Translations under genes and position numbers: made by a program | In this document: piece after piece, positions 1 through 64,000 of the stretch | How positions within the stretch are numbered: position 1 is the stretch's first letter | Layout of the letters: each line of letters starts with the position of its first letter | NCBI GenBank assembly: GCA_903893215.1 | Contig: CAITLJ010000031.1 | Location: 1-64,000 of the forward strand | From: an uncultured Ferrovum sp. | Lineage (GTDB): Bacteria; Pseudomonadota; Gammaproteobacteria; Burkholderiales; Ferrovaceae | Length of the DNA stretch: 64,000 bases | Direction of reading: 5' to 3' | The notes under the pieces: model-generated | Seen by the model: the letters and a program-made list of their open reading frames with translations, nothing else | The model's database searches: none | Told to the model about the DNA's origin: nothing

Positions 1-135
1 GCCCAGTTCGTCCTCCAGGTCCTTGATGTGCTTGGACACCCCGGATTGCGAAGTGTAGAGGGCGTTGGCCACCTCGGTCAGGTTGAATCCCTGCCGCACC
101 GTCTCGCGGATGATCCGCAACTGCTGGAAATTCAT
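1..135 (-). CDS. cysB: CysB-family LysR-type regulator, N-terminal part only
   Basis: Only the first 45 codons lie in the window; the gene runs off the left edge. The start [13 protein letters not shown] followed by a helix-turn-helix with [14 protein letters not shown] is the characteristic N-terminus of CysB/Cbl regulators, which activate sulfate assimilation genes in response to acetylserine. The ATG overlaps the TGA of cysA (ATGA), so it is probably the last gene of the sulfate operon. The effector domain is not visible, so CysB and Cbl cannot be told apart by sequence, but the position after cysA is typical of betaproteobacterial cysB. Confidence 0.88.
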
Positions 136-1286
136 GCGTTCACCGCGCTGGCGAGGCCGGGGCCGGGGGCCACAGACACGGGCGCCACTGGATTGGTCGC
201 CAGCACCTCGTCCGGGGCGGCGGCCGGAAACACGCGCAGCGCGCCGGCCCGGATGCGTACCAGGCTGCCTTCCTGCAAGGCCAGCGCATCGACACTTGTG
301 AGCGGCACTTCCGCCTCATAGATCTGGCCGGCCTGCTCACCCTGTCCGTCCAGCTCCAACCGGGCCAGCGCGCCGAAACGGAACAGCCGGCTCACCTTGA
401 CCAGCAGGCCGGCTGAGGCGCTGTCCGCCGGCACCAGTTCCAGTTCATGCGGACGGGAGCAGGCTACGAAATGGTCGCCGGCATTCAGTTCCTCGCTGTC
501 ATTCGGGCCGAGATCGGTGTCGCCCACCTGCAGCGCATTGCCTTCCACCCGGCCGTGGAAGAAATTCACTGAGCCGAGGAAGTGATAGACGAACGGCGAT
601 GCCGGATGGCTGTACACCTCTTCCGGGGTGCCCTGTTGCTCCACCTTGCCGTGGTTCATCACCACGATGCGGTCGGCCACTTCGAGGGCCTCCTCCTGGT
701 CATGGGTGACGAAGATCGAGCTGATGTGCAGGTCGTCATGCAGGCGGCGCAGCCAGCGGCGCAATTCCTTGCGCACCTTGGCATCGAGCGCGCCGAACGG
801 TTCGTCGAGCAGCAGCACCTGCGGTTCAACCGCCAGTGCGCGAGCCAGCGCAATGCGTTGGCGCTGGCCACCGGAGAGTTGCGCCGGATAGCGTTCTGCC
901 AGCCAGTCCAGTTGTACCAGGTCGAGCAGTTCATGCACCCGGCGGCGGATGTCGCTGTCGCTGGGCCGCTCCGCACGCGGCTTCATGCGCAGGCCGAAGG
1001 CCACGTTCTCGAACACGGTCATGTGGCGGAACAGCGCGTAGTGCTGGAACACGAAACCCACCTGGCGCTCGCGCACGCTGCTGTTGGAGGCTTCGCGGCC
1101 GTCGAGGAATACCTCACCGCTGTCGGCGGTTTCGAGGCCGGCAATGATCCGCAGCAGGGTGGTCTTGCCGCAGCCCGACGGGCCCAGCAGCGCCACCAGT
1201 TCGCCGCGCGGAAAATCCAGCGTGACCGAGTCGAGGGCCGTGAAGGTGCCAAACTGCTTGTGAATGCTGGAAATACGGATGCTCAT
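132..1286 (-). CDS. cysA: Sulfate/thiosulfate ABC transporter ATP-binding protein CysA
   Basis: A 384-residue cytoplasmic ATPase that energises sulfate import through CysT/CysW. Visible motifs are the Walker [10 protein letters not shown] near residue 40, the signature LSGGQRQR, Walker [12 protein letters not shown] and the switch histidine in [11 protein letters not shown]. The roughly 130 residues after the nucleotide-binding domain form the TOBE-like regulatory part of the family. An upstream in-frame start exists, but [12 protein letters not shown] matches the family N-terminus and its ATG overlaps the cysW stop by four bases. The downstream end overlaps cysB in the same way, indicating tight translational coupling in sbp-cysTWAB. 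Confidence 0.96.
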
Positions 1287-2167
1287 GATGCGTCGCCCGA
1301 ATGAACGCGTCGCTCCACCCACCACTTCACCAGCAGGGTGACGAGGGCGAGGACACACAGGAAGGAAGCCACGGCAAACGCCCCGGCAAAGTTGTATTCG
1401 TTGTAGAGAATTTCCACCTCCAGCGGCAGCGTGTTGGTCTCGCCCCGGATGTGGCCGGAGACCACCGACACGGCGCCGAATTCGCCCATGGCGCGCGCGT
1501 TGCAGAGGATCACGCCGTAAATCAGGCCCCAGCGGATGTTCGGCAAGGTGACACGCACGAAGGTGGCAAGACCGCTGGCGCCCAGCACCACGGCGGCTTC
1601 TTCCTCCTCGCGCCCCTGCGACTGCATCAGCGAAATCAGTTCCCGCGCCACGAACGGAAAGGTGACGAAGGTGGTGGCCATCACGATGCCGGGTACCGCA
1701 AACATCACCTTCAGGTCATGGTCGATCAGCCAGGGACCGAGCCAGCCGCGTGCCCCGAACACCAGCATGTACGACAGGCCTGCAATCACCGGTGACACCG
1801 AAAAGGGCAGGTCGATCAGCGTGATCAGGATCTGCTTGCCACGGAATTCGAACTTGGCGATGGCCCATCCGGCGGCCAGCCCGAACAGCACGTTGAGTGG
1901 CACCACAAACAGCACGGTGAGGAAGGTGAGCCCGATCGACGACAGCACATCGCTGTCATGGATCGCCCAGCCGTAGGTGTCGAGGCCCTTGCGCAAGGCT
2001 TCGACGAACACCGTGATCAGTGGCAGCAGCAGGAAGATGGCGAAGAAACCCACGCCCAGCACCAGCAGTACCAGCCGCACCAGCCAGGGTTCACGGGTGG
2101 CGGTGTTGGTCTGCAGGAAGCGGGCGCGGTCCTGGCCCGGGCGTGGTGTGTCGATGACGGCGCTCAT
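1283..2167 (-). CDS. cysW: Sulfate ABC transporter permease CysW
   Basis: A 294-residue inner-membrane permease with about six hydrophobic segments. It carries the binding-protein-dependent transporter loop [16 protein letters not shown], with a conserved G-x-S/G near it, that contacts CysA. It pairs with CysT to form the sulfate channel. A charged N-terminal extension precedes the first membrane helix at about residue 30. The start overlaps the end of cysT and the stop overlaps cysA, both by four bases. CysT and CysW are paralogues; assignment follows gene order (T, W, A) and the N-terminal sequence. Confidence 0.95.
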
Positions 2168-3000
2168 GCGTGGCGGCTCCCGCGTGCGGCAACACGCGCC
2201 TGCAACAGGTTGATGATCAGCAACAGGATGAACGACACCACCAGCATCACCGCAGCAATCGCGGTGGCGCCGGCATAGTCGTACTGCTCGAGTTTGGTGA
2301 TGATCAGCAGGGGCGTGATCTCCGACACCTTGGGGATGTTGCCGGCGATGAAGATCACCGAGCCATACTCGCCCACCGCGCGCGCAAAGGCCATCGCGAA
2401 CCCGGTGGCCACCGCTGGCATCAGGGCGGGCAGGATCACATGACGGGCGGTGGCGAGACGGCCTGCGCCGAGACTGGCCGCGGCCTCCTCATATTCGGTA
2501 TCGAAGTCTTCCAGGATGGGCTGTACGGTGCGCACCACGAAGGGCAGGCCGATGAAGATCAGCGCCACCAGCACGCCTAACGGCGTGAAGGCCACCTTGA
2601 TGCCGAATGGGGCGAGCAGTCCGCCGATCCAGCCGTTCGGTGAGTACAGCGCCGACAGCGCGATGCCGGCCACGGCAGTGGGCAGGGCGAAGGGCAGGTC
2701 GACCAGCGCATCCACCGCCCGTTTGCCCGGAAAATCGTAGCGCACCAGGTTCCAGGCGAGGATCACGCCGAACACGGTGTTGATGCTGGCGGCAATCAGC
2801 GATGCGCCAAACGACAGGCGATAGGAGGCCAGCACCCTGGGTGAAAAGGCGGCATCGGCGAAGGCGGCGGCGTTGAGGCTGGAGGCTTTGAGGAACACGG
2901 CACTGAGCGGCAGCAGCACTACGGCGGTAAGCCAGATCAATGTCCACAGGAGGGTGGGGGTAAAGCCGGGCAACACACGGCGCGAGCGGGGTAAAGACAT
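2164..3000 (-). CDS. cysT: Sulfate ABC transporter permease CysT (CysU)
   Basis: A 278-residue inner-membrane permease. The start chosen is MSLPRSRRVLPGF; a longer frame upstream is AT-rich and lacks membrane-protein character. The EAA-type loop EYEEAAASLGAGRLAT and the FARAVGEYGSVIFIAGN stretch are typical of CysT. It forms the transmembrane pore with CysW. A 64-bp gap separates it from the upstream hydrolase gene, unlike the overlapping junctions further down, so a second promoter just before cysT is possible. Confidence 0.95.
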   Translation of the reverse strand: MSLPRSRRVLPGFTPTLLWTLIWLTAVVLLPLSAVFLKASSLNAAAFADAAFSPRVLASYRLSFGASLIAASINTVFGVILAWNLVRYDFPGKRAVDALVDLPFALPTAVAGIALSALYSPNGWIGGLLAPFGIKVAFTPLGVLVALIFIGLPFVVRTVQPILEDFDTEYEEAAASLGAGRLATARHVILPALMPAVATGFAMAFARAVGEYGSVIFIAGNIPKVSEITPLLIITKLEQYDYAGATAIAAVMLVVSFILLLIINLLQARVAARGSRHA

Positions 3001-3064
3001 GGATTGCAGTGTAGGCGGCGCTTTATAGTTATAAAAATACTTCAAAATGCTTCTTTTAGATCAT
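3001..3064 (-). promoter_or_regulatory. AT-rich spacer ahead of cysTWAB, possible internal promoter
   Basis: Sixty-four bases between the hydrolase stop and the cysT start are much richer in A and T than their surroundings. On the minus strand they contain TTGAAG and TATAAA-like hexamers, but with non-ideal spacing. This could be an internal promoter or a CysB site. The sequence shows only the composition change; promoter function is inference. Confidence 0.3.
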
Positions 3065-3691
3065 TTAGTTTGATATGCCTCCGGGTGATGGCAGGAGGTC
3101 GATGTCACCCAGCACGTCGCGCTGGCTGCAGTCGCGCAGCTGGGCCAGCAGGTGCAGGCCGAGTGGCCAGGGTCCGAAGCCTGCTTCGCGGTTGATGTGT
3201 CCGCACGCCCCCAGTTCGTGCAGGTGGCAGCCCCAGCGGTCAGCCCAGTAGGCGGCAGCGGTGCGCCGCAGCCACGGGTCGTTGGTGCTGCTGACCAGGA
3301 TGGCCGGGAAGGGCAGCAGGGTGGCTGGCAGCCGGGCGGTGATGCTGGCCGCTGCGCTGTCGACCCGACGGGCTCCGTCGTCGGTGAAGCGCTCTGGATC
3401 GGCCGGCGCCACCAGCAGGGCGCCGGCGACCTGGTTGCCGCAGTGGCGCGCCGCGTCGACGGCCGCGAGGCAGCCGAAGCTGTGCGCCACCAGCCAGACC
3501 GGGCCGGGCAGGGCGCGGATCTGCGCCTGCAGCGCCGCACTCCAGACGCCGAGACAGGGTGTTTCCCAATCCACCCCCTGCAGGCGGCTCGACTCTGGCA
3601 GCTGGCGTTCCAGCCAGGTCTGCCAGTGTCCGGTGTCACTACCATGAAAGCCCGGCACGATCAGCACGTGCTCGCGCATCCCGGTCAGCAT
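3065..3691 (-). CDS. RBBP9/YdeN-family serine alpha/beta hydrolase
   Basis: About 208 residues in the compact alpha/beta hydrolase family represented by human RBBP9 and Bacillus YdeN. The N-terminal VLIVPGFHGS with HWQTWLE, the nucleophile elbow VAHSFGC, the acid in STNDPW and the histidine in GACGHIN near the C-terminus provide a full catalytic triad. The substrate is unknown. The first ATG overlaps the sbp stop as TAATG, so it is probably translationally coupled to sbp; a second ATG 12 bases later (MREHVLIVPG) is an alternative start. Its place between sbp and cysTWA suggests expression with sulfate uptake but does not reveal a role. Confidence 0.85.
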   Translation of the reverse strand: MLTGMREHVLIVPGFHGSDTGHWQTWLERQLPESSRLQGVDWETPCLGVWSAALQAQIRALPGPVWLVAHSFGCLAAVDAARHCGNQVAGALLVAPADPERFTDDGARRVDSAAASITARLPATLLPFPAILVSSTNDPWLRRTAAAYWADRWGCHLHELGACGHINREAGFGPWPLGLHLLAQLRDCSQRDVLGDIDLLPSPGGISN

Positions 3692-4728
3692 TACTTGCCG
3701 TAGATCTGGTCGAAGGTGCCGCCATCGGCAAAGTGGGTGGCCTGCGCCTTGCGCCAGCCGCCAAACACCTCGTCCACGGTGAACAGCTTCAGGGTGGGAA
3801 ACTGCTTGGCGTAGAGCTTGGCGGCCTCGCCATCGCGCGGACGCAGGAAATGCTTGCCCGCCAGCGTCTGCCCTTCCTGGGTGTACAGGTATTCCAGATA
3901 AGCGGTGGCCACCTTGCGGGTGCCACGCTTGTCGACCACCTTGTCGACCACGCTGACTGGGGGTTCGGCCAGGATCGACACGGGCGGCGTGATGATGTCG
4001 AACTTGTCCGGACCGAGTTCCTTGGCGGCCAGATAGGCTTCGTTTTCCCATGACACCAGCACGTCACCGATGCCGCGTTCAGTGAAGCTGACGAGCGCGC
4101 CGCGCGCGCCGGAATCGAGCACCTTCACATTGGCGAACAGCTTGCGTACGAATTCCTTGGCGCTGGCGTCATTACCCTGCGGCTGGCGCAGGGCGTAGCC
4201 CCAGGCGGCGAGGTAGTTCCAGCGTGCACCGCCCGACGTCTTCGGGTTGGGCGTGACCACCTCCACCCCCGGCTTGATCAGGTCGGACCAGTCGGCAATT
4301 TTTTTCGGGTTGCCCTTGCGCACCACGAACACGATGGTCGAGGTGTAGGGGGAGGCATTGTGCGGCAGACGTTTCTGCCAGTCGGCCGGCACCAGCTGGC
4401 CATTGTCATGCAGCGAGTCGATGTCGTAGGCCAGCCCCAGCGTGACCACGTCGGCCTGCAGGCCGTCGATCACCGAGCGCGCCTGCTTGCCCGAGCCGCC
4501 GTGCGACTGCTTGACCGTCACCGCTTCGTTGGTGGTGGCCTTCCAGTGCTTGGCAAAGGCGGCGTTGAAGTCCTGATAGAACTCCCGCGTGGGGTCGTAG
4601 GACACATTGAGCAGGGTGGTGTCGGCATGGGCCTCGGTGGCGAAGCCGGCTAAGCCGACGATGCCGGTCAGGCTGCTCAGCAGCAGCGGGGTGGCGAGCA
4701 GCAGGGAACGCAGCAGCGGGTGCATCAC
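3691..4728 (-). CDS. sbp: Periplasmic sulfate-binding protein
   Basis: A 345-residue solute-binding protein with a signal peptide (hydrophobic residues 6-30, cleavage near AHADTTLL). The mature part starts [17 protein letters not shown] and contains [13 protein letters not shown] and [16 protein letters not shown], all characteristic of Sbp/CysP. It captures sulfate or thiosulfate in the periplasm and delivers it to CysT/CysW. The first codon taken is GTG, at good distance from an AAGGA; an ATG immediately after it (start at 4725) would shorten the protein by one residue. It is the first gene of the minus-strand sulfate operon. Confidence 0.94.
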
Positions 4729-5142
4729 GGTTTGACATCCTTGTCAGTAAAGATGTCTGACTGTGCTGTCCCTGGGCGCGGTGCAGAACCAAGAAAATTT
4801 CACATGCTTATTCGGATGGATGGCGATCGCCACCGATCCTCGTCCGCCGCGGCCGGCCTTCTGTCGCTGGCCCGCTTCCGGGCACCGCATGGGGTTGAGT
4901 CGCTGTGGCGTTTAATACGGATGTATAGGTATGTTTTTATCTACAAACATCACTACCCAATAGATACTTAAGTGGATGAAATTATTGCCATATTAGTCTA
5001 TTAGCCGACACAGCGTCCGGTCGTTGGTGCCGTGTCCAGCCAGGACCGATCTGCCGAACCTCTGGGTTCACCTGTCAAGCCGCAACCCGCTGAGGTCCAG
5101 CGCCGCCCGCCGGCCTAACAAGGACCAAACCGCTTCAGCCAG
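4729..5142. promoter_or_regulatory. Intergenic region upstream of sbp
   Basis: A 414-bp stretch without a convincing gene. Bases around 4915-5005 are strongly AT-rich compared with the flanks and are the likely place for the sbp promoter and CysB-type control sites on the minus strand. No clear -35/-10 pair or inverted repeat was found. The remainder, next to the truncated cysE copy, is GC-rich with no recognisable feature. Confidence 0.35.
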
Positions 5143-5631
5143 TCAGGCAATGCCCGCCTGCGACTGCGCCTGGGTGATCTGGCTTCCCGGCGGCACCGAA
5201 TGGGTGAGCCACACGTTGCCGCCAATCGTGGAGCCCTGGCCGATGGTAATGAAGCCCAGGATGGTGGCGCCGGCGTAGATGATCACGTCGTCCTCCACCT
5301 GCGCGTGGCGCGGCGTGTTGCGGTCGACCAGCGAGCCGTCCTCGAGGTTGAGGCGCTTGGCACCCAGCGTGACGGCCTGATAGATGCGCACGTTGCGGCC
5401 GATCCGCGCGGTGCCACCAATCACCACGCCGGTACCATGATCGATGAAGAAACTGTCGCCAATCGTGGCGGCCGGATGGATATCCACGCCGGTTTCGGAG
5501 TGCGCAATTTCCGAAATCACGCGGGCGATCAGCGGCAAACCGGCGCGGCTCAGCAGGTTGGCCAACCGGTAATGCATGATGGCGTAGAGGCCCGGAAGGG
5601 CGCACCTGGCGCGAGGCAGCCTGACCTGCAT
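5143..5631 (-). pseudogene. Truncated second copy of serine O-acetyltransferase (C-terminal hexapeptide domain)
   Basis: About 150 residues nearly identical to the C-terminal part of the intact cysE at 6282-7223, from PGLYAIMHYRLANLL to the shared end QSQAGIA. The first dozen residues (MMQVRLPRARCAL) are unrelated, so the N-terminal half of the enzyme is missing. The left-handed beta-helix and the active-site DIHP and DHGTGVVIGG segments are retained. Only about five residues differ from the intact copy although many third bases differ. It could be a remnant, or a still-translated domain; an ATG with a GGCGGG upstream exists. Called a pseudogene because the helical N-terminal domain of the family is absent. 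Confidence 0.75.
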
Positions 5632-5654
5632 CAACCCGCCTGTACCGCGACCTG

Positions 5655-6086
5655 TCAGTCCGCGGCGTCGCCGCCGGGTCGGTTGCCGTGAGGATGGGGC
5701 GGCAGCGGGGTGGTTGTCGGTAGGCCGGTCTGCCGTATCCAGCGGTCGGTGCCTGACGAACCGTCTGCGCTGACGTACTTTCCCGAGGCGACGTTGCAGG
5801 TGGCGTCGAAGGTGAGGGCCTCGGTGAAGGATTGGCAGGTTGGGCCACCGGACCAGTTGGCCACCACTTCAAGACCGGAATTTCCGGTCAGCCGGACGAC
5901 TGTCGAAAATCCGGTCGCGCAGTAAGTCGGGGAGAACGTGCCGGTATGATTGCTCGCGACCACCGCCGGTGCGCCGATGGCGGCACTGGAGGTCCATGCG
6001 CCGACCGGGCTGCAGGTCTGGGCTCCAGATGGATGGCAGGCGCAGGTGCCTGCCAGAAATGCGATCCATGTTCCGATTCGATTCAT
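5655..6086 (-). CDS. Small secreted protein of unknown function
   Basis: A 143-residue ORF with an ATG preceded by a GGGGG run at suitable distance. Residues 1-22 (MNRIGTWIAFLAGTCACHPSGA) look like a short signal peptide, with cleavage before QTCSPV. The mature part is rich in Ser, Thr and Gly, has several cysteines (TCSPVG, PTYCATG, PTCQSF, DATCNV) that could form disulfides, and ends in a Pro-rich tail. No family was recognised. It lies between the intact and truncated cysE copies in the same orientation, so it may have arrived or been rearranged with the duplication. Confidence 0.55.
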   Translation of the reverse strand: MNRIGTWIAFLAGTCACHPSGAQTCSPVGAWTSSAAIGAPAVVASNHTGTFSPTYCATGFSTVVRLTGNSGLEVVANWSGGPTCQSFTEALTFDATCNVASGKYVSADGSSGTDRWIRQTGLPTTTPLPPHPHGNRPGGDAAD

Positions 6087-6171
6087 TCCGCACCCCCATG
6101 AATTGATGGACGTTGAATGAGGAAAGCTGGCCTCAGAGCAAAAAAGATCGCATTAATGATTCCTGACGACA

Positions 6172-6189
6172 ATGAGACTTTGGTCTCAT
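6172..6189. promoter_or_regulatory. Perfect 7-bp inverted repeat in the gap between cysE and the small secreted ORF
   Basis: ATGAGAC and GTCTCAT are separated by four bases in a 195-bp gap otherwise containing a purine-rich, AT-rich stretch. The symmetry and short spacer fit a binding site for a dimeric regulator, or a small hairpin. It lies upstream of the small secreted ORF on the minus strand and just downstream of cysE. Confidence 0.35.
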
Positions 6190-6281
6190 ACGTAATCGCG
6201 ACTACAGTGTCCCGGTGCAAGGCCGCTGCACTGGCGGATCGTCACTCTGGCGTCGGGCGGTGGCCCACCCGCTGCAGCCCC

Positions 6282-7223
6282 TCAGGCAATGCCGGCCTGC
6301 GACTGCGCCTGGGTGATCTGGCTGCCCGGCGGCACCGAATGGGTTAGCCACACGTTGCCACCAATGGTGGAACCTTGGCCGATGGTGATGAAGCCCAGGA
6401 TGGTGGCGCCGGCATAGATGATCACGTCGTCTTCCACCTGCGGATGACGGGGGGTGTCGCGCCCTACCAGAGAGCCATCTTCCAGGTTGAGTCGTTTGGC
6501 GCCCAGCGTGACGGCTTGGTAGATCCGCACATTGCGACCGATCCGCGCCGTACCGCCAATCACCACACCCGTGCCATGGTCGATGAAGAAGCTTTCGCCA
6601 ATGGTGGCAGCAGGATGGATGTCCACTCCGGTTTCGGAATGCGCGATCTCGGCGATCACGCGCGCTATCAAGGGCAGGCCGGCGCGGCTGAGCAGGTTGG
6701 CCAGCCGGTAATGCATGATCGCGTACAGGCCGGGATAGCACAGCAGGATTTCGTCGACCGAGCTTGCAGCCGGGTCGCCGCGAAAGGCGGCTTCCACATC
6801 CAGATCCAGCAGGCGACGCACGTCGGGCAGTGCGCCTGCAAATTCGCCGATCATGCGATCCGCTGCTTCCGCAACCGACGGTGAGCCGGGCGTTTCTTCG
6901 CAGCGGGTGCGTACACACAACTCCAGTGCCACCTGCCCCTTTAGTCGGGTGAGCGTATGCGCCAGCGTGTGGCCCACGAAGAAGTCCTCGGTTTCCTTGC
7001 GCAGGGTGGCAGGCCCAAGACGCATCGGAAACAGGGCAGCGGCGAGGCCGCGCACCACCTCCTTCAGCACCTCCGGCGAAGGAAATTCCCGTCCGCCTGC
7101 ATCCAGGTTGCGCCGGTGGTGGGTGCGCCAGCGGTCGCGCTGCTCGCGAAGTTCGGCCACCACCCGATCCAGATTCCAGTCGTTGGCGGTATGGGGCAGG
7201 GGAGGGTGGCTGTGGTCGGTCAT
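6282..7223 (-). CDS. cysE: Serine O-acetyltransferase (EpsC/SrpH type)
   Basis: A 313-residue cytosolic enzyme that makes O-acetylserine from serine and acetyl-CoA, the carbon precursor for cysteine and the inducer pathway for CysB. The N-terminal helical region spans roughly residues 1-160. The C-terminal hexapeptide-repeat beta-helix contains GVDIHPAATIG, FFIDHGTGVVIGGTA and the ILGFITIGQGSTIGGNVW coil. The N-terminal length matches the longer EpsC/SrpH subgroup rather than E. coli CysE. It sits near the sulfate uptake genes but is transcribed from its own region. The last half is duplicated at 5143-5631. Confidence 0.93.
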   Translation of the reverse strand: MTDHSHPPLPHTANDWNLDRVVAELREQRDRWRTHHRRNLDAGGREFPSPEVLKEVVRGLAAALFPMRLGPATLRKETEDFFVGHTLAHTLTRLKGQVALELCVRTRCEETPGSPSVAEAADRMIGEFAGALPDVRRLLDLDVEAAFRGDPAASSVDEILLCYPGLYAIMHYRLANLLSRAGLPLIARVIAEIAHSETGVDIHPAATIGESFFIDHGTGVVIGGTARIGRNVRIYQAVTLGAKRLNLEDGSLVGRDTPRHPQVEDDVIIYAGATILGFITIGQGSTIGGNVWLTHSVPPGSQITQAQSQAGIA

Positions 7224-7269
7224 GCGCGGGACACTGCGGTGCTGGCTAGGGCCCTTATTCTGCCACGTT

Positions 7270-7318
7270 CTTGATGCGATCTTGATACCGCAGCCTACAG
7301 TCTTGATCCGGTCTTGCC
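7270..7318. promoter_or_regulatory. Four helically phased CTTGAT-type direct repeats upstream of kdp, candidate KdpE operator
   Basis: CTTGAT occurs at 7270, 7281 and 7302, and CTTGCC at 7313. The steps are 11, 21 and 11 bases, so all copies lie on one face of the helix. A 15-base pattern TCTTGAT(G/C)CG(A/G)TCTTG occurs twice, 32 bases apart. OmpR/PhoB-family regulators such as KdpE bind direct repeats with about 11-bp spacing. The site ends 45 bases before the first small kdp ORF. The match to KdpE is inferred from position and geometry only. Confidence 0.55.
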
Positions 7319-7363
7319 GGGGCTGGCGCCAAACTCGGGGTTCTGAACTCTCGGAGCCTGATC

Positions 7364-7456
7364 ATGGATGTCCTGATGCTGTTGACGATGTTGGGCTGTG
7401 GTGCCGCCACTATCGGCCTGGTGGTGTTGTGCGAACGTCTGCAGGTGCGCAAGTGA
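7364..7456 (+). CDS. Kdp-leader small membrane protein (30 residues)
   Basis: A 30-residue ORF starting MDVLMLLTMLGCGA and ending CERLQVRK, with one hydrophobic helix and a basic tail. Its TGA overlaps the GTG of kdpF (GTGA), so the two are translationally coupled. I recall short single-span proteins with a C-terminal CERL-like ending upstream of kdpF in other proteobacteria and actinobacteria, but this was not checked. Function unknown; a role in complex assembly or stability like that of KdpF is a guess. Confidence 0.6.
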   Translation: MDVLMLLTMLGCGAATIGLVVLCERLQVRK

Positions 7457-7539
7457 ACGCCGCGTTGATTGGCGGTGTGCTGGTGGTGGCACTGCTGGGC
7501 TACCTGTGCTGGGCCCTGTTGATGGCGGAGGACCTGTGA
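7453..7539 (+). CDS. kdpF: Potassium-transporting ATPase small subunit KdpF
   Basis: A 28-residue single-span membrane peptide (MNAALIGGVLVVALLGYLCW, ending AEDL) starting at GTG. It overlaps the preceding ORF by four bases and kdpA by one (TGATG). Length and layout match KdpF, which stabilises the KdpFABC complex in the membrane. The hydrophobic core followed by a short acidic end is typical. Confidence 0.8.
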   Translation: MNAALIGGVLVVALLGYLCWALLMAEDL

Positions 7540-9340
7540 TGAGCTCACATGGCGTGATGTTGCTGCTGGTCTATCTGACCGCGCTGTTGTTGCTGGCTGC
7601 ACCCACGGGCGCCTGGCTGGCGCGTACGCTGGAGCCGGCCGGTGCGCCCTCGCGCGCACTGACCGCCATCGAGCGCACCCTATTGCGCCTCTGTGGCGTC
7701 GAGGCTGACGAGGAGTTTGCCTGGCCACGCTATGCCGTGGCGCTGATCGTGTTCAACCTGCTCGGTGCAGCGCTGGTCTATGCGTTGCAGCGCCTGCAGG
7801 GCATGCTGCCGCTCAATCCGCAGGCCTTCGCGGCAGTATCGCCAGATTCTTCCCTCAACACGGCGCTGGCCTTTGTGACCAACACCGACTGGCAGGGATA
7901 CAGCGGGGAGTCGACGATGTCGACGCTTACGCAAATGCTGGCCCTGGGGGTGCAGAATTTCCTTTCGGCCGCCACCGGCCTGGCGGTGATGCTGGCCCTG
8001 ATCCGTGGTTTTCGCCGCAGCGAGGCGGCCGGACTGGGCAATCCCTGGGTGGACCTGTGGCGAATCACCGTTCGCATCCTGTTGCCCTTGTCGCTGGTGT
8101 TCGCCCTGGTGCTGTGCGGCTGCGGCGTGGTGCAGACTTTCCGGCCCAATGCCCAGGTGCAACTGCTCGAGACGCTGCCTTTCCAGCAGCCGGCCGTGGA
8201 TGCGCAGGGCCAGCCTGTGCTGGATGCCAAAGGCGTGCCAGTGATGAAGGATGTCACCACGCAGACCCAGACGGTGCCACTCGGACCGGTGGCCTCACAG
8301 GAGGCAATCAAGATGCTCGGCACCAACGGTGGCGGCTATTTCAACGCCAATTCGGCGCATCCCTTCGAGAATCCTACCCCGCTCACCGACTTCATGCAGA
8401 TGCTGTCGATCTTCCTGCTGCCGGCGGCCGCCTGTCTGGCCTTCGGCCGGCTGGTGGGTGATCCGCGCCAAGGGCGGGCGCTGCTGGCTGTGATGACGCT
8501 GATTTTCGTCACCATGGCGGCGGTGGCCATCCACAGCGAGGAGACCGCCCATCCAGCGCTGGCGGCGATGGGGGTGGATGTTACGGCCAGTGCTACCCAG
8601 GCGGGTGGCAACCTGGAGGGCAAGGAATTGCGGTTCGGCGCGGCCCACTCTGCGCTGTTTGCCACCATCACCACGGCCGCATCGTGTGGTGCCGTGAATG
8701 CCATGCACGACGCCCTGCTGCCGCTGGGGGGGCTGGTCACCCTGGTGATGATGCAGCTGGGTGAAGTGGTGTTCGGCGGGGTGGGATCAGGTCTGTACGG
8801 CATGCTGGTGTTTGCGGTGACCACAGTATTTATCGCCGGGCTGATGATCGGTCGAACCCCGGAATACCTTGGCAAGAAAATCACCGCCTTCGAGATGAAG
8901 ATGGTGTCGCTGGCCATCCTCGCCACCCCGGTGCTGGTGCTGCTCGGCACGGCGGTGGCGGTCAGCACCGATGCTGGCCGTGCCGGTATCGCCAATCCTG
9001 GCGCGCACGGCTTCAGCGAAATGCTCTATGCCTTCACCTCGGCTGGCAACAACAACGGCAGCGCCTTTGGTGGCCTGTCCACCAACACGCCGTTCTACAA
9101 CCTGTTGCTGGGCGTGACCATGTGGTTTGGCCGCTTTGCCGTGATCGTGCCGGTGCTGGCGCTGGCCGGCGCACTGGCGGCCCGGCGTCGCAGTGCAGCC
9201 CATGTGGGCACGCTGCCAACCCATGGCGTGCTGTTCATCCTGTTGCTGACCGGCACCGTGGTGCTGGTAGGCCTGCTCAATTACGTGCCGGCACTGGCCT
9301 TGGGGCCGGTGATCGAGCATTTGCAACTGTGGAGACTGCA

Positions 9341-9344
<4 letters not shown>
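7539..9344 (+). CDS. kdpA: Potassium-transporting ATPase subunit A
   Basis: A 601-residue inner-membrane channel-like subunit that selects and binds potassium in the KdpFABC pump. Selectivity-loop motifs of the family are visible: [37 protein letters not shown] and [10 protein letters not shown]. About ten hydrophobic segments are present. The start overlaps kdpF (TGATG); a longer in-frame reading through the small upstream ORFs was rejected. The protein is some 40 residues longer than E. coli KdpA, with an insertion around the segment [16 protein letters not shown]. Confidence 0.97.
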
Positions 9345-11410
<2,066 letters not shown>

Positions 11411-11510
11411 CCCGGGCTGTCCTGGCCGGGCGCCCTGACGCCCGCAGCCACGGCCCGCAATCAATGAAAAGGCGGGCTGAAGGCTGGCCCGCAAACTGGA
11501 GAACAAGATC

Positions 11511-12095
11511 ATGTTGCGAGAACTGCGCGTTGCCCTTTCCCTGCTGTTGTTGCTTTCGCTGTTGACTGGCGTGGCTTACCCGGTGCTGGTCACCGGCATC
11601 GCCCAGGTGGTGTTTCCGTTTGAAGCCAACGGCAGTTTGCTTGGGCCAGTGCAGGCACCGGTGGGTTCGGCGCTGCTCGGGCAGGCCTTCGGCGATGCCG
11701 GCCATTTCTGGAGCCGACCGTCGGCCACCGCACCCCAGCCATACAACGGTCTGGCATCGGGCGGAGCCAATCTTGGGCCGACCAATCCGGCACTGCTTGA
11801 GGCTGTCCACAGCCGGGTAAACGCACTGCGTGCCAGCGATCCCGGCAACCCGCTACCGGTTCCGCTTGACCTGGTCACCACGTCGGCCAGCGGTCTGGAT
11901 CCGCATATCTCACCGGCGGCAGCCACCTGGCAAGTGCAACGCGTGGCCCGCGCACGCCACTTGCAGCCGTCTGCAGTGCAGGCACTGGTGCAAGAACTGG
12001 TTGAGCCGCGCACCTTCGGCCTGTTCGGTGAAGCCCGTGTCAATGTGCTGCAGTTGAATCTGGCATTGGAACGCCGCTTTCCGGCCAAGTCCTGA
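11511..12095 (+). CDS. kdpC: Potassium-transporting ATPase subunit C
   Basis: A 194-residue protein anchored by one N-terminal membrane helix (residues about 5-30, containing GVAYPVLVTGIAQ) with a periplasmic domain. The family motifs FWSRPSAT, YNGLASGGANLGPTNP and ASGLDPHISPAAA are present. It is proposed to assist potassium binding by KdpA. A 100-bp GC-rich gap after kdpB contains no ORF, so the coupling seen between kdpF, A and B is relaxed here. Confidence 0.96.
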   Translation: MLRELRVALSLLLLLSLLTGVAYPVLVTGIAQVVFPFEANGSLLGPVQAPVGSALLGQAFGDAGHFWSRPSATAPQPYNGLASGGANLGPTNPALLEAVHSRVNALRASDPGNPLPVPLDLVTTSASGLDPHISPAAATWQVQRVARARHLQPSAVQALVQELVEPRTFGLFGEARVNVLQLNLALERRFPAKS

Positions 12096-12112
12096 GCAGG
12101 TCAGAATAGGGT

Positions 12113-14902
12113 ATGAATCCCCAGCGTCCTGATCCCGATGCATTGCTCGCCCACCTGCAACAGGCCGAGCAACGCGCCAGCCGTGGCCGGTTGAAGATTT
12201 TCTTCGGTGCCTCCGCCGGCGTGGGAAAAACCTGCGCCATGCTGCAGGCTGGCCATCAGCAACTCTTGCAGGGCCGGGATGTGCTGGTGGGCTTGCTGGA
12301 AACCCATGGTCGCAGCGACACCGAAACCGCCGCAGCCGGGCTGCCACGTCTGCCGCTGCGTACGGTGGAACGCCATGGACGTGCCTTGCCCGAATTTGAC
12401 CTGGATGGTGCGCTCGCCCGTCGGCCAGAGCTGTTGCTGGTCGACGAATACGCCCACTCGAACCCGCCAGGTAGCCGCCATCCCAAACGTTGGCAGGACA
12501 TCGAGGAGTTGCTTGACGCCGGCATCAATGTCTACACCACGGTCAATGTGCAGCATCTGGAAAGCCTGAATGAGGTGGTGGCCGGGATCACTGGCATCCG
12601 GGTGCGCGAGACGATCCCGGATAGTGCGTTCGATGCCGCCGACGACGTGCTTCTGGTGGATCTGCCCCCCGAGGAACTGCGTCAGCGCCTGCGTGCCGGC
12701 AAGGTCTATCTGCCCGGTCAGGCCGAACGGGCGGCCGGACAATTCTTTCGCAAGGGCAACCTGCTTGCATTGCGCGAGCTGGCCCTGCGTCACGTCGCCA
12801 ACCGTGTGGATGGTGAGGTGCAGCGCTATCGGCGTGACAAGTCGATTGCCAACGTCTGGCACACCCGCGATGCCTTGCTGGTGTGCATCGGTCCGGGGAC
12901 CAACGAAGCCAGTGTGGTGCGCGCCGGGCTGCGCCTTGCCGAGCAGCTTGGGGTGCCATGGCACGCTATTTACATCGAAACACCACGCTTGCAGCGACTG
13001 CCTGCCGCACGTCGCACCGCCATCCTGAAAGTGCTCGAACTGGCGGCGCAGTTGGGTGCGAGCACTGCCACCGTGGCCGATCCCGTGGTCGACGCAGCCA
13101 TCGTGCGCTATGCCCGTCAGCACAACCTCGGGCGTGTGCTGCTTGGACCGGCGGGTGGCCGCCGTTTGTGGTGGCGGGCCAACCTGGCGGAACGCGTGGC
13201 CAGGCGTGGTGATGAACTGGAAGTGACGCAGGCAGCAGCAGGGCGCAACGCCCCGCCCGCCAGGGCGGAGGCAATCACGACACCCGGCTTGCCCTGGCTT
13301 GAACGCTGGCGTGCGCCTGCCACTGCCTGGCGCGATGCCGTGCTGGTGGTGGTGGCGACCACGGCGATTGCTGCAGCACTGTATCCGACCTTTGACCTCG
13401 CCAACATCGTGATGCTGTTCCTGCTGGCAGTGGTGATCGTCGCCATGCGCGGTGGACAGGGGCCCGCTACCCTCGCGGCCTTCCTGGGGGTCGGTGCCTT
13501 TGATTTTTACTTTGTTCCGCCGCGCTTTTCCTTTGCGGTCAGCGACGCCCAATACCTGCTGACCTTTGCCGTCATGCTCTGCGTCGGGCTGGTGACCGGA
13601 CAGTTGATGGCCAGCCTGCGCTTTCAGCTGAGGGTGGCCAGCTTGCGCGAAGGCAGGGTGCGTGCGCTCTACGAAATGGCCGAGGCATTGTCGGGCGCCC
13701 TGCTCCCTGCGCAGATTTCAGCCACCTGCGCGCAATTTGCCGAGCGCAGTCTGGGCATGCGTTGTGCCCTGCTGCCGTTGCGCGATGACGGGACGCTGGA
13801 CGTTCCGCTCGACATGGCAGGGGCACCGCCGGAGCTGGACATGGCGCTGGCGCGCTGGGCCTTTGACCACGGCAGCAATGCTGGCCGGGGCACCGACACG
13901 TTGCCAGGCAGTCCGGTGCTTTACGTACCTCTGCGCGCGCCCATGCGGGTGCGCGGCATACTGGCGCTGCAACCTATGGTGGCCGACCGTTTGATGCCGC
14001 CCGAGCAATGGCGTTTGCTCGATACCTTTGCCCGCCTGATTGCGATCGCACTGGAGCGCATTCATTTCGTCGCGGTCGCACAGCAGAGTGATCTGCAAGT
14101 GGCCTCCGAGCGCCTGCGCAACTCCCTGCTGGCGGCGGTCTCGCATGATCTGCGCACCCCGCTCACCGCCCTTGCGGGCCTGGCCGACTCGCTCGCCAGC
14201 ACGCAGCCTGCCTTGCCGGATACCCAGCAGGCGATGGCACTGGCCCTGCGTGACCAGGCCTTCCGGGTAAATGCGCTGGTCGACAAGTTGCTCGACATGG
14301 CACGACTGGAGCAGGCGCAGGGACCGCTGCGCACCGACTGGCAATCGCTGGAGGAGCTGCTCGGCAGTGCCTTGCGCCGCAATGAGCAGGTGCTGGCGGG
14401 GCGTGCCGTTTCCCTCCAGCTCGCGGCAGACTTGCCTCTGCTGGAGCTCGATGCCGTGATGGCTGAACTGGTGTTCAACAACCTGCTGGAGAACATCACC
14501 AAATACACCCCGGCTGGGAGCCCCTTGGAAATCCATGCCTGGACCACCGCCGAGACCGTGGAAGTGCGCTTCATCGATCATGGCCCGGGCATTGCGCCGG
14601 ACCAGCGCGAGCGCGTGTTCGAGAAATTCGTACGCGGTACGCATGAGTCCAGCGTATCCGGGGTGGGACTGGGGCTGGCCATCTGCCGCGCCGTGCTGGA
14701 TGCCCATCAAGGGCGCATCTGGGTGGAGCCCGGACCGGACGGCGGTGCCTGTTTTGCGGTGCGCCTGCCACGGCACGAGTCTCCCGAAGTCCCCATCGAG
14801 TCCATCCCGGAAGACCTGTTGACGGGTGACACCCAGCCTTCGGAATCCTCGCCAGGACCGCACGGTATCGGCGGATCCGCAGTCAGCGGTAACACGGTAT
14901 GA
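12113..14902 (+). CDS. kdpD: Osmosensitive potassium-channel sensor histidine kinase KdpD
   Basis: A 929-residue membrane sensor kinase. The N-terminal KdpD domain has the Walker A-like GASAGVGKT near residue 33 and VDEYAHSNPPGSRHPKRW. A universal-stress-type domain follows, then four closely spaced membrane helices (about residues 405-505), a GAF-like region, the histidine box AVSHDLRTPLTAL, and an ATPase domain with NLLENITKYTP and GVGLGLAICR. It phosphorylates KdpE when potassium is limiting. It starts 18 bp after kdpC and its stop overlaps kdpE, so sensor and pump are probably co-transcribed. Confidence 0.96.
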   Translation: MNPQRPDPDALLAHLQQAEQRASRGRLKIFFGASAGVGKTCAMLQAGHQQLLQGRDVLVGLLETHGRSDTETAAAGLPRLPLRTVERHGRALPEFDLDGALARRPELLLVDEYAHSNPPGSRHPKRWQDIEELLDAGINVYTTVNVQHLESLNEVVAGITGIRVRETIPDSAFDAADDVLLVDLPPEELRQRLRAGKVYLPGQAERAAGQFFRKGNLLALRELALRHVANRVDGEVQRYRRDKSIANVWHTRDALLVCIGPGTNEASVVRAGLRLAEQLGVPWHAIYIETPRLQRLPAARRTAILKVLELAAQLGASTATVADPVVDAAIVRYARQHNLGRVLLGPAGGRRLWWRANLAERVARRGDELEVTQAAAGRNAPPARAEAITTPGLPWLERWRAPATAWRDAVLVVVATTAIAAALYPTFDLANIVMLFLLAVVIVAMRGGQGPATLAAFLGVGAFDFYFVPPRFSFAVSDAQYLLTFAVMLCVGLVTGQLMASLRFQLRVASLREGRVRALYEMAEALSGALLPAQISATCAQFAERSLGMRCALLPLRDDGTLDVPLDMAGAPPELDMALARWAFDHGSNAGRGTDTLPGSPVLYVPLRAPMRVRGILALQPMVADRLMPPEQWRLLDTFARLIAIALERIHFVAVAQQSDLQVASERLRNSLLAAVSHDLRTPLTALAGLADSLASTQPALPDTQQAMALALRDQAFRVNALVDKLLDMARLEQAQGPLRTDWQSLEELLGSALRRNEQVLAGRAVSLQLAADLPLLELDAVMAELVFNNLLENITKYTPAGSPLEIHAWTTAETVEVRFIDHGPGIAPDQRERVFEKFVRGTHESSVSGVGLGLAICRAVLDAHQGRIWVEPGPDGGACFAVRLPRHESPEVPIESIPEDLLTGDTQPSESSPGPHGIGGSAVSGNTV

Positions 14903-15594
14903 CCATCCGCCAGCCGCGCGTCCTGATCATTGAAGATGACGCACCGATCCGCCATTTTCTGGGCATAGCGCTGGCACAGGAACAATTGCAGGCTGATTTT
15001 GCCGCTGGGGTGCAGCAGGGGCTTATCCAGGCTGCCAGCCTGCGGCCGGACCTGCTGATCGTGGATCTCGGATTGCCCGACGGTGATGGCCTGGACCTGA
15101 TCCGGCAGGTGCGCACCTGGTCGGGCTTGCCGATCATCGTGCTGTCGGCGCGCACGCGCGAGACCGAAAAGGTGGCAGCACTCGACGCTGGTGCCGACGA
15201 CTACCTGGAAAAGCCCTTCGGGACAGCCGAGCTGCTGGCGCGCATCCGCGCCCAGTTACGGCGTGCCAGTGCTGCCATCAATGACACTGGCACGCCAGAA
15301 GTGCACTTTGGTACTGTGCGGGTCGATCTGGTCCTGCGTGAGGTGCGTCGCGAGGGTGAACTGGTACATCTGACCCCGATCGAGCACCGTCTGCTGGCAG
15401 CCTTTCTGCAACATCCCGGCAAGGTGCTGACCCACCGCCACCTGCTGACTACCGTATGGGGGCCCGGCCATGTGGAGCGCACGCACTACCTGCGCGTCTA
15501 CATGCAGGGGCTGCGCCAGAAACTTGAGGCTGACGCGGCGAGGCCCCAGCATTTCCTGACTGAAACAGGCGTCGGTTACCGGTTCAGGACCTGA
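14899..15594 (+). CDS. kdpE: Potassium operon response regulator KdpE
   Basis: A 231-residue OmpR-family regulator. The receiver domain has the acidic pocket IIEDDAPI, the phosphoacceptor in LLIVDLGLPDGDGLD and the lysine in YLEKPFG; the C-terminal winged helix contains HLTPIEHRLLAAF and THYLRVYMQGLRQKLE. The ATG overlaps the kdpD TGA. The likely target is the phased repeats at 7270-7318. The gene converges on cysN across 51 bp containing an imperfect GC-rich inverted repeat but no clear terminator. Confidence 0.95.
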   Translation: MTIRQPRVLIIEDDAPIRHFLGIALAQEQLQADFAAGVQQGLIQAASLRPDLLIVDLGLPDGDGLDLIRQVRTWSGLPIIVLSARTRETEKVAALDAGADDYLEKPFGTAELLARIRAQLRRASAAINDTGTPEVHFGTVRVDLVLREVRREGELVHLTPIEHRLLAAFLQHPGKVLTHRHLLTTVWGPGHVERTHYLRVYMQGLRQKLEADAARPQHFLTETGVGYRFRT

Positions 15595-15645
15595 ATGTCG
15601 GCGGCGGGGCTGGTTGCTCCCCTTGCCGGAATGCCGCCGCCCGGG

Positions 15646-17403
15646 TCAGTGCTTGAGCGACTGATAGACGTCGATCAGCCGGTTTGCTTCGGCTGCCACG
15701 CGCGCCGGATCAAAGGCTTCACCCTGCACGACATGCTGACCGGGCAGGTCGGCGACCAGCGCTGTTGCAGTGACTGCCGTGTCGACGCCCGTGACCAGCA
15801 GCGTGACGAGTCCGGCCTGGCTCAGCAAGGCAGCGGCCTGCACCATGCGGCGGGCCGCCTCAATGCGATCCGCTGGGCTGGTCCCCAGACCTGCGTTCAA
15901 GCCATGGCTCAGGGCGGTTTCGGTCAGGCGCATGGTGCGCACACCAGCCACGGCCAGACGATGTTCCAGGCTGGTGGCGAGCGCTTCCGCTGCACCGGCG
16001 GTGGCACCGGCAGGGAGCCAGAGCACGGCGGGGATCTGGCCAAGGGCTGTGGCGCGCTGGCGGGCAGTCAGAGGGCCGTACTCGGCTGCCAGCAGTTGTT
16101 CTCCGCTCTGCAGCATGCCGGCAGCCACCGTGCTGTTGGTGATGCGGTCGATCAGGATGAAGCCGCCGGTGTCGCGGTTTTCGGCATAGGGATCGAACGC
16201 CACCGGACGATCGGTCTCGAGATCACACACCGCAATTTCATTCAGCGCCAGCTGGTCGGCTGGCAACTGCTCATGGCGGTCGATGTCGAGCCGGTAGCGG
16301 ATGTGCGTGACCTGCGCGGTTACGCTGCGTGCGCCAAGCTTCATGAAGTAACCCCGGCCCGGAACCAGCGGCTGGTCCGTCATCCAGACCAGCGTGGTGA
16401 CGAAGCGCGAGGCCACCTGCGCCGGGGTGTCGGCGAGGCACAACAGGTCGCCGCGCGAAATATCGATCTCGTCCGCCAGGGTCAGCGTGACAGCCTGCTG
16501 TGCCACGGCACGCGGCAGGTCGCCATCATGGGTGACGATGCGGGTGACCGTGCTGGTGCGTCCTGATGGCAACACCATCACGCGCGCGCCGGGGGTGATC
16601 TGGCCGCCGGCAATGGTGCCGGTGAAACCGCGGAAATCCAGGTTGGGCCGGTTTACCCACTGCACCGGCAGGCGGAAGTCGCCGGCCTGCGCGCGGGTCT
16701 CGTCCAGTTCCACCGTCTCCAGATAGGGCATCAGGCTGGGGCCGGTGTACCAGGGCGTATTGCCCTGCGGCTCGATCACGTTGTCGCCCTTCACGGCCGA
16801 CAGCGGGATGGCCACGAAGTCATGCAGGCCGATCTGCGCCGCAAAGGTACGGTATTCGGCTTCTATGGCGCGGAAGCGCTGTTCCGAATAGTCGACCAGA
16901 TCCATCTTGTTGATCGCCAGCACGACGTGGCGGATACCCAACAGCGACACCAGGGTGCTGTGGCGGCGGGTCTGGGTCAGCACGCCTTTGCGCGCATCGA
17001 TCAGGATGATGGCGAGGTCGGCAGTGGAAGCGCCAGTCACCATGTTACGGGTGTACTGCTCGTGTCCCGGCGTATCGGCCACGATGAACTTGCGCCGATC
17101 GGTGGAAAAGAACCGGTAGGCAACATCAATGGTGATGCCCTGCTCGCGCTCGGCTGCCAGGCCGTCGAGCAGCAGCGCATAGTCAAGCTCCTCGCCACGC
17201 GTCCCCACCTTGCGCGAGTCGCTCTCCAGCGCGGCCAGCTGGTCCTCGAACAACATCTGCGATTCGAACAGCAGACGGCCGATCAGCGAGCTTTTGCCAT
17301 CATCCACGCTGCCGCAGGTGATGAAGCGCAACAGGCTCTTGTTCTGGTGTGCCTGCAGGTAGGCCTCGATGTCCTGCGAAATCAGATCCGACTGGTGCGC
17401 CAT
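15646..17403 (-). CDS. cysN: Sulfate adenylyltransferase large subunit with degenerate APS-kinase-like C-terminal domain
   Basis: A 585-residue GTPase subunit that drives synthesis of adenosine 5'-phosphosulfate with CysD. The GTPase motifs are intact: GSVDDGKSSLIGRLL, DTPGHEQYTRNM, NKMDLVDY; beta-barrel domains follow to about residue 450. Residues 457-585 align by eye with APS kinase (CysC), including ALSHGLNAGLG and DRIEAARRMVQAAALL, but the P-loop position reads LPAGATAGAAEA instead of GLSGSGKST and the C-terminal part is short. The fusion layout resembles NodQ (CysNC). The start overlaps the cysD stop by one base. Confidence 0.93.
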   Translation of the reverse strand: MAHQSDLISQDIEAYLQAHQNKSLLRFITCGSVDDGKSSLIGRLLFESQMLFEDQLAALESDSRKVGTRGEELDYALLLDGLAAEREQGITIDVAYRFFSTDRRKFIVADTPGHEQYTRNMVTGASTADLAIILIDARKGVLTQTRRHSTLVSLLGIRHVVLAINKMDLVDYSEQRFRAIEAEYRTFAAQIGLHDFVAIPLSAVKGDNVIEPQGNTPWYTGPSLMPYLETVELDETRAQAGDFRLPVQWVNRPNLDFRGFTGTIAGGQITPGARVMVLPSGRTSTVTRIVTHDGDLPRAVAQQAVTLTLADEIDISRGDLLCLADTPAQVASRFVTTLVWMTDQPLVPGRGYFMKLGARSVTAQVTHIRYRLDIDRHEQLPADQLALNEIAVCDLETDRPVAFDPYAENRDTGGFILIDRITNSTVAAGMLQSGEQLLAAEYGPLTARQRATALGQIPAVLWLPAGATAGAAEALATSLEHRLAVAGVRTMRLTETALSHGLNAGLGTSPADRIEAARRMVQAAALLSQAGLVTLLVTGVDTAVTATALVADLPGQHVVQGEAFDPARVAAEANRLIDVYQSLKH

Positions 17404-18368
17404 CAGAAATACCCTTCCTGCTTTTTCTTTTCCATCGATGCCGATTGATCGTGGTCGATCAGGCGGCCCTGCCGTTCGGAGCTGCGTGCCAATAACATCT
17501 CGCGGATGATTGCTGGCAGGGTGTCGGCTTGCGATTCGATCGCGCCGGTGAGGGGGTAGCAGCCCAGTGTGCGGAAACGCACTTTCTTCATTTGCGGAAC
17601 CTCGCCGGGGCGCAGCGGCATGCGGTCATCGTCCACCATCACCAGCGTGCCGTCGCGCTCGACCACTGGACGTTCAGCGGCCAGATACAGCGGCACAATG
17701 GGGACGTTTTCGAGGTAGATGTATTGCCAGATGTCGAGCTCGGTCCAGTTCGACAGCGGGAACACGCGGATCGACTCGCCTTTCTGCTTACGCGCGTTGT
17801 AGCAGCGCCAGAGCTCGGGTCGCTGGTTTTTCGGGTCCCAGGTGTGCTGCGCGGTGCGGAAGGAAAAGATGCGCTCCTTGGACCGCGATTTTTCTTCATC
17901 GCGGCGCGCCCCACCAAAAGCGGCATCGAATCCATACTTGTCCAGCGCCTGCTTGAGCCCCTGGGTTTTCCACATGTCGGTATGCACCGCGCTGCCATGC
18001 GTGAAGGGGTTGATGCCCAGCGCGGCGGCTTCCGGATTCTGGTGCACCAGCAATTCCATGCCCAGTTCGTCGGCCATGCGCGAGCGCATTTCGTACATGG
18101 CGCGGAATTTCCAGGTGGTGTCGACGTGCAACAGGGGGAAGGGCGGCGGTGCCGGATAAAAGGCCTTGCGTGCCAGGTGCAGCATCACGGCGCTGTCCTT
18201 GCCGATCGAGTACAGCATGACTGGCTTGTCGGCCTCGGCCACCACTTCGCGCAGGATATGGATGCTTTCGGCTTCCAGACGCTGCAGGTGGGTCAGGGTC
18301 AGGCGTCCGCCGGCGCGGTTGGCGGGCAACGTGCTGGCGGTGGGGGAGGGGGCGCTTGGCTGGGACAT
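17403..18368 (-). CDS. cysD: Sulfate adenylyltransferase small subunit CysD
   Basis: A 321-residue catalytic ATP sulfurylase subunit. The PP-loop signature [17 protein letters not shown], the [11 protein letters not shown] segment and [21 protein letters not shown] are typical. The chosen ATG ([10 protein letters not shown]) follows a stop-rich leader; the first 30 residues are a low-complexity extension. It is coupled to cysN by a TGATG overlap. The pair performs the first activation step for the sulfate imported by the sbp-cysTWA system at the left of the window. Confidence 0.96.
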
Positions 18369-18473
18369 CGGAATCCAGTGGTTTTGCAGCAGGATAATCC
18401 GCGATTTTAGCCTGTCCACGGGCGCTCAGGTATAGTCCGGCGCTGCGTATACCCGGAATCAGGAGCCAGAAAC

Positions 18474-19715
18474 ATGAGCGAAACCGCGATCATCATTGGG
18501 GGTGGCCACGCCACTGCCGAGCTTGCCACCAGTCTGCGCGACCAGGGCTGGACAGGGCCGATTGCCGTGTATACGCAGGAAAACCGCTTTCCATATCATC
18601 GTCCGCCGCTGTCCAAAGCGTTCATGGCCGGCACCACTGCAGCGGAGAACCTGTCGATCAAACAGCCGGCAGCCTACGAGAAGGCGGCGGCAGACTTTCA
18701 TTTTGGGGTGACCGTCACTGCCATTGACGCAGCGGCGCATACCATCACCCTGCAGGACGGCAGCGTAGTTGGGTATGCCAGGCTTGCACTGGCGACTGGA
18801 TCACGTGCCCGCACCCTCCATGTGCCGGGCGCAGAGGCGGCTGCGCATGCCGCCAATTACCTGACGCTGCGCACGCTGGAGCAGGCCGAAGCGATTCGCG
18901 CACGCCTCATTCCGGGCGCGCGGGTGGTGGTGATCGGTGCTGGCTACATCGGCCTGGAGCTGGCCGCGAGCGCCGTCGGGCTCGGCGCGCACGTGACCGT
19001 GATCGAGGCGCAGGATCGCGTGCTGGCGCGGGTGACCGGCGCGGAGGTGTCGCATTTTTATGAGGCGGCGCATCGCGCCGCCGGCGTGGATCTGCACCTG
19101 TCGACGGGCGTGGCGTCACTGCAGGTCGTCGATCAACGGGTCACCGGGGTGACCTTGAGCAACGGCGCGGTGGTGCAGGCCGATCTGGTTGTGGTGGGCG
19201 TTGGGGTAGAGCCGAACACAGCACTTGCGGCGGCTGCCGGCCTGCAGATCGACAACGGAATTGCCGTCGACCAGTTCTGTCGCTCCTCTGCCGCCGATAT
19301 CGTGGCAGCGGGCGATTGCACCAGCCACCCCAGCGATTTGTATGGCCGCCGCATCCGTCTCGAGTCGGTGCCGAATGCGCTGGAACAGGCGCGCACTGCC
19401 GCCGCCACGATGAATGGCAAGGAACGGGCCTACCAGCAGGCCCCCTGGTTCTGGTCCGATCAGTTTGACTTGCGCATGAAGTCGGTCGGCCTGTTGCAGG
19501 GTTACGATCAGGTGGTGCTGCGGGGGGATCCCGCTACCCGTTCGTTCTGTGCCTTTTATCTGCAGGGGACGCGCGTACTGGCCGTGGACACCATCAACCG
19601 AGCACCGGAATTTCTGCTCGCCAAGCGCATCGTGGCCGAGCAATTGCAGATTCCGGCTGCCGTGCTGGCCGATGACAGCACCCCGCTGAAGGAGGCGCTG
19701 CCGCCCGCCGCCTGA
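18474..19715 (+). CDS. FAD-dependent ferredoxin/rubredoxin reductase-type oxidoreductase
   Basis: A 413-residue flavoprotein with the N-terminal FAD fold IIIGGGHATAELATSL, the second dinucleotide fold VVVIGAGYIGLELAASAV, the FAD-binding DIVAAGDCTSHP and a C-terminal reductase domain beginning near WFWSDQFDLRMKSVG. This is the putidaredoxin/rubredoxin reductase architecture, which passes electrons from NAD(P)H to a small iron-sulfur protein. No ferredoxin or oxygenase gene is adjacent, so the partner is unknown. A clear AGGAG precedes the ATG. It is divergent from cysD and lies about 100 bp before the E1 gene. Confidence 0.88.
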   Translation: MSETAIIIGGGHATAELATSLRDQGWTGPIAVYTQENRFPYHRPPLSKAFMAGTTAAENLSIKQPAAYEKAAADFHFGVTVTAIDAAAHTITLQDGSVVGYARLALATGSRARTLHVPGAEAAAHAANYLTLRTLEQAEAIRARLIPGARVVVIGAGYIGLELAASAVGLGAHVTVIEAQDRVLARVTGAEVSHFYEAAHRAAGVDLHLSTGVASLQVVDQRVTGVTLSNGAVVQADLVVVGVGVEPNTALAAAAGLQIDNGIAVDQFCRSSAADIVAAGDCTSHPSDLYGRRIRLESVPNALEQARTAAATMNGKERAYQQAPWFWSDQFDLRMKSVGLLQGYDQVVLRGDPATRSFCAFYLQGTRVLAVDTINRAPEFLLAKRIVAEQLQIPAAVLADDSTPLKEALPPAA

Positions 19716-19812
19716 TGTATCCTGCACGGTCAGCTGACGATTCGGGTCCACCCATGACCCGTAGACCGGCTTGAACCCGTTAAGTCTTCGAACCCAAAAG
19801 GAGAAGGACACC

Positions 19813-22482
19813 ATGTCGGCACAACCCGACTTCAGCAAGGACCCTGACGCGCAGGAAACGCGCGAGTGGCTTGAGGCGCTGCAGGGCGTGATCAGGCATG
19901 AAGGACTGGAACGTGCCAGTCAGCTGATCGACCAACTGATCGAAGCGGCCCGCGAGCGCGGGGCTGAACTGCCATTTTCGGCCACCACCCCCTACGTCAA
20001 CACCATCCCCGTCGAACTGCAGACGCGCATGCCGGGCAATCTGGCGGTGGAGCAGGTGGTCAGCGCCTACACCCGCTGGAATGCGATCGCAATGGTGCTG
20101 CGCGCCAACCGCGATACCAACGTGGGCGGTCATATTTCCTCTTACGCGTCGGCAGCCACCCTGTACGACGTGGGTTACAACCATTTCTGGCACGCGCCCT
20201 CCGACCAGCATGGCGGCGACCTCGTCTACGCCCAGGGCCATTCGGCGGTGGGTATCTATGCACGTGCCTACCTGCTTGGCCGCCTGTCGGCCGAACAGCT
20301 CGACAATTTCCGTCAGGAAGTGGACGGCAAGGGCATCTCGTCTTACCCGCATCCCTGGCTGATGCCGGATTTCTGGCAGTTTCCCACCGTGTCGATGGGC
20401 CTCGGGCCGATCATGGCGATCTACCAGGCACGTTTCATGAAGTACATGCAGGACCGTGGCTTCATCCAGAGCGAGGGCCGCAAGGTCTGGGCATTTCTGG
20501 GCGATGGTGAGACCGATGAGCCTGAATCGCTCGGCGCCATCGGCATGGCGGGGCGCGAACGGCTGGATAACCTGATCTTCGTGGTCAACTGCAACCTGCA
20601 GCGTCTGGATGGTCCGGTGCGCGGCAATGGCAAGATCATCCAGGAACTCGAATCGGAATTCCGCGGTTCGGGCTGGAACGTGATCAAGGTGGTGTGGGGC
20701 GGTCACTGGGACGCGCTGTTTGCCCGCGACAAGAAGGGGATCCTGTCCAGGCGCATGATGGAAGTGGTCGACGGGCAGTACCAGACCTTCAAGTCGAAGA
20801 GCGGCGCCTATGTGCGCGAGCATTTCTTCAACACCCCCGAACTGCGCGAACTGGTGGCTGACTGGACCGATGAGGACATCTGGGCGCTGAACCGTGGCGG
20901 GCATGACCCGTTCAAGGTGTATGCCGCGTATGCCGCAGCCTCCAACCACAAGGGGCAGCCCACCGTGATCCTGGCCAAGACCATCAAGGGTTATGGCATG
21001 GGGTCCGCCGGTGAGGCGATGAATGTGGCGCATCAGCAGAAAAAGATGCCGATCGAAAACCTGAAGCGTTTCCGTGACCGTTTTTCGCTGCCGATCACCG
21101 ACGAGGCGCTGGAAGATATCCCCTTCCTGCCGCTGCCCGAGGACTCGCCCGCGCTGGCCTACATGCGCGAGCGCCGCGAGGCGCTGGGTGGCTACCTGCC
21201 AGCGCGCCGTACCAAGGCCACGCCGCTTACGGCGCCCGCGCTGGAGGCCTTCGACCGCCTGCTGAAAGGCACCGAAGACCGCGAAATCTCGACCACCATG
21301 GCTTTCGTGCAGCTGCTGCAGATTCTGTTGCGCGACAAGCGCCTGGGCAAGCATGTGGTGCCAATTGTGCCCGACGAGTCGCGCACGTTTGGCATGGAAG
21401 GCCTGTTCCGTCAGTTGGGCATCTGGAACCAGCTGGGCCAGTTGTACGAACCTGAAGACTCCGATCAACTGATGTTCTACCGCGAGGACAAGCACGGCCA
21501 GATCCTGCAGGAGGGCATCAACGAAGCCGGCGCCATGTGCGACTGGATTGCGGCGGCCACCAGCTACAGCACGCATGGCGTGCAGATGATCCCGTTCTAT
21601 ATCTTCTACTCGATGTTCGGCCTGCAGCGCACCGGTGACCTGTGCTGGGCGGCAGGTGACATGCGGTCACGTGGTTTTCTGCTCGGTGGCACGGCGGGGC
21701 GCACCACGCTGAACGGTGAAGGACTGCAGCACGAAGACGGCCACAGTCACATCTGGTCGGGGGCCATCCCGAACTGCGTGAGCTACGACCCCACGTTCTC
21801 TTATGAACTGGCGGTGATCATTCATGATGGCATGCGCCGCATGTTCGAGGATCAGGAAGATGTGTATTACTACATCACCCTGATGAACGAAAACTACACG
21901 CATCCGGCCATGCCGGCGGCCAGTGAAGGTGACATCCTGAAGGGCATGTACCTGTTCCGCGCAGGACCGGCCGTCACGGCAGGGACCCCGCGCGTGCAGT
22001 TGCTGGGCTCTGGCACGATTTTCCGCGAGGTGATCGCAGCGGCCGACATGCTGGCAGCCGAGTGGGGCGTGCAGTCGGATCTGTGGAGTTGTCCGTCGTT
22101 CACCGAGCTGGCGCGCGACGGCCAGCTGGTCGAGCGTCACAACCGCCTGCATCCAGAAGCCCCGCCCAAGGTCAGTCACGTGGCGCAGCAACTGGCCGGG
22201 CGCAGTGGCCCGGCGATTGCGGCCACCGACTATGTCCGGCTGTTTGCCGAACAGATCCGTGCTTATGTGCCCACCCAGTATCACGTGCTGGGTACGGATG
22301 GTTTCGGTCGGTCGGATACTCGTGAGAAACTACGGCGCTTCTTTGAGGTCGATCGTCAGCACATCGTGGTAGCGTCGCTGTCTGCCCTGGCTGAGCGTGG
22401 TGAGATTCCGGCCGCCAGGGTGAGCGAAGCGATCCGTCGTTATGGCCTCGACACCGACCGGGTACCGCCCATGCTGGCTTGA
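19813..22482 (+). CDS. aceE: Homodimeric pyruvate dehydrogenase E1 (AceE type) or related 2-oxoacid dehydrogenase
   Basis: An 889-residue cytosolic thiamine-diphosphate enzyme that decarboxylates pyruvate and passes the acyl group to an E2 subunit. The cofactor motif GDGETDEPESLGAI...VNCNLQRLDGP, TFGMEGLFRQLG, GRTTLNGEGLQHEDGHSH and the C-terminal VLGTDGFGRSDTRE follow AceE throughout. The ATG chosen has AGGAGAAGGA upstream. No aceF or lpd follows; parE begins 90 bp later. It may be a stand-alone pyruvate E1 working with an E2 elsewhere, or an MdeB-like paralogue acting on another 2-oxoacid. Confidence 0.9.
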   Translation: MSAQPDFSKDPDAQETREWLEALQGVIRHEGLERASQLIDQLIEAARERGAELPFSATTPYVNTIPVELQTRMPGNLAVEQVVSAYTRWNAIAMVLRANRDTNVGGHISSYASAATLYDVGYNHFWHAPSDQHGGDLVYAQGHSAVGIYARAYLLGRLSAEQLDNFRQEVDGKGISSYPHPWLMPDFWQFPTVSMGLGPIMAIYQARFMKYMQDRGFIQSEGRKVWAFLGDGETDEPESLGAIGMAGRERLDNLIFVVNCNLQRLDGPVRGNGKIIQELESEFRGSGWNVIKVVWGGHWDALFARDKKGILSRRMMEVVDGQYQTFKSKSGAYVREHFFNTPELRELVADWTDEDIWALNRGGHDPFKVYAAYAAASNHKGQPTVILAKTIKGYGMGSAGEAMNVAHQQKKMPIENLKRFRDRFSLPITDEALEDIPFLPLPEDSPALAYMRERREALGGYLPARRTKATPLTAPALEAFDRLLKGTEDREISTTMAFVQLLQILLRDKRLGKHVVPIVPDESRTFGMEGLFRQLGIWNQLGQLYEPEDSDQLMFYREDKHGQILQEGINEAGAMCDWIAAATSYSTHGVQMIPFYIFYSMFGLQRTGDLCWAAGDMRSRGFLLGGTAGRTTLNGEGLQHEDGHSHIWSGAIPNCVSYDPTFSYELAVIIHDGMRRMFEDQEDVYYYITLMNENYTHPAMPAASEGDILKGMYLFRAGPAVTAGTPRVQLLGSGTIFREVIAAADMLAAEWGVQSDLWSCPSFTELARDGQLVERHNRLHPEAPPKVSHVAQQLAGRSGPAIAATDYVRLFAEQIRAYVPTQYHVLGTDGFGRSDTREKLRRFFEVDRQHIVVASLSALAERGEIPAARVSEAIRRYGLDTDRVPPMLA

Positions 22483-22505
22483 TCCAGCCTGAGCCAGCAC
22501 TTCCC

Positions 22506-22547
22506 GGCGGGCCGCCGGTGGCATCCTGATGCCATCGCCGGCCCGCC
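22506..22547 (+). terminator. Strong GC-rich hairpin after aceE
   Basis: GGCGGGC ... GCCCGCC with a long imperfect inner stem (TGGCAT/ATGCCA) folds just after the aceE stop and is followed by CCATTTTGAGG. The short T run makes it a plausible weak terminator or mRNA-stabilising hairpin before parE. Confidence 0.5.
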
Positions 22548-22572
22548 GGCCCATTTTGAGGAATCAGCGCCT

Positions 22573-24549
22573 TTGGCCAAGAACACGTACGAGGAATCAT
22601 CGATCCGCGTCCTGAAGGGACTGGAGCCGGTGAAGGAACGTCCGGGCATGTATACCCGCACGTCCGATCCGACCCACATCATTCAGGAAGTGATCGACAA
22701 CAGCGCCGATGAGGCGCTTGCCGGCTTTGCCAAGGCGATTGACGTCACGCTGCATGCCGATGGTTCGGTGACCGTGCAGGACGACGGCCGCGGCATTCCG
22801 GTGGGCATCCATCCGGAGGAAGGCGAGCCCACCGTACAGCTGGTGTTTACCCGCTTGCATGCCGGCGGCAAGTTTGACAAGACTTCGGGCGCCGGCGCGT
22901 ATGCCTTCTCTGGTGGCCTGCACGGCGTGGGCGTCTCGGTCACCAATGCCCTGTCCACCCGGCTGGAAGTCGAGGTCAAGCGCGACGGCAACCTGCACCG
23001 GGTGGTGTTTGCCGCGGGCGATGTGATCGAGGCGCTGGCGGTGGTCGGCACGGTGGGGCAGCGCAATACCGGCACCAAGGTGCGCGCCTGGCCGGATGCC
23101 AGGTATTTCGACAGCCCGGGCATTTCGCTGCCCGAACTGGAGCGTACCTTGCGTGCCAAGGCGGTACTGCTGCCCGGGGTGGCGGTCACCTTGCATGTCG
23201 AAAAAAACGGCGAACTGGTCAGTCAGACCTGGTCCTATCCCAATGGTCTGCCGCAGTACCTCGAACAGTTGGCCGACGGTGCCGAAGCCGCCGTGCCGAT
23301 CTTTGCCGGTGAGCGGTTTCACGGCAGGCCCGGCGACGGTGACAGCTTTGCCGAAGGGGAGGGCGCGGCCTGGGCCTTCTGCTGGTATGACGACACGGGC
23401 AGTGGCGGCGAGAGTTACGTCAACCTGATTCCCACTGCCGCAGGGGGCACCCATGAAGCCGGGCTGCGCAGCGGCGTGTTCGATGCAATCAAGATCTTTG
23501 TCGAGCATCACGGCCTGTTGCCGCGCGGTGTGCGCCTGCAGATGGAGGACGTGGCGGCGCGCCTGCGCTATGTGCTGTCCGCGCGTATCCTCGACCCGCA
23601 GTTTCAGGGGCAGACCAAGGAAAAACTCACCAGCCGCGATGCCCTCAAGCTGGTGGCCGGCGTGGTGCGTGATCCCTTCGAGGTCTGGCTGAACAACCAC
23701 ATCGACCACGGCAAGAAGATTGCCGAACTGGCCATCCGCCAGGCCATGGCGCGCATGAAGTCGGCGCAGAAGGTGGAAAAGCGCAAGGGCAGCGGTGTTG
23801 CCGTGTTGCCGGGAAAATTGACCGATTGCGAATCGGATGATGTCACCCGTCGTGAACTGTTCCTGGTCGAGGGTGACTCGGCCGGTGGCTCGGCCAAGCT
23901 GGCGCGTGACAAGAACACGCAGGCGATCCTGCCGCTGCGCGGCAAGGTGCTGAACACCTTCGAGGTGGATCGCGACCGTCTGTTTGCCAACAACGAGGTG
24001 CACGACATCGCGGTGGCCCTGGGTGTGGACCCGCACGGCAAGGACGACCAGCCGGACCTGAGCGGCCTGCGCTACGGCCGCATCATCATCATGAGTGACG
24101 CGGATGTGGACGGCAGCCATATCAAGGTGCTGCTGCTCACCCTGTTCTTTGTGCACTTTCCGCGGCTGGTCGAGAACGGCAATATTTGCGTGGCCAGCCC
24201 GCCGCTCTATCGCATCGACGTGTCTGCGCAGGGCAAGCGCCCGGCGCGCAAATTCTACGCGCTGGATGAGGGCGAGCTCACCGCCATCAACGAGCGCATG
24301 ACCAAGGAAGGGGTCAAGCCGGGCGCAATCGCTGTGGGCCGTTTCAAGGGGCTTGGAGAAATGAATCCCGAGCAGTTGTGGGATACCACCATGAATCCGG
24401 AAACCCGCCGGGTGCTGCCGGTGCATGTGGCGGATACCGCGCGCGCCGAGGCGTGGTCGGTGTTTACCCGGCTGATGGGCAAGGGTGAGGCGTCCAGTCG
24501 TCGCGAGTGGATGGAGCGCAGTGGTGGCGATGTGGAGGTGGATGTATGA
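22573..24549 (+). CDS. parE: DNA topoisomerase IV subunit B (ParE)
   Basis: A 658-residue type IIA topoisomerase ATPase subunit. The GHKL ATPase motifs [10 protein letters not shown] and DDGRGIPVG, the [14 protein letters not shown] loop, the [24 protein letters not shown] and [10 protein letters not shown] are present. The start is TTG with GAGGAA at good spacing, in frame with [19 protein letters not shown]. The short length without the GyrB insertion, and a downstream parC, favour ParE over GyrB. Its TGA overlaps the parC ATG. Confidence 0.95.
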
Positions 24550-26873
24550 GTTCGACCAGCACACCGGTCGGTGACATGTTCAGCGGCGCAGGCGGCGGCG
24601 CGGCAGAGAGCCTGCCGCTCGCGCCATTTGTAGAGCGCAGCTATCTGGAATACGCGATGAGCGTGGTCACCGGGCGCGCCTTGCCCGATGTGGCCGATGG
24701 CCAGAAGCCGGTGCAGCGACGCATCCTGTTTGCCATGCATGAGCTGGGTTTGTATCGTCCGGCGCGCCATGTGAAGTCGGCCCGGGTGGTCGGCGACGTG
24801 ATCGGCAAATACCATCCGCATGGTGACTCGGCGGCCTACGAGGCGCTGGTACGTCAGGCACAGGACTTTACCCTGCGCTATCCGATCATCGATGGCCAGG
24901 GCAACTTCGGCTCACGCGACGGTGATGGCGCAGCTGCGATGCGTTACACCGAATGCCGGCTGACGCCGATTGCCGAGTTGCTGCTGGGCGAGATCGACCG
25001 CAACACCGTGGATTTTGGGCCCAATTATGATGGCTCGTTCCAGGAGCCCAGGCTGCTGCCGGCGCGCCTGCCGATGGTGTTGCTCAATGGCGCCTCCGGC
25101 ATCGGGGTGGGCATGGCCACCGAAATACCGCCACATAACCTGCGCGAGGTGGCCGCCGCTGCGGTGGCGCTGCTGCGCAATCCCGAACTCGAGCTTGACG
25201 GATTGCTGGCCTTGTTGCCCGGGCCCGACTTGCCCGGGGGGGGGCAGATCATTTCCAGCCCGGACGATATCCGCCAGGCCTATGCCTCCGGCCGAAGCAG
25301 CCTGAAGGTGCGCGCGCGCTGGAAGATCGAGGATCAGGCACGCGGCCAGTGGCGTGTGGTGTTCACCGAATTGCCGCATGGCGTCTCCACGCGCGATGTG
25401 CTGGAAGACATCGAGCGGGTCACCAACCCCAAGCCGAAGGAAGGCAAGAAAGCGCTCAGCCCGGATCAGGCCAACCTGAAGGCCCTGATGTTGGCGGCAC
25501 TGGAAACGGTGCGCGACGAGTCGGACAAGAATTCGCCGGTGCGTCTGGTGTGTGAACCCCGTTCCAGCCGGCAGGACCCTGCGGAGTTCGTCCAACTGCT
25601 GCTGGCCAATACCCGCCTTGAATCGAACCTGCCGATCAATCTGGTGATGCTGGGGCGCGATGGCAGGCCGCGCCAGAAACACCTGCGCGAAATCCTGCAG
25701 GAGTGGCTGGAGTTCCGGCTGACCACGGTCACCCGCCGCACCCGTCATCGCCTCGATGAAGTCGACCGGCGCATCCACATCCTCGATGGCCGCGCGCTGG
25801 CGCTGCTCAATATCGATGAAGTCATCCGTGTGATCCGAGAGGCCGATGATCCCAGGGCCGAGTTGATGGCGGCGTTTGGCCTGAGCGAAATCCAGGCCGA
25901 GGATATCCTCGAAATCCGCCTGCGCCAGCTGGCGCGCCTGGAAGCGATCAAGATCGAGAAGGAGCTGAAGGAGCTGCGTAGCGAGCGTAAGGGGTTGCAG
26001 CGCATCCTCGACAGCCGCAGCGCGCTGGAGACGCTGGTGGCCACCGAAATCGAGGCCGACGCCGAAAAATATGGCGACGACCGTCGCACCCTGATCGAGG
26101 CGGTCAAGCCGGCCTCGATGCAGGCTCAGTCCGCACCGGACGAGCCGGTCACGATTACCCTGTCGCGCAACGGCTGGGTGCGTTCGCGGCAGGGACATGG
26201 CCTGGATGCCGGCCAGTTTGCCTACAAGGCCGGCGACAGTGCATTTGCGGTGCTGGAAACCCGCACCTTGTGGGCTGTGCTGCTGCTCGACACGCAAGGC
26301 CGCGCCTACAGCGTGCGCGCGGCCGACATTCCCGGTGGCCGTGGCGACGGCGTCCCGATCGGCACGCTGATCGAACTGCAGTCCGGTGCCCGTATCGCGC
26401 ATGCGCTCTCGGGACTGCCGGAAACCCGCATGCTGGTGGCAGGTAACGGTGGCTACGGTTTTCTTAGCACGCTGGGCGAGCTGGTGTCGCGTCAGCGCGC
26501 CGGCAAGGCCTTCATGACCCTGGAAGCCGATGAGTTGCCACTGGCACCCAAAATCCTGCAGGGCGACGATGTCGAGGTGGCGGCACTCAGCGAAGGCGGG
26601 CGTCTGCTGATCTTCCCGCTGGAGGAGATGAAGGAACTCCCGCGCGGTCGTGGCGTGATCCTGATGGGCCTGGAGCCAGCCGAGAAGTTGCTCGATGTGA
26701 GCCCGCTTGGTACCAGTGGCCTGACCGTGGAAGGCCCGGCCCGTGGCGGCGCCCTGGCACAGGTACCCCTGATGGGGGTCGAGCTGGACCGGTATCGTCT
26801 GCATCGTGCGCGCAAGGGCAGCCGCCTCGAGACGCGGGTCAAGCCGCGTGTATTGCGCCGGCGTGGGGAATAA
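24546..26873 (+). CDS. parC: DNA topoisomerase IV subunit A (ParC)
   Basis: A 775-residue breakage-reunion subunit. The quinolone-region [22 protein letters not shown], the catalytic tyrosine in [26 protein letters not shown] and a coiled-coil gate around [19 protein letters not shown] are visible, followed by a C-terminal DNA-wrapping domain of about 250 residues with degenerate blades. The ATG overlaps the parE stop. It removes catenanes after replication. ccmA starts two bases after its stop, so ccmABC may be read from the parE promoter. Confidence 0.95.
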
Positions 26874-26875
26874 GC

Positions 26876-27499
26876 ATGCTTGAGCTGCGTAACCTGGCTT
26901 GCGTGCGTGGTGAGCGTCGCCTGTTTGCAGGGGTGTCGCAGGCGATTCCGGTGGGGCAGCTGGTCCGTGTGCGCGGTGACAACGGCGCCGGCAAGACCAG
27001 CCTGCTGCGGCTGGTTGCCGGGCTGTCCGAGCCGGCGATGGGGCAGGTGCTATGGCAAGGCAGCGACAGCCGCCAGGTACGCGAGCCTTTTCAGCGTGCA
27101 CTGGTCTATCTGGGACATGCCAGTGGCATCAAGGATGAACTCGATGCAGTCGAAAACCTGCGTGCTGCCTGTGCCCTGGCGGGCGAGCCAGTGGCTGACG
27201 GAGCGGCCGTCGACGCCCTGTCGGCAATGGGACTGGGTGGGCGCCTGCAGCTGGAATGCAAGGTGCTGAGCGCTGGCCAGCGCCGTCGTGTCGCGCTGGC
27301 GCGCCTGCTGCTTACGCGCAAGCCGCTCTGGTTGCTGGACGAACCATTCAACGCGCTCGATCCGCAGGCGGTGGCACAGTTGGCGGCCGCGGTAGGGCGA
27401 CATCTTGAAGCCGGTGGCATCTGCGTATACACCACCCATCAGCCCGTCGAAATTGCCGCGGACAACGCAGCGGAACTCACCCTGGGAGCTCGTGCATGA
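26876..27499 (+). CDS. ccmA: Haem exporter ATP-binding protein CcmA
   Basis: A 207-residue ABC ATPase. Walker A GDNGAGKTSLLRLVAGL, signature LSAGQRRRVALARLL and Walker B LWLLDEPFNALD are intact. With CcmB and CcmC it forms the complex that releases haem-loaded CcmE for System I cytochrome c maturation. It begins two bases after parC and its stop overlaps ccmB by four bases. It opens the first half of the split ccm operon. Confidence 0.95.
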   Translation: MLELRNLACVRGERRLFAGVSQAIPVGQLVRVRGDNGAGKTSLLRLVAGLSEPAMGQVLWQGSDSRQVREPFQRALVYLGHASGIKDELDAVENLRAACALAGEPVADGAAVDALSAMGLGGRLQLECKVLSAGQRRRVALARLLLTRKPLWLLDEPFNALDPQAVAQLAAAVGRHLEAGGICVYTTHQPVEIAADNAAELTLGARA

Positions 27500-28227
27500 G
27501 TGCGCCGCTGCAGGCTGCGGCACCAGGTAAGGTGCTGGCGGCGCAGGCGGGCGCTGGCGCGGGCGGCATGTTTCTCGCCATGCTGCGGCGGGATCTGCTG
27601 CTGGTTTACCGGCGGCGTGCCGACGCGATCACGGTGCTGGTGTTCTTCAGCATCGTGGTGAGCCTGTTTCCGCTCGGCGTCGGTGCCGACCCCGCGCTGC
27701 TGCGCCCGATCGGCGCGGGCGTGGTGTGGGTGGCGGCACTGCTCGCCTCGTTGCTGTCGCTGCAGCGCCTGTTCGGCGCCGACTACGCGGATGGCACGCT
27801 GGAGCAGATCCTGCTCAGCCCGCAGCCGCTCGCTCTGACAGCGCTGGCCAAGGTGCTGGCGCACTGGATTGCCACCGGCATCCCGCTGGCGCTGATGTCG
27901 CCACTGCTTGGCATGCAGTTTGGCCTGGCGGCGGACGCGCTGTGGATTCTGACCGTGAGCGTACTGCTGGGCACGCCGATCCTCAGTCTGGTCGGTGCGG
28001 TCGGGGCTGCGTTGACGCTGGGACTGCGTGGCGGCAACCTGCTGGTGGCGCTGCTGATCCTGCCGCTCAATATTCCGGTGCTGATCCTTGGGGCTGGAGC
28101 GGTCGATGCGGCACAATCCGGGCTGGGTGCGCAGGCGCACCTATCCTTGCTGGCGGCCTTGCTGGTGGCCACCTTGATGGGTTCACCGTTTGCCGTGGCA
28201 GCGGCCCTGCGCATCTCGTTGGACTGA
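27496..28227 (+). CDS. ccmB: Haem exporter permease CcmB
   Basis: A 243-residue inner-membrane protein with about six hydrophobic helices. FLAMLRRDLLLVYRRRADA, FGADYADGTLEQILLSP and the PLNIPVLILGAGAV segment are typical of CcmB. An Ala/Gly-rich N-terminal extension of about 20 residues precedes the family homology, so an internal start (MFLAMLRRD) is possible. Confidence 0.94.
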   Translation: MSAPLQAAAPGKVLAAQAGAGAGGMFLAMLRRDLLLVYRRRADAITVLVFFSIVVSLFPLGVGADPALLRPIGAGVVWVAALLASLLSLQRLFGADYADGTLEQILLSPQPLALTALAKVLAHWIATGIPLALMSPLLGMQFGLAADALWILTVSVLLGTPILSLVGAVGAALTLGLRGGNLLVALLILPLNIPVLILGAGAVDAAQSGLGAQAHLSLLAALLVATLMGSPFAVAAALRISLD

Positions 28228-28256
28228 CATTCGTAAACAAAGGACGAAGTACGCCC

Positions 28257-29000
28257 ATGGCGAAGATCAACTGGTTCAAATATGCCGCTCCGGCCACGTT
28301 CTACCCCCTGGCTGGCCGGCTGGCGCCCTGGTTTCAGGCCATGGCAGTGCTGCTTGGCGCGGTAGGCCTGTATATCGGTTTCTTTGTGGCACCCACCGAC
28401 TTTCAGCAGGGTGAGGCTTACCGGATCATCTTCATCCACGTGCCGGCGGCCTGGATGTCCATGTTTCTCTATCTCCTGATGGCGGCGTATGCCGGTCTCG
28501 GTCTGGTGTTCAACACCCGCCTTTCCTCCATGATGGCCCGTGCCATTGCACCCACCGGTGCCATGTTCACCTTTCTGGCCCTGTGGACTGGTTCGATGTG
28601 GGGACGCCCGATGTGGGGGACTTACTGGGTATGGGATGCGCGCCTGACCTCTGAGCTGATCCTGCTGTTCCTGTACATCGGCTTTATCGCCCTGCAGGCA
28701 GCAATCGACGATCCGCGCCGCGGGGATCGCGCAGGCGGCGTGCTGGCCCTGGTCGGTGCCATCAACGTGCCGATCATTTATTTTTCGGTGAAGTGGTGGA
28801 ACACCCTGCACCAGGGTTCCAGCATCAACCTCACGCGTGCCCCCTCCATGGCCAGCATCATGCTCTGGGGCATGCTGGTGATGGCACTTAGCTTCTGGGC
28901 GTACAGCATCGCCGTGATCCTGTCGCGCGTGCAATGCGTGATTGCGGAGCGCGAACAGCGCGCAGCCTGGCTGCAGGCCCTTGGGGCCGAACAGGGCTGA
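28257..29000 (+). CDS. ccmC: Haem-handling protein CcmC
   Basis: A 247-residue membrane protein with six helices and the tryptophan-rich motif WGRPMWGTYWVWDARLTSELILL. Flanking histidines in IFIHVPAAWMSM and WWNTLHQGSS would bind haem for transfer to CcmE. The ATG has AAAGGACGAAG upstream. In intact ccm operons ccmD follows directly; here a bidirectional terminator follows, and ccmD lies 14.5 kb further on. Confidence 0.95.
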   Translation: MAKINWFKYAAPATFYPLAGRLAPWFQAMAVLLGAVGLYIGFFVAPTDFQQGEAYRIIFIHVPAAWMSMFLYLLMAAYAGLGLVFNTRLSSMMARAIAPTGAMFTFLALWTGSMWGRPMWGTYWVWDARLTSELILLFLYIGFIALQAAIDDPRRGDRAGGVLALVGAINVPIIYFSVKWWNTLHQGSSINLTRAPSMASIMLWGMLVMALSFWAYSIAVILSRVQCVIAEREQRAAWLQALGAEQG

Positions 29001-29029
29001 TCCGCCAGCCGGCGGTCCGTGCCGCCAAC

Positions 29030-29068
29030 GCAAAAAAAAGGGGCGCCTGCATTGCGCCCCTTTTTTGC
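29030..29068. terminator. Bidirectional terminator between ccmC and the Fe-S flavoprotein gene
   Basis: GGGGCGC and GCGCCCC separated by seven bases are flanked by an A run on the left and a T run on the right, so the hairpin can end transcription in both directions. It closes the ccmABC part on the plus strand and the convergent flavoprotein gene on the minus strand. Confidence 0.9.
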
Positions 29069-29089
29069 AGGTCTGGCGTCGACTCGCCG

Positions 29090-30436
29090 TCAGTCGTCTT
29101 CCACCTCGCCATGTTTGGTAGCGAAATTGATGCCGATTTCCTTCAGCACCGGGGTGGGCAGGATACCGCCGGCACAGATGATGATGGCGTCGTTCGGCAG
29201 GTCCTCGCGGCCGGCCGTGGTCTCGAACAGCAGGTGATCCTTGTGGATTTCGATCACCTTTGACTTGAGTTCCACCCTTACCCGCCCTGCTTCCACCTGG
29301 GCCTTCAGGCGGGTGCGGTTCTTTTCCTTCACCCGGCTGAAGGCCTCACTGCGATACGACAGCGTGACCGTGGTGCCTTCTTCTTCCGACAGGGCAATCG
29401 CGGCCTCCAGCGCACTGTCGCCGCCACCCACCACGGTGACATGCTGGCCACGGTACTGCGCGGCATCGATCAGCCGGTACATCACCTTGGATTGCTCCTC
29501 GCCCGGCACATCGAGCTTGCGCGGCGTGCCGCTGCGGCCGATGGAGAGCAGCACATTGCGGGTCTTGATCGGGCCTTGATCGGTCTGGACGATGAAACCC
29601 TTGCCGTCCGGGTCTTTTTCGATCTTTTCCATGCGGGTGCGGAAATTGATGCGCAGGCCGGTCTTGCCCACCACCTCCTGCCAATACTCCAGCAGCCGCT
29701 CCTTCTGCACTTCCTTGAACTGCATCTTGCCGATCAGTGGCAGGTTGACCGGTGCGGTCATGGCGATCTTGTTGCGCGGGTAATGAAACACTGCACCGCC
29801 CAGGCTGGGTTCCTGTTCGATCAGCACGTAATCAATCTTTTTTTCATGCGCGGCCAGACCCGCGCCAATGCCTGCAGGACCACAGCCCACCACCACTACG
29901 TCCTTCTGGTCACTGCGCTTCTTGTCCTTGCGACTGATGATGTTGTACATCGCCTGTTTGCCCTGTTCGGCTGCTTTGCGGATCAGCCCCATGCCACCGA
30001 GCTCACCGGCAATAAAGATGCCGGGCACGTTGGTTTCGAATTCGGGCGTCAGTTGCGGGATGTCAATGCCGCGTTTTTCCGTGCCGAATACCAGCTTGAG
30101 CGCGTCCACGGGACATGCGGGCAGACAGGCACCATGTCCGATGCAATGCGCCGGGTTTACCAGATAGGCCTTGCCCTTGATGATTCCGATCGCTCCTTCC
30201 GGGCAGGCGGTGACGCAGGCTGCGGCACAAATGCAGCTTTCCAGGTTGATCACCGGGTGCAGCGAGGGTGGCTCGACCATGCCTGTTTCCAACGATTCCT
30301 GCCAGGTACGGACGGCAAGCTGCTCCCGTTTGGTGCGATTGCGCAGGTACAGGCCATAAGTCACGGCCGCTGGCACCGCAAAAAGTAACAGGCTGTAAAC
30401 GGTCTGGGCGGCGCTGTTGGCGTCTTGGGCTGGCAT
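29090..30436 (-). CDS. Membrane-anchored ferredoxin-domain flavoprotein (FAD/NAD(P) oxidoreductase)
   Basis: A 448-residue protein: one N-terminal membrane helix (about residues 13-30), a 2x[4Fe-4S]-like domain (residues 65-115), then a flavoprotein. In both cluster motifs the second canonical cysteine is replaced: C68-x-C70-x3-C74-x3-C78-P, and C98-x2-His101-x2-C104-x3-C108-P. The segment NVPGIFIAGELGGMG (about 136-150), normally near the C-terminus of such reductases, comes before the first Rossmann fold VVVVGCGPAGIGAG; a second Rossmann fold is VTVVGGGDSALEAA. The C-terminus stops after CAGGILPTPVLKEIG. It probably moves electrons between NAD(P)H or ferredoxin and the neighbouring membrane cytochromes. 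Divergent from the cytochrome b gene. Confidence 0.82.
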   Translation of the reverse strand: MPAQDANSAAQTVYSLLLFAVPAAVTYGLYLRNRTKREQLAVRTWQESLETGMVEPPSLHPVINLESCICAAACVTACPEGAIGIIKGKAYLVNPAHCIGHGACLPACPVDALKLVFGTEKRGIDIPQLTPEFETNVPGIFIAGELGGMGLIRKAAEQGKQAMYNIISRKDKKRSDQKDVVVVGCGPAGIGAGLAAHEKKIDYVLIEQEPSLGGAVFHYPRNKIAMTAPVNLPLIGKMQFKEVQKERLLEYWQEVVGKTGLRINFRTRMEKIEKDPDGKGFIVQTDQGPIKTRNVLLSIGRSGTPRKLDVPGEEQSKVMYRLIDAAQYRGQHVTVVGGGDSALEAAIALSEEEGTTVTLSYRSEAFSRVKEKNRTRLKAQVEAGRVRVELKSKVIEIHKDHLLFETTAGREDLPNDAIIICAGGILPTPVLKEIGINFATKHGEVEDD

Positions 30437-30684
30437 CAGGGATAACTCTTTAAAGGGCGCAAGGTACGATAGACCGCATCTGGAGACAAGTGATTTTGTT
30501 TAAGAAAATCATCGGATTCAAACAACTAGTTAAGGTACGAATCATTGACACGGGATTTTTTCCCACGTAATCTGCGCTCATGTTGCCACAAATTTTGACG
30601 TTAATTCGACGTACGCTGCACGACCAATCGAACCCGCGTGCCGCCTGCGATACAAAAACCTCTTAATATTCAGGCTTCTTAGAT
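30437..30684. promoter_or_regulatory. Divergent promoter region of the electron-transfer cluster
   Basis: A 248-bp AT-rich gap between the minus-strand flavoprotein and the plus-strand cytochrome genes. It holds the inverted repeat TGATTTT/AAAATCA at 30491-30511 (seven-base spacer), a good candidate for a dimeric regulator that controls both directions. No ORF in it was convincing. Exact promoters could not be fixed. Confidence 0.5.
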
Positions 30685-31584
30685 ATGAGCGATTTTTCAC
30701 TGGCATCGTCAAGCACCCCGCCGGCACGACTGGCGGGTAGCAGGGCCGGGCGCAGTGCGCGCGAAATGTGGATCGGGTTGTCACAGTTTGCGCTCGTTGC
30801 GGTGGCTTTCGCCATCACGCGTATCTGGAAGTACACGTCCGGATCGGACATGGGTTACAACCTTGGACTGGTTGGTGGCCTGATGATGCTGATCCTGCTG
30901 GTCTATCCCCTGCGCAAGCACGTGCGTTTCATGCAGAACTGGGGTCGCACCAAGCCCTGGTTCCTGTTTCACATGGCCATGGGACTGGGCGGGCCGGTGC
31001 TGGTGCTGGCGCATACTAATTTCCACTGGGGCTCGATGAACGCGGCCATCTGCCTGTTCAGCATGATCATGGTGGCGGGCAGCGGCATCATCGGGCGCTA
31101 TATATATGTTGCGATCCACCAGGATCTGACCGGTCAGCGACTCAGTCTGGGTGACCTTCAGCGTGATGCCGGCTTTCACGGTGATGAAGTGCATTCCCGT
31201 CTGGCGTTTGCGCCCGAAGTCGAGGCCAGCCTGCGCGCCTTCGAAGCCTCGGCCCAGCGTGGCCAGCACCGCGCCATGTGGAGTGCCATCAATTTCCTCA
31301 CCCTGGGTTTTCGCGCCAACAGTGTTCGTTCCAAGGCCGGTCGGTTGCTGGTGCAGGGCGTGCGCCGTCAGGCTGCCATCGATAGCTGGGACGCCGGGCG
31401 CCAGGCGCGCCGTCTACACAATGGCCGCAATCTGGTCGAGGCCTACCTGCAAGGCGTGGTAAAAGTGGCACGCTTCAATACCTGGGTGCGCCTGTTCTCG
31501 CTCTGGCACGTGGCGCACGTACCCCTGGTTTACATGCTGGCCCTGACTGCTGCGGCGCACGTTGTTGCCGTGCACATGTACTGA
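30685..31584 (+). CDS. Cytochrome b-like multi-span membrane protein of the electron-transfer cluster
   Basis: A 299-residue inner-membrane protein with about five hydrophobic helices (near 29-48, 57-76, 92-110, 118-140, 270-298). Histidines in helices suited to bind b-type haem are H96, H110 and H114 (LAHTNFHWG) and H275, H278, H292 and H297 at the C-terminus (WHVAHVP and AAAHVVAVH). No CXXCH motif occurs. A soluble, Arg-rich segment lies between helices four and five. Likely role: link the quinone pool or the adjacent Fe-S flavoprotein to the periplasmic multihaem cytochrome, whose gene starts three bases after this stop. No named family was recognised with certainty. Confidence 0.75.
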   Translation: MSDFSLASSSTPPARLAGSRAGRSAREMWIGLSQFALVAVAFAITRIWKYTSGSDMGYNLGLVGGLMMLILLVYPLRKHVRFMQNWGRTKPWFLFHMAMGLGGPVLVLAHTNFHWGSMNAAICLFSMIMVAGSGIIGRYIYVAIHQDLTGQRLSLGDLQRDAGFHGDEVHSRLAFAPEVEASLRAFEASAQRGQHRAMWSAINFLTLGFRANSVRSKAGRLLVQGVRRQAAIDSWDAGRQARRLHNGRNLVEAYLQGVVKVARFNTWVRLFSLWHVAHVPLVYMLALTAAAHVVAVHMY

Positions 31585-31587
31585 GCA

Positions 31588-33705
31588 GTGTCGGTCCTGT
31601 TCGTGCGCTTTCACGCCAACTTCTCCCAAATCCTGCGCAGCGCCCTCGCGGTCGCTGTGCTGCTGTTTGCATGCCTGTTTGTCGCGCAGGCGCAAGCGGG
31701 GGTGCTCGAGGGCGTGCTGGAGCCGGGTGCCACCATTGAAGGGCATGCCAAGGCCGAGAAGGAATGCAGCAACTGCCATTCCAACTTCAATCGCACCGGC
31801 CAGGACACGCTGTGCATTGATTGCCACAAGGAAATTGCCCGTGACCTGAAGGAAAAACACGGTTTCCACGGCAAGATGACGCGCGAGGCCTGCAAGAGCT
31901 GCCATACCGAACACAAAGGGCGGACTGCCAGAATCGCCGAATTCAACCAGCAGCAGTTCAACCACAAGCTGACCGAGTTCAAGCTGGAAGGCGCGCACAT
32001 CAAGACCGCATGCAAGAGCTGCCATGTGGCCACGGTCAAGTACCGCGATACCGCCACCACCTGCAACGGCTGTCACAAGAAGGACGACAAGCACAAGCAG
32101 CGCTATGGCCCCAAATGTGACACCTGTCATTCGGTGGCGAACTGGAAGGAAATCCTGTTCAACCATGACCGGGACACCAAGTACGCGCTGCACGGCAAGC
32201 ACGTCAGCACCAAGTGCGATGACTGCCACACTGGTAACGATCTTTATCACGACAAGATTGGCACGGACTGCGTGTCGTGCCACAAGAAAGACGACAAGCA
32301 CAAGGGCACGCTGGGGCCAGATTGCGCCAAGTGCCATACCGAAAAGTCCTGGAAGGACGAAAAGTTCGACCACGACAAGACGCGCTTCCCGCTTGAAGGC
32401 AAGCATGATGACGTGGAATGCAAGGGCTGCCATAAGAGCACCAATTTCAAGGAAGCGCCGCGCGATTGCCTGTCCTGTCACAGGAAGGATGACAAGCACA
32501 AGGGCAATTTCGGTCCCAAGTGCGAGTCCTGCCACAATGCGGTGGCCTGGAAGGTGATCCTTTTTGATCACACGCGCGATACCAAATACCCGCTGCGCTG
32601 GAAGCACATGCAGGTGAAGTGCACGGATTGCCATGCCGGCGACCTTTACAAGGACAAGCTGAAGGAAGATTGCCTGTCTTGTCACAAGAAGGATGACAAG
32701 CACAATGGCACGCTGGGCACACGCTGCGAGGACTGCCACAGTGAGAAGGACTGGAAGGACGTGGGCAAGAAATTCGACCATAGCAAGACCAAGTTCCCGC
32801 TGCTCGGCAAGCATGAGCCGGTCAAGTGTGATGACTGCCACAAGTCCAAGGTGTACAACGAGGCCCCCAAGGATTGCCTGTCATGCCATCGCAAGGACGA
32901 TACCCACAAGGGCCGTTTTGGCGTGAAGTGTGAAACCTGCCATAACGCCAATTCCTGGAAGGAAATCCTGTTCAATCACGACAAGGACACCAAGTATCCG
33001 CTGCGTGGCAAACACATCAAGACCAAGTGTGATGACTGTCATACCGGCAATCTGTACAACGACAAGCTCAAGCAGGATTGCATTGCCTGCCACCGCAAGG
33101 ATGACAAGCACGAAGGTCAGGAGGGCACCAAGTGCGAGCGTTGTCACGTCGAGAAGGACTGGAAGACCATCGTGCGTTTTGACCACGGACTCACGCGCTT
33201 CCCCTTGCTCGGCAAGCACGAGAAGGCCGAGTGCAAAAGCTGCCACGAAACGCCCAGGTTCAAGGACGCCAAGGTGGATTGCGTGTCCTGTCATGCGAAG
33301 GAAGACGACAAGACCCACAAGCGCAGGCTGGGGACCATGTGTGAGCTTTGCCACAATGCACGCGACTGGAAGCATTGGGATTTTGATCATGACAAGCGCA
33401 CCAAATTCATGCTGGATGGCGGGCACAAGGGCCTCGACTGTTACGCTTGTCACAAGCGGCCTGCTGACAAGCGCGCCTCGCTGTCGAGCACCTGCGTCAG
33501 TTGTCATGGCAGCGATGATGTGCACGAAGGCAAGTTCGGCAAGGTGTGCGAGCAATGCCACGTGACCAGCAAGTGGAAAGTGATCAAGGAAGGCTCCGGA
33601 GCAAACCGGCGCAGCAGCATGTTGTGGATACCGTTGGCCAGACTAGCGCTGGGCGGCGGAGCAATCAGTTCAAGCCGTCAGCCTGTGGCAAGTGCTGGCA
33701 GTTAA
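31588..33705 (+). CDS. 27-haem periplasmic c-type cytochrome built of triheme repeats
   Basis: A 705-residue protein starting at GTG, with a signal peptide (hydrophobic SALAVAVLLFACLFVAQ, cleavage near AQAGVL) and 27 CXXCH motifs counted by eye. Three motifs form an N-terminal part; the other 24 fall into eight tandem repeats of about 67 residues, three haems each, with recurring SCHKKDDKHKG, WKEILFNHD and TKYPL.GKH. Numerous extra histidines can serve as distal ligands. The Lys-rich composition suggests a basic protein. It is probably a periplasmic electron wire between the membrane cytochrome b and the giant cytochrome. The last 40 residues (after KWKVIKEGSG) have no haem motif and look unlike the repeats; a frameshift near 33590 is possible. 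Confidence 0.93.
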   Translation: MSVLFVRFHANFSQILRSALAVAVLLFACLFVAQAQAGVLEGVLEPGATIEGHAKAEKECSNCHSNFNRTGQDTLCIDCHKEIARDLKEKHGFHGKMTREACKSCHTEHKGRTARIAEFNQQQFNHKLTEFKLEGAHIKTACKSCHVATVKYRDTATTCNGCHKKDDKHKQRYGPKCDTCHSVANWKEILFNHDRDTKYALHGKHVSTKCDDCHTGNDLYHDKIGTDCVSCHKKDDKHKGTLGPDCAKCHTEKSWKDEKFDHDKTRFPLEGKHDDVECKGCHKSTNFKEAPRDCLSCHRKDDKHKGNFGPKCESCHNAVAWKVILFDHTRDTKYPLRWKHMQVKCTDCHAGDLYKDKLKEDCLSCHKKDDKHNGTLGTRCEDCHSEKDWKDVGKKFDHSKTKFPLLGKHEPVKCDDCHKSKVYNEAPKDCLSCHRKDDTHKGRFGVKCETCHNANSWKEILFNHDKDTKYPLRGKHIKTKCDDCHTGNLYNDKLKQDCIACHRKDDKHEGQEGTKCERCHVEKDWKTIVRFDHGLTRFPLLGKHEKAECKSCHETPRFKDAKVDCVSCHAKEDDKTHKRRLGTMCELCHNARDWKHWDFDHDKRTKFMLDGGHKGLDCYACHKRPADKRASLSSTCVSCHGSDDVHEGKFGKVCEQCHVTSKWKVIKEGSGANRRSSMLWIPLARLALGGGAISSSRQPVASAGS
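32011..33561 (+). repeat. Eight in-frame tandem repeats of about 200 bp encoding triheme modules
   Basis: From 32011 to the last CXXCH at 33561 the coding sequence repeats about every 200-207 bp. Each unit has three haem motifs in the order C-x-x-CH (TG/KS), SCH+KDDKH, CxxCH-x4-W, then FDH/FNH-D and KYPL-x-GKH. The units are diverged at DNA level, showing an old expansion under protein-level constraint. Confidence 0.85.
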
Positions 33706-33726
33706 GGTGTTAGCGTGGGGTTCAGA

Positions 33727-36700
33727 ATGAAGACAAAAACCGGATCTGATTTCATGAGTGTCTTTCGCCAGCTGATGCTGGCGTTGGCATTTGCTTTGGC
33801 CAGCCTGATGTTGCCCGGCCAGGCACAGGCTCAAACGTCACCGGCCAGCTTCAACCATGACACCACCATGTTTTCGCTGCGTGGTGCGCATGAAATCGTG
33901 CGTTGCGAAACATGTCACGTGAACGGCGTGTTCAAGGGCACCGTGCGCCAGTGCGACATCTGTCACGCCAAGGGCAACAAGATGGGCGCTGTTCCCATGA
34001 CCGTGAACCACATCCCGGTCACCGATACCTGCGACGTGTGCCACAACACGTCCACCTTTGCCGGCACCCAGTTCACCCACGCCATGGTGATGCCGGGCAC
34101 CTGTAACACCTGCCACAATGGTTACTACGCCAAGGGTAAGAGCCCCAGCCCGCCGCACCCGGTCACCAGCGCCTCCTGCGACCTGTGTCACAGCATCGGT
34201 TCCTTCCTCAATGCCATCCGCTTCGATCACGCGGCATCGGGCATTTTTGCCGCACCGACGCACGCCGGCCCCGCCTGCGATTCCTGCCACAACGGCGTAC
34301 GTGCGGAAGGTAAAGACCCCGGTCATGTGCCGGTGCCATCCAGTGCTGCCTGTGACGATTGCCATCGCCAGACCGCAGCCTGGAAACCGGCATTGTTTGC
34401 CCATGAGGCTGCGGGCATTTCTTCGCAGCCCAAGCTGGGCCCCGCCTGCTCGTCCTGTCACAACGGCACCAAATATCTGGGCAAGCCAGCCGGCAATGCA
34501 CACATCCCGACCGCGCAGGACTGCTCGCTGTGCCATGGCACTTCACCGATCGTGAACCCGGGCGGTTTTGCGCTGGGTCAGATGGACCACACCGGCATCA
34601 CCACCAACTGCGCCAGCTGCCATGGCTACAACTCGCCGTATCCGCCGCTGGCCGGCAAGCCGGTGGTCACGCCCAACTCCTACCTGTCCAACCACATTCC
34701 GGTGCAGGGCGTGGCCTGCGAGGCCTGCCACAGCGCCAGCATGTTCGATTCATTTGCCGGTGCGGTGATGAACCACTCGGTGGTGACTGGCACCAGTTGC
34801 GCCACCTGCCACGAAGACGGCACCAACTTTGCCGGCAAGACCAATTCCACGCTCACAGTGATGCGCTCTACCCTGGGCACACACTACCCGGTGCCGCTCA
34901 ATATTGCCTGTTCGGTCTGTCATACCAGCACCACCGACTTCAGCCAGGGAATTGTGTACAGCCCGAGCGGCCTGCACCAGGCCGCCGTGGTCAACGCCGG
35001 CTGCGCCAGCTGCCACAGTGACGGCAGCGGCCCGTTTGCCGCCAAGCAAAGCCTGGTCAACCTGTCGGCAACGGCCGGTGTCAGCGCCAGCGGCCTGCCG
35101 CACATCGCACTCAACGCCAACGTGGATTGTTCCAGCTGTCACGTGGCCGGCACGATCAGCAGTTTCAACCCGGGCAATAATGGTTTCCGCCTGCCAATCG
35201 GCATCACCACCCCCAGCCTGAACTCTGCGCAGCACGCTTATGTGTCGACAAGTTGCACTACCTGTCACGGCGGCACCACCACGTCGGATTCGGCGGCCAG
35301 GTTTGCCGGTATCGTAGCCAGCGGGGCTTCGGCGGGAGACACCTGGCCACCGGCCAGCCTGGATGCAGCGCACCAGTCCTATGGCAACAACTGCGCCGGC
35401 TGTCATGCCACCACACCAACATTCCTGAGCAACGGTGCTGGTAACGTCAAGCCCGCTGGCCACATTCCGGTCGGTAGCCTGACCTGCGTGACCTGTCACG
35501 GTGCGCCGGCCTCGTACACGGCCCCCAACCTGGTTGCCACGCATACCACCGGGCAAGCCTGTGCGGTCTGTCACAACAGCACCCAGTCGTCGGCAGCGGC
35601 CTCGCTCGGCACGCCGCTGCTGCGCTTTAACAGTGACAATGGCAACCACATCCCGCTGCTGGGCAACCTGGCAAACGCCAGCGCCGGTGCGGGTACCCCA
35701 ACCTGTGATTCTGCCGGTTGTCACGCCAATTACAGTGCGTCCGGCCAGTCATTTGTGCTTGGTGCCGGGGCGAATCCGTCACAGGGACAACTGAACACGC
35801 CGACACTGAATACCCTCGGACATAACACCGTCTATGCCGCAGGCAGCACGTCCTGCTCGAGCTGCCATGAAAACGGCGCTGGTCCATATCAAGGCATGCT
35901 GGCCACCAACAACACCACCAGCAGTCGCGGCGACACGCGTCCCACCTACGGCAATCACCCGACTGCGGCAGCCGGTGGCGATTGCTCGAACTGCCACTCC
36001 ACCACGCCGATGTTTAATCAGAACTACTCGCAGAATGCGCAGCCCGCAGGCCACATTCCGGGCGGTTCGGCCACCTGTTTGCAGTGCCATACGGTAGCAA
36101 ACGGCAGCAACTTCGCATTGCCCAGCGTGGCGGCAACCCACTCCTCGCAGAACCAGGCGTGTTCGGTGTGCCATAACGCCACGGTCAATGCAGGCATCAC
36201 CAACCACTTGGCGGCGCTAAGCACCACGGGCTACACGCCGGGGCTGCCGCTCTATAACGACACAACGCACTTTCCAATTGGCGCCACGGATTGTGCAGCG
36301 TCGGGGTGTCATGCGTCCTATGCAACGTCAACCGTGTTCACTCTGGCACGCACGGCGTCAGGTTCGCCTTCCGTGGCCTTTGCCGGCCATGCGTCGGTGA
36401 CCTCGCAAACCTGCGTCAGTTGCCATCAGGCAGGTTCCAATTTCAAGGGCATGGTCACGTTGGCCACTGCCAATCCGACCGACGTAGTCCCGTCGACAGA
36501 CGCGCTGCACCAGAATTACACCGGCGATTGCGGCACCTGCCACACCACGTCGCCGCTGTTCATGACCAACCCCATCACGCTGCCGCCCAACCATATTCCC
36601 ACGGGTACAGTGGGTACAAAATGTACCAGCTGCCATGTGTCCGGTAATTACACAACAGCTGCGCCGGTCAACCTGGTCACCACCCACGCCACTGGCACGG

Positions 36701-39700
36701 CCAAATGCGCAACGTGTCACGACAGCTCCGTGGCCGCAGGCTTCCTGACCGATCACGCGATTGTTTCGCAGGCTTCGGTCACGAATCACATTCCGTTCGG
36801 TACGCTGGATTGCGTGTCGTGCCACAACAACTACAGTGCCGCCGCACCCAATTTCAAGATCGGTACCGGTCTGGCGTCGATCACCACGCCTACCCTGAAC
36901 GTGGCGCAGCATACCCTGGTGGCCGGGGCCGGCCTCACTACCTGTGGTACCTGTCACACCCAGCCCACCGGTACCGTGTATTACGGCATGGTGGCCAGCA
37001 AGGTGGGGGGCGGTGACCAGTTCCCGAGCGTTACCGAGGACCCCAGTCATCAGACCTATACCGGTGATTGCTCAGCCTGTCACACCACTACGCCCACGTT
37101 TGTAAACAATGCAAACGGAAACGCCAAGCCGACCGGTCACATCCCGACCGGCACCCTGGCCTGTGCCACCTGTCACGGCAGCCCCGCCTCCTATACGGCG
37201 CCCAATCTGGTGGCTACCCATACCACCGGCCTGGCCTGCGCCGCCTGTCACAACGGCACCCAGTCGTCGGCTGCGGCCAATCTTGGCACGCCTGTTCTGC
37301 GTTACAACAGTGATAACGGCAACCACATTCCTATCGGCACACTGGGCAGCACCACAGCCGCGGCCGGGGCACTGACCTGCAACGCGTCGGGTTGCCATAA
37401 CAATTACACGGCCTCCGGTCAGAACTTCATCCTGGGTTCTGGCGCCACGCCAACCAATGCGCAGATCACGACGCCGACACTGGCGGTGACTGGTCATAAC
37501 AGCGTGCTGGCGGCGGGGGTGACGGGTTGCAACACCTGTCATGCATCGAGCAGCCTGTATCAGGGCATGGTGGCCACCATCAATACCAGTGCCACTTCCG
37601 GTACGGCGGGTGACACCCGTCCGACCTACAACGGCCACCCGACCGGCACCACGGATTGTGGATCGTGTCACTCCACCACACCCACCTTCAAGTCGTCGCC
37701 GTCCACCTCGGCCCAACCGGCCGGCCATATTCCCAGCGGCTCGGCGGCCTGTAGCGCCTGCCATACGGCGGCCAGTGGTAACAATTTTGGTCCGCCCGAC
37801 ATCGGCCTGACCCACTCCAGCCAGTCCCAGGCGTGCTCGGTATGCCATAACGCCACTGTCAGCAACGCTATCACTGCCAATGCCGCTGCACTCGGTTACG
37901 GTGGTACAGCGGCCAAGCCCACGGTGTACAACGACACCACGCACTTCCCGATCGGCAGCACCGATTGCGCGGCGTCGGGATGCCATTCCGCCTATGCCAC
38001 GTCCGCCGTGTTCACGCTGTCCAGAACGGCGGCAGGTTCGCCTTCGGTGGCATTCGCCGGCCACAGTTCGGTGACCTCGCAGACCTGCGTCAGCTGTCAC
38101 CTGGCTGGCGCCAATTTCAAGGGCATGGTGACGTTGGCCAGCGCCAACCCCACCGATGTGTTCCCGTCGACGGACGCACTGCACCAGAGCTACACCGGCG
38201 ACTGCGGCACCTGCCATACGACCACCCCGCTGTTCATGACCAACCCGAGCGTGCTGCCACCCAAGCACATTCCGATTGGCTCTGTGGGGGTTGCCTGCAC
38301 CAACTGCCATGTCTCGGGCAATTACGCCACCTCGGCACCGGTCAACCTGGTCACCACGCACACCACCGGCCAGACCTGTCTGACCTGCCACGCGTCAGCG
38401 GTTTCGGGCACGTTCCTGACCGACACGCCGATCAAGAACGAAGCTTCGGTGGCTGGTCACATTCCCTTTGGGACCGCTGACTGCGCTATCTGCCACGGCA
38501 ATTACACCGCCAGCGTGACCAACTTCAAGATGAACGTTACGGGCACGGCGTCGATCACGGTACCCACGCTGAACGTGGCCCAGCATGCTGCGGTGGCCTC
38601 GGCCGGTCAGACCACCTGTAGCACCTGCCACACCAGCGCCACCGGCACGGTATATCTGGGCATGTTGTCTACACGGGTTGGGGGTGGTGATCAGGTACCG
38701 AGTGCAGCAGAAGACGCCGCGCACCCGGTCGTGGGTGGTCAGGATTGTTCGGCCTGCCATAACACGGCGCCGACCTTCAAGACCAATGCCAGCGGTGGTC
38801 TGCCGACCAACCACATTCCGTTGACTGCTTTCCCGGCCACGCCAGCGTGTACGGCCTGCCACATCAATTCCGGCACCTACGTGACGGCGCGGATGAACCA
38901 CTCGCCCTCCACGGGGGGAGTGACCAGCGGTTGTACCACCTGTCATGGCGTCGCTGGCGTGGCACTGAGCTTTGCCAACGTGAAGCCGCTGCCGCAGCCC
39001 GCCAACCACATTCCGACCACGGTGGGCTCCATCGCCAATGCTTGCGAGAAGTGCCACGCCAATGCCGTGACGCAGAACTTCAACAGCTTTGCCGGCACTG
39101 TGATGAACCACAGCACCATCACCAGTGGCTGTATTACCTGCCACGGGGTGGGCAAGGCTTCGGCGTTCTATGGCGTGACCATGGTGGTGGCGCCGAATGC
39201 GGCAACGGACGGTCACCAGTACGTGGCCAGTCTGGCTTGCGAGACCTGCCACAACAACACCACCGTGACCGGCGGCTTTGCCAACGGCAAATTTGTGCAC
39301 TCCACCGTGAGTGGCACCACCTGCATGTCCTGCCATGAAATTACCGGCAATCCAGGTGCCAAGACGTTCAGCGGTGTGCCCAGCATCTGGATGCGCAACA
39401 GCAAAACCCACTATTACCCCGGAGGTTCTGGCGGCGGCCCTGACTGCACCACCGGCTGTCACCAGCACAGTACCAACGACAAATCGTTGGGCACCGGCAC
39501 CACCGCAGAGCCAGCTGCCGTGCTGAGCGCCACCAGTGTGGCCTTCAGTTCCACGGCGGTGAGCACCGCAGTGACCAAGACCGTCCAGTTGAACAACCCG
39601 GGTACGGCCGCATTGACGCTGACCAGCTTCGTGATGTCGGGAACCAACTCAGCCGACTTCACGCAGACCAACACCTGCGGTACCTCGCTGGCCGCCGGCG

Positions 39701-40863
39701 GCAGGTGCGTGATCACGGTCAGCTTCAAGCCGGCTGCGGCTGGCAATCGTACGGGCACGCTGACGATCACTGACAATGCGGCTTCCAAGACCCAGGCGAT
39801 CACGCTCACCGGCGCTGTGGCGACGACCACCCTGTCGGCGGCCAACGTGGTGGCGCTCAGTTCGACGGGGATCGGGGTGGCTTCGCCAACCCAGGTACTG
39901 ACCTTTACCAACACCAGCACTGCAGCGGTTGGGGTCAGCAGTGTGGCGATCAGTGGCACGAATGCAGCCGACTTCAAGGTGGCATCGAATACCTGCTCGA
40001 CCACTGCGCAGGCGGCCGGGTCCAGCTGCGCCATCACCATCGGCTTCACGCCCACCATCAACACCGCCCAGGAAAGCGCCCTGCTGACCATTGCTGACAC
40101 TGGCTTCCCCAGCGCTTACGTGCTGCAACTGGTGGGCTCTACCGGCACACAAAGTGCGGCTGCCCAGCAACGCCGTGTATCCGCTGGCAGCCAGGTGCTG
40201 AAGGGCGGTCTGCCCGCGTCGGTGGCTGCGGTGCTTGGCACCCCCGTGACCAATGGCGGCAGTCCGATGATCGGTGCACGCGGCAGTTTCAGCGCGCCGC
40301 CAGCGGCTGCCGTTACCGGTACAGGGACAACACCGGCAACGATCACACCGGCCCTGCGCAGCACCGTGGTGCCGTCCGTCCTGGCCGCTGCCATCACGCC
40401 AGTGCCGGCAGGTGGGCTTTACAACCACGCCAATGTGCAGCCAGGCCAGTGCTTCAGCTGTCATGACGGTGGTGTCCACAACGGGGTCAAGGTGGACGGC
40501 AAGCCGGCCAACCATATCCCGTCAGTGAACACGTGTGACACCTGTCACCGCACCACGAGCTGGGTGCCGGCCCTGTTCAATCATTCAGCAAGCGCGGCGG
40601 GTACACCTTGCACGACCTGTCATAACGGACGGACCTCGGCCGATAGCAAGCCTAAAAACCACTTCCTGACAGTGCGGACCTGCGACACTTGCCACAACAC
40701 GCATAGCTGGTTGCCTGCGGTATATCAGCACATGTCCCCGCGTTACAGCTCGCAAAACCCCAACCTGGCCTGTAATACTTGTCACGTTGGCAACACGGAA
40801 ATGGTTCCGCTCAACGCCTCGATCCGGCCCAACCTGGGTGGAACGCGCGGGCGGACCCACTAA
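33727..40863 (+). CDS. Giant multihaem c-type cytochrome (54 CXXCH, 4 CX4CH, 1 CX3CH) with ASH-like domains
   Basis: A 2,378-residue secreted protein; signal peptide residues about 12-40 (LALAFALASLMLPGQAQA). An upstream in-frame GTG (33715) would add four residues. Counted by eye there are 54 CXXCH motifs, four CX4CH (CDSAGCH, CAASGCH twice, CNASGCH) and one CX3CH (CTTGCH). Forty-nine CXXCH and all wider motifs precede residue about 1,920; two immunoglobulin-like ASH/choice-of-anchor-D repeats (about 1,926-2,139, with GTNSADF and GTNAADF) follow; five CXXCH end the protein. There is no obvious membrane anchor or lipobox. It is likely an outer-membrane or cell-surface electron conductor working with the adjacent porin. 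Confidence 0.92.
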   Translation: MKTKTGSDFMSVFRQLMLALAFALASLMLPGQAQAQTSPASFNHDTTMFSLRGAHEIVRCETCHVNGVFKGTVRQCDICHAKGNKMGAVPMTVNHIPVTDTCDVCHNTSTFAGTQFTHAMVMPGTCNTCHNGYYAKGKSPSPPHPVTSASCDLCHSIGSFLNAIRFDHAASGIFAAPTHAGPACDSCHNGVRAEGKDPGHVPVPSSAACDDCHRQTAAWKPALFAHEAAGISSQPKLGPACSSCHNGTKYLGKPAGNAHIPTAQDCSLCHGTSPIVNPGGFALGQMDHTGITTNCASCHGYNSPYPPLAGKPVVTPNSYLSNHIPVQGVACEACHSASMFDSFAGAVMNHSVVTGTSCATCHEDGTNFAGKTNSTLTVMRSTLGTHYPVPLNIACSVCHTSTTDFSQGIVYSPSGLHQAAVVNAGCASCHSDGSGPFAAKQSLVNLSATAGVSASGLPHIALNANVDCSSCHVAGTISSFNPGNNGFRLPIGITTPSLNSAQHAYVSTSCTTCHGGTTTSDSAARFAGIVASGASAGDTWPPASLDAAHQSYGNNCAGCHATTPTFLSNGAGNVKPAGHIPVGSLTCVTCHGAPASYTAPNLVATHTTGQACAVCHNSTQSSAAASLGTPLLRFNSDNGNHIPLLGNLANASAGAGTPTCDSAGCHANYSASGQSFVLGAGANPSQGQLNTPTLNTLGHNTVYAAGSTSCSSCHENGAGPYQGMLATNNTTSSRGDTRPTYGNHPTAAAGGDCSNCHSTTPMFNQNYSQNAQPAGHIPGGSATCLQCHTVANGSNFALPSVAATHSSQNQACSVCHNATVNAGITNHLAALSTTGYTPGLPLYNDTTHFPIGATDCAASGCHASYATSTVFTLARTASGSPSVAFAGHASVTSQTCVSCHQAGSNFKGMVTLATANPTDVVPSTDALHQNYTGDCGTCHTTSPLFMTNPITLPPNHIPTGTVGTKCTSCHVSGNYTTAAPVNLVTTHATGTAKCATCHDSSVAAGFLTDHAIVSQASVTNHIPFGTLDCVSCHNNYSAAAPNFKIGTGLASITTPTLNVAQHTLVAGAGLTTCGTCHTQPTGTVYYGMVASKVGGGDQFPSVTEDPSHQTYTGDCSACHTTTPTFVNNANGNAKPTGHIPTGTLACATCHGSPASYTAPNLVATHTTGLACAACHNGTQSSAAANLGTPVLRYNSDNGNHIPIGTLGSTTAAAGALTCNASGCHNNYTASGQNFILGSGATPTNAQITTPTLAVTGHNSVLAAGVTGCNTCHASSSLYQGMVATINTSATSGTAGDTRPTYNGHPTGTTDCGSCHSTTPTFKSSPSTSAQPAGHIPSGSAACSACHTAASGNNFGPPDIGLTHSSQSQACSVCHNATVSNAITANAAALGYGGTAAKPTVYNDTTHFPIGSTDCAASGCHSAYATSAVFTLSRTAAGSPSVAFAGHSSVTSQTCVSCHLAGANFKGMVTLASANPTDVFPSTDALHQSYTGDCGTCHTTTPLFMTNPSVLPPKHIPIGSVGVACTNCHVSGNYATSAPVNLVTTHTTGQTCLTCHASAVSGTFLTDTPIKNEASVAGHIPFGTADCAICHGNYTASVTNFKMNVTGTASITVPTLNVAQHAAVASAGQTTCSTCHTSATGTVYLGMLSTRVGGGDQVPSAAEDAAHPVVGGQDCSACHNTAPTFKTNASGGLPTNHIPLTAFPATPACTACHINSGTYVTARMNHSPSTGGVTSGCTTCHGVAGVALSFANVKPLPQPANHIPTTVGSIANACEKCHANAVTQNFNSFAGTVMNHSTITSGCITCHGVGKASAFYGVTMVVAPNAATDGHQYVASLACETCHNNTTVTGGFANGKFVHSTVSGTTCMSCHEITGNPGAKTFSGVPSIWMRNSKTHYYPGGSGGGPDCTTGCHQHSTNDKSLGTGTTAEPAAVLSATSVAFSSTAVSTAVTKTVQLNNPGTAALTLTSFVMSGTNSADFTQTNTCGTSLAAGGRCVITVSFKPAAAGNRTGTLTITDNAASKTQAITLTGAVATTTLSAANVVALSSTGIGVASPTQVLTFTNTSTAAVGVSSVAISGTNAADFKVASNTCSTTAQAAGSSCAITIGFTPTINTAQESALLTIADTGFPSAYVLQLVGSTGTQSAAAQQRRVSAGSQVLKGGLPASVAAVLGTPVTNGGSPMIGARGSFSAPPAAAVTGTGTTPATITPALRSTVVPSVLAAAITPVPAGGLYNHANVQPGQCFSCHDGGVHNGVKVDGKPANHIPSVNTCDTCHRTTSWVPALFNHSASAAGTPCTTCHNGRTSADSKPKNHFLTVRTCDTCHNTHSWLPAVYQHMSPRYSSQNPNLACNTCHVGNTEMVPLNASIRPNLGGTRGRTH
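35392..37068 (+). repeat. Tandem duplicated 15-haem unit, copy A
   Basis: A 1,677-bp (559-codon) unit that begins at the haem motif CAGCH and contains 13 CXXCH and two CX4CH. It splits into three pentaheme submodules of 197, 182 and 180 residues. Shared landmarks with copy B include ASYTAPNLVATHTTG, NDTTHFPIG and FKGMVTLA. Confidence 0.9.
37069..38745 (+). repeat. Tandem duplicated 15-haem unit, copy B
   Basis: Directly follows copy A and has the same length (1,677 bp) and the same order of 13 CXXCH and two CX4CH motifs, beginning at CSACHTTTPTF. Internal small insertions and deletions cancel out. A third start of the pattern (CSACHNTAPTF at 38746) degenerates within about 40 residues. Confidence 0.9.
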
Positions 40864-40879
40864 ATTGCTCTGGAATCCC

Positions 40880-43522
40880 ATGAAGCCACCGCATTCGCGC
40901 CCAGGCGGCCAATCCAACCTTGAAGGCAAGCGGTCAGGGCAGGGGGCCCTGCTGCTGACTGCGGCACTGTTGTTGGCTGCTCCATTGCCACCTGCCTCGG
41001 CGCAAACACTGGATGAAATTCAGGTGGAGGCGGTCAAAAGCGATGCGGTGATCCGCATCAAGTTCAATGGACGTGTGCGCTATATCCGTCAGTCGCCTAC
41101 GGCATCTTCGCCGACCGACCTGCTGCAGGTGACCTTCCAGGTGATTTCGTTGGACGACCCGGCGGCGGTCTCGCTGGTGGAGGAAGCCAAGGTGTCGCCG
41201 GTGGATGCACCCGGGCCGGCCTTCACCGTGGTATACCCGCCCCAGCAGAACCATGTGATGCGCGTGCTCACCGTGCGTTTCAACAACAAGGTCAGCGCGC
41301 AGGTGCGGGCCGGGGCGGGTGACCGCGTGATCGAGGTGGTGATCAAGAATGCAGCGCGCCTGCAGCCTGGTATTGCGGCGCCTGCACCAGCCGCTGCCGT
41401 AGCGCCAGTGGCTGGCAACGCGGCGACCGGTGCGGACACTGGAATGCCGGTCACGGGTACCCCAGCGTCTGCTTCGCGTACTTTGGTGGACGCGTTCGCT
41501 ATTACCCTGCAACAGTTTTCGGGCAAGGATAGCGGTGCGCCGGTGGCCTTGCCCGCGGGGTTTGAGCGCTACTCGCTGTTCAATGTCCCCCTGTCCGGCA
41601 AGGACGGCGGGTATGAAGTCAACCTTGGCTATTTTCCCGATGCCAATGCCGCTGAAGCAGCGCGTCAGTCCCTGTTGGCCAGCTTTCCGCAGGCTGTGGT
41701 GTTCGATGCCGAGCAGCGTAAACAGCAAAACCTGAATTCCGCCGCAGCCGCGCCAGTGAACAATGCCAATGGTCCGGTGGACAGTACAACACCTGCGCCG
41801 ACAGCCGGCGCACCGACTGAAGTCAGCCCGATCGATGCCAAGGCCGAAGATTTGCTGGTGGCTGCTGCCGATGCGGTGTCGGCAAAGAATTACGGTGGCG
41901 CCATTGATCTGCTCAATCAGGTGTTGCTGCTTCCGCCCAATGCATCGTCACAGACCGCGCAGGAACTCATCGGCGTCGCCCGCGAACGCAGCGACGAGAT
42001 TGCAAAGGCCCGCACTGAGTACGAGTTGTATCTCAAGCTGTTTCCGACCGGTGAGGGGGCCGACCGGGTGCGTCAGCGTCTGGCCAACCTGGGGGGGGCG
42101 CCCGTGGCCCCGGTGGTGGTGGCCGCGCCCGCAGCGGCGGATGGGACGCCTGCACAGGCTGCATCTGCCGATGCACAATCCGCACCGCGCAAGACGCCCA
42201 ATGTGGTCCAGAAAAGCATTACTGGTGCCATTTCCCAGTTCTATTACGGCGGTCAGACGCGCACCCAGACCCTGCTGAACGTGCCGACCGGCATCAACCA
42301 GACCACGCTGACCGGGGTGACGCAGTCGGCCCTGGTGACCAACCTGGACGCGACTGCGCGTTATCGCGACGCGGACTCTGATTCCCGCATGGTGTTGCGG
42401 GATACCAACACTGCCAGCTTCCTGACGGGTGGGCACGGCAGCAACCAGCTCACCGCCGCGTATGTCGATTACAAGGACCTGGTGTCGACACTGGGTGTCC
42501 GTGCGGGGCGCCAGTCCGGCGCATCGGCAGGGGCCATTGGCCTGTTTGACGGCATTTCTGTGGGGTACTCGATCACCCCGCGCATCCGTGCCAACGTTTC
42601 GGTGGGGCAGCCGTCCGATCCGATCACGGCGCCGCACCAGCGCTTTGAAGGTTTTGATGTGCAGGTGGATGAAGTGCTGCCCGGTGTGGGCGTGGGTGTC
42701 TATGGCATCAACCAGACCGTCGATGGTGTGGTCAGCCGTCGCGCCCTGGGTCTGGAGGGGCGCTATTTTTCGCCGCACTACTCGCTCTATGCGGCCAGCG
42801 ACTACGACACCTCGTTCAAGGCTACCAACTCCACGGTCATCCAGGGCACGGCCACCACCGATGACCAGCAGGTGCTTACCGTGTTGTTTGACCATCGCCG
42901 CATCCCCAATCTGGATATTGGCAATGCCCTGATCGGCAGCAATTTCACCTCGCTGCAGGACATGCTCAACCAGTTGGGCTATGCACAGGTGCAGCAGCTG
43001 GCGGCACAGGTTGCGGCAGTGTCGCGTCAGGCGGTGGTGAGTTACTCCCGGCCGGTGACCGAGCACTGGCAGGCCAGCACCGATGTGCGCTGGTCGGACA
43101 TTGGCGCCCTGCCGGCCATTGGCTTGGCACCTGCGCAGCCCGGCACCGGCAGCCAGATGAGCTACAGCCTGGTAGCCACTGGCTCCAACCTCTACTCGCA
43201 GCGCGATACCAATGTGCTTAACATGACCGTACTCAACAGTGCGCAATTGCACGGCGCGCAACTGGCTTATAATAATCTTACGGCAGTGATGCAAAACCAG
43301 CTGTCACTGGAACCCTCGATCCGTCTGTATGTCCAGAACGACAACCTCGGGCTTCATACCACCCGGATCACACCTGGAATGCGTGCCAGTTACCGTCTGA
43401 CCCAGGTTGCCTCGATTGAAACCGAAGCCATCCTCGAATTGTCGAAGGTGACAGGCCCTACCAGCAACGAAGACGCTAAAAACGCCTTCTATTACGTCGG
43501 ATACCGCTACGACTTCCGGTAG
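40880..43522 (+). CDS. Outer-membrane beta-barrel protein with SPOR-like and TPR-like regions
   Basis: An 880-residue exported protein: signal peptide to about residue 42 (LLLAAPLPPASA|QT), an AMIN-like beta region (about 43-165), an Ala/Pro-rich linker, a SPOR-like segment (about 200-283, YEVNLGYFPDANAAEAAR), a TPR-like helical part (about 320-405, AGRAL-type repeats with YELYLKLFPTGEGADRVRQRL), and from residue about 440 a long series of alternating amphipathic strands ending YVGYRYDFR, a typical outer-membrane barrel terminus. It starts 17 bp after the giant cytochrome. Likely the porin that carries electrons or a cytochrome through the outer membrane. Alternative: a biofilm or polysaccharide export-type barrel. 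Confidence 0.75.
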   Translation: MKPPHSRPGGQSNLEGKRSGQGALLLTAALLLAAPLPPASAQTLDEIQVEAVKSDAVIRIKFNGRVRYIRQSPTASSPTDLLQVTFQVISLDDPAAVSLVEEAKVSPVDAPGPAFTVVYPPQQNHVMRVLTVRFNNKVSAQVRAGAGDRVIEVVIKNAARLQPGIAAPAPAAAVAPVAGNAATGADTGMPVTGTPASASRTLVDAFAITLQQFSGKDSGAPVALPAGFERYSLFNVPLSGKDGGYEVNLGYFPDANAAEAARQSLLASFPQAVVFDAEQRKQQNLNSAAAAPVNNANGPVDSTTPAPTAGAPTEVSPIDAKAEDLLVAAADAVSAKNYGGAIDLLNQVLLLPPNASSQTAQELIGVARERSDEIAKARTEYELYLKLFPTGEGADRVRQRLANLGGAPVAPVVVAAPAAADGTPAQAASADAQSAPRKTPNVVQKSITGAISQFYYGGQTRTQTLLNVPTGINQTTLTGVTQSALVTNLDATARYRDADSDSRMVLRDTNTASFLTGGHGSNQLTAAYVDYKDLVSTLGVRAGRQSGASAGAIGLFDGISVGYSITPRIRANVSVGQPSDPITAPHQRFEGFDVQVDEVLPGVGVGVYGINQTVDGVVSRRALGLEGRYFSPHYSLYAASDYDTSFKATNSTVIQGTATTDDQQVLTVLFDHRRIPNLDIGNALIGSNFTSLQDMLNQLGYAQVQQLAAQVAAVSRQAVVSYSRPVTEHWQASTDVRWSDIGALPAIGLAPAQPGTGSQMSYSLVATGSNLYSQRDTNVLNMTVLNSAQLHGAQLAYNNLTAVMQNQLSLEPSIRLYVQNDNLGLHTTRITPGMRASYRLTQVASIETEAILELSKVTGPTSNEDAKNAFYYVGYRYDFR

Positions 43523-43561
43523 GCGAGCGGTCCGCCAACCTCTTTGGAAGTTAATTGCCTG

Positions 43562-43741
43562 ATGCATTGGAATTCCCTGCAGGACTTTCTGGCCATGGGT
43601 GGCTACGCGTTCTTCGTGTGGAGCTCGATGGCAGTCACCGCAGCCGCCCTCGTGGTTGAGTTGCTCTCCTTGCGTGGTCGCCATGCGCGGCTGCGCAACG
43701 CCCCATCCTCTGATTCAATTACCAAAAGCACATCAACATGA
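43562..43741 (+). CDS. ccmD: Haem exporter small subunit CcmD
   Basis: A 59-residue single-span protein: SLQDFLAMGGYAFFVWSSM then a hydrophobic helix and a basic LRGRHARLR tail. This is the CcmD pattern; it holds CcmE to the CcmABC complex. A TTG start 18 bases upstream is possible. It begins 39 bp after the porin gene with no terminator seen, so it may be co-transcribed with the cytochrome cluster. Its TGA overlaps the ccmE ATG. Confidence 0.88.
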   Translation: MHWNSLQDFLAMGGYAFFVWSSMAVTAAALVVELLSLRGRHARLRNAPSSDSITKSTST

Positions 43742-44211
43742 AGCCAAGAAGCAAACGGCTGTTCTGGATTGTTGGCGGCATTGCGGGGCTGGCCCTGGTG
43801 GTCGGTCTCGTGCTCAATGCCTTTCGCAGCAATCTGGTATTTTTCTTCACGCCCAGTCAGATCGCCGATAAAGAAGCCCCCGTTGGTCGCGCGTTTCGGG
43901 TTGGCGGCATGGTGGTCAACGGCAGTCTGCAGCGCCATGGCACCGACGTGCATTTCGTGGTTACGGACACCGTAAAGACGGTGCCAGTGCGTTACACCGG
44001 CATCCTTCCCGACCTGTTCAAGGAGGGCAAGGGCGTGGTCGCCGAGGGGCAACTGGACGCGGCTGGCGAATTCCATGCCAGTCAAGTGCTGGCCAAGCAT
44101 GACGAAAACTATATGCCGCCCGAGGCCGCCGAGGCGCTCAAGAAGGGGCGTGCCGTGAATGACCGGCTTAGCAAGAGCCTGGTGACCGACAACGGAGGAC
44201 GGGCACAATGA
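43738..44211 (+). CDS. ccmE: Haem chaperone CcmE
   Basis: A 157-residue membrane-anchored periplasmic protein. One N-terminal helix (IVGGIAGLALVVGLVL) is followed by a beta-barrel with FRVGGMVV and the haem-binding HDENYMPPE, where the histidine covalently holds haem before transfer to apocytochromes. It overlaps ccmD and ccmF by four bases each. Confidence 0.96.
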   Translation: MKPRSKRLFWIVGGIAGLALVVGLVLNAFRSNLVFFFTPSQIADKEAPVGRAFRVGGMVVNGSLQRHGTDVHFVVTDTVKTVPVRYTGILPDLFKEGKGVVAEGQLDAAGEFHASQVLAKHDENYMPPEAAEALKKGRAVNDRLSKSLVTDNGGRAQ

Positions 44212-46220
44212 TTCCCGAAATTGGCAATCTGGCACTGGTCCTGTGCCTGATCCTGTCGCTGGTGCAGATCGTGGTTCCCATCGCGGGCGCCCAGCGCGGT
44301 AACGCGGCGTGGATGGCGATGGCCCGTCCGACTGCACGCGCGCAGTTCTTCCTGGTAGCACTGGCCTTTGCCTGCCTGGTGTTCAGCATGCTGACCAGCG
44401 ATTTTTCGGTGAAATATGTGGCGATGACCTCCAGCCGTCTGCTGCCGATCCAGTACAAGGTGGCGGCCGTGTGGGGCGGTCACGAGGGCTCGATCCTGCT
44501 GTGGCTGCTCATGCTCACCTTCTGGATGACGGCGGTCAGCGTGTTCAGCAAGGCGCTCCCCGAAGCCATGGTGGCCCGCGTGCTGGGGGTGATGGGCTTC
44601 GTCAGTCTGGGATTCCTGCTGTTTATCCTGCTGACTTCCAATCCTTTTGAGCGCCTGATTCCCGCCGCGCTCGATGGTCAGGACCTGAACCCGCTCTTGC
44701 AGGACCCTGGCATGGTGGCGCACCCGCCCATGCTTTACATGGGTTATGTCGGTTTTTCGGTGGCCTTTGCATTTGCGATTGCTGCCCTGATCGGTGGTGA
44801 TCTGGATGCCGCGTGGGCCCGTTGGTCGCGCCCCTGGACAACGGTGGCCTGGACCTTCCTGACCATCGGTATCTGTCTGGGCAGTGCGTGGGCCTATTAC
44901 ACACTGGGTTGGGGTGGCTGGTGGTTCTGGGACCCGGTGGAAAACGCTTCCTTCATGCCCTGGCTGATGGGCACGGCCTTGATGCACTCGTTGGCGGTCA
45001 CCGAAAAGCGCGGTGGCTTCAAGGTGTGGACCGTGCTTCTGGCGATCTTTGCGTTTTCGCTCTCGCTGCTTGGAACCTTCCTGGTGCGCTCCGGGGTGCT
45101 CACCTCTGTGCATGCGTTCGCCAGCGACCCGCGTCGTGGCGTGTTCATCCTGATCTTCCTGGTGGTGGTGATCGGCGGTTCGCTTGGCCTGTTTGCATGG
45201 CGGGCACCCAAGGTCGGTCTGGGTGGCAAGTTCAAGCTGGTATCACGCGAATCAATGCTGCTCGGCAACAATGTGCTGTTTGCGGCGGCCGCTGGTTCGG
45301 TGCTGCTGGGAACCCTGTATCCGCTGTTTCTGGACGCACTGGGTCTGGGCAAAATTTCGGTTGGACCGCCGTACTTTGATACGGTATTTGTTCCGTTGAT
45401 GGCACCGGCGCTGTTCCTGATGGGCGTCGGCCCAATTACCCGCTGGAAGGAAGCCAGCCTGCCCGAATTGCGCGTCCGCCTGCAGTGGGCTGCCGGTGTG
45501 AGCGTTCTTGCTGGCCTGGCGATCACGGCGATCAAGGGCAACTTTTCGGTCTTTGTGGCCTTCGGGCTGGCACTGGCAGCCTGGATCGTGATTACGGCCG
45601 GTGTCAACCTGTGGGGCCGGGTGCGACCCGTCCCGGGCAATACGGTTTCATTGACCAAGCGCCTTGGCAGCCAGTCGCGCAGCTATTACGGCATGCTGTT
45701 CGCCCATTTGGGCGTGGCGGCATTCGTGATCGGCATCACCATGGTGAAAGGCTATGAGGTGGAGCGCGACGTGCAGATGGACCTGGGTGATACGGTGGCC
45801 ATCGGCCCCTATACCTTTCGTTTCAACGGCGTGACCGAGGGCATGGGCCCGAACTACCGTTATCAGCGCGGCAGCGTGGATGTGTTGAGCAACGGCCAGG
45901 TCACCCGCACCATGTCGCCGGAAAAGCGGACTTATCTGGTTCAGAAGAACCCGATGACCAATGCAGCGATCGATACCGGCCTGGTGCGTGACCTGTATGT
46001 GTCGCTGGGTGAGTCGGTAGGACCAACGTCCTGGACCGTGCGGGTGTACTACAAACCATTCATCGACTGGATCTGGATGGGGTGCCTGATGATGGCCTTT
46101 GGAGGTGTACTTGCCATCAGTGATAGTCGTTATCGCATCGAACAACGCAAGGCAGCACGCAGCGTGCTGGTCAGCGATGCCAGCCTGGTGGGTGCCGTGG
46201 GCGGCGGAGCGGTCAAATGA
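44208..46220 (+). CDS. ccmF: Cytochrome c haem lyase subunit CcmF
   Basis: A 670-residue protein with about 14-15 membrane helices. The tryptophan-rich motif GWGGWWFWDPVENASFMPWL and conserved histidines (WGGHEGSILLW, HPPMLYMGYVGF) are present. It transfers haem from CcmE to CXXCH motifs together with CcmH/I. With at least 86 haem motifs in the two adjacent cytochromes, demand on this enzyme would be high. Confidence 0.97.
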   Translation: MIPEIGNLALVLCLILSLVQIVVPIAGAQRGNAAWMAMARPTARAQFFLVALAFACLVFSMLTSDFSVKYVAMTSSRLLPIQYKVAAVWGGHEGSILLWLLMLTFWMTAVSVFSKALPEAMVARVLGVMGFVSLGFLLFILLTSNPFERLIPAALDGQDLNPLLQDPGMVAHPPMLYMGYVGFSVAFAFAIAALIGGDLDAAWARWSRPWTTVAWTFLTIGICLGSAWAYYTLGWGGWWFWDPVENASFMPWLMGTALMHSLAVTEKRGGFKVWTVLLAIFAFSLSLLGTFLVRSGVLTSVHAFASDPRRGVFILIFLVVVIGGSLGLFAWRAPKVGLGGKFKLVSRESMLLGNNVLFAAAAGSVLLGTLYPLFLDALGLGKISVGPPYFDTVFVPLMAPALFLMGVGPITRWKEASLPELRVRLQWAAGVSVLAGLAITAIKGNFSVFVAFGLALAAWIVITAGVNLWGRVRPVPGNTVSLTKRLGSQSRSYYGMLFAHLGVAAFVIGITMVKGYEVERDVQMDLGDTVAIGPYTFRFNGVTEGMGPNYRYQRGSVDVLSNGQVTRTMSPEKRTYLVQKNPMTNAAIDTGLVRDLYVSLGESVGPTSWTVRVYYKPFIDWIWMGCLMMAFGGVLAISDSRYRIEQRKAARSVLVSDASLVGAVGGGAVK

Positions 46221-46744
46221 TGCGGTTCTGGCCACTCGGCCTGTTTCTGGCCCTGGTCGGCTTCCTGTATGTGGGGCTGTTCCGCGATCCGCACGAGATT
46301 CCCTCACCGTTGATCGGCAAGCCGGCGCCGGGCTTCAACCTGCCCACCCTGCAGGACCCGGCGCAGAAAGTCAGCCGTGAAGCGCTGCTTGGTCATGTCT
46401 ACATGGTCAATGTGTGGGCGTCGTGGTGTGTGTCCTGTCGTGATGAACATCCCTTGCTGGTGGAGTTTGCCAAGCAACACCCGATGGAAATTTACGGCCT
46501 GGACTACAAGGACACCCGGCCCGAGGCGATGGCCTGGCTGGGGCAGTTGGGTAATCCGTATCAGGCGGCGCTGTTCGACGCCGACGGGCGGGTCGGCATT
46601 GACTTCGGTGTGTACGGAGTGCCCGAATCCTTCGTGGTCGACAAGAAAGGGGTGATCCGCTACAAGCAGATCGGCCCGTTCACGCCAGAAGCCCTGAACA
46701 ACACGCTGCTGCCCTTGCTGCAAAAGCTCAACAGCGAAACTTGA
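46217..46744 (+). CDS. ccmG: Periplasmic thiol:disulfide oxidoreductase CcmG (DsbE)
   Basis: A 175-residue protein: N-terminal anchor (LGLFLALVGFLYVGLF), then a thioredoxin fold with the active site WASWCVSCRDEHP and the family insert GLDYKDTR, VYGVPESFVVDKKG. It keeps apocytochrome haem-site cysteines reduced. It overlaps ccmF and abuts ccmH. Confidence 0.96.
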   Translation: MMRFWPLGLFLALVGFLYVGLFRDPHEIPSPLIGKPAPGFNLPTLQDPAQKVSREALLGHVYMVNVWASWCVSCRDEHPLLVEFAKQHPMEIYGLDYKDTRPEAMAWLGQLGNPYQAALFDADGRVGIDFGVYGVPESFVVDKKGVIRYKQIGPFTPEALNNTLLPLLQKLNSET

Positions 46745-46752
46745 GAAACGTC

Positions 46753-47238
46753 ATGTCCGTGATGAAATCCTGGCGCGGCCTGATGGTAGCGCTGTGCTTT
46801 GCCTTGACCACGTTTGCCCATGCCGGTGAAGCCACGCCAGTCGGTGACGATCCTGTGATCCAGGCGCGCATGATGCGCCTGGCTGCTGTTTTGCGCTGCC
46901 TGGTGTGTCAGAACCAGACGATTGCGGATTCGCACGCCGATCTGGCACTTGATCTGCGCCGCCAGATCACCGAAATGATGCAACAGGGAAAGAGCGACGA
47001 TGAGGTGATGTCGTTCATGGTTCAGCGTTATGGTGATTTTGTTCTGTATCGTCCGCCGGTGAAGACCACCACGGTGCTGCTGTGGTTCGGTCCTGCCGCA
47101 CTGGTGCTGCTGGGTGGATTGGCTTTTTATCGCGCTGCCCGTCAGCGCAACCTGTCCTCGGTCGAGGACGAACCATTGACCCCGGAGCAGCAGCAGCTTG
47201 CTGATCGCCTGCTGCGGGAAGAGGAGGGCGCCGCATGA
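46753..47238 (+). CDS. ccmH: Cytochrome c maturation protein CcmH (CcmL type)
   Basis: About 161 residues: signal peptide (LMVALCFALTTFAHA), the redox motif LRCLVCQNQTIADS, three-helix bundle and a C-terminal membrane helix (LLWFGPAALVLLGGLAF). It reduces apocytochrome disulfides with CcmG. ATG 46753 is preferred to the upstream TTG at 46741 because a GAGAA lies seven bases before it. Confidence 0.94.
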   Translation: MSVMKSWRGLMVALCFALTTFAHAGEATPVGDDPVIQARMMRLAAVLRCLVCQNQTIADSHADLALDLRRQITEMMQQGKSDDEVMSFMVQRYGDFVLYRPPVKTTTVLLWFGPAALVLLGGLAFYRAARQRNLSSVEDEPLTPEQQQLADRLLREEEGAA

Positions 47239-48656
47239 GCGCGCGTATCGTGTTGTTCTGGTTGCTGGCGCTGATCCTGTTTGCGGGCGTCACCGCAGTG
47301 GTGGTCTGGCCCTTGTTGCGTCGTCAGCGGCAAAAGCTGGTGGCCCGCAAGGAGGTCAACGTGCAGATCCTGCGCGACCAGTTGCTGGAACTCGAGGCCG
47401 ACCTGCAGTCGGGTACGCTCAACCCGGCACAGTACGACGAGGCCAAGGCTGATATCTCGCGGCGTCTGCTGAGCGACCTGACCACCGACCCAATCCAGCC
47501 GGTGCCATTGGTCGATCCCGCGCAGGTGGCTGGCAATCGCCGTCTGGCCATCGGTCTGGCCGTGGTGATGCCGCTGCTTGCCATTGCCGCTTATCTTTGG
47601 CTGGGCACCCCTGCCGCGCTGCAAGGTGGCGACGAAACCGTAGCTTCATCGGCTGCGGGGCCTGCAGCGGACGCGGGCGCTCCTGGCGGTGCGCCTGCCG
47701 AACCGGCCAACGCCAACGCCAAGCATGCCGTGACCCCGGAAAAGATCCAGGCCATGGTCGAAGCCCTGCGCAAGAAGGTCGACGCCAATCCGGGCGATGC
47801 GCCCGATACCGCAATGCTTGCGCGCGCTTACAACTTCGAGGGCAAGTTCCCTGAAGCGGTGGAGTACTACAAGAAGGCTGTGGCGCTGACCCCGGCAGAT
47901 GGCGAACTGTTGGCCGACTATGCTGATGCGCTGGCGATGACGCAGAACCGGATCCTTGGCCCCGAGCCGATGCAGCTGGTGCGGGCCGCGCTAAAGGCCG
48001 ACCCGCAAAATACCAAGGCACTTGCGTTGTCGGCCACCGAGGCGTTCACGCGCAAGGATTACAAGGCGGCCATCGATTTTTGGAAACGTGCCATGCCCGG
48101 TGCCCAGGCACGCGATCCTGAGATGGCCCAGCAATTCAAGGTGAATATTGCTGAAGCCAACCAGATGGGTGGCGGTAAACTGGTTCCAGCTGCGGAGCTT
48201 CAGGGCTTGACCAGCGCTGCTGGCGATCTGGCCAATGCGCCATTCGCCCCGGCGGGAGGTCAGGCTGAGGCCCAACCGGCGCCGGCCGCAGCGCCCGCAC
48301 CGGCTGGCGGTGGGGTCAGCGTGAGTGGTCGGGTGAGCCTGTCGGCGGCACTGAAGGCCAAGGCCGCACCGGATGACTCAGTATTTATCTTTGCCAAGGC
48401 GGCGAGCGGACCACCTATGCCTCTTGCCGTGCTGCGCGCCAAGGTGAGCGATCTGCCGATGAACTTCAAGCTCGACGAGGGCATGGCAATGATGCCTGGT
48501 CTCAAGCTGGGCAACTTTCCGGAGGTGGTGGTGGGCGCGAGGATCTCGAAGACCGGCAACGCCATTCCCGCCAGTGGCGACCTGCAAGGTCTGGTGAAAG
48601 GCGTCAAGCCCGGCGCCAGTGGCCTGAACGTGGAAATCTCTGATACGGTGCCCTGA
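47235..48656 (+). CDS. ccmI: Cytochrome c maturation protein CcmI
   Basis: A 473-residue protein with two N-terminal membrane helices (about 6-25 and 96-115) flanking a coiled-coil-like cytosolic segment (ILRDQLLELEADLQSG), then a periplasmic TPR part (DTAMLARAYNFEGKFPEAVEYYKKAVALTP) and a C-terminal beta domain rich in Ala/Pro linkers. It binds the C-terminus of apocytochromes and presents them to CcmF/H. It is the last gene of the split ccm operon, followed by two hairpins. Confidence 0.93.
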   Translation: MSARIVLFWLLALILFAGVTAVVVWPLLRRQRQKLVARKEVNVQILRDQLLELEADLQSGTLNPAQYDEAKADISRRLLSDLTTDPIQPVPLVDPAQVAGNRRLAIGLAVVMPLLAIAAYLWLGTPAALQGGDETVASSAAGPAADAGAPGGAPAEPANANAKHAVTPEKIQAMVEALRKKVDANPGDAPDTAMLARAYNFEGKFPEAVEYYKKAVALTPADGELLADYADALAMTQNRILGPEPMQLVRAALKADPQNTKALALSATEAFTRKDYKAAIDFWKRAMPGAQARDPEMAQQFKVNIAEANQMGGGKLVPAAELQGLTSAAGDLANAPFAPAGGQAEAQPAPAAAPAPAGGGVSVSGRVSLSAALKAKAAPDDSVFIFAKAASGPPMPLAVLRAKVSDLPMNFKLDEGMAMMPGLKLGNFPEVVVGARISKTGNAIPASGDLQGLVKGVKPGASGLNVEISDTVP

Positions 48657-48660
48657 ACGT

Positions 48661-48689
48661 GTCAGCGGCCGCGCGAGGCGGCCGCTGAC
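48661..48689. other. Perfect 12-bp inverted repeat after ccmI
   Basis: GTCAGCGGCCGC and GCGGCCGCTGAC are separated by five bases, four bases after the ccmI stop. It has no T run and precedes a conventional terminator by 15 bases; it could be a processing or stability hairpin, or a palindromic binding site. Confidence 0.6.
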
Positions 48690-48703
48690 AGATCGGATGC
48701 AGC

Positions 48704-48732
48704 AAAAAGCCCTGCTACGTACAGGGCTTTTT
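48704..48732. terminator. Bidirectional terminator between ccmI and the PEBP-like lipoprotein gene
   Basis: AAAAAGCCCTG and CAGGGCTTTTT around a seven-base loop form a classic rho-independent hairpin that works in both directions, ending ccmI on the plus strand and the convergent lipoprotein gene on the minus strand. Confidence 0.92.
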
Positions 48733-48737
48733 TGCGC

Positions 48738-49502
48738 TCAGCAGCCGCTGGACATGAGCGTGTTGATGTCAATGGGGGCCGTCAACTGGCCTTTGCCCAG
48801 GATGTAACTTGTGCTGGTGTTGGCATTGGCTCCGAACACCGATTCGAAGCTGTGCGCGTTGGTGGTACCACTGAAGTAGTAGTTGCCAAGCACGGACGGA
48901 AAGGTATTGAGTTGCGGCAACTTTGCGTCGCTGAACTCGTCACCCGCCCCGCCCCCGGTAACGGGGTCGGTCAGCCAGGCGGCACTCATGGCATACACCG
49001 TGACATTGTAGGGATGCGCCGAGATATTATCGCGCTGCACCGGTGGCTGGAACAGGTTGGAGGTGAGCCGGGTCAGACTGCTGCTCATCATCACGCCAGC
49101 AGACACCGAAGTGAGTCCGCCCTGCACCGAGGTGGTGTTGCCATCGGTACGCAGCAGCCAGTGCGTGGCATTGGCCGGGCTGACCAGCACCTCGTCGGGC
49201 TCGTCGAGTACCACCACGTAGTAGGTGGTGCCTGCAGGGCCGGGGGTCCAGGTAATCGACGGATTTTGATGACTGGTGTTGGTGGGGCAGGTGTAGAGGG
49301 GATTGAGCCCCCCCGTGCCGGACTGCACGAAATTGGCGGCCGTGACGGTAATGTTGGCAGAACCGGCTACGGGCGCGGCGGTGCTGCCTGGGCTAAGGGT
49401 GCTGGAGCTGGAAGAACTCACGCCACCGCCGCAACTGGCCAGCACCAGGCTGCAACAAGCCAACGAACTCTTCAGGGCCAGCGGGCGCATACCGTCAAAC
49501 AT
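48738..49502 (-). CDS. PEBP/YbhB-like exported lipoprotein
   Basis: About 254 residues. The start is an ATG eight bases after GGAG. A lipoprotein signal (CCSLVLASC, then GGGVSSSSSS) and Ser-rich linker precede a domain with PSITWTPGPAGTTYYVVVLDEPDE, THWLLRT and YNVTVYAMSA, which are landmarks of the phosphatidylethanolamine-binding (RKIP-like) family YbhB/YbcL. The bacterial members have no firmly known biochemical role. Two cysteines (CPTNTS and the C-terminal SSGC) may pair. Confidence 0.7.
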   Translation of the reverse strand: MFDGMRPLALKSSLACCSLVLASCGGGVSSSSSSTLSPGSTAAPVAGSANITVTAANFVQSGTGGLNPLYTCPTNTSHQNPSITWTPGPAGTTYYVVVLDEPDEVLVSPANATHWLLRTDGNTTSVQGGLTSVSAGVMMSSSLTRLTSNLFQPPVQRDNISAHPYNVTVYAMSAAWLTDPVTGGGAGDEFSDAKLPQLNTFPSVLGNYYFSGTTNAHSFESVFGANANTSTSYILGKGQLTAPIDINTLMSSGC

Positions 49503-49583
49503 ACAGCGTACTCCAGTCATGGGAAAAAATTCCACACCCAAGCATAACGGATACGACTTCCTGCCAACAAGTGATCTGCGCTA

Positions 49584-49871
49584 TCAGAATGAGGTGCAGT
49601 TGTAGAAGCCGCGATGGCCGATGCAACTGGTGGTCGTGGGCCGGTTCAGATACAGCAGGTGGTCGCGCTGGTTGAGCCTGATCACGCAATCACGCCACTG
49701 GTCGGTGTCCGCGGTGTAGCCCAGCTTTTCACAACCCGGCCCGTACACCTGGACCATTTCTTCTACGTCTTTTTCGACACGTGCCGCCCGTTGCTGCGGG
49801 GTGGTGGCGCACGCGGACAACAGCAGGGCGCTGCCTGCAAGGGTGAGCAGGAAGCGGGAAGATATCAACAT
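49584..49871 (-). CDS. Small lipoprotein of unknown function
   Basis: A 95-residue protein with a clear lipobox (LLLSACAT) and GAGGAG eight bases before the ATG. The mature part has VEKDVEEMVQVYGPGCEKLGY and four further cysteines (CEKLG, WRDCVIRL, SCIGHRG, YNCTSF) that could form two disulfides. No family recognised. It is separated from the PEBP-like gene by about 80 bp. Confidence 0.75.
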   Translation of the reverse strand: MLISSRFLLTLAGSALLLSACATTPQQRAARVEKDVEEMVQVYGPGCEKLGYTADTDQWRDCVIRLNQRDHLLYLNRPTTTSCIGHRGFYNCTSF

Positions 49872-50073
49872 GACGAAAACTCCTCAAGGACGGCAATACA
49901 AGGGACTGATGCAAGGGAACAGGCGCTGACCACGGATTTTGCATTAGCTTTGATCTGACCATTCAGACTGCCACAGCGACTTGACGGTTCCGGCGACCGA
50001 TCGGTAAAAACAATGACAAGACGTGACGGTTTTCCCGCGCTCACCGGCGCCGTCTGCACGTGATGATGGAGGT

Positions 50074-51318
50074 ATGGATCCCTCGGCCACTGTGTTGCCA
50101 ACCGAACTTCAAGCCACCCTTCAGCGCCGCTTTGGCCTGTCCACCTTGCGCGGACTGCAGGCGCAGGTGATCAGCCGCGTGCTGGCCCGCCAGGACGTCT
50201 TGGCCCTGATGCCCACAGGTGCCGGCAAAAGCCTGTGCTATCAGCTGCCCTGCTGTTTGCGTCCTGGCCTGATGGTGGTGATCTCACCGCTGCTGGCGTT
50301 GATGCGTGACCAACTGCAACGGCTGACGCAGGTGGGCATTCCTGCGCGCGCCCTGACCGGCAGGCTCAATGCGCAGGCCATGCGCCAGTTGTCACTCGAA
50401 CTGCAGAACCATCGTTGGCGGGTCTTGCTGCTGTCGCCTGAACGTGCACTGAAGGGCGATGTGGCAGCCTTGTTAAGCCATCCCGCCTGCAGTGCCCGGG
50501 TGGACCTGCTGGTGGTGGATGAGGCCCATTGCATTGCCGAGTGGGGGCCAGCCTTCCGACCCGCATTTGCCGCATTGGGCAACTTGCGCGCCCGGTTTCC
50601 GGCGGCGTCGGTGCTGGCCCTCACCGCCAGCGCCGACCTGGCGACGCGTCGCACCATCCTGGAGGTATTGCAGATCAACGGCAACCAGGTGCTTGAAACC
50701 AGTTTCAACCGGCCCGAACTCTATTACCGTGTGCATGTGTCGCCCTCGCCCTGGCGGCATGCACTGGCTTACCTGCGCACCTGGCATCCGCTAGACAGCG
50801 CCATTTTCTATTGTCGACGGCGTGCCGAAACCATGCATGTCGCTGCCCTGCTACGGGCGGTGGGGGTGCCTGCCGTGCCCTATCACGCCGGGCAGGGCGC
50901 GCAGCAGCGGCGCGCTGCCGAGCAATGGTTCATGCAGCGTGCAGACGGCGTGATGGTGGCCACGATTGCATTTGGCATGGGCATCGACAAACCGGATGTC
51001 AGGCTGGTGGTTCATGCCGGTCGGCCGGTCAGTCTGCCGTCCTACTATCAGGAGACGGGCCGCGCCGGCCGTGATGGGCAACGCGCTACCGCCTTGCTGC
51101 TGCTTGCGTTGCATGATGTGCATCCCGAGTCGGGAGGGCAAGAACAGGAGCATCTGCAGACCTTCCTGCAGGGCAAATGCTGCCGGCGACGCAGCCTGTT
51201 GGCAGGCCTTGCACAGCAGCTTGAAGAACCCTGCACAGCCTGCGATGACTGCAATCCTGACTGGCACCCGGTCCCTGCGCTCGCCAGTCACCGCCTGTTG
51301 TGGGTGCCTGCGCAATGA
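50074..51318 (+). CDS. Short RecQ-type ATP-dependent DNA helicase
   Basis: A 414-residue superfamily-2 helicase: motif I MPTGAGKSLCYQLP, motif II VDEAHCIAEWGPAFRP, motif III ALTASA, motif IV-V ATIAFGMGIDKPDVR and motif VI QETGRAGRDG, then a zinc-binding region (GKCCRRR, CTACDDC). The RecQ winged-helix and HRDC domains are absent and the protein ends at LLWVPAQ, so it is about two-thirds the length of E. coli RecQ. GGAGG-type RBS (GGAGGT) just before the ATG. It may be a specialised short paralogue. The tRNA-Leu gene lies antisense directly after it. Confidence 0.85.
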   Translation: MDPSATVLPTELQATLQRRFGLSTLRGLQAQVISRVLARQDVLALMPTGAGKSLCYQLPCCLRPGLMVVISPLLALMRDQLQRLTQVGIPARALTGRLNAQAMRQLSLELQNHRWRVLLLSPERALKGDVAALLSHPACSARVDLLVVDEAHCIAEWGPAFRPAFAALGNLRARFPAASVLALTASADLATRRTILEVLQINGNQVLETSFNRPELYYRVHVSPSPWRHALAYLRTWHPLDSAIFYCRRRAETMHVAALLRAVGVPAVPYHAGQGAQQRRAAEQWFMQRADGVMVATIAFGMGIDKPDVRLVVHAGRPVSLPSYYQETGRAGRDGQRATALLLLALHDVHPESGGQEQEHLQTFLQGKCCRRRSLLAGLAQQLEEPCTACDDCNPDWHPVPALASHRLLWVPAQ

Positions 51319-51323
51319 GGGTT

Positions 51324-51408
51324 TGGTGCGACTGGCGGGACTCGAACCCGCATGCCTGACGGCGCAAGATTTTAAGTCTCGTGCGTATACCAGTTTCGCC
51401 ACAGTCGC
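51324..51408 (-). tRNA. tRNA-Leu (anticodon UAA)
   Basis: The minus strand reads a full cloverleaf: acceptor GCGACTG paired with CAGTCGC, D-arm, anticodon loop CTTAAAA with anticodon TAA, long variable arm, T-arm with GGTTCGAGTCC, and an encoded CCA end. The 85-base length and extra arm fit leucine. No duplicated 3' end that would mark an integrated element was seen nearby. Confidence 0.95.
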
Positions 51409-51571
51409 GTCGGCATGATGTTACAGCATCGACTTTGCGGACGGCTAACCTGCGCAAGTCCACGCATTGCTAATAAAAGCGTTAACATCGTCATAATAAC
51501 GCAACATGTGCTTTACGAATGCCGAACGGGCAACTTAAAGCAGCCACCCACCGACAATCACGCTGAACGGG

Positions 51572-52405
51572 ATGTCCATCATGGAAAACGGCAACGCAGA
51601 CGAATCCGTTCGCACCCGTTTGTCTCCCGAACTCGCGCACGCCCTGGTGGATGTGCTGGAAGCACTGCAGGAAGTCAATTCCGCCGGACAACTGGTGGAC
51701 TGGGCCATCAACGATCTTCAGAGGGTGCTGCCGCATGAAATGATGGCCTGCGGTGTCGCGGTGATCGATGGCGAAGCGGTAGATGTGCAGAAACTGCTGC
51801 AGCATCATTGGCCTGAAAACTACTTCCAGCAGTTGTCCGTGGGCGAACAGAAATTTGTCAGCCCGGTGATGGCCCGCTGGGCTCAGGAACAGCGCCCACA
51901 GATCTATGTATCACCACAACGCAGGGAAGGCAGCCTGCATCGCTGGGAAGAGGTGTTCAACGACTTCGGCATGCGCAACATGGTGGGTCATGGCGTAAGG
52001 GACCTGGGCAGCGAGTTCAGCAGCTATTTTGCTTTTGCCCGGTTGACCGGACCCACCGGTCCGCAACTGCAACGCATCATGCAATTGCTCACCCCGCACA
52101 TGCATCAGGCACTGCAGCGCAGCGTGGCGCCGGAGTTGCTCAAGCTCGCCGCGTGCGGCATGCGCGGGCGCGACGACAGTGCGTCCGTGAAGGAGGTGCA
52201 GGCGGTCTTTGACCGTCTGACCGAGCGCGAGCGCATCGTGCTGCACTGGCTGCGTGAGGGCAAGACCAATCGTGAAATCGCGATGATCTGCGGGCGCAGT
52301 GAACACACTGTGAAAAATCAGGTGGAAAGCGTGTTCCAGAAACTGGCGGTCTCCAATCGCACGCAGGCTTGTGCGCGGGTGGTCGGACTGCGGTTGCTGG
52401 ATTAA
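51572..52405 (+). CDS. LuxR-type transcriptional regulator (EpsA-like)
   Basis: A 277-residue regulator. The C-terminal helix-turn-helix (about residues 213-270) has LTERERIVLHWLREGKTNREIA and EHTVKNQVESVFQKL, typical of LuxR/FixJ output domains. The N-terminal 200 residues have no receiver motif and may be a GAF- or autoinducer-like sensor. Layout and length resemble the EpsA regulator family linked to exopolysaccharide genes in betaproteobacteria; this is from memory. No exopolysaccharide genes are in the window. A second ATG nine bases downstream is possible. Confidence 0.78.
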   Translation: MSIMENGNADESVRTRLSPELAHALVDVLEALQEVNSAGQLVDWAINDLQRVLPHEMMACGVAVIDGEAVDVQKLLQHHWPENYFQQLSVGEQKFVSPVMARWAQEQRPQIYVSPQRREGSLHRWEEVFNDFGMRNMVGHGVRDLGSEFSSYFAFARLTGPTGPQLQRIMQLLTPHMHQALQRSVAPELLKLAACGMRGRDDSASVKEVQAVFDRLTERERIVLHWLREGKTNREIAMICGRSEHTVKNQVESVFQKLAVSNRTQACARVVGLRLLD

Positions 52406-52515
52406 CCGGCATCCAGGCGCGCGGCTGCAGCGTATCACCTGACCGGATTGGCGCGGGGGAGGGGCCTCAGGTAAGATTCAAACGCCATAACAATACTCAC
52501 CAAGGAGGTTTGCTG

Positions 52516-52776
52516 ATGTCCCCATTTGTCCTGATTGCCCTTGCCGCTCTGCTGGGTTTCATTGTCGGCTGGTTTGCGCACGGTCCGAAAGAACCGGCAG
52601 TCGCTTCGGTGGCTGTGCCGCCCGCCCCGGTCGGTCCCAACCCGCTGGCTGCCGAAGTTGAGCACCTGAAGCAGGAACTTGCTACTGTCAGCAATCGCTA
52701 TGCCGGTCTGGAGTCGATGGTCCACGGCCGCGACGCTACCATCACCGCCTTGGCCAAGGGGCTGCAGGCATCCTGA
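52516..52776 (+). CDS. Small single-span membrane protein with coiled-coil tail
   Basis: An 86-residue ORF with a strong AGGAGG seven bases before the ATG. One N-terminal helix (SPFVLIALAALLGFIVGWFAH) is followed by a Pro/Ala linker and a heptad-like segment (LAAEVEHLKQELATVSNRYAGLE). This layout is common in small envelope-associated proteins of unknown function. No family assigned. Confidence 0.75.
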   Translation: MSPFVLIALAALLGFIVGWFAHGPKEPAVASVAVPPAPVGPNPLAAEVEHLKQELATVSNRYAGLESMVHGRDATITALAKGLQAS

Positions 52777-52851
52777 TCCCGCCTCCCGCCGGCCGGGCAC
52801 CCCGCGCAACGCGTGCTTTGTCCGGCACGGTCCGTGCCTTCGTCCCCGGTC

Positions 52852-53652
52852 TCAGGCCGGGGACGACCACACACAGCAACGCATGCTGATCGAGGCCACA
52901 TCAATCCCTGTGACGGGAAATTCAAGCTGGTCCGCGCTGCTTGACGCCCCCAAGGCATAAAGCAGCGGCAGGAAATGCTCAGGAGAAGGCACCGCCAGTC
53001 GCGCTGCCGGGCTGTAACCGCCGAAGTTGCACAGCGCATCAAAGTCACGCGCCACAATTTTCTCGGCAAACCAGGCGTCCGCCTCCTCAGCCCAGTGATG
53101 CGCTGATGCGTCGCTGCTCCAGTTGATCCTGCCCAGATGGTGCACCAGATTGCCACTACCGATCAGCATGACACCCTGCGTGCGCAGCGTCGCCAGCCTG
53201 CGCCCCAATTCAAGATGCCAAAGACCTGAGCGTTGTGCGTCCAGCGACAGCTGAATCACCGGCACGTCTGCTGCGGGATACAGATGGCGTAACACGGACC
53301 AGCTGCCATGGTCGAGTCCCCAGTCTTCCGATTTCCTGACCGCAATCACCGGTGCAAGCAGGCCGCAAATTTCATCAGCCAGTTCCGGGTCGCCCGGGGC
53401 TGGGTACTGCACGGAAAACAGTGCCGGCGGAAAGCCGCCAAAATCATGCAAGGTGGGTGGCTGTGGCTGCATGGTTACGGCGGTGCCAGCGCCATACCAG
53501 TGCGCGGACACCATCAGCACTGCGCGCGGTCTGGGCAGACGGGTACCCAGCCCCTGCCATTGGGTGGCATACCGGTTGTCGGTGATCGCCAGCATTGGGT
53601 TGCCATGGCCGATGAACACCGTGGGCATGAGGGCAGGGCTTGAGACCGGCAC
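52852..53652 (-). CDS. YgiD-type extradiol dioxygenase (4,5-DOPA dioxygenase family)
   Basis: A 266-residue class III extradiol dioxygenase. Metal-site motifs are visible: [22 protein letters not shown] and [14 protein letters not shown], plus [10 protein letters not shown]. coli YgiD opens DOPA in vitro; the natural substrate is uncertain. The GTG start has AAGGAA at good spacing; an ATG 24 bases on (MPTVFIGHG) is the alternative. It is divergent from lexA, with the SOS box 35 bp upstream, so it could be affected by LexA. Confidence 0.88.
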
Positions 53653-53686
53653 GATATTTCCTTTTGGGACTTGCGTTGCACAGGGC

Positions 53687-53706
53687 TACTGTATAAAAAT
53701 ACAGTC
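53687..53706. promoter_or_regulatory. SOS (LexA) box upstream of lexA-imuAB
   Basis: TACTG-TATAAAAATA-CAGTC is an almost perfect match to the E. coli LexA box (CTG-N10-CAG). A TATAAA inside it fits a -10 element, with a TTGCGT about 15 bases upstream as a weak -35, so LexA binding would block the promoter directly. It lies 28 bp before the chosen lexA start. Confidence 0.92.
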
Positions 53707-53733
53707 ATGCCGCGTAACGCAGAGGTCGCAATC

Positions 53734-54336
53734 ATGCTGGAGCTTACTCCCCGTCAGCAGGAAATTCTGGACTGGATTCGTCTGACCATCGAGCACAGCG
53801 GCATGCCGCCTACCCGGGCAGACCTGTCACGTGCCATGGGCTTCCGCTCCCCCAATGCAGCCGAACAACATCTGCGCGCCCTTGAACGTAAAGGCGCCAT
53901 CGAATTGTTGCCTGGGGCATCCCGCGGCATTCGTCTGGTCGACGCGGGGGGACTCCCGCTGATCGGTCGTGTTGCAGCTGGCGCCCCCATCCTGGCAACC
54001 GAACATGTCGAACAGCATTACCGCATCGATCCGGGCCTGTTTCATCCCCAGGCCGACTACCTGCTGCGCGTCAGCGGCATGAGCATGCGCGATATCGGCA
54101 TCCTTGATGGCGACCTGTTGGCCGTGCACAAGGTCACCGAAGCCCGTGCCGGGCAGGTGGTGGTGGCCCGGGTGGACGACGAAGTCACGGTCAAGCGTTT
54201 TCAGCGCGAAGGGCACATCGTACGTCTTTTGCCTGAAAACCCTGATTTCCAGCCCATTGTGGTGGACCTGCGCAATACCCCGGTCCACATCGAAGGCCTT
54301 GCGGTGGGTGTCATCCGCAACGGCGCACTCAGTTGA
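53734..54336 (+). CDS. lexA: SOS repressor LexA
   Basis: A 200-residue repressor. The N-terminal winged helix has [13 protein letters not shown] and [20 protein letters not shown]; the cleavage site is Ala-Gly in RVAAGAPIL; the catalytic serine is in [17 protein letters not shown] and the lysine lies near [20 protein letters not shown] 53734 is chosen for its AGAGG; an ATG at 53707 falls next to the SOS box. It heads an operon with imuA and imuB and probably represses its own transcription. Confidence 0.94.
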
Positions 54337-54347
54337 GGAGAACCCCC

Positions 54348-55151
54348 ATGGAATTGCTCAAGGACTTTCAGGCATTGCTTGCGCATCCAGGCATCTGGCG
54401 TGGTGATGCCCTGGCACAGGAGGTGGCCAGCATATCCACCGGTTTTGCCGAGCTCGACGCGCAACTGCCCGGGCAGGGCTGGGCACGCGCCGGTCTGACC
54501 GAAATTCAGGTCCCGCGTGAAGGCGCTGGTGAATTGTCGGTCCTGCTTCCGGCCTTGGCGCAGGTATCCCGCGAGCACCGCTGGGTGGTGTGCGTGGCAC
54601 CGCCGTATTTGCCCTATGCCCCAGCCCTGGGACAGGCCGGTATCGATCTGTCGCGGTATATGGTGGTTAAGGTGCAGTCACTGGAAAGCCGTCTGTGGGC
54701 CATTGAACAGGCACTGCGTAGCGGTGCTTGCGGTGCCGTGCTGTTCTGGAGCAAAGGCCTGGATGAACGCCATTTGCGTCGTCTGCAACTGGCAGCCATC
54801 GAAGGTGATGCCATGGGCTTTTGCTTTGACCATACGCCACAGGCTCAGCGTTCCAGTCCGGTGCCCCTGCGTCTCTCCTTGCGACCAAGCCAGGGCGCGC
54901 AGGTGCACGTGGAAATACTCAAGCGCAGGGGCGGTGGCACGCCGGTCCGGCTGCAGTTGTCGTTGCCACGGGGCAATCCAGTGCTCAGTACCCCGCTGCC
55001 GCCAGCACGTGGTCGGGTGGGCCGGATTCCGGCCTGGACCAGTGCAACCAATTCCAGTCCTGCGGCGATCCACAACACGGCTGTCGCGATCAGGCCATCA
55101 CACTGGAAAACCGCACAAGCTTCCACTTTGCGCAGCCATGCCCGTGGCTAG
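54348..55151 (+). CDS. imuA: Translesion-synthesis-associated protein ImuA
   Basis: A 267-residue RecA/SulA-like protein without an evident Walker A sequence. MELLKDFQALL, ISTGFAELDAQLPGQGWARAGLTEI, RRLQLAAIEG and PLRLSLRPS are ImuA landmarks. The start has GAGGAG upstream. It functions with ImuB in SOS mutagenesis. It is 11 bp after lexA. The last 45 residues are low-complexity. Confidence 0.86.
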   Translation: MELLKDFQALLAHPGIWRGDALAQEVASISTGFAELDAQLPGQGWARAGLTEIQVPREGAGELSVLLPALAQVSREHRWVVCVAPPYLPYAPALGQAGIDLSRYMVVKVQSLESRLWAIEQALRSGACGAVLFWSKGLDERHLRRLQLAAIEGDAMGFCFDHTPQAQRSSPVPLRLSLRPSQGAQVHVEILKRRGGGTPVRLQLSLPRGNPVLSTPLPPARGRVGRIPAWTSATNSSPAAIHNTAVAIRPSHWKTAQASTLRSHARG

Positions 55152-55174
55152 CGTGGCGCATCGCCGGGGCCTTC

Positions 55175-56704
55175 ATGCTGTGGTTGTCTTTGGTTTTTCC
55201 CCAGCTTGCAATTGAGAGCCTGCCGGGTCTGGTCGATTCGCCAGAGCCTTGGGCGCTGCAGACCCGGGAACGGATTGTTGCTGCAAATCCAGCCGCCCGC
55301 ATCCTTGGCGTGCGAGATGGCCTGGGGGTTTCTGCGGCGCAGGTAATTGCTCCGCAATTGCGTCACCGGCCCTATGACGCCCTCCTGCAGGCGGCGGCTC
55401 TGCAAGGCTTGGCCGAATGCGCCCTGGGGTTTTCGGCACAGGTTTCCATCGAGCCACCGCAAGCCCTGTTGCTGGAAATCGGCTCCACCCTGCGTTACTT
55501 TGGTGGTCTGCAGGCAGTCCTGGACTTGGTGCAGGAGGCTTTGAATGCACGGCAGGTCTCGCATGCCTGGGCAGTGGCGGTCACGCCGCTGGCAGCCTTA
55601 TGGTGTGCACGTCATCATTCCGGTTGTATCGTGCTCCCCGACGCTTGCCTGCGTGATGTCCTGGGTGCGTTGCCCCTTGAGGTGATGCATTTGCCCGAGC
55701 GCACCTTGCAGGCGCTGCAGGGGGTGGGCATGCAAACCCTGGCGCATTGTCTGGCAATGCCTGCCCAAGGATTGGCCCTGCGTTACGGGGTTGCACTGGT
55801 TGGCTTGCTCGAACGGGCGCTGGGCAGCAGTCCTGATCCCCGGCTGTGTTTTTTTCCTGCCGATTCCTTCAGTCGCAGTATTGAATTGCCTCTTCCGGTC
55901 AGTGCCCTGGCGCATTGCATGCCCAGCCTGTTTGGCCTGTTACCCGACCTGATCGACTGGGCGCGCCGTCATGGATCCGTACTGACCCGGCTTGCCGTGG
56001 ACGTGCTGCATGAACGTCAGTCCGCCACCCGGGTCGTGGTGGGATTTGCGGGTACGCGTCGGATCGAGCACCTGCAACTTGTGCTGGACGAGCATTTGCA
56101 GCGGGTGCATTTGCCGCATCCGGTGGCCGGGTTCCGTTTGCAGGTGTTGGATAGCGAAATCAGCAATATCCCCGAAGACAGTCTGCTGCCAGCGGCACCA
56201 GTGCGATTGCGTGAAGGTCAGGAACTGATGGAACGCCTGCGCGCGCGGCTTGGTGCGCAAGCGGTTCAGGGGCTGGCGGCATGTCAGGACCATCGTCCGG
56301 AACTGGCATGGTGCTCCGCCGAACCCGGCCGTCCTTCCGACGCTACGGGGGCCGCCCTTGCCTCACGCTCCTCCCTGGCCGATGCACTGCACGCGCCACG
56401 CTTGACGGGCCTGAATTCGGTGCGTGGTCATGCCGGGACCTACCTGCTCTCGAACCAGCCGTCTCAGCCGCGGCCCCTTTGGCTGCTCGAAATACCGCGT
56501 CCCCTTGGCAAGGCTGCAGCGCCGGTCATGCGTTACCCGCTGCGACTGCTCAACGGACCAGAAAGGATTGAAAGCGGCTGGTGGGACGGTGCAGACGTTG
56601 CGCGCGATTACTTCATTGCAGCGGAACCGGATGGTTCGCAGTATTGGGTATTCAGGGACTGCCGCGGCGAACGGCAATGGTTCCTGCATGGTGTGTTTGC
56701 CTGA
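55175..56704 (+). CDS. imuB: Y-family polymerase homologue ImuB
   Basis: A 509-residue homologue of DinB/UmuC polymerases. The N-terminus LWLSLVFPQLAIESL lacks the DMDAF acidic motif required for catalysis, as expected for ImuB, which serves as a hub that recruits ImuC (DnaE2) and the beta clamp. The little-finger-like part and the C-terminal YWVFRDCRGERQWFLHGVFA match ImuB proteins. It follows imuA by 23 bp. No dnaE2/imuC is in the window. Confidence 0.87.
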   Translation: MLWLSLVFPQLAIESLPGLVDSPEPWALQTRERIVAANPAARILGVRDGLGVSAAQVIAPQLRHRPYDALLQAAALQGLAECALGFSAQVSIEPPQALLLEIGSTLRYFGGLQAVLDLVQEALNARQVSHAWAVAVTPLAALWCARHHSGCIVLPDACLRDVLGALPLEVMHLPERTLQALQGVGMQTLAHCLAMPAQGLALRYGVALVGLLERALGSSPDPRLCFFPADSFSRSIELPLPVSALAHCMPSLFGLLPDLIDWARRHGSVLTRLAVDVLHERQSATRVVVGFAGTRRIEHLQLVLDEHLQRVHLPHPVAGFRLQVLDSEISNIPEDSLLPAAPVRLREGQELMERLRARLGAQAVQGLAACQDHRPELAWCSAEPGRPSDATGAALASRSSLADALHAPRLTGLNSVRGHAGTYLLSNQPSQPRPLWLLEIPRPLGKAAAPVMRYPLRLLNGPERIESGWWDGADVARDYFIAAEPDGSQYWVFRDCRGERQWFLHGVFA

Positions 56705-56713
56705 ACATTTGCG

Positions 56714-57820
56714 CTACCTTTGTGCCGGTAGCTTCAAGCCGGCATCATGGATGCGCTCAAGGGCAGCAATGCGCACCTGCTCAGCTTCGGAGAACTGGCC
56801 GGTGCGTATTCCCGCCAATGCCTGGTCACGCTGCAGTTCCGATAGCGACGGGTCGACCAGGATGGCCTGTCTCTGGCTAAGATAACTGTTGACGCGAAGA
56901 TCCCATCGCTGGGTTTCGTCATCCAGCTGATCCAGCCGGTTCGCGGCCTCGGCGCCAACCAGTTGCTCGCGGACAGCGCGCAACTGTGCGGGCGTTCCAC
57001 CGCTCTGCTTCAGGTCGGCGGTTACAGCATTGAGTGTCGATACGCTTTCAGCCACCGAGATTCCATCACGCAGGGCCTTGGGCAGTGCGTCGCGCAACGT
57101 TGCAATCTTTTGTGCCCGCGCCAAGGGACTCAAGCCCGGTTCCTGCAGCACCGCCGACTTGGCAAGCTCGAAGTCCATATAGGCGTCTTCATCGGCGAAA
57201 AATGCCTTGATCACTTGCGCTGTGAAAATTCCCGCTCGCAGCCGTTGCAGCGAAGTCACCTGATCGCGCAACTGTGCGATTGAAATGTCCTGCGAGGTGC
57301 TGTTGTTACGGCTGGTACCACCAGCCGCCTGCTTGTAGCGCAGATATTGCTCGAACAACTCACCGAGCTGCAACGCGGCTCGTGACGGCAAAGCGCGCCG
57401 CGCGCGTAATTGCACGCGCTGGCGGATTCTGTCGATGCTCTCCTCGCCACTGGCCGACAAAAAATAATCGAACATGTCGCGTACACCGCGGTTGATCACC
57501 AGATTGCCAAGGGCATCGGCTGTCAGGGTTCCCGGTACTTCGGTATCGCTCAGGCTGGCTGGTAACAGGTCGCCCTGGCCATCACCAGACCGTTCGGCGG
57601 ACATGCCGCTGGCCGGTGTCAAGCCTTGGGCGGACTGCTGACCGCCCGATGTCAACCTGGCGGAGGCATTGGAATGTCCGCCCGACCACCACCACCCCGC
57701 TGTACCGAGCAAGATTGCCGTTGCCATCAGCCGTAACCAATACCCAGCACGCCGACGGGATGGTGGGGATATGGCCAGACCGGCGCCCTGATCTCCAAGG
57801 GAAGGTAGCCGGCCCTTCAT
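56714..57820 (-). CDS. Lipase-specific foldase (lipase chaperone)
   Basis: A 368-residue inner-membrane-anchored periplasmic protein: one helix (LMATAILLGTAGWWW), a variable linker, then the conserved block VRDMFDYFLSASGEESIDRIRQRV, typical of Lif/LimK foldases, and helical repeats ending ALERIHDAGLKLPAQR. It folds the lipase encoded immediately upstream before its secretion. The ATG follows directly on the lipase stop. Confidence 0.92.
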   Translation of the reverse strand: MKGRLPSLGDQGAGLAISPPSRRRAGYWLRLMATAILLGTAGWWWSGGHSNASARLTSGGQQSAQGLTPASGMSAERSGDGQGDLLPASLSDTEVPGTLTADALGNLVINRGVRDMFDYFLSASGEESIDRIRQRVQLRARRALPSRAALQLGELFEQYLRYKQAAGGTSRNNSTSQDISIAQLRDQVTSLQRLRAGIFTAQVIKAFFADEDAYMDFELAKSAVLQEPGLSPLARAQKIATLRDALPKALRDGISVAESVSTLNAVTADLKQSGGTPAQLRAVREQLVGAEAANRLDQLDDETQRWDLRVNSYLSQRQAILVDPSLSELQRDQALAGIRTGQFSEAEQVRIAALERIHDAGLKLPAQR

Positions 57821-58747
57821 TCAGTTACCTGCCAGCTTCAGACGATTGGCATGTTGCCGGAACAGTGCAACCGGATCCGTGGTGCCGACCAGACCGAGCA
57901 CCTGATTGACCGCGTCGAGATGATTCATGTCGTACTGGTCGCCGATCACTTTGCCCAGATGGCTGGCGCAGATGGCCACCAGACCATCATTGGGTGTGGC
58001 ACCGAATGCCGCACCAGCCAGGGCCAATATCGGGTCCGAGATGTCAAAAACGTTGGTTGAAATCTTGTTGCCCGTCCAGGAGTAATAGCCCACGCCGTTC
58101 ACCACAGCTGCCCCATCGCCGCACGCGGTGGTGGGCACACCGGCCGGGAAGCGCTTGTTGAACGCGGTGCTGCCTGCGGTGGACAGCACGGTCAGGGAAG
58201 CCTGCGCATCCTGGGGCAGGTTGCCTTGGCCGGAAGCGCTGTCGATGACTAAACCCAGTCCATTCAGCAGGCTGTTGATGACTGGGGTGATCACGCCCCC
58301 GGTTGCCGCCTCAAGGGAGAGAACAAAGTCAGCTACGCTGGAACCCAGAATCACTCCGTCCACCGAGGTGACCGAAGCCACCTTGCCGGGCAATGCAGCG
58401 GCGGCGTAGCGGATGGTTTGCGCCCCTTGGCTATGCCCGACCAGATTGACCTTGCTGGCTCCAGACACAGCAAGAATCTGCGACACCTGGGTCACCAGTT
58501 GTTCGCCGCGAATATCGGAGGAATTCACAGACGAAACTTCGGTGGTGTAGACCGAGGCGCCATGCGTCTGCAGGTCAGCAGCGATGCCGTAAAAATAGTC
58601 GACACCCAGGATCGAGTTGAAGCCGAACAGTCCGTGCACCAGCACGATCGGGTATTTCGTTGCGCCATACGTGTCCTGGGCCTGCGCCTGACCGAAGCCG
58701 GCGAGTCCAAGCAAACCAAGTACCAGACCGATCTTGATGATTCTCAT
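57821..58747 (-). CDS. Secreted triacylglycerol lipase (subfamily I.1/I.2)
   Basis: A 308-residue lipase with signal peptide (LVLGLLGLAGFGQAQA). Oxyanion segment PIVLVHGLFGF, nucleophile Ser106 in GHSQG, acid in the C-terminal SDPILALAG or NDGLV region and a histidine in SHLGKVIGDQYDMNHLD follow family I. It is longer at the nucleophile side strand (SVDGVILGSSVADF). Secretion by type II is usual for the family. It requires the adjacent foldase. The gene is preceded by a strong GGAGG. Confidence 0.92.
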   Translation of the reverse strand: MRIIKIGLVLGLLGLAGFGQAQAQDTYGATKYPIVLVHGLFGFNSILGVDYFYGIAADLQTHGASVYTTEVSSVNSSDIRGEQLVTQVSQILAVSGASKVNLVGHSQGAQTIRYAAAALPGKVASVTSVDGVILGSSVADFVLSLEAATGGVITPVINSLLNGLGLVIDSASGQGNLPQDAQASLTVLSTAGSTAFNKRFPAGVPTTACGDGAAVVNGVGYYSWTGNKISTNVFDISDPILALAGAAFGATPNDGLVAICASHLGKVIGDQYDMNHLDAVNQVLGLVGTTDPVALFRQHANRLKLAGN

Positions 58748-59086
58748 GTGGTATTCCTCCTTGTGTTTTTTTTGATGGGTACGCCTGGTGGCGCTTCAGC
58801 GGACGCAGTGGTCTGTTTCCACTGTCACAACCGGCTGACGACGACTGAGGGACTCAGACCTCAGCGTCCGAGTTCAGATTAAGCCAATACATACGTTTGA
58901 ATCACTCGATCAATGAAGTCGATTGGCGTGAATTTGTATCAATTTGTAATGGGCGATGGCGCGAAGGGCGGTTGCCCGGCGCAAGCCCCTGACCCTGGCG
59001 GGGGGGCTTCCTTGCGCTGACCAGATGATTTTGGATGGCGCAGCGTTTCCAGCAAGGTCAGTGACAGTGATGGTTAAACTGCTGGC
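58748..59086. promoter_or_regulatory. Intergenic region upstream of the lipase
   Basis: No convincing ORF in this 339-bp stretch. Directly beside the lipase lies a GGAGG followed upstream by an A-rich run. An AT-rich part around 58875-58950 probably holds the lipase promoter on the minus strand. A GC-rich stretch near 58960-59030 has no recognisable feature. Confidence 0.4.
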
Positions 59087-59128
59087 CAAAAAAAATCCCC
59101 TTTAGGCCGTTGGCCTGACAGGGGATTG
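59087..59128 (-). terminator. Rho-independent terminator downstream of rne
   Basis: On the minus strand AATCCCCT pairs with AGGGGATT, with an inner stem CAGGCC/GGCCTA, followed by eight T. It lies about 95 bp after the rne stop in the correct orientation. Confidence 0.88.
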
Positions 59129-59177
59129 CGGTGCAATGTCGCCGCCGGTCGAGCATGATGCCTGGGCCGTCAGGCAG

Positions 59178-59205
59178 GCGGACTGGCCTTGGCCAGTCCG
59201 CGTTT
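59178..59205. other. Perfect 11-bp inverted repeat after rne
   Basis: GCGGACTGGCC and GGCCAGTCCGC are separated by two bases, followed on the plus strand by GTTTT. It lies 18 bp beyond the rne stop and may stabilise the rne mRNA end or act as a first terminator. Confidence 0.55.
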
Positions 59206-59222
59206 TACCTCAACAGGCAAGC

Positions 59223-62200
59223 TTACTGTGCGCTCTCCGGCGGTGTTTCGCTGCGCGCTGTTTCGACCAGCTGCAGCGGTTCGCTGGCAGTATCGGCTGC
59301 CTGCCGCGGACGCACGGTGCGACGACGGCGCGGTGTTGCAGTCGCCGTATCGTCCTGCGCTTCCATGGTTGCGGCAGACCGGGTTTGCACCAGCACCAGA
59401 CCGCTGTCGGCGGACAGCAGATCGGCCGGGTTGACCAGCGCCGCTGGCGGCACGACGGACGCCGGCGCAGGCACTGCAGCAGGAGCCACGGCAGCAGGTA
59501 CCACCGCAGCAGGAGCCATCGCAGCAGGTGCCACCGCAGCAGGGGCTTCCTCAACCACTGCTGGCGTGGCCACGGGTGCAGCCTGTGCCGCCACAGCCGG
59601 AGGTGCTGCCGGCGTCGGCGTGGCAGTCGTCATCACCGATGCAGCCGACACCACGGGGGCGGCTGGCGGCATCACTGCGGCTGCGCCGTTGATGTAGTCG
59701 GGTTGATAAATGACTGGCGAGACGTCGGCGGTATTGCGCACTGGCGCAGCAGCCGGCACCGGCGACTCGGTAACCGACGCAATAGCCACCGGTGCAGCAG
59801 CAGGCGCTGCGGCGACCACTTCTGCCGTTGGTGCAAGGGTTGGTGCCGGTGCTGGTGCCGGTGCCGGTGCCGGTGCCGGTGCCGGTACTGGTGCCGCCGC
59901 CGCCGCCGCCACCTGCTCAGGCACGTCGGCTGGTGCGGTGCCGTTCCACTGGCCAGGCGTCTGCCAGGCCGGAGGCTGTGCCGTTGCACCCTCTTCGCGC
60001 GCCGTGCGCACATCGCGCGATGCCTCGCTGCTCACCACTGTGGCCTGTGCCACGATATCGGCAAATGCCGACGATGCGCTTTCACCTTCTGCCGGAGCAG
60101 ACTCGACATCGTTGCCTTCTGCGTTCTCCAGAAGGTCGCCATTGCGGTTGCGGTCTTCACGATTGCCACGACCACGGCCACCGCGACGACCACGACGGCT
60201 GCGTCCTTCAGGGCGCTCGCCAGTGCCTTCCGAGGTGGTCTCGGCGAGTGCGGCGCCCTCGGCTGCAGCGACTGCGGCGGTCCCGACTTCTGCCACCTCG
60301 ACAAGCGCTGGCGTGGCACTTTCGGGCCGACGGCCACGCTCACCGCGGTTGCGGCGGCCGCGACCTTCACCCTGGCCGGCATTGCGCTCATCGTTGCCAC
60401 CAATGGCCTCGGTCTTGCGCTCTTCGCCACGTGCTTCCACCGGTTGACGTCGGGTGTCCTGACCATCACGGGCCGGACGACCATCGCCGCGGCGACCTTC
60501 CGGACGTTCATTGCGTTCCGCACCTTCTGCACGGTCGCCGTTGCCATTGCGCTCACGGCGGCCGCGTTCCTGCCGCTCGCCACCGCGCTCACCGCCACGA
60601 TCCCGACGCGAACGGTCACCACGCCCTTGTGTTTGCGCATTGCGGCCCGTCGCGCTAGCGGAGGCGCTGCCGGCTGCAACCGCCGTCGTGACGGCCGGCG
60701 CTGATTCACTGGGGGTGCCTTTCAGCCAGCCAATGATACGGCCCAGGAAAGAACCGCTGGGCTGGGGGCTGGGCGCTGCGCGTGCCGCCGGTGCGGCCTT
60801 GGCTACCGGTGCAGCCTTGGCAGCCGAAGCTTCCACCGGGGTGGGCAACTCGGCAGCGGCACCATGCGTGACGGGGGCCGGGGCACCCGCCGCGATACCC
60901 TTGACCGCGGCTTGCGGTGACTTTGGCTTGCTGTCGTGAACGTGCGTGCCGGCACCGTCTTCTTCAGACGGCAGTTCGACCATTTTGTAGCTCGGTTCCG
61001 GCGTGCCTTCCTGATTGGCCTCGTCGTGACGCACGCGCATGATGGTGTAGTTTGGCGTTTCGAGATGCTCGTTGGGAATCAGCATGATGCTGACGCGCAG
61101 ACGGGCTTCCAGTGCATAAATGTCGGAGCGCTTTTCGTTGAGCAGGAAGGTGGCCACATCCACCGGCACCTGGGCGCGCACGATGGCGGTATTTTCCTTC
61201 ATCGATTCTTCCTGCAGGATGCGCAGGATATGCAGTGCTGACGATTCGGTGTCACGGATGAAGCCGGTGCCATGGCAGCGCGGGCAGGGCGTGTGGCTGG
61301 TTTCGCCCAGAGAAGGTTGCAGGCGCTGACGTGACAGTTCGAGCAGGCCAAAGCGCGAGATCTTGCCGGTCTGCACGCGCGCACGGTCAAAGTGCAGCGC
61401 GTCGCGCAGGCGGTTTTCGACATCGCGCTGGTTGCGCGTGCTTTCCATGTCGATGAAGTCGATCACGATCAGGCCACCCAGGTCGCGCAGACGTAACTGG
61501 CGGGCAATTTCGTCTGCCGCTTCCAGATTGGTGTTGAGCGCGGTGGCTTCGATGTCGGCACCGCGGGTGGCACGGGCCGAGTTCACGTCGACCGATACCA
61601 GCGCTTCGGTGTGGTCGATCACGATGGCGCCGCCAGAAGGCAGGCTGACATCGCGGCGGTAGGCCGTCTCGATCTGATGCTCGATCTGGAAGCGTGAAAA
61701 CAGCGGCACATCGTCGCGATAAAACTTGACCTTGTGCACATTCGCCGGCATCACGTGCTCCATGAACTGGCGGGCCTGTTCATAGATGCTCTCGGTGTCG
61801 ATCAGGATTTCGCCGATATCCGGTTGGAACAGGTCGCGGATGGCGCGGATTACCAGACTGCCTTCCTGGTAAATCAGGAAGGCACCATCCTGGCTGCCAG
61901 AGGCTTCTTCTACGGCCTTCCACAATTGCAGCAGGTAGTTCAGGTCCCATTGCAATTCTTCCACGCTGCGTCCGATACCGGCCGTGCGCGCGATCAGGCT
62001 CATGCCGGCGGGCACTTCCAGTTGGGCCAGCACGTCACGCAGTTCTGCGCGCTCGTCGCCTTCCACCCGGCGGGATACGCCACCACCACGGGGATTGTTT
62101 GGCATCAGCACCAGATAACGGCCAGCCAGGCTGACGAAACTGGTCAGGGCTGCGCCCTTGTTGCCGCGCTCGTCCTTGTCAACCTGGACGATGATCTCCT

Positions 62201-62492
62201 GCTTTTCCTTCAGCAGGCTGGCGATGCGGGCGCGGCTGAATTCGCCGTCTTCGCCCTGCAGATACGATTTGGCGATTTCCTTGAAGGGCAGAAAACCATG
62301 ACGGTCCATGCCGTAATCCACAAAGGCGGCTTCCAGCGCCGGTTCTACCCGGGTGACAACGGCCTTGTAAATATTGCCTTTGCGTTGTTCCCGTCCTGCG
62401 TACTCGATGTCGAGATCAATGAGTTTCTGACCATCAACGATGGCAACGCGCAGTTCTTCCTGATGCGTTGCATTGAACAGCATGCGTTTCAT
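59223..62492 (-). CDS. rne: Ribonuclease E
   Basis: A 1,089-residue endoribonuclease. [21 protein letters not shown], the S1 domain ([23 protein letters not shown]), the DNase I-like catalytic part with [11 protein letters not shown] and VIDFIDM, and the zinc-link CPRCHGTG are intact in the first 510 residues. The C-terminal half is disordered: Arg/Gly/Asn/Glu-rich RNA-binding stretches ([17 protein letters not shown]) and Ala/Pro/Val-rich linkers. The start has GGAG eight bases upstream. It degrades mRNA and processes rRNA, anchored to the membrane and degradosome partners through the tail. Confidence 0.96.
59841..59911. repeat. GGTGCC-type hexanucleotide and GCC triplet repeat in the rne tail
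   Basis: About eight consecutive GGTGCC/GGTGCT hexamers followed by a (GCC)n run. On the minus strand they encode alternating Pro-Ala and then poly-Ala in the disordered tail of RNase E. Such repeats can change length by slippage in six- or three-base steps without breaking the frame. Confidence 0.8.
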
Positions 62493-63030
62493 GCAATTTC
62501 TCCCGCGCGCCATATAGCGGGATTGGGAATGCCGGGATGAGCGTCTCCACGGCCTGCCAGCGCAAAGGCTGGGAGGCGATCGGGTGAAGGTCCGCCAGGG
62601 GGCGGAAGCTGTCGAGGCTGAAGCCGGGATTCATATCCACGAAAGGTACGTCGCTCTGCGTACAGAGCCACGTTCCGAAAAGATCGGTGTGCTAGGGGCG
62701 CGCATTTCTACTAACATCGCTGCTTCTGCGGTGAGCGACTTAACCGTAACGGCATGCGGAGGGCGGCGCGGTGCGACGATCAGGCCGCGGGCTTCATGGC
62801 CCAATTCGGCTTGCTGCTGGCTGGCAGGCCCAGACTGCAACCCGGGATGAACTGCCACACGGGGAGGAGGGGACTGCCGCCGGGGTGATCTTCGTCGTTA
62901 CGCCTGGCAGCCTGTTGGAACAGCGCTCGGTTTGCGGGCCATGAAAGACCAATGCAGTGCCGATCGCCCTTGGCAGATGGCGCGAAGCGCCGCCATCCAT
63001 TGCCTCCAACTAGGACAGAGTGTAAAGCAG
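62493..63030. promoter_or_regulatory. Divergent rne/rluC upstream region with probable long rne leader
   Basis: A 538-bp gap between divergent rne and rluC with no convincing ORF. In enterobacteria rne has a long structured 5' leader through which RNase E controls its own mRNA; the length here is compatible with the same arrangement. The centre (about 62690-62760) is the least GC-rich part and may hold the promoters. No specific box was identified. Confidence 0.45.
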
Positions 63031-64000
63031 ATGAAAGACTTAAGCAAAGGTGATGCCGCTGATCATCAAGCGGTGCGCCTCGCTGAGATCGATGAAGGCA
63101 GTGCCGGGCAGCGCATTGACAATTTCCTGTTGCGCGAACTCAAAGGTGTGCCCAAATCGCACATTTATCGCATCCTGCGCAGCGGCGAGGTACGCGTGAA
63201 CAGTAAGCGCATTGATGCCACGTTTCGTCTGAGCGAAGGTGACAAGGTGCGCATCCCGCCGGTACGCACGGCGCTGCCAGGGCCGGCGGCGCCCGCGGGC
63301 ACCGGCCTCGAAAAGCGTATCGTGTTCGAGGACGATTACCTGATTGCCATCGACAAACCGGCGGGCGTGGCCGTGCACGGCGGCAGCGGCGTGAGCTCCG
63401 GGGTGATCGAACGCCTGCGGGCCGAGCGGCCACAGGCCAAATTCCTCGAACTGGTGCACCGGCTGGATCGCGAAACCTCGGGTTTGCTGTTGATTGCCAA
63501 GAAACGCGCGGCGCTGACCAGCCTGCATGAGCAACTGCGGGTGGGCAGCACCGACAAGCGCTATCTGGCGCTGGCCGGTGGCCGCGTGCGTGATATCAAG
63601 CGCAAGGTGATTCTGGCGCTGCACAAGTTCACTACAGCGGATGGCGACCGCAGGGTGATGGTGGATTCCGCCGGACAGCATGCCGAGACCATCTTCCATC
63701 GCCGTGAACGTTTTGCCGACGCAACCCTGATGGAAGCGCACCTGCTGACCGGGCGCACCCATCAGATCCGTGTCCATCTGGCTTCGATCGGCCATCCGAT
63801 TGCCGGGGATGACAAATATGGCGATTTTCAGGTCAACCGCACGCTGGCCCGGCAAGGCCTCAAGCGCATGTTCCTGCACGCTGCATGCCTGAGCCTCGAC
63901 CACCCGGCCACCGGCGCGCGACTGGAGCTTGAATGTGCGCTGCCCGATGAACTCGAACACTTTCTGACCACATTGGCACCATGGACCGACGCTTCGACCT
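63031..64000 (+). CDS. rluC: 23S rRNA pseudouridine synthase RluC, C-terminal end beyond the window
   Basis: The frame is open from an ATG at 63031 to the window end (323 codons), beginning MKDLSKGDAADHQAV. An S4-like RNA-binding part (GQRIDNFLLRELKGVPKSHIYR, SGEVRVNSKRI) precedes the catalytic domain with the aspartate in LVHRLDRETSGLLL, then GRTHQIRVHLA and GDDKYGD. RluC modifies U955, U2504 and U2580 of 23S rRNA in E. coli. Its position divergent from rne is the usual one. Only a few residues should be missing. Confidence 0.92.
   Translation, partial: MKDLSKGDAADHQAVRLAEIDEGSAGQRIDNFLLRELKGVPKSHIYRILRSGEVRVNSKRIDATFRLSEGDKVRIPPVRTALPGPAAPAGTGLEKRIVFEDDYLIAIDKPAGVAVHGGSGVSSGVIERLRAERPQAKFLELVHRLDRETSGLLLIAKKRAALTSLHEQLRVGSTDKRYLALAGGRVRDIKRKVILALHKFTTADGDRRVMVDSAGQHAETIFHRRERFADATLMEAHLLTGRTHQIRVHLASIGHPIAGDDKYGDFQVNRTLARQGLKRMFLHAACLSLDHPATGARLELECALPDELEHFLTTLAPWTDAST

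Follow-up and report, generated by a model that had tools for sequence, protein, structure and literature searches.

A predicted PCC3 electron conduit nested in the only ccm operon of an uncultured Ferrovum sp., and the recurrence of PCC3-ccm linkage

PCC3 clusters encode, in order, an inner-membrane protein (IMP), a periplasmic multihaem cytochrome (MHC), an extracellular MHC and a porin, and the periplasmic MHCs of Gallionellaceae carry 21, 24 or 27 haems (He et al., 2017; PMC5566968, passages cited). The mtrCAB genes, which form another conduit family, adjoin ccmA-I in six complete cases in the cited part of Baker et al. (2022; PMC8805035), where the adjacent ccm genes are mostly read as travelling along. 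For SirG/CcmI of Shewanella and for NrfEFG, a second apocytochrome chaperone is encoded with its client, which has odd haem motifs (PMC6976685, passages cited). Within the Ferrovaceae, Mto-like/MtrB-PioB loci have a predicted role in extracellular iron redox, and the cited portion of that source gives only Cyc2 and Mto-like routes for a photosynthetic genus of the family, with 0 occurrences of 'pcc' in the main text (PMC13390463).

The window, the whole 64,000-nucleotide stretch of Ferrovum sp. DNA analysed, holds a locus that resembles PCC3 in the order of its four components, in the hallmarks of its IMP and in its haem-dense MHCs. Unlike PCC3 in the cited passages of He et al. (2017), it sits between ccmC and ccmD, its extracellular MHC has 54+5 sites, and it includes an Fe-S/FAD reductase, which is outside the four components listed in that text. 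With the mtrCAB-ccm loci (PMC8805035) it shares the tie between an extracellular conduit and System I genes, but here a native ccm operon is interrupted by the conduit. The CcmI genes linked to PCC3 elsewhere resemble SirG/CcmI and NrfEFG in being second chaperones encoded with a client, whereas their predicted clients are giant multi-haem cytochromes. With the Mto-like loci (PMC13390463) the window shares its bacterial family and predicted role, and the window genome also carries an MtrB/PioB gene. The features of the locus are as follows, G000 being the window genome and G001-G004 the other genomes of its genus.

24507..26873, plus strand: topoisomerase subunit gene upstream of ccmA, which from its sequence we take to be parC-like (translation; homologue in the same place in G001-G004)
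26876..27499, plus strand: ccmA (position and homology to ccm operons of relatives)
27496..28227, plus strand: ccmB (position and homology to ccm operons of relatives)
28257..29000, plus strand: ccmC, haem exporter permease (TIGR01191, 232 bits)
29030..29069, either strand: intrinsic-terminator-like hairpin, usable on both strands (-23 kcal/mol, z -2.8)
29090..30436, minus strand: FeSfp reductase, divergent from the IMP gene (Pyr_redox_3, 150 bits; Fer4_10)
30540..30604, plus strand: promoter-like block, candidate PCC3 promoter (conservation in G002)
30685..31584, plus strand: PCC3 IMP, di-haem cytochrome b-like (two WX3HX13H, SGXXG; criteria of PMC5566968, passages cited)
31588..33705, plus strand: 27-haem cytochrome c, 705 aa (27 CXXCH; putatively periplasmic, from PCC3 homology)
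33715..40863, plus strand: giant cytochrome c, 2382 aa (54 CXXCH, 1 CX3CH and 4 CX4CH; putatively extracellular, from PCC3 homology)
40880..43522, plus strand: PCC3 porin, 880 aa (AlphaFold2 model; Foldseek)
43562..43741, plus strand: ccmD, 39 bp past the porin gene (PF04995/TIGR03141, 41 bits for TIGR03141)
43738..44211, plus strand: ccmE (PF03100)
44208..46220, plus strand: ccmF (comparison with relatives)
46217..46744, plus strand: ccmG (comparison with relatives)
46741..47238, plus strand: ccmH (PF03918, 168.8 bits; one copy in the genome)
47235..48656, plus strand: ccmI (TPR_CcmH_CycH and Ig_CycH; sole strong CcmI match in the window genome)

The separation of ccmC from ccmD described in the initial annotation was borne out: ccmC ends at 29000 and ccmD starts at 43562, leaving 14,561 bp between them (29001-43561). 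The insert has the content then proposed, a minus-strand Fe-S/flavin reductase followed by four plus-strand genes (IMP, two cytochromes and a barrel), and, with ATG 40880 chosen as the porin start, short intervals of 3, 9, 16 and 39 bp separate the plus-strand genes up to ccmD. All genes of System I, ccmABCDEFGHI, are present and intact in the window genome, but not as one contiguous operon, with 14.6 kb interrupting ccmC-ccmD and a hairpin after ccmC. CcmH, CcmE and CcmC are each single-copy in G000, and the ccm operon of the window organism is its only one.

The name PCC3, suggested in the initial annotation, holds when tested against the IMP hallmarks, the two giant MHCs, the porin and the gene order. 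By the published sequence criteria (He et al., 2017) the conduit belongs to this known kind, with a predicted function. Its IMP has 299 aa, where ~300 is typical of PCC3, and both WX3HX13H motifs (W92/H96/H110 and W274/H278/H292) and the SGXXG motif (S133-G134-G137) are invariant in 19 aligned sequences, including all four histidines (H96, H110, H278 and H292). The putative periplasmic MHC has 27 CXXCH in 705 aa, or 26 aa per haem, and the putative extracellular MHC has 54 CXXCH plus 5 CX3-4CH in 2382 aa together with choice-of-anchor D domains; both locations follow from homology. The porin model comprises a low-confidence N-terminal region, TPR-like helices (317-403) and a barrel (residues 444-879) predicted to have 22 strands, mostly at pLDDT >85 (AlphaFold2). 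Homologues encoded in other PCC3 loci (22 porins) align with it, and Foldseek matched the model to generic outer-membrane barrels only. Unlike the porins of the Ferrovaceae Mto-like loci (PMC13390463, passages cited), it has no match to the MtrB/PioB family TIGR03509 at 1e-3, and the extracellular MHC scores 147.9 bits against TIGR03508 (DmsE/MtrA decahaem), under the cut-off of 192.2; in neither respect does the locus match MtrCAB/MtoAB (PioAB). Nothing at 0.1 was retrieved when the IMP alignment was run as a profile against the PDB, and an IMP search of plasmids gave one weak match. The reductase, a homologue of which is present in 93 of the 138 counted PCC3 loci, begins with a hydrophobic helix and also has two cysteine motifs of ferredoxin type and an FAD/NAD(P) domain; its model is moderate (mean pLDDT 72), with structural matches to YpdA/thioredoxin reductases. 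Three conduit-cluster genes (FeSfp, IMP and porin) are shown to be under purifying selection, with pN/pS of 0.15-0.30 against G002 and no stops.

The explanation favoured here, to which we give a probability of about 0.6, is that a PCC3 inserted in ccm drives ccmDEFGHI and that haem attachment is thereby coupled to an electron-uptake conduit. A donor outside the cell, for example Fe(II), would pass electrons into the extracellular cytochrome, from which they would cross the barrel to a periplasm-spanning 27-haem wire and proceed through the di-haem b-type IMP to the quinone pool. The reductase, a membrane-anchored ferredoxin-FAD-NAD(P) protein, may pass IMP electrons to NAD(P)+, or the reverse. 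The likely role of the conduit is to connect the cell with metals outside it. The direction of flow could be the opposite, with electrons exported to Fe(III) or other outside acceptors, which we regard as somewhat unlikely: the NAD(P)-linked reductase might just as well push electrons outward, and PCC3 function is experimentally untested according to the passage cited from PMC12442390, but the first PCC3 clusters described came from Fe(II) oxidisers (PMC5566968, passages cited), Ferrovaceae are known for Fe(II) oxidation (PMC13390463, passages cited), and reaction-centre genes occur in 4 of the 5 genomes of the genus. The window organism, whose genus lives in lakes, is probably phototrophic.

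Uptake coupled to haem attachment would begin with a promoter at 30545-30573 driving the IMP, 27-haem, 54-haem and porin genes. The promoter-like block, absent from the initial annotation, consists of TTGACA-N17-TAATCT, with a poor -10 (TAATCT), the palindrome GGGATTTTTTCCC and a conserved 3' part, and it is near-identical in G002 while its flanks are divergent. Candidate promoter 30540-30604 was not among the listings of a consensus scan. With <=2 mismatches allowed, the 19-bp core has a single occurrence in each of G000 and G002 and none in the other three genomes of the genus, and a looser pattern fits L115 alone among 174 loci. The zero in G001 is uninformative: no IMP was found there, and the PCC3 promoter region probably lies in an assembly gap. 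A regulon around the block was rejected, the core being single-copy in G000 and G002 only. The statement that no clear terminator stands between porin and ccmD agrees with folding, in which this stretch does no better than shuffles (z -0.39). The strong hairpin at 29030-29069 between ccmC and the reductase had gone unremarked; it was found by folding, with no listing for it in the consensus scan, and among the nested genomes a strong terminator after ccmC occurs in the window genome only, G001 and G002 having no room for one. Because no clear terminator follows the porin gene, readthrough into ccmDEFGHI would be expected, and through this shared transcription haem attachment would rise together with a conduit needing ~86 covalent haems per set. 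From this arrangement we infer that ccmD-I are co-expressed with PCC3, and the linkage most likely couples haem attachment to the conduit. Elsewhere the same need would be served by a PCC3-linked CcmI, or by PCC3 placed beside a ccm operon.

The initial annotation knew of no such cluster nested in ccm. For PCC3 the literature agrees, with no report of a PCC3-ccm link among the matches listed in the literature searched, but a second type of nesting, ccmG|PCC3|ccmI, was found here in other Proteobacteria (L117, L061 and L064). What is new here is the recurrence of the PCC3-ccm link. Two or more ccm genes, counted as a ccm operon, stand beside the PCC3 IMP in 5 of 65 loci from the order and class samples, and a further 17 of 65 have only a CcmI-like gene. 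The linked total, 22/65 against 0/40 control loci (Fisher 8e-6), falls to 17/65 against 0/40 (Fisher 1.8e-4) without five weak CcmI-like matches (39-44 bits: L027, L118, L155, L158 and L159), which may be ordinary TPR proteins. This difference depends in part on the CcmI-like genes, since the operon-linked loci taken by themselves are not significantly different from controls (5/65 against 0/40, p 0.15). By position, 0.45 operon-linked loci would be expected (P 1.1e-4, or 2.4e-3 if there are two ccm clusters per genome); some linked loci are not fully independent, G163, G318 and G346 sharing a genus. The IMP tree, in which 78 of 140 rows are unscorable where contigs end, requires at least 12 changes of ccm-linked state, or 11 without the doubtful L081. 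L081 was rejected as a further nesting (its IMP end is fused into mid-porin and it has no MHC genes, a chimera or deletion), although both the 18 linked tree rows and the 11 loci scored as linked in the named set include it.

Of the 80 loci in the named set, 7 duplicate ones already in the genome-search set; being biased towards the window IMP, the named set has no part in the comparison with controls. Control loci came only from contigs long enough for a second 20-kb stretch, and one of them, L175, has a reductase match and also the weak IMP-like gene that is the second one in G232, but no ccm gene. Excluded from all counts were L007 (distant IMP, G004), L036 (weak IMP, G352) and L165 (second weak IMP, G232). 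Weaker or partial matches were dropped (G583, G508, G660, G571 and the second pieces of G679 and G752), and lone 'ccmA' matches without other ccm genes, taken to be general ABC ATPases, were uncounted.

At least three PCC3-ccm gene orders exist besides that of the window. The ccm genes on either side of PCC3 in L117, L061 and L064 point towards it, and co-transcription is therefore not the rule. Porin-ccmA is the order in L039, L043, L048, L060, L074, L099 and L107, and porin-ccmABC that in Hydrogenophaga aromaticivorans strain D2P1 and Pelomonas sp. V22, whose records are not titled as metagenome bins. Of the 11 genomes tested in which a CcmI is clearly linked to PCC3, 9 have a second strong CcmI, which lies inside a ccm operon in 8 of them; none was seen in G434, and in G100 the ccm contig stops before ccmI. 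Linkage is not required, since 18 of the 46 class loci extend at least 3 kb to both sides and yet have no ccm gene. These unlinked loci fit an accidental insertion at a neutral landing site, after which ccmD-I would keep an internal promoter and have no functional coupling to the conduit. The same account draws on the few operon-linked loci, on the exact gene order being confined, in the genomes examined, to three from a single clade, and on the 125-bp porin-ccmD spacer in G001, against 39 bp in the window; a promoter internal to the cluster, ahead of ccmD, is possible. The enrichment of PCC3-ccm/CcmI linkage over controls, and its appearance in several unrelated gene orders, make an accident of this kind unlikely.

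The synteny comparison proposed at the outset indicates how the arrangement arose. That ccm genes are usually contiguous proved right for ccmC and ccmD, which adjoin in 10/10 insert-free relatives examined (two of the genus, G003 and G004, and eight of other genera of the family), but not for ccmFGHI, which lie apart in the eight other-genus loci (on the other strand in 6, before ccmA in 1 and outside the fetched stretch in 1). The nesting itself is real, being common to the congeneric genomes G001 and G002, and the nested genomes form one side of a tree branch with support 92/93. The simplest history would be one PCC3 insertion, in one clade of the genus, into a native and only ccm operon. 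The reverse, in which ccm are passenger genes travelling with the conduit, has been proposed for MtrCAB (Baker et al., 2022; PMC8805035, passages cited) and may apply to the seven porin-ccmA loci. In the window genus it is disfavoured, for ccm is single-copy, its genes group with those of the G003/G004 species, and G003 and G004 have an uninterrupted ccmABCDEFGHI in the same parC-like-ccm order; as an explanation of the window it is very improbable. An assembly or binning join has a negligible chance and is excluded as far as sequence can do so: these are draft assemblies (84 contigs, with 68 kb for the window contig), those of G001 and G002 having gaps at the MHC genes, but both junctions are present in G001 and in G002, on separate contigs, and the G002 proteins compared differ from those of the window by ~9% (ccmC) to 29% (porin) of residues.

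PCC3 conduits are widespread and have a predicted function only. We know of no settled account of how cells attach tens to >100 haems to one polypeptide, and the recurrent link to ccm, with a second CcmI, is a concrete lead towards a dedicated maturation partner for giant cytochromes. It is conceivable, at rather less than even odds, that PCC3 co-evolves with System I as a single module, in which giant repetitive apocytochromes would need raised or dedicated haem attachment and hence repeated embedding, adjacency or a CcmI of their own, the window being a case with ccmD-I, and so every maturation step after haem export, on the conduit promoter in a probable phototroph that would take up electrons from its surroundings. 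For the photosynthetic Ferrovaceae genus, PCC3 would be a second candidate conduit, beside the Cyc2 and Mto-like routes given in the cited part of PMC13390463.

Contig C31, which carries the window as its bases 1-64000, is 68,332 bp long and belongs to an 84-contig, 3.27-Mb draft genome. The claim in the initial annotation that a conduit cluster splits the ccm operon is borne out, with ccmC ending at 29000, ccmD starting at 43562 and 14,561 bp between them. CcmH, CcmE and CcmC each have one match in this genome and CcmI one strong match; thus, the operon is apparently its only ccm set. The genes are arranged as follows:

26876-29000: ccmA, ccmB and ccmC, 3' of a putative parC-like gene
29090-30436, minus strand: Fe-S/FAD-NAD(P) reductase (FeSfp)
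30685-31584: di-haem cytochrome b-like inner-membrane protein (IMP)
31588-33705: 27-haem cytochrome
33715-40863: 54-haem cytochrome with one CX3CH and four CX4CH further sites
40880-43522: porin
43562-48656: ccmDEFGHI

Elsewhere in the window, potassium-uptake genes lie upstream (KdpA, 7398-9344; KdpD, 12113-14902), and a 509-aa ORF with no Pfam match at 1e-6 (55175-56704) adjoins a lipase chaperone gene (56714-57820, minus strand).

The reading of the inserted genes as a PCC3-type porin-cytochrome conduit holds. The IMP has every feature listed for this protein in the text of He et al. (2017; PMC5566968), including the two WX3HX13H motifs and SGXXG, and its four histidines are invariant in an alignment of 19 sequences. 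The 27 haems of the periplasmic subunit are one of the values (21, 24 or 27) given for Gallionellaceae in the text of PMC10734462. The porin model has 22 strands over residues 444-879, preceded by TPR-like helices, and is of low confidence for most of residues 4-242; Foldseek matched it to generic barrels only, and a test for MtrB/PioB membership placed the porin outside that family. Another locus, L140, has at 7614-19874, 3' of ccmF-ccmH-ccmI and IMP, a 4086-aa ORF for an extracellular PCC3 cytochrome that contains 133 CXXCH and 11 CX3/4CH sites; He et al. (2017; PMC5566968) gave 85 as the highest site number of which they knew.

PCC3 between ccmC and ccmD is a real insertion. Among five genomes of the genus (the window's and G001-G004), both junctions recur in two: G002 carries parC-ccmABC-FeSfp-IMP at the end of one contig and the extracellular cytochrome, porin and ccmDEFGHI on another, and in G001 parC-ccmABC-FeSfp and porin-ccmDEFGHI are likewise on separate contigs. 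That ccm is usually contiguous at this point was also confirmed, given that parC-ccmABCDEFGHI is unbroken in G003 and G004 and ccmC adjoins ccmD in 8/8 loci retrieved for the family's other genera. The IMP is present in 3/32 family genomes (the window's, G002 and G004), that of G004 being a distant homologue (26% identity) beside different cytochromes; it was not found in G001, where PCC3 is broken by the contig end. In a concatenated Ccm tree, the window genome, G002 and G001 fall on one side of a branch (support 92/93, not starred). Furthermore, pN/pS against G002 is 0.15 for FeSfp, 0.28 for IMP and 0.30 for the porin, with no internal stops.

A hairpin between ccmC and FeSfp (29030-29069, -23 kcal/mol) has a T run after it. 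G001 and G002 have only about 9 and 15 bp between the stop codons of these genes, so the hairpin is not conserved. A promoter-like block lies 5' of IMP (30540-30604) and comprises TTGACA, a 17-bp spacer bearing the palindrome GGGATTTTTTCCC, TAATCT, which reads TAACAT in G002, and about 25 bp 3' of these. The block is nearly identical in G002 while the flanks diverge, its core has a single copy in the window genome and a single copy in G002, and a consensus scan of the region listed no sigma-70 site. The porin-ccmD spacer (39 bp in the window, 125 bp in G001) folds no better than shuffles in the window, which makes read-through from PCC3 into ccmD plausible.

Electrons from an outside donor would pass through the extracellular cytochrome, the barrel and the 27-haem wire to IMP and quinone, and FeSfp would connect IMP with NAD(P). 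FeSfp has a hydrophobic helix at its N-terminus and is related to YpdA/thioredoxin-reductase flavoproteins. It is common in PCC3 loci, although not universal (93/138 counted; 18/19, 35/73 and 40/46). Both of its Fe-S motifs lie within residues 68-109: the first is CICAAAC in the window, homologues mostly having a CIGSGAC-like or CIGCGSC-like form, and the second is CIGHGACxxxCP, with His at the usual second-Cys position in nearly all homologues listed. Its clusters are possibly not ligated by cysteine. We favour a coupling of PCC3 to ccm because one set would need 86 covalent haems (27 + 59) with all sites filled.

Linkage was surveyed in an order sample (399 genomes searched with IMP; E <1e-40 in 19 besides the window's) and a class sample (369 genomes; 46 IMP loci in 41, weaker and partial matches left out). 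Of the 65 loci, 63 include an MHC (multihaem cytochrome) gene and 44 a porin, early contig ends being common. Using profile HMMs made in this analysis with bit thresholds, at least two ccm core genes were scored in 5/65 loci and a CcmI-like gene alone in a further 17/65, against 0/40 control stretches of 20 kb from the same samples (Fisher 8e-6; 17/65 and p 1.8e-4 without five weak CcmI-like matches), the loci being imperfectly independent because some come from related genomes. Taken alone, the five operon-linked loci cannot be distinguished from the controls (p 0.15). By position alone, a single 7-kb ccm cluster in every 3.3 Mb would give about 0.45 such loci (P 1.1e-4; 2.4e-3 if there were two clusters). 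By flanks, the class sample gave 4 operon-linked, 7 CcmI-only and 18 ccm-free loci with at least 3 kb on both sides, and 17 unassigned; the order sample gave 1, 10, 0 and 8, respectively.

Linked loci differ in gene order. (a) PCC3 lies between ccmC and ccmD in the window genome, G001 and G002. (b) It lies between ccmABCDE-G and ccmI-H(-F), with the flanking ccm genes pointing towards it, in L117 (a single-contig genome), L061 (which stops after ccmH) and L064. (c) The porin stands 5' of ccmA on the same strand in L039 (Thiobacillus sp. 0-1251), L043, L048 (Curvibacter), L060 (Hydrogenophaga aromaticivorans), L074 (Pelomonas), L099 and L107; L028 reads porin-CcmI-ccmABCDEF. (d) ccm genes stand 5' of IMP in L136, L140 and L109 (at 2.1 kb). 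L144 has ccmA/B at 1.9 kb distance. A PCC3 remnant between ccmI and ccmD with the IMP end fused into the porin (L081:6681-10610) is probably mis-joined or deleted; its metagenome bin is titled Klebsiella pneumoniae, probably wrongly. Because gene orders vary, we argue that the linkage arose several times, gain and loss not being separated. A quickly built IMP tree with 140 rows has weak deep support and leaves 78 rows without a score; among the 62 that could be scored, the linked state changes at least 12 times (11 if the doubtful L081 is omitted).

The PCC3-linked CcmI-like proteins contain TPR_CcmH_CycH in 6/6 scanned and also Ig_CycH in 4/6. A further strong CcmI occurs in 9/11 searched genomes with a clear PCC3-linked gene (G163, G318, G261, G268, G209, G054, G059, G288 and G483), inside a ccm operon in 8/9 (for G059, the operon adjoining PCC3); G288 has additional copies outside its main operon. 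The search of G434 found no second strong CcmI, and the ccm contig of G100 stops before ccmI. A 50-row CcmI tree, its deep order poorly supported, gives 7 changes of the PCC3-linked label versus 15 in shuffles, and PCC3-linked clades span families (e.g., L022, L111, L024, L026 and L028). SirG of Shewanella (PMC6976685) is an earlier example of a second CcmI linked to its client.

The genus fits 'Ca. Solisferrum' (Grettenberger et al., 2026; PMC13390463), since reaction-centre L/M genes occur in 4/5 genus genomes and an MtrB/PioB match in the window genome only; the species is possibly Species 19 of that paper. The table there lists no carbon fixation for 'Ca. Solisferrum', and 'PCC' does not occur in the main text. 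The window genome, a predicted phototroph, has reaction-centre L and M family genes at C13:29365-31025 (L167, L170) and an MtrB/PioB family porin at C54:59189-61651 (L171, L172), and therefore at least two outer-membrane conduit types.

The text of Baker et al. (2022; PMC8805035) describes mtrCAB beside a complete ccmA-I in six genomes, treated as passenger genes, whereas the window has PCC3 inside ccm. The initial annotation knew of no ccm-nested PCC3; this agrees with the literature searched, where no report of PCC3 with ccm was among the matches listed or in the paper texts examined, but not with the genomes, given the second, different nesting in L117, L061 and L064. The nesting in ccm is real, but PCC3 and Ccm are associated more widely and the nesting is a single instance of this; the broader pattern is the finding of greater interest.
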